Below are positions 1 through 64,000 of a stretch of 64,000 nt of DNA, one piece after another (position 1 is the first letter of the stretch; each line of letters opens with the position of its first letter). The stretch lies in NCBI RefSeq assembly GCF_000340215.1, contig NW_006921551.1, positions 1-64,000 of the forward strand. Reading direction: 5' to 3'. The position numbers were made by a program, and so were the translations under genes. Source of the stretch: Pseudocercospora fijiensis CIRAD86. Taxonomy: Eukaryota > Ascomycota > Dothideomycetes > Mycosphaerellales > Mycosphaerellaceae. The notes beneath the pieces are model-generated. The model did no database searches and was not told the DNA's origin. It worked only from the letters and a program-made list of their open reading frames with translations.

Positions 1-1707
1 TACTCGAGCGCAATCCTCTTCCGATCCGAGAAACCTATATTAATATATTTAAGCACTACCTAGCCGCTATACTACTACTATTAAAAGAGATAGATTATAA
101 GATTAAAGTAATAGAAGGTAAGGAAGTACCCTTTAGCCTACTAAATAACCTTAGTAAAAGAGAGCTAGCTATTCTTCGTAAATACCTAGATAAGAACCTT
201 ACTAATAGGCGGATAAGATATAGCAATAGCCCTACTAGTATACTAATCCTATTCGTTCCGAAGAAGGATAGTAGCCTACGCCTATATAGTAATTATCGTA
301 GGCTAAACGCTATTACTATTAAAGACCGCTATCTACTTCCGCTTATTAATAAGACATTAGATCGCCTATTAGGCGCCTACTTCCACACTATATTAGAGCT
401 AGAGGATGCGTACTATCGCATCCGTATCCGAAAGGATAACGAGTAGAAGATAGCCTTCCGTACTAGTTACAGCTATTTTAAATACTTAGTAATGCCTTTT
501 AGCCTAGCTAATACGCCTACGATATTCTAGTCCTATATTAATAGGGCCCTATCTAGCCTATTAGACTACCTGTATGTTGTCCACCTTAATAATATACTAA
601 TTTATACTTATTTACCTAATATTGCTAACTATTAGGCTACTATTAGAAAGGTGCTTAATCGCCTACGGGCCTATAGCCTATACTATAAGCCTTCTAAATG
701 TACCTTTACTACTAAAGAGGTGCCTTTCTTAGCCTTCTTAGTCTCTACCGAAGGTATTAAGGCTAACCCTAATCGCGTAAAGACTATTACTAAATAGCCT
801 ACGCCTACGACGGTTAAGGAGCTCTAATAGTTCCTTAGTTTTACTAACTTCTACCGTCGCTTTATTAAGGGCTACTTACGCTATGTTTCCTTATTAACTA
901 AGCTTACTAAAACTAAGAACAATCCTTCGAGAGAGCTCCGGTAGACTAATAAAGCATAGGCCGCTTTTAATAGTTTAAAGGGGCGATTTACTACTACCCT
1001 CTTATTATGTTATTTTAAAGCATACAAGCCCCTAAAGATCGAAACTAACGCTTTATAGTATGCTATATCCGCTATTCTCTTATAGTAGTCTACTACCGAC
1101 AACTACTAGTACCCGATTGCCTTCTTCTTAAGGAAGATAATTAATATAGAACGTTGCTACGAGACGTACGAGCAATAGTTATTAGCAATCGTAGAAGCCT
1201 TTAAGCATTAACGGCACTATCTTAATAGTATATAACACACTATAGAGGTCTATACCGACTATAACAACCTTCGTAGAATTACTAAGGTTACTAGGGTTAT
1301 AAGTCGAGAGGCTAGATAGGCCGTCTACCTCGCCGGGTTCGATTTTAATATTCTATATCGGCTAGGCGTTAGAAAACCTACTAATAGACTATCGAGACGG
1401 CCTAATTACGATAGCGAAAGCTAGACTATTAGTTTATTGTTTCCTACCCTATAATATAAGATCGCTATAGATTTTACTATATAGTAGTAGGATAACCAGA
1501 CCTCCGGAAACCGCGCTAGTACGATATAAAAAGTATGTCTCTACTATTTGACTAGTACGCGTATAGAGCGAGAGCTCATATACTAAAGTAGACTATAGAT
1601 ATCCTATAATTAACGGCACTATCTATAGTACTAACGACGATGATACTAATGTAGTTAATCCGGCTACTAGTGCTACTAGATATATATAGTACGCACTACG
1701 TAACTTG
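1..1707 (+). pseudogene. Gypsy family A pol fragment (RT, RNase H, start of integrase)
   Basis: This is a 5'-truncated, RIP-broken pol region of a Gypsy chromovirus. Reverse transcriptase begins at the window edge and shows LSKRELAILRKYL (about 140-190), SLRLYSNYRRLN (about 270-310) and DRYLLPLINKTLDRLLG. The strand-transfer and RNase H region follows at about 750-1300, with PIAFFLRKIIN near 1115 and YLAGFDFNILYRLG near 1325. The same protein is encoded on the minus strand at 36600 to 34930 (Gypsy A'), at roughly 80-90% similarity by eye. Stops are almost all TAG/TAA where A' or the family has Gln or Trp. The match to A' ends at 1707, exactly where the TIR of hAT1 begins, so hAT1 interrupts it. 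I do not see the continuation on the far side of hAT1. Confidence 0.88.
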
Positions 1708-1729
1708 TAGACGCCGTAGTAGTTCGGGT
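1708..1729 (+). repeat. Left TIR of hAT1
   Basis: The first bases pair with the right TIR in the pattern TAGAC-CCG-AGT-GTT-GGTTA. They are followed by a telomere-like GGTTAGGTTAG tract. The same end recurs at 10973. Confidence 0.8.
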
Positions 1730-2047
1730 TAGGTTAGGTTAGTTTACTAAGCTAAAATTCCGGATTAGTTTAGTTCGGTTTGCTAAGAAACTATAGGATT
1801 AGCAGATTCGAACTATAGAATTTATCGGTTTCTAAGAAGTATAAGGATATATACGCAACTTGAAGCATGCCCCTTATAAGACTAGTACTAATAGAATTTC
1901 CGAAAACTTTAATTCTATACGCCTAAGAAAGCATATTATACTATGTATATATACCTAGAGAGTATATAGAGCGCACTATATAGCGCTATATTTTGCGTAT
2001 AGAAACGCTTATAGAGGATACTAAGAACAACTATACTACCTATTACC
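1730..2047. other. Non-coding left end of hAT1
   Basis: I see no ORF here. The sequence is shared with 10995-11291, apart from a short indel near 1835-1860. It may hold subterminal transposase-binding repeats and the 3' UTR of the H3-like gene, but I cannot define either. Confidence 0.5.
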
Positions 2048-2151
2048 TTAGCGAATAAAGACATTCTAGCTAGTAAGAATCTAATCGAGGGCGATAAAAT
2101 CCTTCTATATTATCGTAATACGCCTAGCGTAAATAGCTATAAGTTAGATAG

Positions 2152-2199
2152 CTAAAATAGCATTAGCATAGTTCGAGGGGAGGCAGGAGAGAAATATAT
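2152..2199 (-). other. Predicted intron 2 of H3-like gene 1 (48 bp)
   Basis: The minus-strand sequence begins ATATAT, probably a RIP-altered GTATAT preceded by T, and has GCTAATGC near the 3' end and acceptor TTTTAG. Splicing joins ...IFE-S to I-*-LIAIYARR, matching H3 FEDTNLCAIHAKR without a gap. The same 48-bp intron is at 11396-11443. Confidence 0.75.
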
Positions 2200-2382
2200 A
2201 TTCGAAGATGCGAATTAGGTAGGCTTCTATAGCCTCCTAAAGGGCCTCGATTACGGATCTCTAAAAGCGAAGATCGGCTTAATAGAAGATAGCAATTTCG
2301 CGAATAAGTCGCTAGAAGGGAGCTTTAGGAATAAGGAGCTTATTATCCCTCTAATACCTCCGAATCTTATAAAGGGCTCCGG

Positions 2383-2474
2383 CTAAAGAAGGATTAGTAA
2401 AAAGGAGTAAAGATACTAGCTACGCTGCCGGCTATAGCTACCGGCTATAGCTACCGGCTATAGAGAAAACTTAC
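2383..2474 (-). other. Predicted intron 1 of H3-like gene 1, with 13-bp repeats
   Basis: On the minus strand: donor GTAAGT, three to four tandem copies of a 13-bp CCGGCTATAGCTA-type unit (2428-2463), branch-like TACTAAT and acceptor TTCTTTAG. It splits the Thr codon of the conserved R-x-R-x-G-T motif (A|CC). In hAT2 the intron is 91 bp rather than 92, yet the spliced frame is identical, which supports the model. Confidence 0.85.
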
Positions 2475-2639
2475 TTCCTAAGCGCTATCGACGCTTACTA
2501 CGATTATTACTACTAGTAATAGAAGTACTCGTCGTCGTCTTACGCGGAGTCTTACCTACCGTCGTCTTACGCGGAGCCTTGCCCGTAGTCTACTTTTAAC
2601 TAGCGCGACCGGTAGCGGTACCGGCTATCTTACGTAAAT

Positions 2640-3340
2640 ATACTATATACTTTCTACTAGGTCTAGTTATATTACGACCCTAGGTAGCGGTAGGGCCCTT
2701 CTTACGACTCTTCTAAATTTAGTCGAGTAAATTCGCTATTATAAAAGTCGTCGAATTAGTAAAAAGGTACGTTACGAGGGTATAGAAAGGCGCGCGCGGA
2801 GCGGAGATATAGTAGAGGTAGTAGATATAAAGTATAGAAGTACAGATTTCGACACGAAGATTATATACGGCGAGAGGGGTAGTAACGCGGTATCGCTAAG
2901 CAACTAAGTAAGCTTCGCGTAAGCCCGTAGTAGAGTAACGTTATAGTAAGCAAAGAAGGTAGGTACGGCTAAAAGAGGTAGGAACGGCAAACTTTAAAAT
3001 ATAGCCGGCACCTATAGCCGGTATAGGAAAACGGCAAAAGCCTCCTTTTAATAAATAGTCGGCGTAACAAAGGTAGCCTACTATAATATAGGTATTTTTA
3101 GTAGTTCGATTAGATTCTAAACTAGCTTTCTCGCCTAGAAATAGAAATACCTATCCGCCGTATAGTAAAACGGCGACTCGCTTTATAGGGAGAATCTAGC
3201 AAATTCTACCTAGCAATACTATAATACTATATATACTAGGTTTCTAATTCGTACCCTAGATCTAGGTAGGGCGCGGAGTTGAAATAAGAGGTATAGCCGG
3301 TATATATAGCCGGCAAAGGATATAGAAAGAAGCCTCCTCC
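2640..3340 (-). other. Possible unknown ORF between the two H3-like genes
   Basis: One minus-strand frame is open except for RIP-type TAG/TAA codons and reads, in order, KPSIYSIIVLLGRIC, KRVAVLLYGG*VFLFLGEKA, TYIIVGYLCYADYLLKGG, then APFYTLVTYLFTNSTTFII. It contains two 13-bp repeat clusters (3001-3024 and 3295-3315), which mark introns elsewhere in the element, so it may be a multi-exon gene. I recognise no family; it does not match H4, H2A or H2B. It could also be non-coding. A part (to 12247) is shared with hAT2. Confidence 0.35.
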
Positions 3341-3524
3341 TACTAAAAAGCCGGCCTATCTAGGGAAACCTACCGTAGTATAGATATTCCCTAGTAATAC
3401 GATTAATAGAGAATTAGAGAGCGCTAATAGAAAAGGAGAAGGAGAAGGTATTAAAAGGCTTACGCTCCGAGAGGGGCCGTTCGCCGGGTAAGCGATTAGT
3501 CTAGTTACTAAATACAAATCCTAA

Positions 3525-3962
3525 TTATTCCGCTATAAATCGACGCCGAATCTTAGCTAGAAGCTATAGATCTTTTTATTAAAGAGTAACCCGCTTCGTA
3601 TAGATAGCAAGAAGGTTAGAAAGCTCTAACTCGTTTATAAGAAATGCCTCTAGAGCTTCCTAAAGAGTACTAATCGCCTTAGCCGTAAATCGTATATCGT
3701 ACTTAAAATCTAATATAATTTCTCGGACGAGTCGCTAGAAAGGAGCCTTAGGGATTAAAAGCTCCGTCCCCTTTTTATCTTAGAATTTCCGGATCTCGCG
3801 AAGGGTAATAGTACCTAGTTTAAATCGCCGGCTTTTACCCTTTTTCCTTATAGAAGAATAACTCTTCTTTATGATAGTCTTCGTCCGCCTACTTTTTTCT
3901 CCTACTTTAGCCGAAGCCGCCTTGTTTTTAATACTATTTTACGAGGATCCCCCTTCCTTTAT
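3525..3962 (-). pseudogene. Histone H3-like gene 2 in hAT1 (intronless)
   Basis: On the minus strand, from a putative RIP-altered ATG (ATA at 3960-3962) to TAA at 3525-3527, there are exactly 146 codons without an intron. The tail is Lys/Arg-rich (NKAASAKVGEKSRRTKTIIKK) and runs into RRFKLGTITLREIRKF, the counterpart of H3 RYRPGTVALREIRRYQ. The core then shows LLIPKAPF*RLVREIILDF (alpha 1 region), DIRFTAKAISTL*EALEAFL (alpha 2) and LLAIYTKRVTL**KDL*LLAKIR (loop 2, alpha 3 and C-terminus). The positions of KRVT and KDL follow H3 without gaps. Five or six internal stops fit CAG/CAA to TAG/TAA changes. It is clearly different from H3-like gene 1 in tail, intron content and core residues, so the element carries two H3 paralogues. 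The start is the least certain part. Confidence 0.88.
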
Positions 3963-3989
3963 ATACACTACGAATAGTCCTCCTCTTCC

Positions 3990-4300
3990 GATATCTCGTT
4001 CTCGCTATAGTCTTTCCGTACTTAGCGTCCTTTACCCTTACCCTTTTTTAAGTTCTTAAGGTATCTTTATACGCGTTCGGGCGACGAGGGTATATCGGTA
4101 GTACCTAGAAACTCTCTAAGCCTTTAATCGTAAAAAGATATTAAATGCCTCTTACCTTCTAAACTAAATAGTCTTCTATTAAACCGTTTTAGTAGGCCCT
4201 CGTTAGATTCGTAATTAGTATAGTCGCTATAGGGAGAGGAGGCGGCCGACTTAGTAAGGCCCGAAGAGCCGAATCCGTAAGGTATATTTATATTTTAGAA
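3990..4300 (-). pseudogene. ORF fragment upstream of H3-like gene 2, function unknown
   Basis: A minus-strand frame reads PYGFGSSGLTKSAASSPYSD, then RFNRRLFSLEGKRHLISFYD, DIPSSPERV and an acidic NEISEEEDYS stretch, with stops only of the RIP type. Its frame is offset by one from H3-like gene 2. It could be a separate small gene, or a 5' exon giving the H3-like protein a long N-terminal extension. No domain is recognised. Confidence 0.35.
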
Positions 4301-4480
4301 TATAAGGAAAGGGAAGAAGGAGAGGAAGAGCGAATAGAGATTTAGAAATAGTAGTAGGCGAGCGGGGTAAGTTGCTATAGCAACTACTCTATTTAGGAAT
4401 TTAAAACATACTAGGAACGTATGCCGGCTATATACGCCGGCTATATACGCCGACTATAAGGTTAGTTATATATAGAAACT
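4300..4480. other. Gap after the transposase with one 13-bp repeat cluster
   Basis: This short interval lies downstream of the hAT transposase C-terminus. It contains GCCGGCTATATAC-type repeats at 4421-4452 and no recognisable coding sequence. It may be intergenic or an intron. Confidence 0.4.
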
Positions 4481-7400
4481 CTAGTAAATATAGCTATTTA
4501 CCGGTTATACCTACTAGCTATATTACCTTCTACGTAAACGCTTTACCTCCTTTAAGTCGCCCTTAGCCTATATATACTTCCGCTTCTCGACCTATAGTCG
4601 CCTTCTACCTCCGCTCTCCTCCTCTTCGTTATCGCTAATAAGGGTCTCGCTTAAACTAAATTTCGCATTTTCTTTACGCTCCTAAGTTTCTTCGATTTTA
4701 AGCTTTTCTAATTAGTCGATAAGCTCCTTTAATAAGATATATAGTATCTTACCTCGGCGACTCTAGTAGAGGAGGTAGTATCGGAATACTATAATAGATT
4801 CGAAGGTAGTAGGCGAGTATATTCGATTAAACCGGCCTTAGTAACGAGCGATACTAAAAGATCTCTTATAGCCTATACCTACGCTCGGAATAGCGAAGAC
4901 GTCCTAGGCGATCGAAGGTATCGTTAGAAACTTAGGCTCTAACCGCTATTATATAGCGAGAATATCGTCTCCGAATTCGTCTTAAAGACCGGTAAGATCT
5001 AAATATTATTAGCCCTCTTTCCGAGCCTATAAGTTTAGTACTTACTTACGCTCCGATAGAGATCGAACTCTTCTTTATTAAGTATAGAACTAACTTACTC
5101 TTCTACCTCTACTTCCTACTTACGAAATAGGTAGAATATCGGAGCCTTCTTAGCCTTCCTTTTCCTAATACGACCTATATTTACACTAGTTTCTTTCCGA
5201 CGCTTACTAAATATCTTTTCTAGAACCTCCTAATATCGCTTAGGCTATACCTTATTAGCCTTCTATTCCTCCTTCTACTAGTATATATCCTTTTTAACTA
5301 GGTTTAGTGAGTATATAACGCCGTAGAGCTCCCCGAACGACTCGAAGGTAGTACTATAATATTTATCTAGCTTAGTATAGGAAGCCTTTATAGCTTTCGT
5401 TATAGCTACTTTCTAAGGGACGCTCTTCCTAGCTAGCTTAGCCGCGAGTTCTTTAAGCTTATTAAAGAGCTAGTTATAGTATATAAAGATAAGGTAGATC
5501 GTCGGTCCTCGGGTTCTTCTAATCGTAGTAGTAACCTTTACGTAATGTTTTCTAATATCTACGAGATACTCTACTTAGCGCTATTCGGCGGGTATAAGCG
5601 CGAGCTACTTAATACCCTTAGCATTCTAATAGAGCTCGAGAGCGGTACGTAAAGTATATCCCCTCGTAAGTATATAGAAAGTCGAATCGAGTTAGGTCTT
5701 AATATCTTAGGTAAAACGGAGTAGGCGCTAAGGAGGCCGCTTTTGCTATCGCTTATTCTATACGATATTCTAAGTATCGACTTTAGGGCGCTCGATAAGG
5801 GTCTTTTAAATGGCCTCGAATTAGTTATATCTCTATAAGCTTAAGTTCGTATAGATTGCTAGACGACGAAGCTAGAAAAAGAGAGTTAATACTATTCTAG
5901 GTTGCCGGCTATAGGTACCGGCTATAAGTGCCGGCTATAAGTGCCGGCTTCGGATAAAGGTTATACCTTATATAAAACGAGAGCGAGGCTCTCTACCTTA
6001 TCCTATTTTATTACCGTAACGAGTTTCTCGACTCTCGACTTTACTTTACCCTTATCTAGGACCTTCTATTACTTGTCGTTCGATAGTGCAATTTTAAGCG
6101 TCTTAAAGAGGGCTCGGATCGCGGTTTAAACTATATAAGCGAGATAGGGAAACTTCCGTAGGGATATAACCGCTAATATCGGCTCCTATTCTATAGAGCC
6201 GTTAGGGTTTCTTTTCTTAACTAAGGGTCCTTATTATCTTCCGGGTCCTACGTATCCGAAATCGTAGTAAGCTTAATATTAGGAAGATTAAGCTAGATTA
6301 TAGACCTTGTAATCTCGTCTATATAGTCGATCCTATCGGTACTATTAGTTATTTCGAAGACTAATATAAGTAGACAGTATATATAACGCCTTATATAATG
6401 TTCGATTATTACTAGCGTTGTCTATAGTAATCGAGATTAGTTTCGTAGTTACGCTAACCCTATCTATTACCGTATAGACAAGCTTCGCTATATCCTAACT
6501 AGTATAGGAACCTAGAATTTCTAGGAATCCGATTAGCATTTCCTAGAGTTTCTAATCCGAATTAATAAAGTATAGTATAATAGAGAGGAAGGAGGCCCTT
6601 ATAGTCCGGCTTAACTAGCTATCGATAGTAATAGCTACTCGGCGAGTATTACGGAGAATCTTCCGAATATCGTCTAACGTAGCCTCTTTATTCTTCTCGA
6701 ATATAGTACGCTACGTAGTCGCGCCTAGAAATGTAGAGGGGTACTTTATAAGATATAGGTATATCTTCTATATAGAATCCCTTTCGAAGAAGTCTTCTAG
6801 AAGACCGTTTATAGCTAACATTTCGTTTACTAGTTGCTTAAAATCTTCGGGGGAGAAATCGGAAGCCTTTAATACTTAAGCTTCCTTCTACGTAGCCTAT
6901 AAAAACTAGTAGTATTTATAGGGTTAAGTTAAGGACCCTCTAGCTATAGCTAGCAGCTATAGCCGGTAGCTATAGCCGGTAGCTATAGCCGGCAGCTACG
7001 GTCGGTATATTTAGAAGACGTACCTCTTTCTTAAACGCCGTATCTACCTTAACCCTTACCTCCCCTTAAGATTCCCGATACCGTTTAGAACGGAGATAGT
7101 TAGTAGGCGATAAATTCCTATCCCTTAGCTTCGGGTATTTTAAGATCGAACTATAGAATTTATAGACAATTACTAGTTAACCTTTTAGATACGAACTCGT
7201 ATTACGGTATAATGCCCCCTCCGTAAAAAATTTCTAGAATGTGTCTATTCGATCCTTACTACCCTATCGCATCGAGTCCTTCTATAGTTTATACTCCCTT
7301 AAACGTAAGTAAAAAGGGAACTATATCTTATAGATCTATTAATTAAACTGCTTAGTATACTCGGGTTTCTAAAGATACGCCTAGCTAGCCTTTTCGAAGA

Positions 7401-7700
7401 TATCCGGGTTAATACTTAATGTTCGTATCTCTTCGAATAACCTTCTTCTTAGACTCTATAAAGGTAAGGACCGGACGGTAGTACCCTATAACGAAATCCT
7501 ACTACTAGGTTACGAAGAGGATAAATCTAGCCTTAATCGTCGTCTAGTACTCGATAGGCTCGAAGGTAAGTATATAGCCTCGTCTCGACGTCGTTACGAT
7601 CTAGTTCGTATACTAGACTATCTCGCCTATCGTCTCGTAGTTACTCTTCCTAGTATAGCGCCTAATATATATATAATATCGTTCGTTATATTTTAAAGTT
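4480..7700 (-). pseudogene. hAT-superfamily transposase, copy 1
   Basis: Coding is on the minus strand and parallels the plus-strand copy at 30000-30644 plus 61883-64000. In order it shows a region with FEPIEYQTTIKARF (near 7580), AIAIDS*LSR (the hAT 'LDGW' first-Asp region, near 6620), ITIDNASNN (the hAT D-N region, near 6440), a C-terminal region with AAKLAKKSVP and LDKYYRTTFKSFGELYGVTYL (about 5450-5300), and DVFAIPS-SFSIARYQGRFNRIYSP (about 4900-4800), the hAT C-terminal dimerisation segment. Introns with 13-bp repeats lie near 5880-5960 and 6945-7030. Broken by many TAG/TAA codons. The superfamily assignment is firm; the clade is not determined. Confidence 0.85.
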
Positions 7701-7749
7701 TTATACGGAGAGGTTAAGAGTAGTAGATATATACTAGTAGTTATAGGGA

Positions 7750-9250
7750 AACACCCTTTCTTTTATAGTATCGTATAGTTAGGAATAGCTAGGTAGTAAG
7801 TATATAGCTACCTTTTTTTGTTTCCTAGCTACCCTAGCTACCCTAAATACCTAATTTTTTTCTTAGCTACCTTAGCTAACCGAATTTTTCCCTTTTATAC
7901 GACGGTTCTCTCCTACTAACGGAATAGAGCTGCTATAGCAATCGAGCTTGTTTTTAGTCTTAATCCTTCCTCCTTTAGCGTAAGATACTCGATAAGCAAA
8001 TGCTCGGGCCGAGTCTAACTACGAAACCTATATCTAACTAATACCTCCTTTAACTAATCCTACTTCTCGAACTCCCTCCGCTTCTTAGTAAAGACCTTAA
8101 AGAGCGAACGAGCTTCGTTAGGCGACTACGGAGTAGTCGAGATAAAGCCGTATTACTAAAGTAGGTAATTACTAGGAACCTTATATAGAGGTCGAGAGAA
8201 ATCTAACGGGAAACTATCCTATTAGTAGCTTAGATTCCGGATATAAGCCCTCTCTACTAGAGTAAAGATTTTATATAGTAACGGTACTCTTCCCTCGGAA
8301 ATCGCTTTCTATTCGACTATTAGTATCTACTAGCTACGAATACCGGCTATAGCTACTAGCTATAAAACACTTACTTTTACGTCCTCTACCTCGAGTAATA
8401 CCTTCGCCGCTCTAAGATATCTAGCCTCTATATTATTAATCGTAAGATATTTTTCCTTTATCCTCGTAAAGGCGTTCCTCTAATACTTATAAAGAAATCT
8501 CTACTCTATATCGAGGATATAAAGACGACTAGCCTTAATTCCAATCTTCGTAAGCTTTTCGTAGTGGCTTTAACGATAATTATCTAGATTAATAGGAGTT
8601 ATGCCTTAGACCTTTACTAGCGCCTCGTCTCTTTCGCTATACTTAATTTACTTCTAGCCCTTATCGTCTATAGCGTTAGGCCCTAAGACTACGCCTATAA
8701 ATAGATCGACGTATAGTATCTCCTTACTTTTTTAGTCCCGTTATTTATAGTAATAAGCTCTTACGTAGCATCTAAAGTCTAGTATTACTACTCTCGGCTA
8801 TCTAAATATCTCCGTTATTATCGATCGTATCGATAGAGGTAGTAGGAATAGGTCTAAATAGTGTTAGTTACCGATTTCGAGAAAGGATACCGGCTACGCT
8901 ACCGGCTATATATGCCGGCTATAGCTACCGGCTATATTAACTTACGCTAGTAGAAATTGCTCCTCGAAAACTAGCCGTAATTGTTTCCTCCTCTAAGCCT
9001 TCTCCTAGCTTATCTTCTACTTCTAACCTTCGCTCTTTTTAATAGGCGCTAGCTATCGGTAGAATGCCTCGTTACGCGCCTTCCTTCTCTTATCCTTAGC
9101 TCTTTTATCCTCGCCTATATTATCCTTCCTCTCGCGATCTCGTATAGAATTTTTCTTTATAGAGTACTCTTCTTTAGTCTTACGCTTTTTTTTAGATACT
9201 AAGGTAAAACAAACTCGCGTTCTTTACTATCTTCTATTTAGCGCGCGGCG
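7750..9250 (-). pseudogene. Uncharacterised coding region upstream of the hAT transposase, copy 1
   Basis: The minus-strand coding matches the plus-strand copy at 28440-29900. It contains a Lys/Arg/Glu-rich start (SKKKRKTREEYS), VDLFIGVVLGPNAIDNKG, SYYEKLTKIRIKASRLYILD and RPEHLLIEYLTLKEEGLRL. Introns marked by 13-bp repeats sit at about 8338-8410 and 8870-8960. It may be the N-terminal part of the transposase gene or a separate accessory gene; I recognise no domain and cannot choose. Confidence 0.5.
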
Positions 9251-9839
9251 CGCTTCTATCTTGCTATTTAAAGGAGAAGGGGGGGAGGGGGGGGGGTATA
9301 GCGTCGATAGTTATTATAGGTATAGAAGAGGAAGAAGATAAAAGGTATAAGAATATCGCGAAGCCCTAATTGTTACTACCTACGTAACGTTATCTAGGTA
9401 AGCTTTTATAACTACGGTAACTACGCCCTAGTAACGGTAACTACGCCCTAATAATAGTAACTACGACCTAGTAACGGCAATCGCTATTATTAAAGCAATC
9501 GCGGGCGGGGTAAATATAATCTAGTTGCTGTAAAAGCCGGCAATAATAGCCGGCAGTCGGGTAGGAGTATACTTATAATAAAATTAATATAGTCTCTCGC
9601 TACTACGACCTATTAACGGCAATGCCTATAGTTAAGGCATCCGCGAGCGACCTAAATATAACCTAGTTACTATTATAGCCGGTAATAGTAGCCGGTAGTC
9701 GGATAAGAGTATATTTATAATAAAACCGACATAGTCTCTAGTTCTAACTAGGAATCTATATAGTTTAGAAAAACTAACCCGGAACTAGGGAGCTAGTTTG
9801 CCGCTAAGAAACTAAACTATATACGTTTTATAGTTCGTA
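9250..9839. other. Repeat-rich terminal region of hAT1, possible 5' regulatory region
   Basis: It holds a G-tract (about 9279-9296), a ~20-bp direct repeat GGTAACTACGCCCTAGTAAC about three times (9410-9480), two ~120-bp direct repeats (about 9490-9600 and 9610-9730), and 13-bp-like GCCGG motifs at 9530-9556 and 9682-9700. The arrangement is conserved in hAT2 (27960-28440). These are candidates for transposase binding or promoter function, from position only. Confidence 0.5.
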
Positions 9840-9861
9840 ACCTAAACCACTTCGGGGTCTA
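9840..9861 (-). repeat. Right TIR of hAT1
   Basis: On the minus strand this reads TAGACCCCGAAGTGGTTTAG and onwards. An equivalent end occurs at 27834 on the plus strand. The TIR is the outer edge of a ~110-bp block shared by both copies. Confidence 0.8.
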
Positions 9862-10440
9862 GTTACTAGATAGCTCTTTCTACGCTTTATTAAAGGCTTA
9901 AGGAATAGGGGGTTAACTATAGCTATTACGCTAACTATAACCGAGTTAATAGTATAGAGGTAGTAAAGATCTAAGTCGTATATACCTTCTCCGCTTTATA
10001 GCTAACTAATAGAGAGGCGGTTAAACTACTAAAAATAGATAGTTTTAATATTAGCTAGCGGAGATATTAACGGATACGTTAAGAGCTTAGATTAAAGAAG
10101 GTATTATCGCGAGATAAATAGATAGAGGTAGAAGAAGAGATAGTAGAGATCTTATAGGAAGAGCTCGAGAAGTCTGTAGTAGAATCCTTTGGCTAACGGT
10201 ACCTGTAGCTAACGGTACCTATACACCTATATCAGATCCAAACACAACACCATTAGTAGAGGTCGGCTACATTATACAGCTTCCTTACTAAATCCTAAAG
10301 GGTTACGAGTTCGCTACGAGTAGGCGCGAGAGTACTATAGAGCGATTATTATACCCGGCCCTAGTTACGTAATATTAGCAGATGCTTGCTATAAATTCGA
10401 GTATTAGGGGATATAGACGTTACGAAAACTTTTTTCCTAA
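9862..10440 (+). pseudogene. Unknown coding fragment with helix-turn-helix-like motif
   Basis: A plus-strand frame with RIP-type stops only (about 9890-10200) reads TLY*RLKE*GVNYSYYANYN, then LTNREAVKLLKIDSFNIS, RRYQRIRQELRLKK (the Q is a TAA) and EVEEEIVEIL. The 'AVKLL...S.RRYQRIR.ELRLKK' pattern looks like a helix-turn-helix of the kind that starts many transposases. About 10205-10260 keeps several CA dinucleotides and is less RIP-mutated. No family is assigned, and it is not the continuation of the Gypsy at 1-1707. Confidence 0.35.
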
Positions 10441-10572
10441 TTGCGACGATCCTATCGATAGGATCGCTTAGAATCCTTAGGATCCTTAGGATCGTATATT
10501 AAAGATCCTATCTAGTAGGATCGCTTAGAATCGTAACGAGCGATCCTAAGGATCCTAATAATCCTCGGGATA
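10440..10572. repeat. GATC-rich palindromic short repeats
   Basis: Repeated CCTATCGATAGGATCGC, GGATCGCTTAGAATCC and AGGATCCTTAGGATC motifs, many self-complementary. Related arrays are at 26850-26960 and 27405-27505, on the other side of the rearranged hAT2. Confidence 0.6.
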
Positions 10573-10972
10573 GGCTATCCCGAAATTTAAGAAGGTACGG
10601 GGCTATCTAAAATTCCTAAGAATACCCGAAATTCCTAGGAACTTAAGGGACGCTATCGGACTTAGAGCCTAACTAGCGACTGCTAGTACTATACTACTAC
10701 TACGAGGCTATTCGGGGTTTAGCGTACGTATATAGGTAAAATTTAGCGGTTTCGTAGGGTTTTTTATAAATAAATTTTTTTCGTTAAGGTTTCGTTAAAT
10801 ATAGCCGAGATTACGTTAAGGTTTTTTCAAAAGCCGACGCTTAATAAGCAGAACTTTATAAAAAAGGTATACTCGGGATTCTTTTCTAGATTCTAGGATA
10901 ACTACTAGATATTAAGACTTAAAAATTTAGAATAAGCTTCTTAGTAGGTAGAGCTTTAAGTTCTATTTTTTA
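10573..10972. other. No recognisable feature; ends in hAT2 target site
   Basis: AT-rich sequence without an ORF. The last eight bases, ATTTTTTA (10965-10972), are the likely hAT2 target duplication. Confidence 0.4.
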
Positions 10973-12247
10973 TAGACGCCGTAGTAGTTCGGGTTAGGTT
11001 AGGTTAGTTTGCTAAGCTAAAATTCCGGGTTAGTTTAGTTCGGTTTGCTAAGAAACTATGGTATTAGTAGGTTCGAACTATAGAATTTATCGGTTTGTAA
11101 CACTTAAAGCATGCCCTTTATAAGACTAGTACTAATAGAATTTCCGAAGACTTTAATTCTATATGCCTAAGAAGGCATATTATACTATATATATATACCT
11201 AGAGAGTATATAGAGCGCGCTATATAGCGCTATATTTTGCGTATAGAAACGCTTATAGAGGACACTAAGAACAAATACGCTACCTATTACCCTAGCGAAT
11301 AAAGACATTCTAGCTAGTAAGAATCTAATTAAGGGCGATAAAATCCTTCTATATTACCGTAATACGCTTAGCGTAAATAGCTATAAGCTAGATAGCTAAA
11401 ATAGTATTAGTATAGTTCGAAAAGAGGTAGAAGAGAAATATATATTCGAAGATGCGAATTAGGTAGGCTTCTATAGCCTCTTAAAGGGCCTCGATTGCGG
11501 ATCTTTAAAAGCGAAGATCGGCTTAATAGAAGATAGCAATTTCGCGAACAAGTCGCTAGAAGGGAGCTTTAAGAATAAGGAGCTTATTACCCCTCTAATA
11601 CCTCCGAATCTTACGAAGGGCTACGGCTAAAGAAGGATTAGTAAAAAGGAGTAAAGATACCGGCTACGCTACCGGCTATACTACCGGCTATAGCTGCCGG
11701 CTATAAAGAAAACTTACTTCCTAAGCGCTATCGACGCTTACTACGATTATTGCTACTAGTAGTAGAAGCACTCGTCGTCGTCTTACGCAGAGTCTTACCC
11801 GCCGTCGTTTTACGCGGAGCCTTACCCGTAGTCTGCTTTTAACTAGCGCGACCGGTAGCGGTAGCGGCTATCTTACGTAAATATACTATACTCTTTCTAC
11901 TAGGTCTAGTTATATTACGACCCTAAGTAGCGGTAGGGCCCTTCTTACGACCCTTCTAAATTTAGTCGAGTAGATTCGCTACTATAAAAGTCGTCGAATT
12001 AGTAAAAAGGTACGTTACGAAGGTATAAAAAGGCGCGCGCGGAGCGGAGATATAGTAGAGGTAGTAGACGTAGAGCGTAGAAGTATAGGTATCGATACGA
12101 AGATTATATACGGCGAGAGGAGTAGTAACGCGGTATCGCTAGGCAACTAAGTAAGCTTCGCGTAAGCCCGTAGTAGAGTAACGTTATAGTAAGTAAAGAA
12201 GGTAGGTACGGCTAAAAGAGGTAGGAACGGCAAACTTTAAAATATAG
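10973..12247 (-). mobile_element. hAT2, left part
   Basis: It is collinear with 1708-3005 of hAT1, from the TIR to the sequence AAAATATAG, where identity stops abruptly at 12247. It contains the second copy of H3-like gene 1. Preceded by ATTTTTTA; the complementary TAAAAAAT precedes the right end at 27834. Confidence 0.85.
11292..11871 (-). pseudogene. Histone H3-like gene 1, copy in hAT2
   Basis: Minus strand, from ATA (putative former ATG, 11869-11871) to TAG at 11292-11294. Removing introns 11627-11717 and 11396-11443 leaves 441 nt, 147 codons, as in hAT1. This copy is closer to canonical H3: the junction reads RLGTVALRKIRRYQ (H3: RPGTVALREIRRYQ), then KAPF*RLVREIA, ADLRF*RSAIEAL*EAIEAYL and IYAKRITVI*KDF. 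The two copies differ by conservative substitutions and mostly RIP-type changes while keeping frame and introns, so both descend from a functional gene. Intron 1 again carries the 13-bp repeats (about 11655-11705). Confidence 0.9.
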
Positions 12248-15200
12248 GTCGGATTGCTAAGGAAGTCGTAGTACTTAGCTATAAACTACATCTACTCGCC
12301 TAGTTCTTACTCCTATAAGGTATAATAATTAAAGGTTAATCTCGGTCGTAGTTTGCCTAGTTTATTAACGATAGCATTCTATTAGGACATCTCTCCGTTA
12401 GTAGTAATAGTGCTTTTAAACCTCCTATTCTCTAGGCCTTTATTTATATACTTAATAAGCTACTATTCCTTCTTAGGTACTATTCGCTTAGGCTTAGCCC
12501 GGAGGATAGTAGTGCCTTCCTTTACCTTAGTTCTATGTTTAATAAGGTCCGTAGCCTTACCTAGGTCCCCTTATCTAAGAGCTTCTAAGTCGCGATATGT
12601 CTAAGGCGTCTATAGCACCTCTAGTCTCCTATTACCTTTTAGTACTAGGGGGCCTAACTTTAGTTCCTTCGTTGCTATCTAATCTTCTAGTTCTTAAAGG
12701 TTCTTACTTCTATCGATCTCTCGTCGCTCGACTCTTCTATCTACTAGAAACTTACGCTTATATATCTCGGTTATAGGTAGCATAGTTCTTATATCGGAGC
12801 CGATAGCGTAAATTGCTAAGATATAGTATACTCGGTATTTTAGGTAGAACTATTAGGTGCCGCATCGGTAGGGTACCTATTCGATCTTCTACTAGTATTC
12901 GATTCGTAGGGTATCGGAAGTATATAACGTTATAGTAGGTTTAGTATTAGAGATTATTCGAGCCTAAGTTAATAACTTGCCTGCTACTCGCTTATTATAA
13001 TAGTTATTAATCTAATTCTTCGTATGCCCTTGCCTCTAAACGTTATACTAAGGACTACTAAAAACGCTAATTATTAGATTAGTTAGTCCTCGCTATGTCT
13101 TCTTAGATATTACGTATAATATCCCTACTCGTATCTCCCGACATTATCTACTTAAGCTCCTTATTAATTGCTTCTCGCTTATATTTATCTCTATTACTGC
13201 CTTCTACTGCCTCTTCTATCTCCGCGATCTCTTCCGGGTTAAGGACATCTTCGATATCGAGAGTGAGTTTAGGTAGGTCGCTCTTAGTAATTTCCAGTGC
13301 CTTAATTAGCCGTAGCTCTTCTCCGATTGCTAGATTGCTAATCTAAATAGTCTAAGCGTAGATATCGATAATAGCGCGAATATCGTCGAGGAAAGGCAAG
13401 CCGAGTAGCAATGCTATATTAGCCTTCTTACGTAGGCAAACAATAGCCTAAATTTCTCTTATAATACCGTATACATTAATATAGAAGATTACCTAGTATG
13501 TAAGTAGAACAGTACTACTATCTATAATAGCTATATATATCTTATCGAAACCTAGCTTAGTAGCTTCGATTAGCTTTAATCCGAGCGCTTGCCTTATATC
13601 TAAATAAATAACGTTTAGGTCTAATCCTTAATCTCTAGCGATAAGGTAACGCGGCACCTTAATCTAGCGGTTGTTATGTTCGTTATAGACTATAGCGGGT
13701 ATCGTAAATGCTTTGTATTTAGGGTACCGTATTAAGCTCTACTAGCGCTAAATGCTAGCCTTAATATTTAAGCTAATAAAGTTAACATCTACCTTCTTCT
13801 TAATTAAGGATGTTAGTATTGCTTCCTCGTAAAGGTCCTTCTAAGACACTAGCGTTAGTTTCTTCTATATACCTACTACTACTAAGCTATAATAACGAGC
13901 GGCCTTCCTAATCTCCTACTAAACCCTCTCCGCGTTATTAATAACCTCGTAGAGCTCGGAGACTATAATGTACTCGATATGTAAGGTAATATGTAGATTC
14001 TTATTATCTTCCGGCTATATACTATTGCCTTAGTTAAAAGTTTAGTTACCGAAGGGCGTAAACTTAAAATCGAAGTCCCTCTTAGCTAGTAGAGCGGCTT
14101 AAGGCTTCCCTCGCGTTAGTAGAGCTAGAACTTCTGGTATCTCGTTATTATCGTCCTACTCCGCGCGCTTCGTCTTCTTCTTATAAAAGCGTAATTACGA
14201 TAGAAGGTACTTAATCTTGTTACGAAAGTAAGGTAACTATTAAGCTAACTATACTAAGGGAATTCTTATATCTATGCCTTTTAGTACTTGCTTAACATTA
14301 GGTGCGGGCTTACTAAACATGCCGTTAATAGGCTTTATTAGCTTAGTCTTGTCTAGGTTGGTAAAGCGTTCTTTAAGTAGCTTTATCCGGCGGCTATCTA
14401 TTATCTTAGTATTATCTCGCTGCTTGCCTAATAGTTACTCGAAGTGTATACGCTTCCGGCTTAGTTCTCTAGCTATGCCGACCGGATTAACTTCTATCGT
14501 ACGTACTAGCTCGGTCGTGCGAATAGCTCGTATGTTCTAATTAGTACTACTAACGATTACCTGTTCTATAAAGCTACGCTAAATCTCCTTCTCGCTAATT
14601 TCCTCTAGCTTGCTAACGATAGTTATAATACGGACATTCGATTAATAGTTGTTCTACTAGGTATTAGGTTATTATTGCTACTAAGGAGGTTGCTATTAAT
14701 TGCTAGGTAGTAGAGTATAAGAAGGGAATAGTAGGCGTTGCGAGCCCGGTAGAAGACTATTAGGGTTTGCCGTATAGAACTCGTTGCGTTGTTCTTATAT
14801 TAGTAGCTAAAGGAAGCGTAACTCCTATACCTCTAGTATAGGATTGTTACCGCCAGTTAGGTATGCTATAAGCATTACGATAGCCCTTCTAACTATAGTC
14901 TAGACAGAGGGGAGCGAAGCCTTAGTAACGATACGATCTCTTTTACTACTAGTCCGATATAGTATCTTACGTAGATTGCCCTATCTAACGAAACCTAAGT
15001 AATTGCCGGCTTGCTACGACTTCTAGTCTGTATTTAAGTTATTACTCGCTCGTTTCTTCTTTACTACCTTTTAGGCTTCTTTAATGTTATTCTACTTATA
15101 ATTGCCTTCCGCGGGCATATGTCGCTGCTTCTTCGTCTCGCTTTTTAGTATCGCTTCGGGGATACTAACGCTCTCTATTCGGGATGTTTAGTAGATATAT

Positions 15201-15600
15201 AGAGATAGTAGTAGAATGTCCTAATTATAGAACCGCTACCTTCGCTTAAACAAAATGTCCTATATTTAGCTCGCTTGTAGTAGGGTAGAAGGTACCTACT
15301 ATTAGTTATTCGTATACGTATCTTAATATTCCTATATATACGGATATAGGGTTACTATCGGTACCCGATCTGTAAATGCTATAGATTATGCTACTATTAA
15401 TAGTATATACTGTCGTTACTACTAATTGATGTATATAGAAAGGTTTAAATGCGATAATAGTTAGTAGATTATTACTATACTTCGTCTCGTCTTGTTCGCT
15501 TAAAAGTTATAAAAACACGCTACTCGCTCTACTCGCTAAATCCCTTAAATTACGTACGCTCGTTGTCTCGCTATAGCATCTTATTTAATTAATAATATTA
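12248..15600 (-). pseudogene. Gypsy-type gag-protease relic without reverse transcriptase
   Basis: A long minus-strand reading with RIP-type stops. The recognisable core is a retropepsin at about 13720-13330: a D*GLDLN site near 13630, LGLKLIEATKLGFDKIYIA, then NIALLLGLPFLDDIRAIIDI, the usual 'LLLGLPWL' signature. Upstream (15060-13750) is a gag-like protein with ELVRTIEVNPVGIARELSRK and KRIHFE*LLGK*RDNTKIID. Downstream (12780-12248) the frame continues with LGPLVLKGNRRLEVL and EGTTILRAKPKRIVPKKE to the break, without RT motifs. No LTRs found. The family is Gypsy/Ty3-like by the protease. The 12248 edge coincides with the truncation of hAT2. Confidence 0.6.
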
Positions 15601-15800
15601 AGGCCGATCTAGGGGAGCTAGATATCGTGTTATAGGCCTTATATTCGTAATAGCTATCGAAGAGGTCGAAGTACGATCTACGAAGGAAGAGGCTCTTACT
15701 AAGCCTAAGCCTACTTGCTCGTGCCTTAGGCTCTAACCCGCTAACTAAAGCATATAAGGAGCTATATATTAGTACGAAATTAAACGCTATTTCATCCCGC
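15600..15800. other. No supported feature
   Basis: Transition between the gag-protease relic and the next plus-strand ORF; no domain or repeat boundary seen. Confidence 0.3.
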
Positions 15801-17662
15801 TTACTCGCAATAATTAATAAGGAGTATCTAGTCCGGCTAGAATAATAACGATAAAGACCTCGTTATATATATCTATACCTTACCGTCCCTTACGAGCGAC
15901 TAGTCGGAGCAGTACCGAAAGTTCTAAGTCTAGTAGCGAGAAAGGCAGCAGCTCTAGATAGCTAAAGCTCGCTACCGTTACAAAAGATACTATAGCAAAG
16001 TTAAAAGACATCTTTAGGAGTACGAGGCGCTACTTACGCGTAACGTTTCCTATACTAAGACGTTTAGAATATTGCCTAAGGAAGTTAAGGAAGTAGTATA
16101 AGCCCTCTATCGTCTACTACTACGAGCTAAAGGAAAGCTACTATTACGGAACAAATTAACAAAACTAGAGCTAGATAGTATTCTTTCTAAACACTTTACC
16201 CGTCTAGGCTACCTACGAAAAGATTCTCCTCTATAGGTTTATATAAACAATACTCGTCTCTTTACTTAGGAATAGTAGGATTTTCTTCTTAGCGTATCGT
16301 CTACTACGTAATAGGTCGTCCGCGACGACGGCTTAATAGAGCTTAAGCTAGAAGACGATTGTAGGTTTAAGTAGCTACTTTATAGTAAAAAGCCTTTCGA
16401 GAGTTTTACTAAATATCGATCTACCTTTATATCTTAGGCTAATAAGGAGAGTAGGAAAGTCCTTTCTATCTAGCTCGAGAATGCTAGTTTAATAATAGCT
16501 TAGAAAGTCTAAAAGTACTAGGATTAGGCAGGTTCCTAGACGATAGAGCTACCGAAGCGGTCCGAATTCGAAATTCGTTAACAAGTCGAGATACTTATCG
16601 AAATAGATAGCGAAGACGTTAAGATAGCAATCTTAGCTAAAATAGTAGAGCTAGAAGAAGCTACGTTAAGACCTAAAGCGATTAGTATAGACGTAAGAAA
16701 CATTAAGGCAACGAGCAATATAGTATCTAACGCGATAGAAATAAATACTAGGCCGAAGCCGATAATAGTATAGAGATACCCCTTCTATAGTACCGGTAAT
16801 GCTATAGTATTTTATTAAAATACAAAGGACGTACTAGGGAGCAAAGGTATAATCTACGAAGAATGCTTTAAATAGCGCTAGGCTTATTAAACCTAGCGCT
16901 ACTTCGCTACCGAGCTAGAGATCTTACTCTACGTAACTATAGCTAAGGAAGGCGTTTGTAATATTAGTAGAGGTCTAGAAGTTAGCGTTCCGGATACTAG
17001 TAGACCTCCCGTCTCTATTGCTAAAGAATAGGAGGGGCTACTACGCCGTACTATAGTTGTAATAGATACTAAGGGCATTTTAGAATCTACGTACCTCTTA
17101 GCCCGAACTAAAACTTAATTTTAGAAATTTAAGATACCTCTACTACTAGTCCTTTCTATCTTTATACTACCGGTACTGCCTACTATAGAGCTACTACCCG
17201 TGCTATTACCCTTCTTAGCAGCCGCTACGCCGCCGATTCTACCTACTTGCTTTCGTATACGTTCTATATGCCTTTCTATTAGCTATACCGCCGCTTAGTA
17301 AAAGCGTATAGAAGAAGAGAATCGTCTCGCAAAGCTATAAATACTAGAGATACTCGAGGGCGGTAGAGGTAACGACTTCGGCACTAGAGGAAGTAGTAAC
17401 TTTAACGACGTAAGTATAGCGGATAACTTTAGGAGGACTATCGAGAGCGACGGCGAGGACGAGATCCTAGTATAGAGGGTTAAGGTCTAGAATCTTATTA
17501 CTACTACTTACTACTAGAGTAGTCTTAAGCCGATACTTAAATTTATAATTTAGAAGGTTAAGCGACTATAGACTAAGGCGTTAGGATTCTAGGAGATATT
17601 AATAAGAGATAGATATATAGGTTTAGAATCGATTCTATATTTAGCTTCCCGCTATTAATAGT
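15800..17662 (+). pseudogene. Large uncharacterised protein gene (about 600 codons, RIP-broken)
   Basis: One plus-strand frame is kept from about 15850 to TAATAG at 17657-17662 with only RIP-type stops. It shows a basic coiled-coil-like start (AKARYRYKRYYSKVKRHL, near 15961), PKEVKEVV*ALYRLLLRAKGK, RDDGLIELKLEDDCRFK (16321), KPFESFTKYRSTFIS, ILIEIDSEDVKIAILAKIVE (near 16590), a possible zinc-finger remnant RYPFYSTGNAIVFY (near 16775; the Tyr codons could come from Cys by RIP), and an acidic end with RTIESDGEDEILV (near 17430). I do not recognise the family. It lies upstream of, and possibly in the same element as, the DDE transposase at 26183. Confidence 0.5.
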
Positions 17663-17699
17663 AATGCTATATAGCGAGCTAATAGCTAAAGATGTTAAG

Positions 17700-18535
17700 C
17701 TATTTGACCGCTACGCGTATAGCCTCCTACCTTATAGCACTCTTACTAGGTGCCCTTGCCCTTGCCCTTGCCCTTGCCCTTGCCCTTGCCCTTACTCTTG
17801 CCCTTACCCTTGCCTATAGCCTATCTCGGCGCCTCTATTATCTCGCACTTACTATTAGCTATATTAGGCATACTAAACGTTAGCAACTTCTATTCCTTAA
17901 TTAAGTTAATAGTACTCGAGCCTCCTATTGCCTTTATAATAACATCGCCTAGAGGGAGGCGCGTACCGGCGCTTAAGCCTCTATACTTTAGTAGAAGACA
18001 TAGTACTAACGCCGCTTCTACTATATTCTAAACGTCGAGGCTACGACCGCTCTAGTAAGCGTTAATAAGCTCTAGAGTAGATAGTATAAGAAGTCCTATA
18101 TTCTATATAACCGTACGACTAATATAGAATATATTAAATAGGATAATCTCTTACGTATCGCTATCGTAGTAGAAGATAGGGAAGAGTTTCTTCTCTTCTT
18201 TAGTACCTATTAGAATAGTATCTCCCTCTCTACGTAATATTATTATATTTATACTCTTAACTAGCGCCTTCTCTATCGAAGCTTTAAAAGAGTTCTTTCT
18301 AGCCCTAGCTTCTCCGAAGTACTTATCGATATCCCGCTTACTACTAGATTCTCCGATTAAGCTACTATACTCGCTAACCGGACTCTTAATATCGGCTAGG
18401 CAAACTATATCCTTAGCCTAGTATAGCTATATATTAAGGTAAACTTTAACGCTATTAGAGGTATACTACGGCACTTATATAACCTAATTCTCCGCTAGCG
18501 GTATAGGACTCCGTTTTTCTATAGATATCCTAGGG
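17700..18535 (-). pseudogene. Uncharacterised minus-strand protein with Lys-Gly repeat tail
   Basis: The minus-strand frame runs from about 18530 (SIEKRSPIPLAEN) through YL-NIQLY*AKDIVCLADIK, DIDKYFGEARARKNSFKASI, TKEEKKLFPIFYYDSDT, GLSAGTRLPLGDVIIKAIGG and SMPNIANSKCEIIEAP to a run of Lys-Gly dipeptides encoded by the hexanucleotide array at 17751-17812. Only about five RIP-type stops interrupt it. The plus-strand Leu-rich reading of the same DNA (MPLPLPLP...) is a shadow. Function unknown; a Lys-Gly tail would be strongly basic. Confidence 0.5.
17751..17812. repeat. CTTGCC hexanucleotide microsatellite
   Basis: About ten tandem CTTGCC units with two variant units near the right end. The period of six keeps the minus-strand frame and encodes Lys-Gly repeats. 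Confidence 0.85.
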
Positions 18536-18539
18536 ATTA

Positions 18540-19218
18540 GATATAGATAGTAGAGGTTACGTTACTTACGTATTTCGACCTTAGTCGGGAAAAGTATATC
18601 GTTATTAGGATTCTCCCCCGTTAGTAACGAGAATAAAAGGGAGCTAAGCGATTAGGAAGAAATAGCTCGGCTTCTAGCCCTCGGCGATTCGGACGTACTA
18701 CGAATATTAAGAAACGACTATAAGGAAGCTTAAGCTAGAATTAACGGCTAGCTTTACCGTACGGAAGCGAGAAAAGAGCGAACGATTCTAGACACCTCGG
18801 AAGGGTTATTATAGGAGGTAGACGACTTAGGTAAGTAGTTACCTCGGCTAGATAGCCTATAGGAGGTAACCGATTAAGAAACGGATTTTAGACGAGGGCG
18901 CGGAACGCGTTTTCGAGACTAGGGACCTTTAGAAATAGTTAATCTAGCTACCGGCTTCTAAATAAGCGCTAGCTCGTAACTGTTAGGTAAAGGATTAATA
19001 TAGCGCTTTTTACGGACCTTTAGAAGAGGCTAATTAGTATATAATTAAAAGCGGTTTAGTAGAGTAAGTAGCCCCTATTCTAGACCTCTAGGGGTATCGA
19101 CCTTAGCTATAAACCTATAGATAGTATGGTATACTAAACTATAGAAACTAGAGCGATTATAGTTACTATAGCTACTATAACGGTCGTTACTATTACGAGT
19201 AAATACTTAGAGGAAGAT
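18540..19218 (+). pseudogene. Coding region 5' of the Gypsy E insertion, probably upstream part of the DDE element
   Basis: A plus-strand frame from about 18600 reads ENKRELSD*EEIARLLALGD, SDVLRILRNDYKEA, LYRTEARKERTILDTSEGLL and RGRGTRFRD before running into the Gypsy target site at 19219. The sequence resumes after the second target copy at 26183 with the DDE transposase, so both belong to one interrupted locus. Whether they form one protein is unclear. Confidence 0.45.
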
Positions 19219-19223
19219 AGTAG

Positions 19224-19520
19224 TATAAGAACCTAATTAGGTCAAGTCTCCTATCCTACCTTAGTAGATTATATAAGATAGTTATATAACGTTTTTACGT
19301 ATATAGCATTATCGGTACGCTAGGGTAACGCTAGCCTAGCGTATATATAGATATACTCGGTAGACTAGAGATGCTCGGTTACTAGTATACTAGGGCTATC
19401 GCGCCTAGTTAATAGTAGACACTCTGCCCTATTCTAAAAAAGGCACGGTTTAGTTCTACTATCTACTACTAAGATTAGTAGAGGGTATTCTATACGTTGC
19501 TATATACCTATTTTCTTATA
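19224..19520 (+). repeat. 5' LTR of Gypsy E
   Basis: 297 bp, starting TATAAGAACC and ending TTTTCTTATA. About 95% identical to the 3' LTR by eye; most differences are C/T or G/A, so RIP, not only age, separates them. Confidence 0.93.
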
Positions 19521-19649
19521 GTTCTAAACCGTCTACCCTTCGTAGCGGCCTATAGAATCCCGTAAGATAGACGTAAGCGATTTATATACGCTAGGCGTAA
19601 CAACCTTATAGGATACTATAATAGGGGCGCCGGTACTACTAGAAAGCGA

Positions 19650-21250
19650 CGAGGCGTTATAATAACGCGAAGCGGAATATTAGGCGCGTTAGGAAGCGAC
19701 CCGCCTACGGCTCGAACGATTCCTAGCTAAGTAAGGAGTACTTAGGCTAGAAATATAGGCTTAAGAAGCTAAGCGAGAGAATACGTATCTTTGTACTCTT
19801 AGGGACGCCGGCGATATATAGGCTCCGAGTAGTAGAACCGCCGGTATAGGGCCTACGATAACCTCTTCCTAAGACGACGACGAGGATAAGGTAGAGTTAG
19901 CTAATAAGTCGATTTAGAGACCTAAATCTTAGAGGGCTAAATCCCTTCCTTATCGACTACCTTATTCTAGAAGCGTATTAAGGGTAGCTACTACGCCGAG
20001 TATAAGCTACGTAGTCGCTAGTCTTGCGGCTATTAAGCCTCGCCTAAAGGAACCTAAACCCTTTAAAGGCGATACGATTAAGGAATCGAGGCGATTCCTT
20101 CGAGAACTTTCTATTACCTTTATACTATTCGGAGCTACTTACTATACAGACGAAAGTAAGGTGCTTTATAGTATTATATATCTTATAGGCGATACGTAGG
20201 AGCGATAGTATAACGAAAACAGCCTCGAGGACCTATAGGATTATACCTACTAGGACTTTAAAACCTTCTATTAAGACTACGTCGGGAATCCTATAAACCG
20301 TATACTCGACGTAACCCTCGAGTATAAGGTAGCCTATTAGCGTAAGGGACAGTTAGTCTAAAGTTTTGCCCTTAAGCTCGTAGTACTCGAAGACTAACTT
20401 AGCGACTATAGCGAGGAGTATAGGATCCGCTATCTCCTCGTTAAACTCTAGCTAGCTATTTATAGCGCGATTATTAAATACTATACGGTACTAACGACGC
20501 GTTACGAACTCGTAGAGCTTGCGACGCGTATCGAGACCCCTAATAAGCCGTCTAGTAAACGTAAGGATCGTAACTACGATAAAACCGGGGGTAGTAAAGG
20601 TAAGAAGCGTCGATCTAATAGTTACGCTCGTAAGTTATAGCTAAATCGCGACCGTAGAGTAAGCGGGAAGTATACGAAGGGCGATAACTCGCAAGATAGG
20701 TATAATATTACTAAGGTCGAGTATTATAGCTATCGTTAGAAAGGCTATTATAAGAGTATATACCCGAATCGCTATCTCTAGAAAGATAATAACCCTATAG
20801 TATATAAGATAGTCGCTAACGCTAAAGAAAAGAAGAACTACTTAAGGACTAAGGGAAAAGATAAGGTATCTCCTAAGAGCTAGGGATAGGTACGGAAGCC
20901 TAATAAAGTAGCTTAGTAGTAGTAGTACCTACTAGGCGCGTACGAAGAGTAGTCGCAATATAAGAAGGGGAAGTTACTATCGAATACTTATTAGATAATA
21001 CTACTAATATTAATATAGTATTATAAGAATTCGTCTTACGATACTAGCCTTAGCGGACTATTAATACTATATTACCCAGTACCGACGGTTTCTAAGGAGA
21101 CCGAGGATACTACTACGGAGCGTATTATCTACGCTTACGGATCGCCGACTCTATAGGCTAAGAACGTATTACTACTAGGATGTTTTATATATTTAAGATG
21201 CCTCTCCCTAATATTATTCTTAGTAGGCCTTAGAGACGCGACTAAAAGGT
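19650..21250 (+). pseudogene. Gypsy E gag
   Basis: The plus-strand frame has an N-terminal Arg/Glu-rich region (about 19650-19800), then the Retrotrans_gag core: EPKPFKGDTIKESRRFLREL (about 20050-20110), GD-DTY-DFKTFY-DYVGNP (about 20240-20300) and FALKLVVLED. At 20722-20763 the nucleocapsid knuckle spacing C-x2-C-x4-H-x4-C is present, but all four ligand codons are TAT/TAC (Tyr), the expected products of TGT/TGC/CAT after RIP. A protease is probable around 21150-21400 but I cannot place its active site. Confidence 0.75.
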
Positions 21251-21429
21251 AGTCGTCGACAGTTCGATAGATATCTAGACTTATAGCCCCGAAGCCGTAG
21301 CGCGTACGATACGCGTATAAGAACTATAGGAATTCTAGAAGGATATACGTAACGCTCTATACGTATATACGATTAGCGTTCGCTAGCTCCGCGAAATCGC
21401 TAAAGCCCCCTTACTAGAAGAATTTAAAG

Positions 21430-24400
21430 ACTTTAAAGACGTCTTTACTATAATGCCTAAAGCGCGACGTAAGCTCCTTAAAGACGTAGAGTATACGATC
21501 GACCTTATCCTCGGAACGAAGCTACTATATAAACCTCTCTACTATTCGTTAGGGAGAGAGCTTAGCGACCTTTATAATTACCTAAGCTTAGCCTTAGATA
21601 ATAATTAGATCTAGCTTAGTATAAGCGAAGCGGGTACTCCGATTTTATTCGTACTAAAGAAGGATAGTAGCCTAAGACTCTATGTCGACTATAGGAGGCT
21701 AAACGAAATTACTATTTAAAATCGTTACCCCCTGCCTCTTATTAGCGAAACGCTTAATAGGCTTAAGGACGCCGAATAGTATACGTTCTTAGACTTATAG
21801 GATACGTATTATCGTATCTATATTAAGCGAGGCGACGAGTAGAAGACTACGTTCTATATACGGTATAGGCATTTCGAGTATAAGGTAATGCCTTTTAGGC
21901 TTACTAATGCTCCTACTACGTTCTAAGGATATATTAATAGGGCATTAGCTAGCCTTATTAATATTTACTATATCGTCTATCTAGACGATATTTTTATCTA
22001 TAGTAAAACGCGAGAGAACTACGTACGAGACGTACGCGCTATCCTTACGCGGCTTAGGAAGTTTGTATTATATACAAACCGTAAGAAATGTTCCTTCTAG
22101 AAGAAAGAAGTCGAATTCCTAGGGTTTATTATTAGTACCGAAAGCGTATTAATAGATTAGCATAGGGTAAACGCTATTAACGAATAGCCCCGCCTATTTA
22201 CGCTAAAGGAGGTTTAATCCTTCTTCGGATTCTATAACTTCTATCGGAGGTTTATCCCTAATTACTCCCGAATCGTTATACCCTTAAACGCCCTATTAAA
22301 AGGGGCCGTAAATAGCCGGAAGCTAGGTTAGGTCTAGTAGGGCGATAGCGAGGAGCAAGCGTTCCGCTAGCTAAAGAGTACCTTTAGCTCGGCTTTAATA
22401 TTACGATACTATAATCCTACGAAGCCCTTATATATCGAGACCGATACCTCTACGTTCGCTTTAGTAGGAATTATATTATAATAAAGTAAAGATAGGAACT
22501 AGTATTCCCTAGTATTCTAGTCGTAGAAAATAATCCCTACGGAGGTTAATTATAAGACCTACGACTAGGAGTTGCTAGCGGTTATCGAGTCCTTTAAGTA
22601 TTAGCGCCTATATCTCGATAGCGCGTAGTATACGATCCGCGTAGTAGTCGACTACGCTAATCTTAAGGGCTTTACAAAGATAAAGTAGCTTATTAGAAGG
22701 CAGGCAAGATAGGCAACCTTCCTTATACCTTTCGACTTTACGATTAAACATTAGGCTAGTAAACGAAATCTAGCCGATACGCCTTCGCGACGTAGCGACT
22801 ATAAGAGCGAGTCGTAGGCGGCGAGTAGCCTTCTTCCTATATTATAGTCGAAACTTACTCTATAGTCTAATCTACCTAAGGATATCGAGCCGATTATAAA
22901 TCGTATTACTATTATATATATAGCAATACGAGGCGCTAGCTTAGCGCTAGTAGAACGTAAGGACTTTATTAGTAGTCTCGTAAGAGTAGCGGCTACTATC
23001 GTCTATAATAATAGGCCCTACTACGCGACGCCTAATATCCTCTTTAGTTTTATCTATACCCTATAATAGTTAGAGTAAGCGAGCGGAAGAGGCTTATATA
23101 GGACAATCTTACCGTCGGGTAGTTCTAGCCTTTCGGGTAGTTCTAATCTCTCGACTAGTTATTCTCGTCGTAGCAACCTTATCTACTACGGCGATACGCT
23201 ATATATGCCTAAGAACTACGTATTACGAGCGTAACTAATATATATATACTACGACGACCCTTTAGCTAGATACTTTAGTATAGCTAAGACTATAGACCTA
23301 ATATACCGAAAGTACTTCTAGCCGAAGATAGCCGAGGACATTGCGGCCTATATCCGTACCTATAGAATTTATTAATAGTCGAAGGCGAAGCGCTATTACC
23401 TATACGGCAAGCTAGCTACTCTGCCTATACCGACCCGACCTTAGTAAGAATTAACGATAGACTTAATTATAGATCTCCCGCTAAGTAAGCTCGGTACCTA
23501 CGTCTATACTACGATCCTTATAATAGTCGACCGCTATACGAAGATAAGCCTTTTTGTCCCTACGACGAAGAAGTATATAGTAGTAGAACTCGCGGATATC
23601 CTTTTAAGGGAGGTAATTAGACGTTTTAGAGTACTATCGGGCATTATTAGCGATCGTAGATTGCTGTTTACTAGCTAGTTTTAGAGCGACGTCTGCTTCG
23701 AAGCGTATATAAAGCGTAGGCTTAGTATAGCCTTCTATCCTTAGACTAATAGGCAACCCGAACGTACGAATTAGACTCTCGAGTAATATCTACGATACTA
23801 TTACTCTAAGAACTAGAATAATTAGGCCGAACTATTACCTTAGGCTAAGTTTGCCTATAATAATAGCGTCTATCCTACGTTGCGTATAAACCTATTTAAG
23901 ATACTCTATAGCTTTAATCCTAATTTAATGCTAGGAGCAAATAAGCTACTAGCTCGGGACGAGCTAACTAAGGGAAAGGTACTAGTAGCTATTAACGCTA
24001 CGGAGCGACTACGGAAAGTATATAAAACGCTTACGGAACGCTAGTAGAAAGTAGTAGAATACTAGGCTAAGCAGTATAATACTTACTATACTACTAAGAC
24101 GTATAGTATAGGTAACCTAGTTTTGCTATTAACAAAGAATATTAGCTTAGATCTCTTAAAGAAGAAACTTAGCCCGAAGTATATACGACCTTTTTATATT
24201 ATTAACGCAGTCGGAGCGTAGGCGTACCGCGTAGTACTACTATCGAGTACGAAAATCTATAATGTTTTCTATGTTTCCCTCCTCGAGCCTTAGTATAGGC
24301 ATATAGGTAAGGAGTATAAGGTAAGTATACCTATCGCTAAAGGCAATAAGTAGTAAGCAGAAACAATCGTCGCTAAGAAAATAAAGAAGCGGAAGGTATA

Positions 24401-24500
24401 CTATCTTATTAAGTAGCGAGGATAGCCTAAAGAATATAATACTTAGGAGCTAGCTATTTATATTAAAGATTCTATAGCGGTAGACGAGTTCGAAGCTTAG
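21430..24500 (+). pseudogene. Gypsy E pol: RT, RNase H, integrase, chromodomain
   Basis: RT shows [16 protein letters not shown] (about 21674-21720), MPFRLTNAPTTF (about 21888) and the intact catalytic box YIVYLDDIFIYS (about 21968-22003). RNase H starts with YIETDTSTFALVG (about 22430). The integrase core has VDRYTKISLFVP (about 23530), GIISDR (about 23640) and AFYP*TNR*PERTN (about 23730). A C-terminal chromodomain KRKVYYLIK*RG*PKEYNT*E (about 24390-24450) places the element among chromoviruses, whose chromodomain is thought to steer integration to marked chromatin. Stops are mainly TAG from CAG and TGG. Confidence 0.88.
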
Positions 24501-24559
24501 GCGAAGCGTAAGCGTAGGTAGTAATTAAAACAAAAGAAACTAAGACTTAAGAAAGAATA

Positions 24560-25880
24560 GCAGATACGTGCTCGTTTCGCTACTAAAAAGGGCCCTTAGC
24601 CTAGTATATATAAAGGGTACGCTACGTAGGCGAGGCGACTATAGGCCGCCTATTCTACTCCTCCTCGGAAGACTCTTCTTCTACCTCGATACCTATAGTA
24701 GTATCGATAGCGGCGACGGCGTTAGCGCCGACGCGCTATACGAGGTTCTAGTATAGTTAGTATACGATACGAAAGCGAAGCGAGACTATAGAAAAAACTA
24801 TACCTAACGACCGATCTCGACTAATCCGGCTAAGTTAGTACCGATACTCTCTAGAGTATCTAAAAGGTTAACGTTCGTAAGCGCGGTGCCTACGGCGCCC
24901 TTATAGGCTAGGGCCTTGCCGCCTAGCGTTACCTTATTCTTATTAGTATAGAAGACGTCTAGGGTAGATAGGATAACTAACGACGAGGTTAGTATACGAA
25001 GCGTAAGCGGAGCGTATAAGAAACCTACGTACGATTAAGGCGTTTAGGTCGGCCTAAAGCGCTACTAAGGCCTCGTTAGACTCTACGTCCGAGTCGAACC
25101 TATCTAGATAATATAGGTTGCGCGTAGCGCGTACGCTACGAATACGCGATAGTAGCGAGACTAGTAAGCGGGCTATAATAGGTATATATAGGTAATAGCC
25201 GTAACGGTAGCGATCGTAGTTACGCTTAGTAGCGGGATCTATATTACCGCCTATATACAAAGCGACTAGGTTATCTAAGACGAGTTAGTTACGAAGCGTA
25301 TATACGTAAAAAGGGGCGAAAATATATACTATTAGCCGTAATATACCTAAAGCAACGAGTACAACCCTTAGTAACCTTTAGTAGGCGCTAGGTAGGCGTA
25401 TTAGATATCGATAGCGCGGCGCCTACGGCGCGCTTACTAGTAGCACGAGAAGGGGTAGCTATACTAGTAATGTTTTTAACGGATACTTAAAAAGAAAAAA
25501 TTCTTTAATAGATACTAGGGGGGCGCGAGATATAAGTAGGTAAGGCATAGGCGGATAGTATTAGGAGCGCTTAGGAAAAGAAGAAGTCTTTAAACGGACT
25601 TCGAGCGCTTTAAATACGTGCCTCGCTTTCGGCTAGCTTACGTTCTCGCGTCGTTAACCGCGTTCTTAGGAGTTTAGGCAGCCTCTAGCTAGCGCTAGAA
25701 GTAGCTACGCGTAAATCCGTAAAACAAATAGTAACTACGAGATTAATATAACGTGCCTAGCAACTATAGTATAGTAGAAGGCATATATAAGATACATATA
25801 CAAAGCGTAGAGTATAAGAATAGTAAGACTTACTATACTACTATATAGCTAGGATAGCTATACCGGGGGAAGGAGATAAT
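24560..25880 (-). other. Extra 1.3 kb between pol and 3' LTR of Gypsy E; possible antisense ORF
   Basis: After the chromodomain, the plus strand shows no convincing coding. On the minus strand, 25054-25260 is an uninterrupted 68-codon reading that begins MYIGGNIDPATKRNYDRYRY, notable in DNA this RIP-damaged, and openness extends to either side. No family is recognised. It may be a 3' untranslated region or an antisense accessory gene. Confidence 0.35.
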
Positions 25881-26177
25881 TATAAGAACCTAAGTAGGTA
25901 AAGTCTCCTATCCTGCCTTAGTAGATTATATAAGATAGTTATATAACGTTTTTACGTATATAGCATTATCGGTACGCTAGGGTAACGCTAGCCTAGCGTA
26001 TACGCGGATATACTCGGTAGACCGGAGATACTCGGTTACCGGTATACTAGGGCTATCGCGCCTAGTTAATAGTAGACACTCTACCCTATTCTAAAAAAGG
26101 CACGGTTTAGTTCTACTGTCTACTACTAAGATTAGTAGAGGGTGTTCTATACGTTGCTATATACCTATTTTCTTATA
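25881..26177 (+). repeat. 3' LTR of Gypsy E
   Basis: 297 bp, starting TATAAGAACC and ending TTTTCTTATA, followed by the AGTAG target copy at 26178-26182. Confidence 0.93.
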
Positions 26178-26182
26178 AGTAG

Positions 26183-26860
26183 TAATAAGAACTAGTAGGT
26201 ATCGAGGGAGGGTAAATCTATACGTAAATAGAGGTACCGCTAATTAAGGCGTAACCGACTATTTAATCCCGCGAGAATATATAAGAAATAGCGCTTTAAC
26301 CTTCTTAGTTATCTAGATACTAATATTAAGGGTAACTTCCGCTTTATAAGGCCTAAATTAATAGAGTTAGTAGACCTATTAGATATTAGTTTAATCGAAT
26401 TGCTAGATAGCCTTAAATTGCTATCTATAACGGTACTTTATATTGTCTATAAGCCGCTATCTAGTCTAGGCTTCTAGAAGGATATAGACGAGAAGTTTAG
26501 CTATTTAGCTACTATATTAAGTTATATATTTAATACGGTAGTATATAGCCTAGCGCTAAGGTAGAAGTCGTTCTTATTCTTTAATAGGAGGCGGGTTAGT
26601 AAGCAATATCTCCGGAGTCTAGCGGAGTCGCTCTATCTATTAGTTAGAGTATCTAGTATCTTCGGATATATCGATAGTACTATAAGGAAGATTACGAGAT
26701 CTAGCCGTAACTAGAGGGTATTCTATAATAGCTATAAGTACTTCTATAGCCTTAAGTTCTAAGGCATATAGCTACCGGATAGAATACTACTTACTAATAG
26801 CCCTTATCCCGGCTCTTACGGCGATAGTCGACTAGTACCGTTACGAGAACTTTTTTACCG
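26183..26860 (+). pseudogene. PIF/Harbinger-like DDE transposase, 3' part truncated
   Basis: The plus strand continues the locus interrupted by Gypsy E. It reads NFRFIRPKLIELVDLLDISL (about 26332-26395), TVLYIVYKPLSSLG, LSYIFNTVVYSLAL, SSIFGYIDSTIRKITR (about 26650-26700), RVFYNSYKYFYSLKF, LPDRILLTNSPYPGSYGDSR. This matches the DDE_Tnp_4/HARBI1-type pattern 'GxIDGTxxxI..., Y-GHKR-HALKFQ, G-xxx-DS'. The first Asp (IDST) and the Asp after PGSYG are visible. The final catalytic region is missing, because the sequence runs into GATC repeats near 26855. PIF/Harbinger-like is the best assignment. Confidence 0.75.
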
Positions 26861-26960
26861 ATCCTATCGATCCTATCGATTCTATCGATCCTAAGCGATC
26901 GCGAGCGATTATAAGGATCCTATCGGTCTTAGAAACTCGCGATCGATAGGATCGGTTAAC
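26850..26960. repeat. GATC-rich palindromic repeats, second array
   Basis: Tandem CGATCCTATCGAT and GATCGCGAGCGAT-type motifs similar to 10440-10572. They replace the expected 3' end of the DDE transposase. Confidence 0.6.
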
Positions 26961-26982
26961 CTTAATAATAAAAATTAATATG

Positions 26983-27166
26983 TTATTCTATACTATAAAT
27001 AGAACATTTTTAGCTAATATTACTAAGCCGTAAACCTTCTAAATAAAAAGATATTAAGGAAAGAAAAGAATTTTTTTAGTAGTTTTAACTTTATCTATCT
27101 TTTTATCTAGAATGCCTACGGCTTAGTAATATAAGACAAAAATGTTCTATTTATAGTATAGAATAA
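26983..27166. mobile_element. 184-bp foldback (MITE-like) element
   Basis: The arms are inverted complements over at least 23 bp at the tips (TTATTCTATACTATAAATAG inwards from 26983; its complement ends at 27166). Complementarity continues through ACTAAGCCGTA / TACGGCTTAGTAATAT and TCTAAATAAAAAGATA / TATCTTTTTATCTAGA, leaving a ~25-bp loop. Non-coding. The flanks do not show a clear target duplication. Confidence 0.65.
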
Positions 27167-27404
27167 GGAAAAAGTCTAGTTCTTATAAATTACCTATTTT
27201 CTAAAAGCTAAAATATAAAAATATAAAAAGAATACTTTTAGCTTTTTCTAGATCCTAGTATACTATTTTTAGAAATATAAAGTATAAAATCTCGTCTTAT
27301 CTAATAAAATAATATATATAGAAATTTTTAAATCTTTATATCTACTAGTTCTCTTATAATTTTAAAAAGAATCTATAAAAAACTTTTTAGTAATTATCTA
27401 GGAT
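27167..27404. other. AT-rich sequence, no gene
   Basis: A/T-rich with several short self-complementary stretches (CTAAAAGCTAAAATATAAA / TTTTAGCTTTTTCTAG). No ORF or known element. Confidence 0.35.
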
Positions 27405-27505
27405 CGATAGAATCGCTTAGGATCGATAGGATCGATAAGATCGATAGGATCGATAGGATCGCTTACGATCGCTTAGGATCGCTTAAGATCGCTTAGGATC
27501 GCTTA
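27405..27505. repeat. GATCG-type tandem repeats, third array
   Basis: About ten imperfect copies of a ~10-bp unit, GGATCGATAG or GGATCGCTTA. Confidence 0.75.
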
Positions 27506-27514
27506 ACTTATAAT

Positions 27515-27720
27515 TAAAAAAATATATAATATTCTATACTAAAAATAGAACATTTTTCTCTTATTCTACTAACCTATAAACCTTCTAGATAAAAAGATAT
27601 AAAGGAAAGAAAATCGCTTTTCTAGAACTTCTACTTCTAGTTTATCTTTTTTTCTAGTAGGTGTATAGCTTAGTAATATAGTAGAAAAGTACTCTTTGTT
27701 TCGTATATTTTTAGAAAAAA
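27515..27720. mobile_element. Second, degraded foldback element
   Basis: ATTCTATACTAAAAATAGAAC, ACCTTCTAGATAAAAAGATA and TATCTTTTTTTCTAG / GCTTAGTAATAT parallel the foldback at 26983-27166, but pairing between the arms is poorer, especially at the right tip. Confidence 0.45.
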
Positions 27721-28757
27721 AATATAAGATTTCTAGATTTTCTAATAAACTAAACCTAGAAAAAAGAAATAGGTAATATAATATTTTAGCTTTCTTTTAG
27801 TTATACTTTACTCTTTTTAGAAATATAAAAAATTAGACCCCGAAGTAGTTTAGGTTACGAACTATAAAACGTATATAGTTTAGTTTCTTAGCGGCAAACT
27901 AGCTCCCTAGTTCTAGGTTAGTTTTTCTAAACTATATGGATTCCTAGTTCGAACTAGAGACTATATCGGTTTTGTTATAAACATACTCTTATCCGACTGC
28001 CGGCTACTATTGCCGGCTACAATAGTAACTAGGTTATATTTAAGTCGCTCGCGGATGCCCTAACTATAGGTATTACCGTTAATAGGTCGCAATAGCGAGA
28101 GACTATACTAGTTTTGTTATAGGTGTACTCCTACCCGACGACTAGCTACTATTGCCGGCTTTTATTGTAACTAGATTATATTTACCCCGCCCGCGATTGC
28201 CTTAATAATAGCGATTGCCGTTACTAGGTCGTAGTTGCCGTTACTAGGGCGTAGTTACTATTACTAGGGCGTAGTTACCGTAGTTATAAAAGCTTATCTA
28301 GATAACGCTACGTAGGCGGTAACAATTAGGGCTTCGCGACATTCTTATACCTTTTATCTTCTTCCTCTTCTATACCTATAATAACTATCGACGCTACGCC
28401 CTCCCCCCTCTCCCTTTCCCCCCCTCCTCCTTAAAATAGTAAGACAAAAGCGCGCCGCGCGCTAAATAGAAGATAGTAAAGAACGCGAGTTTATTTTGCC
28501 TTAGTATCTAAAAAAAAGCGTAAGACTAGAGAGGAGTACTCTATAAATAAAAATTCTATATAAGATCGCGAGAGGAAGGACAATATAGACGAGGATAAAA
28601 GAGCTAAGGATAAGAGAAGGAAGGCGCGTAACGAGGCATTCTATCGATAGCTAGCGCCTATTAAAAAGAGCGAAGGTTAAAAGTAGAAGATAAGCTAAGA
28701 GAAGGCTTAAAGGAGGAAAGAATTGCGGCTAGTTTTCGAGGAGCAATTTCTACTAGC

Positions 28758-28849
28758 GTAAGTTAATATAGCTAGTAGCTATAGCCGGCATATATAGCCG
28801 GTAGCGTAGCCGGCATCCTTTCTCGAAATCGGTAACTAATACTATTTAG
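28758..28849 (+). other. Predicted intron with 13-bp repeats (hAT2)
   Basis: GTAAGT donor, three to four CCGGCATATATAG/CCGGTAGCGTAG-type units (28775-28815), GTAACTAAT branch and TATTTAG acceptor; 92 bp. Confidence 0.8.
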
Positions 28850-29330
28850 TCCTATTCCTACTATCTCTAACGATACGATCGATAATAACGGAGATATTTA
28901 GATAGCCGAGAGCAGTAATACTAGACTTTAGAATGCTACGTAAGAGCTTGTTACTACAAATAACGGGACTAAAAAAAGTAAGGAGATACTATACGTCGAT
29001 CTATTTATAGGCGTAGTCTTAGGGCCTAACGCTATAGACAATAAGGGCTAGGAGTAGATTAAGTATAGCGAAAGAGACAAGGCGCTAGTAAAGGTCTAAG
29101 GCATAACTCCTATTAATCTAGATAATTATCGTTAAAGCTACTACGAAAAGCTTACGAAGATTAGAATTAAGGCTAGTCGTCTTTATATCCTCGATATAGA
29201 GTAGAGATTTCTTTATAAGTATTAGAGGAACGCCTTTACGAGTATAAAGGAAAAATATCTTACGATTAATAATATAGAGGCTAGATATCTTAGAGCGGCG
29301 AAGGTATTACTCGAGGTAGAGGACGTAAAA

Positions 29331-29396
29331 GTAAGTGTTTTATAGCTAGTAGCTATAGCCGGTATTCGTAGCTAGTAGATACTAATAGTCGAATAG
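29331..29396 (+). other. Predicted intron with 13-bp repeats (hAT2)
   Basis: GTAAGT donor, AGCTATAGCCGG-type repeats, ATACTAATAG branch and GAATAG acceptor; 66 bp. Its hAT1 counterpart is near 8340-8400. Confidence 0.8.
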
Positions 29397-29949
29397 AAAG
29401 CGATTTCCGAGGGAAGAGTACCGTTACTATATAAAATCTTTACTCTAGTAGAGAGGGCTTATATCCGGAATCTAAGCTACTAATAGGATAGTTTCCCGTT
29501 AGATTTCTCTCGACCTCTATATAAGGTTCCTAGTAATTACCTACTTTAGTAATACGGCTTTATCTCGACTACTCCGTAGTCGCCTAACGAAGCTCGTTCG
29601 CTCTTTAAGGTCTTTACTAAGAAGCGGAGGGAGTTCGAGAAGTAGGATTAGTTAAAGGAGGTATTAGTTAGATATAGGTTTCGTAGTTAGACTCGGCCCG
29701 AGCATTTGCTTATCGAGTATCTTACGCTAAAGGAGGAAGGATTAAGACTAAAAACAAGCTCGATTGCTATAGTAGCTCTATTCCGTTAGTAGGAGAGAAC
29801 CGTCGTATAAAAGGGAAAAATTCGGTTAGCTAAGGTAGCTAAGAAAAAAATTAGGTATTTAGGGTAGCTAGGGTAGCTAGGAAACAAAAAAAGGTAGCTA
29901 TATACTTACTACCTAGCTATTCCTAACTATACGATACTGTAAAAGAAAG

Positions 29950-30644
29950 GGTGTTTCCCTATAACTACTAGTATATATCTACTACTCTTAACCTCTCCGT
30001 ATAAAACTTTAAAATATAACGAACGATATTATATATATATTAGGCGCTATACTAGGAAGAGTAACTACGAGACGATAGGCGAGATAGTCTAGTATACGAA
30101 CTAGATCGTAACGACGTCGAGACGAGGCTATATACTTACCTTCGAGCCTATCGAGTACTAGACGACGATTAAGGCTAGATTTATCCTCTTCGTAACCTAG
30201 TAGTAGGATTTCGTTATAGGGTACTACCGTCCGGTCCTTACCTTTATAGAGTCTAAGAAGAAGGTTATTCGAAGGGATACGAACATTAAGTATTAACCCG
30301 GATATCTTCGAAAAGGCTAGCTAGGCGTATCTTTAGAACCCCGACTATACCGAGCAGTTTAATTAATAGATCTATAAGATATAGTTCCCTTTTTACTTAC
30401 GTTTAAGGGAGTATAAACTACGGAAGGACTCGATACGATAGGGTAGTAAGGATCGAATAGATATATCCTAGAAATTTTTTACGGAGGGGGCATTATACCG
30501 TAATACGAGTTCGTATCTAAAAGGTTAACTAGTAATTATCTATAAATTCTATAGTTCGATCTTAAAATACCTAAAGCTAAGGGATAGGAATTTATCGCCT
30601 ACTAACTATCTCCGTTCTAAACAGTATCGGGAATCTTAAGGGGA
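29950..30644 (+). pseudogene. hAT transposase, N-terminal part (hAT2)
   Basis: YNERYYIYIRRYTRKSNYE (about 30008-30065), then RRGYILTFEPIEY-TTIKAR, LFVT***DFVIGYYRPVLTF and FDLKIPKAKG-EFIAY-LSPF (about 30560-30620). The reading is cut at 30644 by the array and continues at 61883 with the next exon residues, as in hAT1. This segment probably carries the N-terminal DNA-binding region, but I see no clear BED finger. Confidence 0.6.
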
Positions 30645-31619
30645 ATATCTACGTAAGCCTTATACTTATTTATACTTTTTATATAAATTCGACCTAATAG
30701 AATCTAATACGACCTAGAATAGTCGAGAAAACTAGCTAATACTAGCTAGAACCTCAAATATTCTAATGCAAATATTTTAATATCCCTGTTTAAGATTTAA
30801 GTAACGCACGGCCGCGCCTACGCTATATACGCGAACATTGTAATTTGTAATACTAGAATATTTGGCTCTAGGGTCTAGGTCGCTCGGGCGGACAATCCGG
30901 TAAAAGATGTTTCCGGAATAATTTTAGAATCGGTTAGGGTACTTAGATAGTAAGTTTCTATTAGGGAGAATAGTATAAGTGCTCTAATAGTATACCAAAA
31001 TTAAGGGTTTAAAACTTATCCCTAACCCTGTCGCCCTTAGTAAGCGGTCTAGGTCGCTCGGGCGGACAATCTAGTAAAAGATATTTCCGGAATAATTTTA
31101 GAATCGTTTAGGGTACTTAGATAGTAAGTTTCTATTAAGGAAAATAGTATAAGTGCCCTAGTAGTATACTAGATTAAACTTTTAGTACTTAGCCTTAACC
31201 CTATACGACTAATTCCGCCGTTCTAATATCGTAGATACTTTAAATAAATCTCTCCGGTCTTACCCTATCTATTAACCTTACTAGATAGTAAGGACTAATA
31301 TCCTAGAATTTCCGACTTATTTCTATAGGCACTTAGTACTAGATCTAGTAGTAGAACTATACCCCACTACCCGATTGCGTACTTAGAACGTAGAAATAAT
31401 ACTATCGTCTCCGAGACCCTTTATTTCTTTACCTAGAGATTTTAATCGAATTACTTAGAAACCCTAGCTAATTTAGATAAAAGCTAAGTACTAAATATAG
31501 TACTAGGGTACTTAGAACCTTAGTATTACTAGTATAATACTCCTAGGTCGTAGTAGAACGCGTAGTACCCCGAGTCGGCTTCTAGAACTCTAAATACTAT
31601 ATCGGCCGTAATACCCCCG
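30645..31619. repeat. Array unit 1 (975 bp, uninterrupted)
   Basis: The clean reference unit with two ~175-bp subrepeats (near 30900-31200). Its distal half holds repeated AGGGTACTTAG words and is unique within the unit. Confidence 0.88.
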
Positions 31620-31886
31620 ATATCTACGTAAGCCTTATACTTATTTATACTTTTTATATAAATTCGACCTAATAAAATCTAATACGACCTAGAATAGTCG
31701 AGAAAACTAGCTAATACTAGCTAGAACCTCAAATATTCTAATGCAAATATTTTGATGTCCCTATTTAAGATTTATGTAACGTACGGCCGCGCCTACGCTA
31801 TATACGCGAACATTATTATTTGTAATACTAGAATATTTGGCTCTAGGGTCTAGGTCGCTCGGGCGGACAATCCGGTAAAAGATGTT

Positions 31887-32082
31887 TGTAAGAAGGGTAT
31901 GTTAGTAGGTAGATAGGGTAGTAGTAGGTACAAGTAGTATTCGATAAGGAGCTAGGAGGAGAGGGAGGAAGGTAGGAGAGTTGGCCTAACGCCAAGCGCC
32001 AAGCCCTGCCTGAGGCATTAAGACCCTAGCTTTACTCGGCCTGATTATATGCTAATTACGTGTAGCCTCTTTAGCCCTAATA
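31887..32082 (-). repeat. 3' LTR of Gypsy A' (left)
   Basis: 196 bp, TGTAAGAAGG ... AGCCCTAATA (CA changed to TA). It contains a purine-rich AGGAGGAGAGGGAGGAAGG tract. Confidence 0.93.
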
Positions 32083-33290
32083 TACGCTTCCCTTCTAAAG
32101 GCCGCGCCCTCGTAGCCGATCTTTGTCCTAGTCTCAACCTCTATTACTACTAACTTAGCAGGTCTAATAAGCTGCTTAGCCCGCGCTAAATTGAACACTT
32201 AACTACCCGATTATATAACTATATTAAACCTTACCTCCAACAATACAATATATAACTCTAACTACGCTATCTCTATATATAATAAACTATAAAGTAATAT
32301 ATATCTATAAGAATTGAAGGCCTTCGACCAATTATAATACGAGCGCGTCTTCCCTACTATAATAGGTAGACGTACGAGGTATTGTAGCACTGCCTCCGTT
32401 CTAAGTAATGTCGTATCGAGTTCTTTACGTCTACTCTTAAAAGACCTAGCAATGTCCGCTTCCGAGGGTTTGTCCGTTTCCGAGGGTTATTGTTCTTATT
32501 GTTCGTAGTTTCGCTAGCCCTAATTAGCTAGGTTTAGTAGCCTTCAAGTGTCAATCTTATCTTATCTTTTTAAAAAACATAGCTCGTCTAGTTTCTATAG
32601 GTAAAGGCTATTATAAGTGTAGTAGTAGAGGTTCGCCTCGCTTAAAGGGTTAGATAGATCGAGGAGTAACCTATTATCCGCAAGATCGACCCCGGCTAGC
32701 TTAGCTCTATAGTTTTGCCCTTAGTTAGTCTATTAGTCGCTCAATCTTTTAACTTAGTTAAAGTTTTGACTTAGCCTTAAAGTTTAATCAAACCTTTAAC
32801 AGGCTTAAAGCTTTAATTAAAGTTTTGATTAAAGGTGCCTTAGGCTCGTAGTATAGGTAAGGTTGTGTCTATAGGCGCAGCGATAACAGCAAGTAATGTT
32901 AATAATAGTAGCGCTAGTCGTCTTAGCGCTAACTTTACCTTCTTCAACTAATAACAACTCGGCAATACCGTTACTAATATAGCGGTATCCTTCCTTTCTT
33001 AAATAGCAATATACCCCGCAATACTATTACTAATATAGCCGCGCCGGCTACGCCGATTGCCTAGGCCTCGAGGCCTCGACGGAATAAGGGAATAAGAGGG
33101 GGACCTACAAGGCGCGTTAGTAAAGAGGTAGAATCCTTAAAAGAGTAGGCAATTAGTTAACGCGTCGTAGCGCGCTTGTTAACACTCGGTGCGCGTTTAC
33201 TATAGTAGTGTAGTCTTATTGTCCTTTGTTACTAACAATTGCTTGCTTCTGATTAGTTAGCTAATAGTACCCTAAGGGTAGTATTAATCC
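32083..33290. other. 3' non-coding region of Gypsy A'
   Basis: About 1.2 kb between the chromodomain end and the 3' LTR. No domain seen. It has a partly palindromic stretch of AAAGTTTTGACTTAG / AAGCTTTAATTAAAG words at 32745-32845. Confidence 0.45.
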
Positions 33291-33299
33291 TAGGCCTTA

Positions 33300-36200
33300 G
33301 TAGTAACATTATAAGCTTTTAGCCTTCTTCTTGTTCTTTACGCTAGTCTAATACTTATCTAACAACTCGGTTATGTCCTTAAAGGAGTCTTTAGCTTCCT
33401 ATAAGTCCTATTCTAGTAAATAGCCTTGCTATCTTAGCAGGTACTCCTTCTTGCCTTGCCTAGTCCGGTGCTTTAGGATACGTTCTATAGACTATAGCTC
33501 CTTACTATCCGCTAGTATATCTTCGTGTTCTATAGGGGCTTCATCCCCTTCGCGTAGGTAGTACGGCTTAAGGAGGGATATATAGAAGGTGTTATAGATA
33601 GTATAATAAGGTAGGAGCTATAACTAATAGGCCTATACGGAGGAGCCCTTAACTTCTCGAATGCGGAATAGGCTAATGTATCTTAGTGCGAGCTTGGGCC
33701 TTGTTTTGCCGTTAGGTAATAGGTGCTTACGGATGCGGAGGTTCTTAGTACTTAGTATAACTATATCGCCTTGTTTGAAGGTTATCGGCGTATAGTGCTT
33801 ATCGTAGTAGGTCTTTTAGTACTCTTAAGCCTTTGTTAACTTCTCGGCTATCTTAGTATAGATTTCTCGTATCTTCTAGATACGTTCTATTGCCGCTAGT
33901 GTCTCTAGTACTTAACGCGCTTCCCTTTCCTTACGCTCGGCCTCGAGCGAGGTAAATAGATCTTATAGCAACGCGGCGTTTTAACCTATTATAGCTATAT
34001 ATAGTAAAACCTTAGTTAATAAGTATACACTATTGTTATATACGAATTCTATAGGCTATAGGAGATTGACCCAATCCTTAGGATTCTCGTTAATATAACT
34101 GCGTAGGTACTGCTATAGGGTAGCATTCTGCCTCTCTATTTAACCGTTAGTCTATAGATAGAAGGCTATTAATAGCCGATGCTTTAGTCTTAGCTATAGG
34201 CATATTTCGCTCTAATAGTGCGATGTGAATATCGTGCCCCTATCGGAGACTATCCCCTTAGGGGTTCCCTAATAGGTGCAGAAGATATTAGTCTATAGCG
34301 CTTCTACTATATTAATAGCAGTCTAATCCTTCCGCGCCGGGATATATCGAGCGCCTTTAGTAAATCGATCTACTACAATAAGGATAGCATTATATATATC
34401 CTTGCTGCCCCTACGCTTAGCGGGAGGAAGGCCTGTAATAAAGTCTATTATAAGCTTAGCAAATGGCTTCTTTAGAACAGGGAGTAAAGACAACTCGCTA
34501 AATAGTAAGTGCTTTAGTGCTTTAACTCGCTAGTATACTGCATAGGTCTGTATATACTCCTTTATATGCCGCTTACTATTTAGCTAGTAGTATATACGCG
34601 ATAGTAACTCGTGCGACCTCTCTGTGCTATAGTAACTAGCGAGCTTACTATTATAGTGCCTCTTTAAAAGCTCTTGTCTAATCGATTATTTAGCGGGGAC
34701 ATAGTATCTGCCCTTGAACTTTAAGTAACCTTTGTCGTCGATCGACTAATTATTGTTACTCTTACCGGATCGAGTCGCCCGCCTACTTACAAGCTTATTA
34801 ATGCGCTCGATAGCAAAGGCGTCCCTCTGCTAAGTACGCAATAGCTTATCTATAAACGATTGACTATCCCCGTTTGCAAGGTTATTTAATAGTACCCGTG
34901 CTGTCGAACGAGGTACGTATTATATATATCTAATAGTACTAGTAGCCGGATTAACTGCAACCTCTTCTATAGTGCTATCGCTATAGATAGTAATATCTTT
35001 AATCGAGTCGTTATAGCTCGAGCGATCTACGTCCTTTTTAACGTGCACTAGAAGAACGACAACTCCGCTATAGTATTTGTTGCCGCCGCGGGGTCCGGAA
35101 GTCCGCTTATTCTGCGCCTACTTTATAGTAAGGTCTATAGCAATCTTATACTACAGGGTTAGAAACAGAGAATTAATGTGTTAGGTTTCGCTATCGTAAT
35201 TAGGTCGCCTCGATAGGCTATTAGTAGGGTTACTTACGCCTAGCCGATATAATATATTAAAATCGAACCCGGCGAGGTAGACGGCCTATCTAGCCTATCG
35301 ACCTATAACCCTAGCGACCTTCGTAATTCTACGGAGGTTGTTATAGTCCGTATAGACCTGAATAGTGTACTAGGCACTATCGAGATAGTGTCTCTAGTGC
35401 TTAAAGGCCTTAATAATAGCTAGGAGCTCTTGCTCGTAGGTCTCGTAGCGACGCTTAGCGTTAATTATCTTCCTTAAGAAGAAGGCAATCGGGTGCTAGT
35501 AATTGTTATTAGCCTGTTATAACATAATAGCTAATATAGCAAACTGTAAAGCGTTAGTCTTAATGCGGATCTGTTTGCTTAGTACGAAATAGTGCAATAA
35601 GGGGACTTTAGTAAAGCGCCGCTTTAAACCGTTAAAAGCGGCTTGTACTCTATTAGTCTATTTGAACTCTCTAGTCGGGTTGGCCTTAGTTTTAGTAAGC
35701 TTAGTTAGTAGCATTATATGCCTCGAATAGCCCTTAATAAATCGGCGATAGAAGTTAGCAAAACCGAGGAACGACTATAGCTCCTTAATTGACGTAGGAA
35801 TAGGCTATTTAGTAATAGTTTTAATCCGATTAGGGTTAGCCTTAACACCCTTAGTTAATACGATAAAACTAAGGAAGGCTACCTCCTTAGCAGCAAAGGT
35901 GCATTTAGAAGGCTTGCAATACAAGCTATAGGCTCGTAGGCGATCGAGCACCTTACGGACTATAGCCTAGTACTCCGCAATATCGGGGGAGTGTATATAA
36001 ACTAGAATGTTATCTAGGTAAACTATATAGAGGTAGTCTAATAGGCCTAATAGGGCCCGATTGATATAGGACTAGAATGTTGTAGGGGCATTAGCTAAGC
36101 CGAATGGCATAACTAAGTATTCGAAATAGCTATAGCGAGTATAGAAGGCTATTTTCTATTCGTCGCCCTTACGAATGCGGATACGATAGTACGCATCCTT

Positions 36201-37160
36201 AATGTCTAGTATAGTATAATAGTAGGTACCTAAAAGGCGATCGAGGGTCTTATTAATAAGAGGAAGTAGATAGCGGTCTTTAATAGTAACAGTATTAAGT
36301 CTACGGTAATCGACGTATAACCGTAGGCTACTATCCTTCTTTAGAACAAACAGGATTAGTGCACTAGCAGGGCTGTTACTATACCGAATGCGACCGTTAG
36401 CTAGGTTTTCCTTTAGGTACTTACGCAATATAGCGAGCTCTCGTTTACTAAGGTTGTAGAGGGGACTAAAAGGAACCTCTTTGCCCTCTATAATGTTAAT
36501 CTTATAATCTGTCTCCTTGAATATAGGCAATGTCGATGCTAAGTAGTGTTTAAACACATTAATATAGGTCTCTCGAATAGGCTCTAGTATACGTTCGAGC
36601 TAATTAGAGTCTATGCCGTTAGGGGGCATAGGTTCTTCGTTATCCCTACCGAGCAGGTCGGTAGTCGGATTAGCTAGGGTTAGGTTGCTAATAAATAGGA
36701 CCCTAATATCGTTAGGGCACTTGCTAATATTAATGTGTTTAATGTCCTCTTTCCTAGCGATTCTAAATCGCTACTATTAGCTGCCTAGGTCTATAACTAT
36801 AGCGTAGTACTTAAGAACAGGGTTGCTAATAATAATATCGGATAGGAGGCTGTCTATATCTACCGCGTAGGTAGTAAAGTTTAGTAGGCGTTCATTTCCG
36901 AGGTCGTCTTTTAGAACTATAGGAACATAGTAGGCTCTATAGGTCAAGTGCCGAGCGTTATTAAACTAAGCAAGGGTTGGTAGGTTAGTCTTCGGCAGTT
37001 GTCGAAGGTCTAATTGCTTAGCTAGGTAATAGCTAATAAGGGCGCTAACTGAATTTCCGGGGTCTAGTATAACCTTTGCCTTATAGTTAGTATCGGGCCT
37101 AGATATAAGACAGGTACGTATAATAGCTAGTACAATGTCGATGGTCTTACGCCGCATAAG
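33300..37160 (-). pseudogene. Gypsy A' pol: protease, RT, RNase H, integrase, chromodomain
   Basis: Minus strand. Protease region: KVILDPGNSVSALISYY (37080-37025), with DPG where retropepsins have DSG/DTG. RT: an open stretch 36557-36156 with [25 protein letters not shown] and LDIKDAYYRI, followed by YIVYLDN (near 36020; the second Asp of the YLDD box is Asn by GAC to AAC). RNase H: about 35600-35200. Integrase: GLPPAKRRGSKDIYNAIL (about 34440-34390), GTPKGIVSDRGTIFTSHY (about 34265-34215), AFYL*TNG*IER*N. Chromodomain: ERILKHRTRQGKKEYLLR*QG (about 33480-33420), with E*DL*EAKDSFKDITELLDK. Compared with 1-1707 it has far fewer stops, so it documents the ancestral protein best. Confidence 0.9.
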
Positions 37161-38760
37161 GCTAATAGTTAGTGCGGCGCTTACTCTTTTTTCGACTAAT
37201 TAAAAGAGCCGACTAGGGTAGTATTAGCGGCTAAAAGATGTTTCCTATACTCGGCGGAAGCACGGTCAATTCGGGCCTAGTCCTTAGGTTTGTCGCATTA
37301 GCCTAGTAGATAGCTAGTACTGTTATAATTAAAGCACTTCAATCCGGTTAGTAGACTGCCGTAGCTGTTGTTACTATTATTAGCCGAGCGGTTAGCATTG
37401 TAGGGATACGAGCCCCTTCTACGGCCCCTATCGCGGCCTCCTCTATATAGCCGGCGGCTACGGCCTCTTCTACGGTCGTTGTTACTGTTCCTACTGTTAG
37501 CGTTGTTGTCCTAGTAGGAACCTTAGTTTCCTCCGCGGCTACGGTTGCTACGGTTAGTACTAGTTAGTCGGATCCTTAATTCTAGTCGTTATTAGAGCTA
37601 AATAGCCCGTTCGGCTATTTCCACTTCGACTATAAATTGAATGCGTATTAGATTAGCTTGTTCGAATACACGGCGACGGTCTAATTCGAGGATAAGCTCC
37701 TATCGCAATTTAGGGCGTATTTCGGAAATCTAGATAGAGTCGGTCTTAGCTAGCAAATCATCCTCGAGGGTCTTTAAATAGGCCTTAAATAAGCGAGCCG
37801 ATTAATTAGTCTTTTGTTTAGCTCGAAGGTATTAGTCCTAAGCGTGTTGTTGCCTTAGTATAGGGTTTCTAAGGGTGTCTAGTATAATAGTCTTATAGTC
37901 TTGCTACTAAACAGCGGTCTAATTAGTAAGGGAGTCGAAATGGTTATCCTAGGTACGCTTTAGGTCGCTATTAATATACTACATCGCGTAGACAACTAGT
38001 AAATAGTTATCTAGAAGAGCCCTCGGCGCATTTCGTTAGTTAAGCTTACAATCGCGTATGTAATTATTATATTGTTTGCGACTAGAGCCGTTAAATACGG
38101 TATAGTCCTTAAGCTTAGCATCCTTCTTTTAGATAGGGACGGGTAGTAAGGAAGGCCCTACTGTCGACTTAGTATTAGTTATTAGGGCTTCCTATAGACG
38201 GCGAATCTCGAGGAGATTATCCTTTAGCTATTGTTCTTAACGCAAGGCAGTAAGCCTGTTTTAGGTAGCTTCCTAAAGTCTCGCTACTAGTTAGGGACTA
38301 AAGGCTAGCTAGCTATATCGACGGTTAATAATATTGTTAAGAATGTCGTCGACAGGCAATTCTAGGTCGTTACCTAGAACTGTAGGTTCTTCTTTAGTAG
38401 GTCCTATAGTAGGCTCTTCGGTAGGAGGCACTTTAGTAGGTGCTCTAGTAGGCACTTTAGCAGGCACTATGCTACTAGCATTGTCGTTACTAGCGCTACT
38501 AGCGGCAGCACGGTTGTTGTTTCGTAATAAGCCGGCTATTGTAATAGGGGGTAATACTAATAATATATTGTTAGCCCCTAAGATACGGATATAGCGGAAT
38601 TAGTAGGTATTAGTCTAGTGCGATTAACTTAGTATAATAGGTCGTATAGAAGGCCTTGCTTAATAATTAGTACGGTTGTTTCGATAGAATAGTACGTATA
38701 GGTCCCGTTCTTAGGGCGCAATATAGTTAGATTAGTCTTGTTCGTAGCTATACCGCTAAA
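37160..38760 (-). pseudogene. Gypsy A' gag
   Basis: The minus-strand gag region ends in Arg/Asn-rich low complexity (37550-37380, RGRSRRG and NNSNS type) and a nucleocapsid knuckle near 37350-37305: CFNYNSTSYLLG*C, a C-x2-C-x4-H-x4-C motif with the second Cys and the His read as Tyr, as RIP would produce. The Leu/Val/Gly-rich plus-strand ORF at 38334-38594 is antisense to gag and not credible as a gene. Confidence 0.65.
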
Positions 38761-38814
38761 AGCTTAAAATAAGGACTATCTAGCTGCTACCCTTAAAGGG
38801 TGGATCGAATACTA

Positions 38815-39010
38815 TATAAGAAGGGTATATTAGTAGGTAGATAGGGTAGTAGTAGGTACAAGTAGTATTCGATAAGGAGCTAGGAGGAGAGGGAGGAAGG
38901 CAGGAGAGTTAGCCTAACGCCAAGCGCCAAGCCCTGCCTAAGGCATTAAGACCCTAGCTTCACTCGGCCTAATTACATACCAATTACGTATAGCCTCTTT
39001 AGCCCTAACA
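38815..39010 (-). repeat. 5' LTR of Gypsy A' (right)
   Basis: 196 bp, TATAAGAAGG (TG changed to TA) ... AGCCCTAACA. About 92-95% identical to the other LTR, with transition differences. Confidence 0.93.
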
Positions 39011-39015
39011 ATATT

Positions 39016-39723
39016 TCCGGAATAATTTTAGAATCGGTTAGGGTACTTAGATAGTAAGTTTCTATTAGGGAGAATAGTATAAGTGCTCTAATAGTATACT
39101 AAAATTAAGGTTTTAAAACTTATCCCTAACCCTATCGCCCTTAGTAAGCGGTCTAGGTCGCTCGGGCGGACAATCCGGTAAAAGATATTTCCGGAATAAT
39201 TTTAAAATCGTTTAGGGTACTTAGATAGTAAGTTTCTATTAAGGAAAATAGTATAAGTGCCCTAGTAGTATACTAGATTAAACTTTTAGTACTTAGCCTT
39301 AACCCTATACGACTAATTCCGCCGTTCTAATATTATAGATACTTTAAATAAATCTCTCCGGTCCTACCCTATCTACTAACCTTACTAGATAGTAAGGACT
39401 AATATCCTAGAATTTCCGACTTATTTCTATAGGCACTTAGTACTAGATCTAGTAGTAGAACTATACCCTACTACCCGATTGCGTACTTAGAACGTAGAAA
39501 TAATACTATCGTCTCCAAGACCCTTTATTTCTTTACCTAGAGATTTTAATCGAATTACTTAGAAACCCTAGCTAATTTAGATAAAAGCTAAGTACTAAAT
39601 ATAGTACTAGGGTACTTAGAACCTTAGTATTACTAGTATAATACTCCTAGGTCGTAGTAGAACGCGTAGTACCCCGAGTCGGCTTCTAGAACTCTAAATA
39701 CTATATCGGCCGTAATACCCCCG
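39016..39723. repeat. Array unit 2, second part
   Basis: With 31620-31886 it makes a 975-bp unit matching unit 1, split by Gypsy A' inside the first subrepeat. Confidence 0.88.
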
Positions 39724-40843
39724 ATATCTACGTAAGCCTTATACTTATTTATACTTTTTATATAAGTTCGACCTAATAGAATCTAATACGACCTAGAATA
39801 GTCGAGAAAACTAGCTAATACTAGCTAGAACCTCAAATATTCTAATACAAATATTTTGATGTCCCTATTTAAGATTTAAGTAACATACGGCCGCGCCTAC
39901 GCTATATACGCGAACATTATAATTTGTAATACTAGAATATTTGGCTCTAGGGTCTAGGTCGCTCGGGCGGACAATCCGGTAAAAGATGTTTCCGGAATAA
40001 TTTTAGAATCGACTTACTAGGCCTAGATCGTAGGTTACTAGTAAGTAAAATAATAGGATAGCTCTAATAGTATACTCGATTATAGTTTCTAAATCTATCC
40101 CTAACCCTATCGCCCTTAGTAAGCGGTCTAGGTCGCTCGGGCGGACAATTCGGTAAAAGATATTTCCGGAATAATTTTAGAATTGGTTAGGGTACTTAGA
40201 TAGTAAGTTTCTATTAGGGAGAATAGGATAAGTGCTCTAATAGTATACTAAAATTAAGGGTTTAAAGCTTATCCCTAACCCTGTCGCCCTTAGTAAGCGG
40301 TCTAGGTCGCTCGGGCGGACAATCCGGTAAAAGATATTTCCGGAATAATTTTAGAATCGTTTAGGGTACTTAGATAGTAAGTTTCTATTAAGGAAAATAG
40401 TATAAGTGCCCTAGTAGTATACTAGATTAAACTTTTAGTACTTAGCCTTAACCCTATACGACTAATTCCGCCGTTCTAATATCGTAGATACTTTAAATAA
40501 ATCTCTCCGGTCCTACCCTATCTATTAACCTTACTAGATAGTAAGGACTAATATCCTAGAATTTCCGACTTATTTCTATAGGCACTTAGTACTAGATCTA
40601 GTAGTAGAACTATACCCTACTACCCGATTGCGTACTTAGAACGTAGAAATAATACTATCGTCTCCGAGACTCTTTATTTCTTTACCTAGAGATTTTAATC
40701 GAATTACTTAGAAACCCTAGCTAATTTAGATAAAAGCTAAGTACTAAATATAGTACTAGGGTACTTAGAACCTTAGTATTACTAGTATAATACTCCTAGG
40801 TCGTAGTAGAACGCGTAGTACTCCGAGTCGGCTTCTAGAACTC
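39724..40843. repeat. Array unit 3, main part
   Basis: Completed by 47761-47789; total 1,149 bp. It has a third subrepeat (about 39990-40160) with a divergent tail (GACTTACTAGGCCTAGATCG) absent from units 1 and 2, explaining the 174-bp difference. Confidence 0.88.
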
Positions 40844-41021
40844 TATTAAGATATTAATTAAGAGGCTATCTAAATTAATAACGAGTTAAAGAAGGAAGAG
40901 AGAGAGAGCCTCTCTCGCGGAAGAGGCTTTTATCCGCTCGGCGGATGCCTTAGGTATCAAGTTACGTAACCTAAAGTTACGTAATCTCGAATTTTATATA
41001 TAAGTCGCTAAGATCGTAATA
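40844..41021 (-). repeat. 3' LTR of Gypsy B (left)
   Basis: 178 bp; ends GTAATA where the right LTR ends GTAACA. Confidence 0.92.
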
Positions 41022-41149
41022 GTACTCTCCCCCTTTATAGGCGACGTCTACGGCGCTTTACTTACTTATTACTAAAGTATTACGATTATAGCGACTAATA
41101 GTAGAGCGCTTAGTCGTATTAGTATCGCGGAGTTAGTAATACGCGGCGG

Positions 41150-44100
41150 TCGCGGGTTACGCGGGTATCGAGTATAATAATCTTCTACTACTTCTAGCGT
41201 ATTAGTAACGTTCTCGGCGATTTCCTATATCGGTTTATTATATCTAATCTACTTTACTTTATACTAAATGTTCTTACCCTTTCCTTTTATATCTAGTATC
41301 CGTTCTACTTCCTATTCCTTATCTCCGTCGATAACTAGTAGTAGTAGCGGCTTATACTATTAACTAGGCATACCTATCTTCGGTACTAGGGCTAGTAATA
41401 AGGTATAAAAGACGTTATATACGCGTATTAAGTTTAGTAGCTTTAATTAGTAAGCGTACGGTAATACGACTTTAACGATCTTATATAGTCTAGAGTTCTT
41501 AACGTCGAGCTTAGCGTTTAGTCGATCGGTACTTATTCCTTTAAGCAATAAGAAGACTTTATTACTAACGCGATAAATAGAAGTAAGTCGGCGATATTAG
41601 TTAGCTAAGTCTTCTATTCGAGATTATTAATACTATATCTATTTAATAAGGTATATCTTAAGGCTTTATAAGTAATCGATCTAGGCTTAAGTATCGTAGT
41701 CTAGTAGTAGATCTTCCTCTAGTAGAGTTAAAGATTTACTTCTAAGACGAGGATTATAACTATAACTAGCTTAGAATAGTAATAATCTAGTAGTTTCGGA
41801 AGGAGCGTTATTTATTATAAACTTAGCGATAGGGAGCTAGAGGCTCTAGTCGTCTTACTTATAGTTTATATATAACTAGAGGTATCCTTTAATAACTTCG
41901 TTTAGACGTTTAGTTAATTTATCGGATTAAGAGTAACGAGCGGTCGATAGGTTACGTTTAATATATAAGCGCTTATATAAGTAGTTCTAGAATTTAGAGA
42001 TAAACTACGTACTACGGTCGGAAGTAATAGTATCTAAGAGGCTATAAAGTTTCTATATATAAGTAAGGTAGGTATTAGCGACGACTTAAGTATTTAAGTA
42101 TTCTTCTTTATATATAAATAGTATAAAGTAACGTATCTTAGTTAATCGGTCGACGATAACGAGGATTAAGTTATACCTAAAGCTAGCGAATAGACTAGTA
42201 ATAAAATCTATCGTTACGCTCTTCTATTAAGTAGTCGGTATAGATAGAGGTCGAAGAAGTCCTTATTTAGCTTATTTTAAGGATTTAGTCTAGAAATAGG
42301 TATAGTAGGCGCTAATATATTATTTAATATCCTTACGTATTTATAGCTAGTAGTAGCTATAGCTAACGAGGTAGAACGTTTTTATAATACTAGGATAGCT
42401 AGCGGCGGAATAGTCGTAGTATATATAGATAATATTAGTATAAAGCGACTTATCTATTTCCTTAGTATCTAGTATATAAAGGTAGTTATAGTAGAATAGA
42501 AAGTTATCTTTAATCTCGTAATCTAAAGGAGATAATAGGAGATTATTAGAAGGCTCTACTCTACTATAAAGATATTCTTTTACTTATTAGAAGAGGGTAT
42601 CTTTAATTAAGATATTTCGAATTCGCTTAGTAATATTCTTAGCGTCGATAAAAGTCTCGGTACTAAGAGTCTTTATAGTAAATATAACTATACCGTTATT
42701 TGTAGTATCGATATAGGCCTTCGCAAATTAGGATTTATCGTAACCCTAACCCTAACCCTAAGCCTAACCCTAAGGGTTATTATCGTAAAAAACGCGAGAG
42801 TCGCGAAATCGTCCGTTTCTTCGAGAATTGCAGTTATTTGCCTTAGGGTTACGCAACCCTAACCCTAACCCTAACCCTAACCCTAACCCTAACCCTAACC
42901 CTAAGGAAAAGATTTTATATATAAGCGGATCGGAGGTCTACGGCTAGATTATATAGCTTTAGTATAAGCTAGTAGTTATATTTAATACGTAGGTCCTTAG
43001 CTAATAAAGGTAGGTTAGCGGAGTAGCGTATAAGCGAGTTTAGCTTAGCTTCTTATCTATCTAGATAGTACGTAATCTCGAAGTTAAATCTACTAAGGAA
43101 CTTACTCTAGCGGGCTTAGCGGCGATTAAGTTACTTAGTAGATATATAGAATTATAGGTTATAGTAATCGGTAATAATATAGATAGGCTCTTCGTTAGAT
43201 CGGTAGCCTTCTAATTTAGGTCTCTATAATTTAAAGGCTTTAATAATAGCGAGAAGTTCTTTATCGTAGATCTCGTAATTATATTCCGTAGGAGTTATCT
43301 TCTTTAAGAAGTAGGTAACGGGCTTCTATATACTATCGGGATATAGTTAAGATATAATACCGGCGGTAATATAATTAGAAGCGTCGGTTTCGATTATTAT
43401 AGGCAGATCTAGGTTATAGTATACTAGTACTAGTATAGATATAAATATAGCCTTAAGTTGCTCGAAGAAGTCCTAATAGGCTACTATCTATATAAAGGGT
43501 ATATCCTTATACGTTAGTAGGACTATAGGCTTTACAATCTATATAAAGTTATAGATAAAGCGACGGTAGAAGTTTACGAAGCCGAGGAAGGACTATATAT
43601 CTTTAATATTAGTAGGAATAGGCTAGTCGTATATAGCTTCGATCTTCTTATCGTTTATATAGATACTATTAGTACTTATAACGAGGCCTAAGTACTTAAC
43701 TATTATTACCTTAAATTCCGACTTTAATACGTTAGCGCGCAACCTAGCTTTAAGGAGTGCGTCTATTACTTAATAAACGTAATAGCGGTATTCTTCGATT
43801 AAATTAGAGTAGATAAGTATATTATCTAGATATGCGGTATAGAATATATCGAGGAAGGGTCGGAGGGTATTATTAATATATTACTAGAAAGTTAATAGTA
43901 TATTATAGAGTCTAAATAGTATAACCCTATATTCGAAGAGGCCGTAACGAGTATAGAAGGCTATTTTCTACTCGTAGCCTAGTTCGATATAGAGTTAGTT
44001 AAATACCGAGATAATATCGAGTTTAGTATATACGACTACTTTACTTAATCGATTAAGTATCTCCTAAATAAGGGGAATTAGATACCTATTCTTTACTATA

Positions 44101-45480
44101 ATCTCGTTTAGCTTCCTATAATCTATATAGAAGCGCAGACCGCTACCCGGCTTCTTAACGAATAATACGGGTAAGGAATACTACGAGGTAGATACTTAAA
44201 TAAAGCCTTTATCGAGGTTGTCTCTTAAATAGTTATATAGGACTTCTAGCTCTTCGTACGATATACTATAGAGCGGACTATACGTCGTTTCCTTACCTTC
44301 GATAATATCGATATAGTAGTTCTACCCTAGTTAGTATAGTAGTAGCTTCTTTATATCTTCCTACGAGAACAACGTTAACCTACTATAGTAGTACTAAGGG
44401 ACCTTATCGGTAGGGTTAATATACTTCTTCTTAGCTATTTCTTTCTCTATATCTCGTAATAATATAGCGAATCCGACCGAGTCCTTCTTCTTTATTTGCT
44501 AGTGAAAGACCTATACGCTTATTAGGGCTATAGTTATACTAGTAACGTAAATAAGCAGAGGCGGTAAACGTCTTTATACTAGCAGCGGCGACGGATAGCA
44601 CGGAGGTAAGGGCGGAGATAAGAACTAAGTAGATCCTAATCGGCGTGTAAAGTAGTCACGCTATACGTAATACTTTCGTATTAAGTCGATAAGCTTTACT
44701 ATATTAGTATTATGTAATAGGTTATAAACTAGTTATTATTACTAATAGTACTATGTCGCTATAGGCTCGGTATAAGCTAGCGTGTCGGTATCTTCCTAAT
44801 CGGATAGGCCGTAGGTACGAACGATAGTATATAAGTCGTTATAGAGTTCCTTATAATAGTCGGAGTTAATCTATACTTAGTTAAGCTTCTAGTCGATACG
44901 AGAGTTGTATTTATTAAGCTAGGGTCGTCTAAGAATAATCGGGTAGTAACCTAGTATAGTAAGATAGAAGGCTCTATATTCGATATAGCCGTTAATATTA
45001 ACTATCGCTCTAGTATACTAAGTAATATCTGCTATAAAGCTACCGTTAAAGGTAGTTAATCTACGAGGCTTCTTTAAGTTATAGATAGGGAGCTAGTATT
45101 AGTATGCGTAATATAAGTCAATAAAAGATAAACTAGTATAACCGTAATTAACTATTACTAATAATTAATATTCGATATTATACCCTATATCTAGTATACT
45201 AGACTAAGGTTTATTATAAGCTATTAAAGTATAAGGCAAGACGAGATATTAATTATCGCCCTCGGGTATAATACTTCCTAATAATACTAATAAACTAATC
45301 TTTAAATCCTTCTACTATTAATATTTCTTCCTACAATTATAGTATAGGTCCTTTAGAAATAACGGTATAGGTATAATTATAGGTAACTCTATTAGTATAG
45401 GCTCTTAAGCGCGACTTTGCTTAAGAGCTATACTTTTCCCTCCTTATTACTACTCTCGGCGGTAGGCTTATCGTTTATAG
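41150..45480 (-). pseudogene. Gypsy B pol: RT, RNase H, integrase, chromodomain
   Basis: Minus strand. RT: SPLYSISYEELEVLYNYL (about 44280-44225), [19 protein letters not shown] (about 44135-44080), GLFEYRVILFRLYN and TAYLDNILIYSN (about 43850-43815; YLDD is YLDN by RIP). RNase H: IIETDASNYITAGII (about 43400-43355), [16 protein letters not shown]. Then a linker carrying the telomere-type tracts (42744-42904). Integrase: NLILVIVDRLTKIRYFILF (about 42175-42118), DTITSDRSTQFIS, S*SDKLTKRLNEVIKGYL. Chromodomain: EVERILDIKRKGKNI*YKVK (about 41320-41260), with ENVTNTLEVVEDYY. A complete chromovirus pol order with many RIP stops. Confidence 0.88.
42744..42904. repeat. Telomere-type CCCTAA tracts in Gypsy B pol
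   Basis: Five units (one GCCTAA variant) at 42744-42773 and eight perfect CCCTAA units at 42857-42904, separated by ~83 bp that itself starts with GGGTTA and ends CTTAGGGTTACG. On the coding strand the second tract reads as repeated Arg-Val, so the hexamers keep the frame. Confidence 0.95.
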
Positions 45481-47420
45481 GAGGTAGGTTAGTTAGAGTA
45501 GTAATAGTACCGAAGGCGGAAACGTTAGTATTTAGATAATTACTATAACCTTAGGCGCGGCGAATAAGCTCTAGATAAGTAGTATTAGAGTAGACGTAGT
45601 TACTACTATAGAAGCGGTATAAACCCTCGCGGCGGCGGCGATCTCTCTTTTTAAGTATTACGCGACGACGATTACCCTAACCCTAACCCTAACCCTAACC
45701 CTAAGTAGCGGAGAGGTCTATAGCGTCTAGGTTACGGACAGTCGTAGCTATAGTCGTAGTAGTACTAGTATTATTATTATTAGTAGAGGTAAACTGTTCT
45801 TAGTTATTATAGGGAGCGATATATCCTTATAGAGCGTACTAGTTATTAGAGCCGCTAGCATTATTATTACCGCGGTTATTATACGAGCTAGAGTTAGAGC
45901 CTTAGTTAGCGGTATTACTAGAGCTAGGCTTAGTATTATCGCGACTACTCTCTACGCGATACTAGTAGAGTCGGTTATCGATAATAGTTAAGCGTCGATA
46001 TAATACTAAGAAGTTAATAGGCTTATTATATATATTACTAAGCGCTACTTTTAATTCGGAAGATAGTCTACGCTTTAGAGCGTTAACTTAAGCTCGGCCT
46101 TTATAACTAAGTAAGGCGTTAAGTCGATTAAACTTAGTAAAGTAGTAAGCGAACTCCTTATTCTTCTACTTTAAGTTATCTAGCTTATAACTAGTAGTAG
46201 CGACTTTATTAGGATCGCCGAAGGTATTAACTAGTAAGTTACGGAAGTTATCGAGGTTATCGAAATCTACGATTACGCCCTATTTATCGTAATAGACGTA
46301 TAGCTAGACTATCGAGCGGGCTTTGCTAGTAGTACGACTATACGTATATATTAACTAGTTCTATAGCGTCGGAAAGCGATTATTATTAATCGTTAACTTA
46401 ATCGTAAGCTCGGTAAGAAAAGGCTTTAACTTCTTATAGTCTCTATCGTATTTCTCTAGATCTAAGTACTTCTCGCTTTTACTATATCTAATATTATCGT
46501 TATCGTAATTGCGGCTAAAGCGAGGGTAGCGAAGAGGCTCTAGTTAATCGCAAGAGCGTAGCTCTAGGCTATAACCCTAGTCGTCGTTAAGGTTAAAGGG
46601 ATTATTACGACTATTAGGATTAGCGTCTAGTTAACCGAAGTATAAGTAGCTAAGATAGTCGAAGGTAGTATAAGGTCGACGAGGAGTACTATCTCCTAGT
46701 ATAGTATCCCTAGATACTAGGTAAGTATTAAATAGGCGACGGAATAAGGATCGGCTATTATTTAGCATAGGTCCTTAGCCGTTCGGATTACGTAATAAGG
46801 ATGCTTTAGTATTATAGCGGGTACGAGCGGCTTATTCGCTAGCTCGGCGGGCGATATCCTCTATAAAAGACTACTATTATTGTAGGCGTACGGCTTGCTA
46901 AGCGAGATTATTACGCTACTAATACGCGATATTTAGTATATTACGTACTAATTCGGCGGCTTAGCGTTAGTATTCTACTTCGGTATAGGCCTACGCTAAT
47001 TCGCTATTAGGGTAGGTATTAGTCTTATAACAAGTACGTTATACCTGTTTAAGTGCTTCTATCTCTTACTAGTATTACTATCGAAGAGTAGCTACTAACT
47101 AATAAAGCTCGGTTATACGCTAGAATATATATTCGGAGACGTCCTACTCGTTTAACCTACGGAAGAGCTACTAGAAGTCCTAGAGATTACTAGGTAGGGG
47201 CTATTATAGTACGCTATTAATATCTACGAGACTAGGTCGTAGACCCTATAGTAGTTGTAGCTCTAGTATACCGTTTAACTAGGCACTAGCCGTTCCTACG
47301 TAGTTAGGCGTATTTATATACTTAGAGCCGCTATCTTAATCGGTAGGCGGTACTAAAGGATTTATAGCGAATTAGCGGTATTACTACGGGCGAGTAGCTT
47401 ACTTTACTTAATATAGATTA
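45480..47420 (-). pseudogene. Gypsy B gag and protease region
   Basis: The minus-strand reading has a central gag-like region rich in charged residues (46900-46000), followed by an Asn/Ser/Thr-rich stretch (45900-45740: NNNNTSTTTT and GNNNASGSNN) and the third CCCTAA tract. Protease and linker lie around 45500-44500 but no active-site motif survives clearly. Assignment rests mainly on position between LTR and RT. Confidence 0.55.
45675..45704. repeat. Telomere-type CCCTAA tract in Gypsy B gag (5 units)
   Basis: Five perfect units. The homologous site in Gypsy C has eight (58596-58643). Confidence 0.95.
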
Positions 47421-47577
47421 GTATATAGGTCTTAATACGATATAAGGTTTGTTAGCGCTATCGTATAACGAGAAGCGTAAAAGGGCGATAGTAATCGCCG
47501 GCGATATAATAATTCTTCGTATAAATAAGCGATAGTACCTACGACGTTATCGTAGGTAATAAAGGAACTCGTTATTC

Positions 47578-47755
47578 TATTAAGATATTAATTAAAAGGC
47601 TATCTAAATTAATAACGAGTTAAAGAAGGAAGAGAGAGAGAGCCTCTCTCGCGGAAGAGGCTTTTATCTACTCGGCGGATGCCTTAGGCATCAAGTTACG
47701 TAACCTAAAGTTACGTAATCTCGAATTTTATATACAAGTCGCTAAGATCGTAACA
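47578..47755 (-). repeat. 5' LTR of Gypsy B (right)
   Basis: 178 bp, TATTAAGATATTAATTAAAA ... GTAACA; followed by the second AACTC. Confidence 0.92.
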
Positions 47756-47760
47756 AACTC

Positions 47761-48909
47761 TAAATACTACATCGGCCGTAATACCCCCGATATCTACGTA
47801 AGCCTTATACTTATTTATACTTTTTATACAAGTTCGACCTAATAGAATCTAATACGACCTAGAATAGTCGAGAAAACTAGCTAATACTAGCTAGAACCTC
47901 AAATATTCTAATACAAATATTTTAATGTCCCTATTTAAGATTTAAGTAACGTACGGCCGCGCCTACGCTATATACGCGAACATTATAATTTGTAATACTA
48001 GAATATTTAGCTCTAGGGTCTAGGTCGCTCGGGCGGACAATCCGGTAAAAGATGTTTCCGGAATAATTTTAGAATCGACTTACTAGGCCTAGATCGTAGG
48101 TTACTAGTAAGTAAAATAATAGGATAGCTCTAATAGTATACTCGATTATAGTTTCTAAATCTATCCCTAACCCTATCGCCCTTAGTAAGCGGTCTAGGTC
48201 GCTCGGGCGGACAATTCGGTAAAAGATATTTCCGGAATAATTTTAGAATCGGTTAGGGTACTTAGATAGTAAGTTTCTATTAGGGAGAATAGTATAAGTG
48301 CTCTAATAGTATACTAAAATTAAGGGTTTAAAACTTATCCCTAACCCTATCGCCCTTAGTAAGCGGTCTAGGTCGCTCGGGCGGACAATCCGGTAAAAGA
48401 TATTTCCGGAATAATTTTAGAATCGTTTAGGGTACTTAGATAGTAAGTTTCTATTAAGGAAAATAGTATAAGTGCCCTAGTAGTATACTAGATTAAACTT
48501 TTAGTACTTAGCCTTAACCCTATACGACTAATTCCGCCGTTCTAATATCGTAGATACTTTAAATAAATCTCTCCGGTCCTACCCTATCTATTAACCTTAC
48601 TAGATAGTAAGGACTAATATCCTAGAATTTCCGACTTATTTCTATAGGCACTTAGTACTAGATCTAGTAGTAGAACTATACCCCACTACCCGATTGCGTA
48701 CTTAGAACGTAGAAATAATACTATCGTCTCCGAGACCCTTTATTTCTTTACCTAGAGATTTTAATCGAATTACTTAGAAACCCTAGCTAATTCAGATAAA
48801 AGCTAAGTACTAAATATAGTACTAGGGTACTTAGAACCTTAGTATTACTAGTATAATACTCCTAGGTCGTAGTAGAACGCGTAGTACTCCGAGTCGGCTT
48901 CTAGAACTC
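47761..48909. repeat. End of array unit 3 and main part of unit 4
   Basis: 47761-47789 completes unit 3; 47790-48909 is unit 4 up to the Gypsy C target site, with three subrepeats. Confidence 0.88.
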
Positions 48910-49087
48910 TATTAAGATATTAATTAAGAGGCTATCTAAATTAATAACGAGTTAAAGAAGGAAGAGAGAGAGAGCCTCTCTCGCGGAAGAGGCTTTTATC
49001 CGCTCGGCGGATGCCTTAGGTATCAAGTTACGTAACCTAAAGTTACGTAATCTCGAATTTTATATATAAGTCGCTAAGATCGTAATA
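48910..49087 (-). repeat. 3' LTR of Gypsy C (left)
   Basis: 178 bp, nearly identical to the left LTR of Gypsy B (40844-41021), closer than to its own right LTR at the ATATATAAG/ATATACAAG position, as expected from segmental duplication. Confidence 0.9.
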
Positions 49088-49219
49088 GTGCTCTCCCCCT
49101 TTATAGGCGACGTCTACGGCGCTTTACTTACTTATTGCTAAAGTATTACGATTATAGCGACTAATAGTAGAGCGCTTAGTCGCGTTAGTATCGCGGAGTT
49201 AGTAATACGCGGCGGTCGC

Positions 49220-51278
49220 GGTTTACGCGGGTATCGAGTATAATAATCTTCTACTACTTCTAGCGTATTAGTAACATTCTCGGCGATTTCCTATATAGGT
49301 TTATTATATCTAATCTACTTTACTTTATACTAAATGTTCTTACCCTTTCCTTTTATATCTAGTATCTATTCTACTTCCTATTCCTTATCTCTATCGATAA
49401 CTAGTAGTAGCGGCGGCTTATACTATTAACTAGGTATACCTATCTTCGGTGCTAGGGTTAGTAACGAGGTATAAAAGACATTATATACGCGCATTAAGTT
49501 TAGTAGCTTTAATTAGTAAGCGTACGGTAATACGACTTTAACGATCTTATATAGTCTAGAGTTCTTAACGTCGAGCTTAGCGTTTAGTCGATCGGTACTT
49601 ATTCCTTTAAGCGATAAGAAGACTTTATTACTAACGCGATAAATAGAAGTAGGTCGGCGATATTAGTTAGCTAAGTCTTCTATTCGAGATTGTTAATACT
49701 ATATCTATTTAATAAGATATATCTTAAGGCTTTATAAGTAATCGATCTAGGCTTAAGTATTGTAGTCTAGTAGTAGATCTTCCTCTAGTAGAGTTAAAGA
49801 TTTACTTCTAAGACGAGGATTATAACTATAACTAGCTTAGAATAGTAACAATCTAGTAGTTTCGGAACGAGCGTTATTTATTATAAACTTAGCGATAGGG
49901 AGCTAGAGGCTCTAGTCGTCTTACTTATAGTTTATATATAACCGGAGGTATCCTTCGATAACTTCGTTTAGACGTTTAGTCTATTTATTAGATTAAAGGT
50001 AACGAGCGGTCGATAGGTTACGTTTAATATATAAGCGCTTATATAAGTAGTTCTAGAATTTAGAGATAAACTACGTACTACGGTCGGAAGTAATAGTATC
50101 TAAGAGGCTATAAAGTTTCTATATATAAGTAAGGTAGGTATTAGCGACTACTTAAGCGTTTAAGTATCCTTCTTTATATATAAATAGTATAAAGTAACGT
50201 ATCTTAGTTAATCGGTCGACGATAACGAGGATTAAGTTATACCTAAAGCTAGCGAATAGACTAGTAATAAAATCTATCGTTACGCTCTTCTATTAAGTAG
50301 TCGGTATAGATAGAGGTCGAAGAAGTCCTTATTTAGCTTATTTTAAGGATTTAGTCTAGAAATAGATATAGTAGGCGCTAATATATTATTTAATATCCTT
50401 ACGTATTTATAGCTAGTAGTAGCTATAGCTAATAAGGTAGAACGTTTTTATAATACTAGGATAGCTAGCGGCGGAATAGTCGTAGTATATATAGATAATA
50501 TTAGTATAAAGCGACTTATCTATTTCCTTAGTATCTAGTATATAAAGATAGTTATAGTAGAATAGAAAGTTATTCTTAATTTCGTAATCTAAAGGAGATA
50601 ATAGGAGATTATTAGAAGGCTCTACTCTACTATAGAGATATCCTTTTACTTATTAGAAGAGGGTATCTTTAATCGAGGTATTTCGAATTCGCTTAGTAAT
50701 ATCCTTAGCGTCGATAAAAGTCTCGGTACTAAGAGTCTCTATAGTAAATATAACCTTACCGTTATTCGTAGTATCGATACGGGCCTTCGTAAATTAGAAT
50801 TTATCGTAACCCTAACCCTAACCCTAAGGGTTATTATCGTAAAAAACGCGAGAGTCGCGAAATCGTCCGTTTCTTCGAGAATTACAGTTATTTACCTTAG
50901 GGTTACGCAACCCTAACCCTAACCCTAACCCTAAGGAAAAGATTTTATATACGGCGGATCGGAGGTCTATAGCTAGATTATATAGCTTTAGTATAAGCTA
51001 GTAGTTATATTTAATACGTAGGTCCTTAGCTAATAAAGATAGGTTAGCGGAGCGGCGTATAAGCGAGTTTAGCTTAGCTTCTTATCTATCTAGATAGTAC
51101 GTAATCTCGAAGTTAAATCTACTAAGGAACTTACTCTAGTAGGCTAAGCGGCGATTAAGTTACTTAGTAGATATATAGAATTATAGGTTATAGTAATCGG
51201 TAATAATATAGATAGGCTCTTCGTTAGATCGGTAGCCTTCTAATTTAGGTCTCTATAATTTAAAGGCTTTAATAATAG
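49220..51278 (-). pseudogene. Gypsy C pol, 3' half (integrase and chromodomain)
   Basis: Collinear with 41150-43245 of Gypsy B: chromodomain at about 49385-49245, integrase at about 50240-49950, telomere-type tracts at 50810-50827 and 50911-50934. Interrupted at 51278 by the LINE inside the RNase H region. Confidence 0.85.
50810..50934. repeat. Telomere-type CCCTAA tracts in Gypsy C pol
   Basis: Three units at 50810-50827 and four at 50911-50934, where Gypsy B has five and eight. Flanking sequence is nearly identical. Confidence 0.95.
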
Positions 51279-51399
51279 ATAGATAGATATTTCATTTGCC
51301 TATTATAGTGCCTTTCGGCCTATATAGGACTGTTTCTATATATTGTTTTAGGTAGGAAACCAACTTATTAGTAAAAACCTCCCTCCTATCCTACTTATA

Positions 51400-54300
51400 A
51401 GTACTAATCTTCCTCGTTTCCTTGTTTTCCTTCCTCTAGGGTATACTAGTATTATAGTTATTACCTTCTAACTACCTTGCCTACTACCCTACCCTTCTTT
51501 CCCCCTCTTCTTCCCTCCTTCTTATCTACTCCTTAGTTTCCCTTACTAGTGCGAATTGTTATACAAATCCCTATTTAATAATCTACTTTACTATCCTCTT
51601 TAGATCTTCTTTGCTCTAGATTAGCTTGTCGTATTCCCTTTCTATTGCTTTTAGTCTCTAATTACTTCTACCTTCTAACTATTAAGGGTAGACTAGTAGT
51701 ATATACTTAGGGTTCTAAGATTAGTAGCTATATTAGTAAGCTCTACTTTCAATTCCTAGGACGTTTCTTCTAAATAGGTAAGATCTAAGTCTAATATGTT
51801 TAGATCTGATTTAGATAGCTAGGCTTGCCTCGGCCCTATTTAGGTCCTTATAGAGCTAGTAGTTGTATTAACCAAATTTGATTAGTACCTTTAGGGTTCC
51901 TAGCCTAACTTGTATTTTGTTCTATTCCTATTCCTATAGGTATCTAGTAATTGATTCTACTAGGCTTTGTTTCTCTCCCTTTAGCTTATCTTCCTTTAGC
52001 CTTGTATTTAGTCCCTAAAGCTCTTTCTCTAGTATTTCTCTTATTAAGACTCTATATTGCTCTAGGTCTTTGACTTTCTAGGGAGTTATTTGTAGTCTAT
52101 CTCGCCTCCTAGTCCTAATATACTAGGCTTTTATCTTGTCTAGTGCCTTTTAGATAGTCTATTAGGCTAGGTATTCTATTGTCTTTGCTATATATTAGTA
52201 TCTTAGTCCCTTAAAGTATTGTTTAACTAGTAGGATCCCTAATTCCATTTCTACTACCCTTATTAGTATAGTTTTATATGCTCCTAGGATTTTCTTTAGG
52301 CTTTAGGTTTAGGACCTGCTAACTAGTTACTTAATCCTCTTTAGTGTTTTCTCTTAGGCTGTCTATATCTGTGCTCTATATAGTATTGCTAGCTTGATAA
52401 TTGCTTTATATATAACTTTAGCTTTCTCGAATGTAGCCCCCTATATAGAGGCTATAAGCCTATTAATAGATTGTATGTTAGTATCTGCCATCTGCTTTGC
52501 CTTCTTTACTTATAGTCCCTAATTCAGTTTTAGATCTAGCTAGATCCCTAGTACCCTAAGCTCTACTAATAGTTAGGTTTCAAAGCCTTAGATAGTGATT
52601 GATTGCTTTATATTATAGGTTGATTTAGCCTTACTAAAGTAGATAAGCTAGTACTTTTCTAAGGCGAATTTTGCTCTATGCCTCCTTGCCTATTTTTTAT
52701 ACTCCTAGTGCTTCTCTTCTAGGATCTTGCAGTTAGTTTCTATTGTCTTAGACTAGGCTAGGATGTTTGTATTATCTATAAACCCTAATGCTAATATGTT
52801 TTTTGATTCTAGGAGTAGGAGTAGGTCTACTATAAAGATAAGGAAGAGGATTAGGGAGAGTATTAATCCTTAGGGGATTCCCTTTTTAGTTAGTATTAGG
52901 TCTAATTTGAATTTGCCTAGAATAAGCTATATTGATCTTTCCTATAGGAAGGACTAGATAAATTGGACTATCTAGTTTAGTATAGCTTTCTGTTTAAGTA
53001 TATATAGGAGCCTTTTATAGGAGATATTATTAAAGGCTCCTAAGATATCGAGGGAGAGGAGGGTTGCTACCTAGTTTTAACTATAGTACTAGATATGCTT
53101 AATCTGTTCTGTAATTAGTTCTATAGCTATTAGTATTAACCTCTTCTCTCTTCCTTCTATCTAGCCTTTAGGAAGGATATTCCTTTCCTCGGTAAAGGTT
53201 GTTAGCCTTTTAGCGATAATTTTTTCTAGTACCTTGCCTATTGTATTAAGTAGGGCTATTAGTCTATAGGCCTTAAGCTATATATAGTCTTCCTTCTAGG
53301 GCTTCCTTAGTACTACTGTTAGGGACTTCCTAAATAGTCTTAGGTAGTGTCCTAGTGCTAGGCTTTATAAAAAGATATTAGCTAGTACTAGGGCTAGCCC
53401 CTTCCTATATACTTTTAGAAGTTTGTTATAGATCTTGTCTTCTCCTAGTGCCTTATTGCCTAGAATTTTCTTTAGGATCCTTTTAATAGTTTCGGGTTTG
53501 ACCTAGGTGTCTCTTAGTATGCCTAGTAGTAGAGTCTCTTATTCTTTCTCCTTTATATCTAATAGGTCTGCTTATACTTTTCTATAGAAGAAGTGTTAGC
53601 CTAGGGCTCTTGCTTTCCCTTCTATTATAGTCTATATTTGTCCTTATTAGTCTATAATATCCGGGAATTGTAGTAGTATATCCTTATCCTATTTAGGTCT
53701 CCTTACCTATTTAGCTATCCTCTATATCTCCTCTAGTTTCTTTATAATTATTCCTATTATAGATCTCTATTCTTATATCTTGTCTTTCTAGATCTAGATC
53801 TTCTTTTCCTAGCAGGCTTTATTATAGTTGTCCTATACTTCCTAGGTATAGGTTTGTATCTACTGCCTCCTAGCCTTCCTTACTGCTTTAACCTTCCTTA
53901 TATACTTACTAGTCTAGTATAGCTGCTAGTATAGTAAATATTTCTTTGCTAGGGTATACTTTCTAGCTACCTGTTTTAGGATTCCTATTAGTTCTTCTAC
54001 TGCCTTATTAATGTCCTCTAGCCTTAGTAGGTGCTTTATTAAGAGTTCCTCTAGTTTTAGGTCCCTTTCTAGTTCCTCCCTAATCCTGCCCTATTAGGTA
54101 CTTTTCTAGTTAAGCTTCTCCTCTAGTTCCCTTTCCTAATTAGCTTAGACATTTAGCTTAATCTATACCGGGAAGTGGTCTAATAATTCTTCTAGTTCCT
54201 AGTTGACCCTATATCTTATAATCCTGTTCCTAATCTAATATAATATAAAGTATAGGTCTAGTGTGCTACTGCTTCCTCTTGCCTCCTAAGTAATTAGTCC

Positions 54301-54950
54301 CTTTAGGGTAATAATTTCTATTCCTTCCCTCTCTAATATATTAATTAGTCTTCCTACTAGGAAGTAGTAAGCTAGGGTAAAGTCTAAGCCCTAGAGGGGG
54401 TAGTAGAGGTTGAAATCCCTAAGTAGGATTTAGTAGGTGTTCCCCTAGATAACTCTAGGTAGTCTTTCTAGGGTTTTTAGTTAGGTACTGCTTCTTAAGT
54501 CTAGTAGTAGGTTGTATATATAGTAGACTTAGAGTGTACCTTAGGATGTCTCTACTTAAACTAATATTAGGTCCCTATCCTCCTATAGTATAGCCTGCTA
54601 GGTTTCTATATCTATCTCCTTACTAATATAGATGTATATCCTTAGGGCTCCCTAGTTGTAGATAATTAGGTAGTATCTTAGGTCTTTAACTGTTGCTAGT
54701 CTCTTTATATATAGGTTGAGCTAGGGCTCTTAGATTGTAATAATATAATGTTCTTTTAGGTTTAGTACTTAAAGGAAGCTCCTCTATACCTTGTCTTTGC
54801 TCTTGTTAATATTGTACTATATAATGTTTAGTAATGTTGCAATGTTTATTAGGTTTTATCTATTTCATTTCCCTATAAGTTTTCCTTTAGTCTTCCCTTA
54901 CTTTAGACTAACATTTAACTAAGCTTTATCTACCCTGCTTCTTTTCCTAT
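51400..54950 (-). pseudogene. LINE ORF2: endonuclease and reverse transcriptase
   Basis: Minus strand. The RT has LTKKGIPQGLI (about 52895-52863), LILFLIFIVDLLLL (about 52855-52810) and ALGFIDNTNILA (about 52795-52755), the FADD-type box with the second Asp read as Asn (GAC to AAC). The upstream part (about 54950-53900) should be the APE-type endonuclease; I place it by order rather than by a clear catalytic motif. About 51400-52400 is the C-terminal part after RT, with no visible RNase H motif. Many TAG/TAA stops. Tad1 is the usual fungal LINE clade with this layout, but I have not aligned it. Confidence 0.75.
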
Positions 54951-54989
54951 AATATTAAGGTATCTTAGTCTCCCTAGTTGCTAGTAGCT

Positions 54990-56140
54990 CTCTTGTGCTA
55001 GTAAGGCCCTAAATGTAAACCTATTATCTTGCCTAGACCTCTTTTATAGCACTTAGCTAGGTTGCTTCTATACCTAGCTGCCCTAGCTTGTTATATATCT
55101 TTTTAGTATATTGATTCTAGCTTCCTTTGCCTTCCTAGCTGCCTATATTCTTACTAGGCATTCCTTCGCCTAAGAGGGGTGTCTTTTAGTGTAGTATGTA
55201 TATCTTGCTTCTCCCTTGTATGCTTTGTATTCTTTAACCTAGTAATCCCCTATATAATAGGAGTAGGTGTCGGTTGTCTTTATATACTTAGCTGCTAAGT
55301 GTCTATAGTATTGATATTTAAAGCACTATATTATCCTATAGTTGCTTCTATATATCTCTATTTCTAATCTTTTAAAGTCCTAGAATAACCCCTAGTCTAG
55401 TACTATATTAGCTTGCTCTATACTCCCTACCTAAATAATTAGGGAAGACTGCTTCTTAGTCTCTTCGATTTTCCTTTTAATCTATACTACTTTTGTAATC
55501 TTTAGGCCTAGGCATATAGCTTAGTTTTGTCTCTATAGGCTCTTAATATCCTATTCTTCCTTAAAGCTTCTTGTTATACTATAGGCTATAATTATAAATT
55601 GCTGTTAGGAGACCTTTGCTATTTTCCCTATCTTAGTTGTCTATTCTTTTTATGTTTCTAGCTTCTTTTTGTCCTGCTCTTGTGCTATAAATAGCTTAAT
55701 TACCCCTTTACCTTCGTTCCTAGCCCTAATTACCTCTTTAACTATAATTCTTTCTACAATCTCTTTCCCTATAAGTCCTTAGATTTCCTTTTGCTCCTAT
55801 AGGTCCGTAATATAGACTCTAACTACTATCCTCGGGGGTTTTAGCGCCTCCTAACTAGCTACTGCTACCTAGGTACGGTAGTTTAGGCTTGTCTCCTATT
55901 GTTTCTTCGTAATCTTTGCTACGACTATATTAGCTACCTTTGTGATTACGTAGCTTGCCTAGTTGTAGATTGCTTTCAGTCCTCTAAGGAGTTCTAAGAT
56001 TATTATCCTATATGCCCTCTTAGGGGTTCTTCTATCTTCTGCCTTTAGCACCTCCTCTACCCTCGTATATAGTGCTTTCTATTCGTCCTCCCTTCCTTCT
56101 TAACTATCTTCCCTTCGTCTCTAATTATTCGCTACTATTT
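54990..56140 (-). pseudogene. LINE ORF1 (gag-like) with zinc knuckles
   Basis: The minus strand shows, near 55330-55285, CFKYQYYRHLAAKY, fitting C-x2-C-x4-H-x4-C with two Cys read as Tyr, then near 55265-55225 YSYYIGDY*VKEY, fitting a second C-x2-C-x3-H-x4-C knuckle. The upstream part is Lys/Glu-rich. Tandem knuckles at the ORF1 C-terminus are typical of Tad1-like LINEs. Confidence 0.65.
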
Positions 56141-56170
56141 TCTCGGTTAATGTATAGGCTTTAATAATAG

Positions 56171-59100
56171 CGAGAAGTTCTTTATCGTAGATCTCGTAAT
56201 TATATTCCGCGGGAGTTATCTTCTTTAAGAAGTAGGTAACGGGCTTCTATATACTATCGGTATATAGTTAAGATATAATACTAGCGGTAATATAATTAGA
56301 AGCGTTAGTTTCGATTATTATAGGCAGATCTAGGTTATAGTACGCTAGTACTAGTATAGATATAAATATAGCCTTAAGTTGCTCGAAGAAGTCCTAATAG
56401 GCTACTATCTATATAAAGGGTATATCCTTATACGTTAGTAGGACTATAGGCTTTACGATTTATATAAAGTTACGAATAAAGCGACGGTAGAAGTTTATAA
56501 AGCCGAGGAAGGACTATATATCTTTAATATTAGTAGGAATAGGCTAGTCGCGTATAGCTTCGATCTTCTTATCGTCTATATAGATACTATTAGTACTAAC
56601 AACGAGGCCTAAGTACTTAACTATTATTACCTTAAATTCCGACTTTAATATATTAGTACGTAACCTAGCTTTAAGGAGTACGTCTATTACTTAATAAACG
56701 TAATAGCGGTATTCTTCGATTAGATTAGAGTAGATAAGTATATTATCTAGATACGTAGTATAGAATACGTTAAGGAAGGGTCGAAGGGTATTATTAATAT
56801 ATTACTAGAAAGTTAATAGTACGTTATAGAGTCTAAATAGTATAACCCTGTATTCGAAGAGGCCGTAACGAGTATAGAAGGCTATTTTCTACTCGTAGCC
56901 TAGTTCGATACGGAGTTAGTTAAATACCGAGATAATATCGAGTTTAGTATATACGACTACTTTACTTAATCGATTAAGTATCTCCTAAATAAGGGGAATT
57001 AGATACCTATTCTTTACTATAATCTCGTTTAGCTTCCTATAATCTACGTAGAAGCGTAGACCGCTACCCGGCTTCTTAACGAATAATACGGGTAAGGAAT
57101 ACTACGAGGTAGATACTTAAATAAAGCCTTTATCGAGGTTGTCTCTTAAATAGTTATATAGGACTTCTAGCTCTTCGTACGATATACCGTAGAGCGGACT
57201 ATACGTTGTTTCCTTACCTTCGATAATATCGATATAGTAGTTCTACCCCGGTTAGTATAGTAGTAGCTTCTTTATATCTTCCTACGAGAACAACGTTAAC
57301 CTACTATAGTAGTACTAAGGGACCTTGTCGGTAGGGTTAATATACTTCTTCTTAGCTATTTCTTTCTCTATATCTCGTAATAATATAGCGAATACGAACG
57401 AATCCTTCTTCTTTCTTTGCTAGTTAAAGACCTATACGCTTATTAGGGCTATAGTTATACTAGTAACGTAAATAAGCAGAGGCGGTAAACGTCTTTATAC
57501 TAGTAGCGGCGACGGATAGGACGGAGGTAAGGGCGGAGATAAGAACTAAGTAGATACTAATCGGCGCGTAGAGTAGTCGCGCTATACGTAATACTTTCGT
57601 ATTAAGTCGATAAGCTTTACTATATTAGTATTATCTAATAGGTTATAAACTAGTTATTATTACTAATAGTACTACGTCGCTATAGGCTCGGTATAAGCTA
57701 GCGCGTCGGTATCTTCCTAATCGGATAGGCCGTAGGTACGAACGATAGTATATAAGTCGTTATAGTGTTCCTTATAATAGTCGGAGTTAAACTATACTTA
57801 GTTAAGCTTCTAGTCGATACGAGAGTTATATTTATTAAGCTAGGGTCGTCTAAGAATAATCGGGTAGTAACCTAGTATAGTAAGATAGAAGGCTCTATAT
57901 TCGATATAGCCGTTAATATTAACTATCGCTCTAGTATACTAAGTAATATCTACTATAAAGCTACCGTTAAAGGTAGTTAATCTACGAGGCTCCTTTAAGT
58001 TATAGATAGGGAGCTAGTATTAGTACGCGTAATATAAGTCGATAAAAGATAAACCGGTATAACTATAATTAACTATTACTAATAATTAATATTCGATATT
58101 ATACCCTATATCTAGTATACTAGACTAAGGTTTATTATAAGCTATTAAAGTATAAGGCAAGACGAGAGATTAATTATCGCTCTTAGGTATAATACTTCCT
58201 AATAATACTAATAAACTAATCTTTAAATCCTTCTACTATCGATATTTCTTCCTATAATTATAGTATAGGTCCTTTAGAAATAACGGTATAGGTATAATTA
58301 TAGATAACTCTATTAGTATAGGCTCTTAAGCGCGACTTTGCTTAAGAGCTATACTTTTCCCTTTTTATTACTACTCTCGGCGGCGGGCTTATCGTTCGTA
58401 GGAGGTAGATTAGTTAAAGTAGTAATAGTACCGAAGGCGGAAACGTTAGTATTTAGATAATTACTATAACCTTAGGCGCGGCGGATAAGCTCTAGATAAG
58501 TAGTATCGGAGTAGACGTAGTTACTACTATAGAAGTAGTATAAACTCTCGCGGCGGCGGCGATCTCTCTCTTTAAGCGTTACGCGACGACGATTACCCTA
58601 ACCCTAACCCTAACCCTAACCCTAACCCTAACCCTAACCCTAAGTAGCGGAGAGGTCTATAGCGTCTAGGTCGCGGACAGTCGTAGCTATAGTCGTAGTA
58701 GTACTAGTATTATTATTATTAGTAGAGGTAAACTATCTTTAGTTATTATAGGGAGCGATATATCCTTATAGAGCGTACTAGTTATTAGAGCCGCCGGTAT
58801 TATTATTACCGCGGTTATTATATAAGCTAGAGTTAGAGCCTTAGTTAGCGGTATTACTAGAGCTAGGCTTAGTATTATCGCAACTACTCTCTATACGATA
58901 CTAGTAGAGTCGGTTATCGATAATAGTTAAGCGTCGATATAATACTAAGAAGTTAGTAGGCTTATTATATATATTACTAAGCGCTACTTTTAATTCGGAA
59001 GATAGTCTACGCTTTAGAGCGTTAACTTAAGCTCGGCCTTTATAACTAAGTAAGGCGTTAAGTCGATTAAACTTAGTAAAGTAGTAAGCGAACTCCTTAT

Positions 59101-60516
59101 TCTTCTACTTTAAGTTATCTAGCTTATAACTAGTAGTAGCGACCTTATTAGGATCGCCGAAGGTATTAGCTAGTAAGTTACGGAAGTTATCGAGGTTATC
59201 GAAATCTACGATTACGCCCTATTTATCGTAATAGATATATAGCTAGACTATCGAGCGGGCTTTACTAGTAGTACGACTATACGTATATATTAACTAGTTC
59301 TATAGCGTCGGAAAGCGATTATTATTAATCGTTAACTTAATCGCAAGCTCGGTAAGAAAGGGCTTTAACTTCTTATAGTCTCTATCGTATTTCTCTAGAT
59401 CTAGGTACTTCTCGCTCTTACTATATCTAATATTATTATTATCGTAATTGCGGCTAAAGCGAGGGTAGCGAAGAGGCTCTAGTTAATCGTAAGAGCGTAG
59501 CTCTAGGCCGTAACCCTAGTCGTCGTTAAGGTTAAAGAGATTATTACGACTATTAGGATTAGCGTCTAGTTAACTAAAGTATAAGTAGCTAAGATAGTCG
59601 AAGGTAGTATAAGGTCGACGAGGAGTACTATCTCCTAGTATAGTATCCCTAGGTACTAGGTAAGTATTAAATAGGCGACGGAACAAGGATCGGCTATTAT
59701 TTAGTATAGGTCCTTAGCTATTCGGATTACGTAATAAGGATGCTTTAGTATTATAGTAGATATAAGCGGCTTATTTGCTAGCTTAGCGGGCGATATCCTC
59801 TATAAAAGACTACTATTATTATAGGCGTACGGCTTACTAAGCGAGATTATTACGCTACTAATATGCGATATTTAGTGTATTACGTACTAATTCGGCGGCT
59901 TAGCGTTAGTGTTCTACTTCGGTATAGGCCTACGCTAATTCGCTATTAAGGCGGGTATTAGTCTTATAATAAGTACGTTATATCTATTTAAGTGCTTCTA
60001 TCTCTTACTAGTATTGCTATCGAAGAGTAGCTTCTAACTAATAAAGCTTAGTTATACGCTAGAATATATATTTAGAGACGTCCTACTCGTTTAACCTACG
60101 GAAGAGCTACTAGAAGTCCTAGAGATTACTAGGTAGGGGCTATTATAGTACGCTATTAATATCTACGAGACTAGGTCGTAGACCCTATAGTAGTTATAGC
60201 TCTAGTATACCGTTTAACTAGGTACTAGCCGTTCCTACGTAGTTAGGCGTATTTATATACTTAGAGCCGCTATCTTAATCGGTAGGCGGTACTAAAGGAT
60301 CTATAGCGAATTAGCGGTATTACTACGGGCGAGTAGCTTACTTTGCTTAATATAGATTAGTATATAGGTCTTAATACAATATAAGGTTTGTTAGCGCTAT
60401 CGTATAACGAGAAGTATAAAAGGGCGATAGTAATCGCCGGCGATATAATAATTCTTCGTATAAATAAGCGATAGTACCTACGACGTTATCGTAGGTAATA
60501 AAGGAACTCGTTATTC
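56171..60516 (-). pseudogene. Gypsy C gag and pol 5' half
   Basis: Collinear with 43246-47577 of Gypsy B: RNase H and RT at about 56300-57200 (YLD- box near 56760), protease/linker to 58400, telomere-type tract, gag at about 58700-60350. RIP differences from B are few, supporting recent duplication. Confidence 0.85.
58596..58643. repeat. Telomere-type CCCTAA tract in Gypsy C gag (8 units)
   Basis: Eight perfect units between ATTA and GTAGCGG; five in Gypsy B at the same place. Confidence 0.95.
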
Positions 60517-60694
60517 TATTAAGATATTAATTAAGAGGCTATCTAAATTAATAATAAGTTAAAGAAGGAAGAGAGAGAGAGCCTCTCTCGCGGAAGAGGC
60601 TTTTATCTACTCGGCGGATGCCTTAGGCATTAAGTTACGTAACCTAAAGTTACGTAATCTCGAATTTTATATACAAGTCGCTAAGATCGTAACA
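60517..60694 (-). repeat. 5' LTR of Gypsy C (right)
   Basis: 178 bp, TATTAAGATATTAATTAAGA ... GTAACA; followed by AACTC. Confidence 0.9.
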
Positions 60695-60699
60695 AACTC

Positions 60700-61882
60700 T
60701 AAATACTATATCGGCCGTAATACCCCCGATATTTACGTAAGCCTTATACTTATTTATACTTTTTATATAAATTCGACCTAATAGAATCTAATACGACCTA
60801 GAATAGTCGAGAAAACTAGCTAATACTAGCTAGAACCTTAAATATTCTAATGCAAATATTTTAATATCCCTATTTAAGATTTAAGTAACGTACGGCCGCG
60901 CCTACGCTATATACGCGGACATTGTAATTTGTAATACTAGAATATTTAGCTCTAGGGTCTAGGTCGCTCGGGCGGACAATCCGGTAAAAGATGTTTCCGG
61001 AATAATTTTAGAATCGACTTACTAGGCCTAGATAGTAGGTTACTAGTAAGTAAAATAATAGCATAGCTCTAATAGTATACTCGATTATAGTTTCTAAATC
61101 TATCCCTAACCCTATCGCCCTTAGTAAGCGGTCTAGGTCGCTCGGGCGGACAATCCGGTAAAAGATGTTTCCGGAATAATTTTAGAATCGGTTAGGGTAC
61201 TTAGATAGTAAGTTTCTATTAGGGAGAATAATATAAGTGCTCTAATAGTATACTAAAATTAAGGTTTTAAAACTTATCCCTAACCCTGTCGCCCTTAGTA
61301 AGCGGTCTAGGTCGCTCGGGCGGACAATCTAGTAAAAGATATTTCCGGAATAATTTTAGAATCGTTTAGGGTACTCAGATAGTAAGTTTCTATTAAGGAA
61401 AATAGTATAAGTGCCCTAGTAGTATACTAGATTAAACTTTTAGTACTTAGCCTTAACCCTATACGACTAATTCCGCCGTTCTAATATCGTAGATACTTTA
61501 AATAAATCTCTCCGGTCCTACCCTATCTATTAACCTTACTAGATAGTAAGGACTAATATCCTAGAATTTCCGACTTATTTCTATAGGCACTTAGTACTAG
61601 ATCTAGTAGTAGAACTATACCCCACTACCCGATTGCGTACTTAGAACGTAGAAATAATACTATCGTCTCCGAGACCCTTTATTTCTTTACCTAGAGATTT
61701 TAATCGAATTACTTAGAAACCCTAGCTAATTTAGATAAAAGCTAAGTACTAAATATAGTACTAGGGTACTTAGAACCTTAGTATTACTAGTATAATACTC
61801 CTAGGTCGTAGTAGAACGCGTAGTACCCCGAGTCGGCTTCTAGAACTCCAAATACTATATCGGCCGTAATACCCCCGATATC
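60700..61882. repeat. End of array unit 4, unit 5 and terminal ATATC
   Basis: 60700-60728 closes unit 4; 60729-61877 is an uninterrupted 1,149-bp unit 5; 61878-61882 is the ATATC that marks every unit junction. Confidence 0.88.
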
Positions 61883-61923
61883 GGGAGGTAAGGGTTAAGG
61901 TAGATACGGCGTTCGAGAAAGAG

Positions 61924-62011
61924 GTACGTCTTCTAGATATGCCGGCCGTAGCTGCCGGCTATAGCTAGAGGGTCCTTAACTTAACCCTATAAATGCTACT
62001 AATTTTTATAG
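61924..62011 (+). other. Predicted intron with 13-bp repeats (hAT2 transposase)
   Basis: GTACGT donor, GCCGGCCGTAGCT/GCCGGCTATAGCT units, GCTACTAATT branch and TTTATAG acceptor; 88 bp. In hAT1 (about 6945-7030) the cluster is longer, with four to five units. Confidence 0.82.
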
Positions 62012-62929
62012 GCTACGTAGAAGGAAGCTTAAGTATTAAAGGCTTCCGATTTCTCCCCTAAAGATCTTAAGTAACTAGCAAACGAAATGTTAGCTATAAA
62101 CGGTCTTCCGGAAGACTTCTTCGAAAGGGATTCTATATAGAAGATATACCTATATCTTACAAAGTACCCCCCTACATTTCTAAGCGCGGCTACGTAGCGT
62201 ACTATATTCGAGAAGAATAAAGAGGCTACGTTAGACGACATTCGGGAGATTATCCGTAATACTCGCTAAGTAGCTATTGCTATCGATAGCTAGTTAAGCC
62301 GGACTATAAGGGCCTCCTTCCTCTCTATTACACTATACTTTATTAATTCGGATTAGAAACTCTAGGAAATACTAATCGGATTCCTAGAAATTCTAGATTT
62401 ATATACCGGTTAGGATATAGCGAAGCTTGTCTATACGGTAATAGATAGGGTTAGCGTAACTACGAAACTAATCTCGATTACTATAGACAACGCTAGTAAT
62501 AATCGAATATTACATAAGGCGTTACGTGTACTATCTATTTGCATTTATCTTCGAAATAACTAATAGTACCGATAGGGTCGACTATATAGACGAGATTATA
62601 AGGTCTATAATCTAGCTTAATCTGCCTAATATTAAGCTTACTACGATTTCGGATACGTATAACCCGGAAGATGATAAGGACCCCTAGATAAGAAACCCTA
62701 ACGGCCCTATAGAATAGGAGCCGATATTAGCGGTTATATCCCTACGGAAGTTTCCCTACCTCGCTTATATAGTTTAAATCGCGATCCGAGCCCTCTTTAA
62801 GACGCTTAAAATTGCACTATCGAACGACGACTAACAGAAGGTCCTAGATAAGAGTAAAGTAAAGTCGAGAGTCGAGAAACTCGTTGCGGCAACAAAACAG
62901 GATAAGATAGAGAGCCTCGCTCTCGTTTT

Positions 62930-63031
62930 GTATAAGGTATAACCTTTATTCGTAGCCGGCACTTATAGCCGGCACCTATAGCTAGCACCTATAGCTAGTA
63001 ATCTAAGATAGTATTAACCGTCTTTTTCTAG
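62930..63031 (+). other. Predicted intron with 13-bp repeats (hAT2 transposase)
   Basis: GTATAA donor (less certain), four GCCGGCACTTATA/GCTAGCACCTATA units (62954-63000), ATTAACC branch and TTTTTCTAG acceptor; 102 bp. The hAT1 counterpart (about 5860-5960) has GTGCCGGCTATAA units. Confidence 0.6.
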
Positions 63032-64000
63032 CTTCGTCGTCTAGCAATCTATACGAACTCGAGCTTATAGAGATATAACCGATTCGAGACTATTTAAAAG
63101 ACCCTTATCGAGCGCCTTAAAGTCGATACCTAGAATATCGCATAGAATAAGCGATAGTAAAAGCGGCCTCCTTAGCGCCTACTCCGTTTTACTTAAGATA
63201 TTAAGACCCGATTCGATTCGACCTTCTATATACCTACGAGGGGATATACTTTACGTACCGCTCTCGAGCTTTATTAGAATACTAAGGGTATTAAGTAGCT
63301 CGCGCTTATACCCGCCGAATAGCGCTAAGTAGAGTATCTCGTAGATATTAGCAAACATTACGTAAAGGTTACTACTACGATTAGAAGAACCCGAGGACCG
63401 ACGATCTACCTTATCTTTACGTACTATAACTAGCTCTTTAATAAGCTTAAAGAACTCGCGGCTAAGCTAGCTAAGAAGAGCGTCCCTTAGAAAGTAGCTA
63501 TAACGAAAGCTATAGAGGCTTCCTATACTAAGCTAGACAAATATTACAGGACTACCTTTAAGTCGTTCGGAGAGCTCTACGGCGTTACGTACTTACTAAA
63601 CCTAGTTAAAAAGGATATATATTAGTAGAAGGAGGAATAGAAGGATAATAAGGTATAGCCTAAGCGATATTAGGAGGTTTTAGAAAAGATATTTAGTAAG
63701 CGTCGGAAAGAAACTAGTCTAAATATAGGTCGTATTAGGAAAAGGAAGGCTAAGAAGGCTCCGATATCCTACCTGTTTCGTAGATAGGAAGTAGAGGTAG
63801 AAGAGCAAGTTAGTTCTATACTAAATAAAGAAGAGTTCGATCTCTATCGGAGTATAGGTAAGTACTAAACTTATAGGCTCGGAAAGAGGGCTAATAATCT
63901 CTAGATCTTACTAGTCTTTAAGACGAATTCGGAGACGATATTCTCGCTATATAGTAGCGGTTAGAGCCTAAGTTTCTAACGATAGCTTCGATCGCTCGGG

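Follow-up and report, generated by a model that had tools for sequence, protein, structure and literature searches.

The first 64,000 nucleotides of contig NW_006921551.1 of Pseudocercospora fijiensis CIRAD86 (the window) hold a decayed hAT-like transposon with histone H3-like sequences between its ends, which raises the question of whether the element once had histone genes of its own or carried host histone sequence by accident. The kind of element is already published, although the preliminary description of this DNA knew of no hAT element with an H3 gene. In the text available to us, Dhillon et al. 2019 (PMC6710886) count 784 H3-like copies across 471 RIP-inactivated hAT elements of P. fijiensis, place the original H3 on scaffold 6, note a second copy with a 16-residue insertion and, reporting exon-exon junctions, infer a captured host transcript; no introns are reported in that text. 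The available part of Manning et al. 2013 (PMC3538342) describes a hAT element of Pyrenophora tritici-repentis that carries an H3-like gene with ESTs (H3L), and already raises altered nucleosomes. What is new relative to the 2019 paper is the presence of intron signals in both H3 genes; in the portions available of the literature on H3-carrying hAT elements we found no mention of such introns. The element thus adds no new kind, and what matters is the correction to the published account that we suggest, from accidental capture of a host transcript to H3 variants as standing genes of the element.

The element and its parts are as follows.

1708–9861, genes on the minus strand: hAT-like element of 8,154 bp; homology to other copies ends at 9861–9873
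1708–1727, plus strand: left terminal inverted repeat (TIR)
9842–9861, minus strand: right terminal inverted repeat
4688–6638, minus strand: hAT-like transposase relic in three frames (core 6381–6638, middle 5197–5598, C-terminal part 4688–4912)
3525–4285, minus strand: H3-A gene, N-terminal extension and H3 fold (PF00125, E = 1.6e-23)
4105–4155, minus strand: candidate intron of H3-A, 51 nt (49–50 nt in subfamily 2, defined below)
2475–2628, minus strand: H3-B exon 1, N-tail bearing repeats similar to GKAPRKTT
2383–2474, minus strand: H3-B intron 1, 92 nt, close to the position of host H3 intron 2
2200–2382, minus strand: H3-B exon 2, containing most of the H3 fold (PF00125, E = 1.7e-13)
2152–2199, minus strand: H3-B intron 2, 48 nt, as long as the published 16-residue insertion
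2048–2151, minus strand: H3-B exon 3

The preliminary description had placed an H3 gene inside the TIRs of a transposon, and H3-B does lie between inverted ends at 1708 and 9861, beside the transposase relic. H3-A is a second, different H3-like gene in the same element, absent from that description; the order on the minus strand is transposase relic, H3-A, H3-B. The inverted ends, a feature of hAT elements, are identical at 15 of 20 positions, and the flanks GTAACTTG and GTTACTAG are alike at six of eight, the hAT hallmark being an 8-bp target-site duplication. At the right border homology stops at 9861–9873 in 21/21 right-end matches among the matches listed. From its motifs we take the transposase relic to be hAT-like. 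No hAT family was matched by the relic in the Pfam search, which returned for it only a sub-threshold PF21787 (RNase H) match (E = 0.15 for the window copy and 3e-4 for copy L022); across six read-through frames of the window element, the Pfam matches were those of the two H3-like genes only. The transposase of the H3-carrying P. fijiensis element is hAT according to the available text of PMC6710886. That the hAT identity leans on our reading of motifs and on that text, with Pfam below threshold, is a point against regarding the H3 sequences as genes of the element. Upstream of the transposase core, ∼2.8 kb (7000–9861) match other copies and gave no Pfam match; this stretch may hold the transposase start or a further gene. 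A 13-bp tandem motif (CCGGCTATAGCTA-like) occurs at 2424–2463 and at several places between 2400 and 9000, in both orientations, that is, in H3-B intron 1 and between the genes, with a copy number that differs among element copies. A search of a plasmid collection gave no match.

The window element very likely belongs to the hAT-H3 family of Dhillon et al. 2019, to which we matched it by copy counts and the contig-6 gene. As far as the available text of PMC6710886 goes, the two are alike in RIP decay, hundreds of copies, TIRs, one or two H3-like copies, the 16-residue insertion in the second copy, an intact H3 on scaffold or contig 6 and a genome of ∼74 Mb. They differ in that introns are indicated here in both genes and not in the paper, in length (9.5–9.9 kb for the paper's full-length element against 8,154 bp) and in that the paper's copies resemble H3 exon 3, whereas H3-A has a long N-terminal part.

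The genome searched comprised 73.9 Mb in 30 contigs and gave 772 first-look histone candidates. In-frame stops were present in 148 of the 150 scored hits, the two stop-free hits being the H3 gene on contig 6 and, on contig 5, a CenH3 gene. Searching the genome DNA with H3-B gave 812 candidates; among the best 40, which were scored, at least 12 rows (query included) were 86–100% identical to the query, on contigs 11, 12, 17, 20 and 23, and others were near 80%. We call the former subfamily 1 and the latter, the major one, subfamily 2. Duplication with the element, as claimed earlier, extends to hundreds of genome copies. For alignment, 20 loci were chosen among the better-scoring of the 150 hits, and four were added from the subfamily of the window copy. 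As L029 is the same locus as L003, it was left out of the H3-A counts. H3-A and H3-B, in that order and on the transposase strand, are common to both subfamilies, which are ∼80% identical: both genes are in order in the window element, in L029–L032 and at eight of the 20 major-subfamily loci, these reaching most of H3-B, while the remaining 12 stretches stop within H3-B or short of it. Further copies in the window are the following.

10973–12247, minus strand: left part of a second element, holding the second H3-B copy (11292–11871)
27831–30644, plus strand: likely right part of the second element, inverted; matches 7061–9864 in reverse; 8-bp flank ATTTTTTA
61942–64000, plus strand: start of a third copy, with H3-A and H3-B past the window (C20:65009–65359 and 66737–67315)

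The H3-B copy at 11292 thus sits in a separate element beginning at 10973, not in the 1708–9861 element. The pieces at 10973–12247 and 27831–30644 both have the flank ATTTTTTA (8/8 alike) and are likely one element, although so AT-rich a flank is no proof. They lie in opposite orientation, as if split by an inversion, and the middle is absent.

For H3-B at 2048–2628, the coordinates, minus strand, motif order, two introns and 147 codons of the preliminary description were all reproduced: removal of the 92 and 48 nt introns leaves 441 nt, or 147 codons including the stop. In the copy at 11292–11871, also on the minus strand, the introns measure 91 and 48 nt and splicing again yields 441 nt, so that, as had been claimed, the copies differ in intron length but not in spliced length. 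The histone-fold check proposed there gave PF00125 matches to the exon-2 piece of each copy (E = 1.7e-13 for 2048–2628 and 4.5e-15 for 11292–11871), and the likeness to H3 is therefore not due to chance; both H3-like genes, H3-A and H3-B, combine the PF00125 fold with the H3 motif order. Both window copies of H3-B have in-frame TAA/TAG codons, and ATA at the place of the start codon.

Intron 1 of H3-B begins with GTAAGT and ends with TTTAG in 14/14 aligned copies and has a branch-like motif, ACTAAT in 13 of them and GCTAGT in one; its position is offset by 3 nt from that of host H3 intron 2, with identical phase. Intron 2 is 48 nt long in all 14 aligned copies. Its 5′ site reads ATATAT in both window copies (preceded by T in the window). 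Conversion of TG to TA by RIP would make ATATAT from a GT site, so GT would be expected in other copies, and it was found: GTATGT is present in three of the 14 aligned copies, and genome-wide there are 95 matches to GTATRT against 209 to ATATRT, with none for the reversed-pattern controls. The branch-like motif together with the 3′ site of this intron has 346 genome matches. Judged from these signals, the published ‘16-AA insertion’ is most likely the 48-nt intron of H3-B.

H3-A has its fold at 3525–3830 on the minus strand (3546–3893 in the genome search for histones). Its reading frame can be followed to an ATG, which is ATA in some copies; in L003, ∼134 residues precede the fold. Extension and fold are joined in frame in 20/20 subfamily-2 copies after removal of a 49–50-nt segment, and in 0/20 without its removal. 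The segment runs from G(C/T)AAGA to TTTCTAG and is likely a GC–AG intron in subfamily 2, the 5′ site being GC in 15 of 20 copies and GT in five. Two subfamily-1 copies reach the start. L003 is in frame with or without the 51-nt segment, the 5′ site of which is TT; the window copy has GT at this site and loses the frame through a private 1-nt deletion near 3906. The H3-A intron is therefore less secure than those of H3-B, and the GC in 15/20 subfamily-2 copies and the TT in L003 count against the H3 sequences as genes of the element.

These introns bear directly on the 2019 proposal, under which an intronless host H3 transcript or a retrocopy was captured. At the position of host intron 2 H3-A is uninterrupted, as such a capture would leave it, and exon-exon junctions are reported in the available text of PMC6710886. 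The absence of introns that marks an H3 retrocopy was nevertheless not found: H3-B has two introns, one of them 3 nt away from the place of host intron 2, and H3-A has one of its own, even if intron gain after capture is possible. The introns in H3-B and H3-A thus do not support capture of an intronless transcript, which we consider improbable. Because the intron marks are in both H3 genes, these were likely real genes of the element before it decayed, not copies of host mRNA.

A tree with H3 and CenH3, as the preliminary description had proposed, gave an H3-A clade (98/99) and an H3-B clade (100/99) with no supported join between them, both outside a CenH3-like fork whose own support is only 81/73. 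Descent from CenH3 rather than H3 would suit the long N-terminal part of H3-A and the short runs LILKAPF and QEATEAFL that it has in common with P0013, a Dothideomycete CenH3-like protein. It is nonetheless very improbable, as loop 1 is not lengthened in H3-A or H3-B as it is in host CenH3, four representatives are 53–65% identical to host H3 and 46–55% to host CenH3, and the tree sets both genes outside that weakly supported fork. At the sensitivity of the search, no close relative of H3-A or H3-B was found among 5.8 billion proteins. With H3-A, 39 of 744 candidates passed, all with a query coverage of at most 59%; with H3-B, eight of 13 passed, and these are ordinary or moderately divergent H3. 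No match in either search was named Pyrenophora. Two long, very divergent H3-like proteins were found with H3-A, P0033 (279 aa, Pestalotiopsis sp.) and P0018 (267 aa).

RIP changes CpA to TpA and makes transitions only. Against the usual composition thresholds for RIP, TpA excess with CpA/TpG loss was found in 16/16 blocks of 4 kb. All element H3 copies examined are broken, by TAA or TAG; there is no TGA in the aligned copies and one among the 150 scored hits. Stops occur in 20 codon columns (H3-A fold, 25 copies; H3-B exons, 14 copies), five of which have CAA, CAG, TGG or CGA in another copy and ten of which, by hand count, fall at a glutamine of host H3. RIP is likely to have killed the element copies.

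A serious rival is passive carriage (transduplication), in which a host H3 was picked up by accident, amplified unused and then destroyed by RIP. This is the published view in the available text of PMC6710886, and it accords with the broken state of every copy examined, the only two of the 150 scored hits lacking stops being host genes. We compared subfamilies 1 and 2 by codon position using transversions alone (purine/pyrimidine), since RIP makes only transitions. Summed over the H3-A fold and all H3-B exons, the counts at the three positions were 12/214, 8/214 and 20/213, a weak third-position excess in a test whose positive control gave no signal. The H3-A tail (2/31, 3/31 and 2/31) was left out of this sum, and parts of the H3-A extension and 5′ flank had zero countable columns. 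The transposase stretches, meant as the positive control, showed no codon periodicity (p = 0.16, 0.38 and 0.41), although these stretches cross frames; among sliding windows, 6862–7461 gave the strongest signal (p = 0.002, uncorrected for window number). Beyond the weak third-position excess, periodicity did not show in transposase or H3, which would fit passive carriage. The H3-B introns (2383–2474 and 2152–2199) had 1/126 transversions between subfamilies against 28/338 in the exons, which runs against simple constraint on the exons. Both the weak transversion test and introns less divergent than exons are points against genes of the element.

Indels give a different picture of the fold. Between the subfamilies there are zero frame-breaking indels in the H3-B exons and the H3-A fold, while 19 of 26 events in the spacer, where the alignment is rough, are not multiples of 3. 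The H3-A tail and fold stretch has two such events out of three (sum +6), located ahead of the fold near the 1-nt deletion of the window copy, and the transposase stretch has three out of six. Passive carriage does not readily account for a fold kept free of frame breaks at ∼53–65% identity to host H3, nor for two different H3 genes, both with intron signals, in frame across subfamilies; we regard it as possible but would not favour it.

Two divergent, apparently spliced H3 genes in a fixed order by the transposase suggest that they belonged to the element's standing set of genes. We see an even chance that the decayed hAT-like transposon had H3-A and H3-B as spliced, working genes for what are likely divergent H3 proteins, pairing with host H4 and altering its own chromatin. 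The element would have carried both beside the transposase as spliced genes; their proteins would pair with host H4, the resulting nucleosomes would alter the chromatin on the element's own DNA, and RIP (CpA to TpA) would then disable the copies. Splicing, protein production and action on chromatin are here what we infer from the DNA. ESTs of H3L in the Pyrenophora hAT element (PMC3538342, available text) support the H3 sequences as genes of the element. That element, as described there, likewise has a hAT transposase and a divergent H3-like gene between TIRs, is amplified, and has an H3L that groups with neither H3 nor CenH3; it differs in its sizes (5.6 and 2.3 kb), in having one H3L each and in being mostly intact, with ESTs. 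With a Pyrenophora relative that is largely intact and represented by ESTs (PMC3538342, same text), transposon-encoded chromatin is a testable idea. Viral histones (PMC9145170, in the part available) offer a parallel in that a selfish genome has its own histone gene; here the genome is that of a DNA transposon, and its Pfam matches are two H3-like genes only. More tentatively, and with some doubt on our part, certain fungal hAT transposons may make their own chromatin, using two H3 variants, both spliced and fast-diverging, of which one has a GKAPRKTT-repeat tail and the other a long N-terminal extension, for element-specific nucleosomes that aid transposition or evade silencing; P. fijiensis and Pyrenophora would then represent a recurrent strategy, not two accidents of capture.

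Elsewhere in the window there is another large repeat family (39690–43249, 43227–48909, 47756–51278, 56148–61848 and 30645–31887), with pieces of up to 5.7 kb that are 96–99% identical and contain internal repeats. An open frame at 3–446 is a relic that, by its motif, we take to resemble a reverse transcriptase; a second copy, ∼79% identical, lies at 35118–36581.
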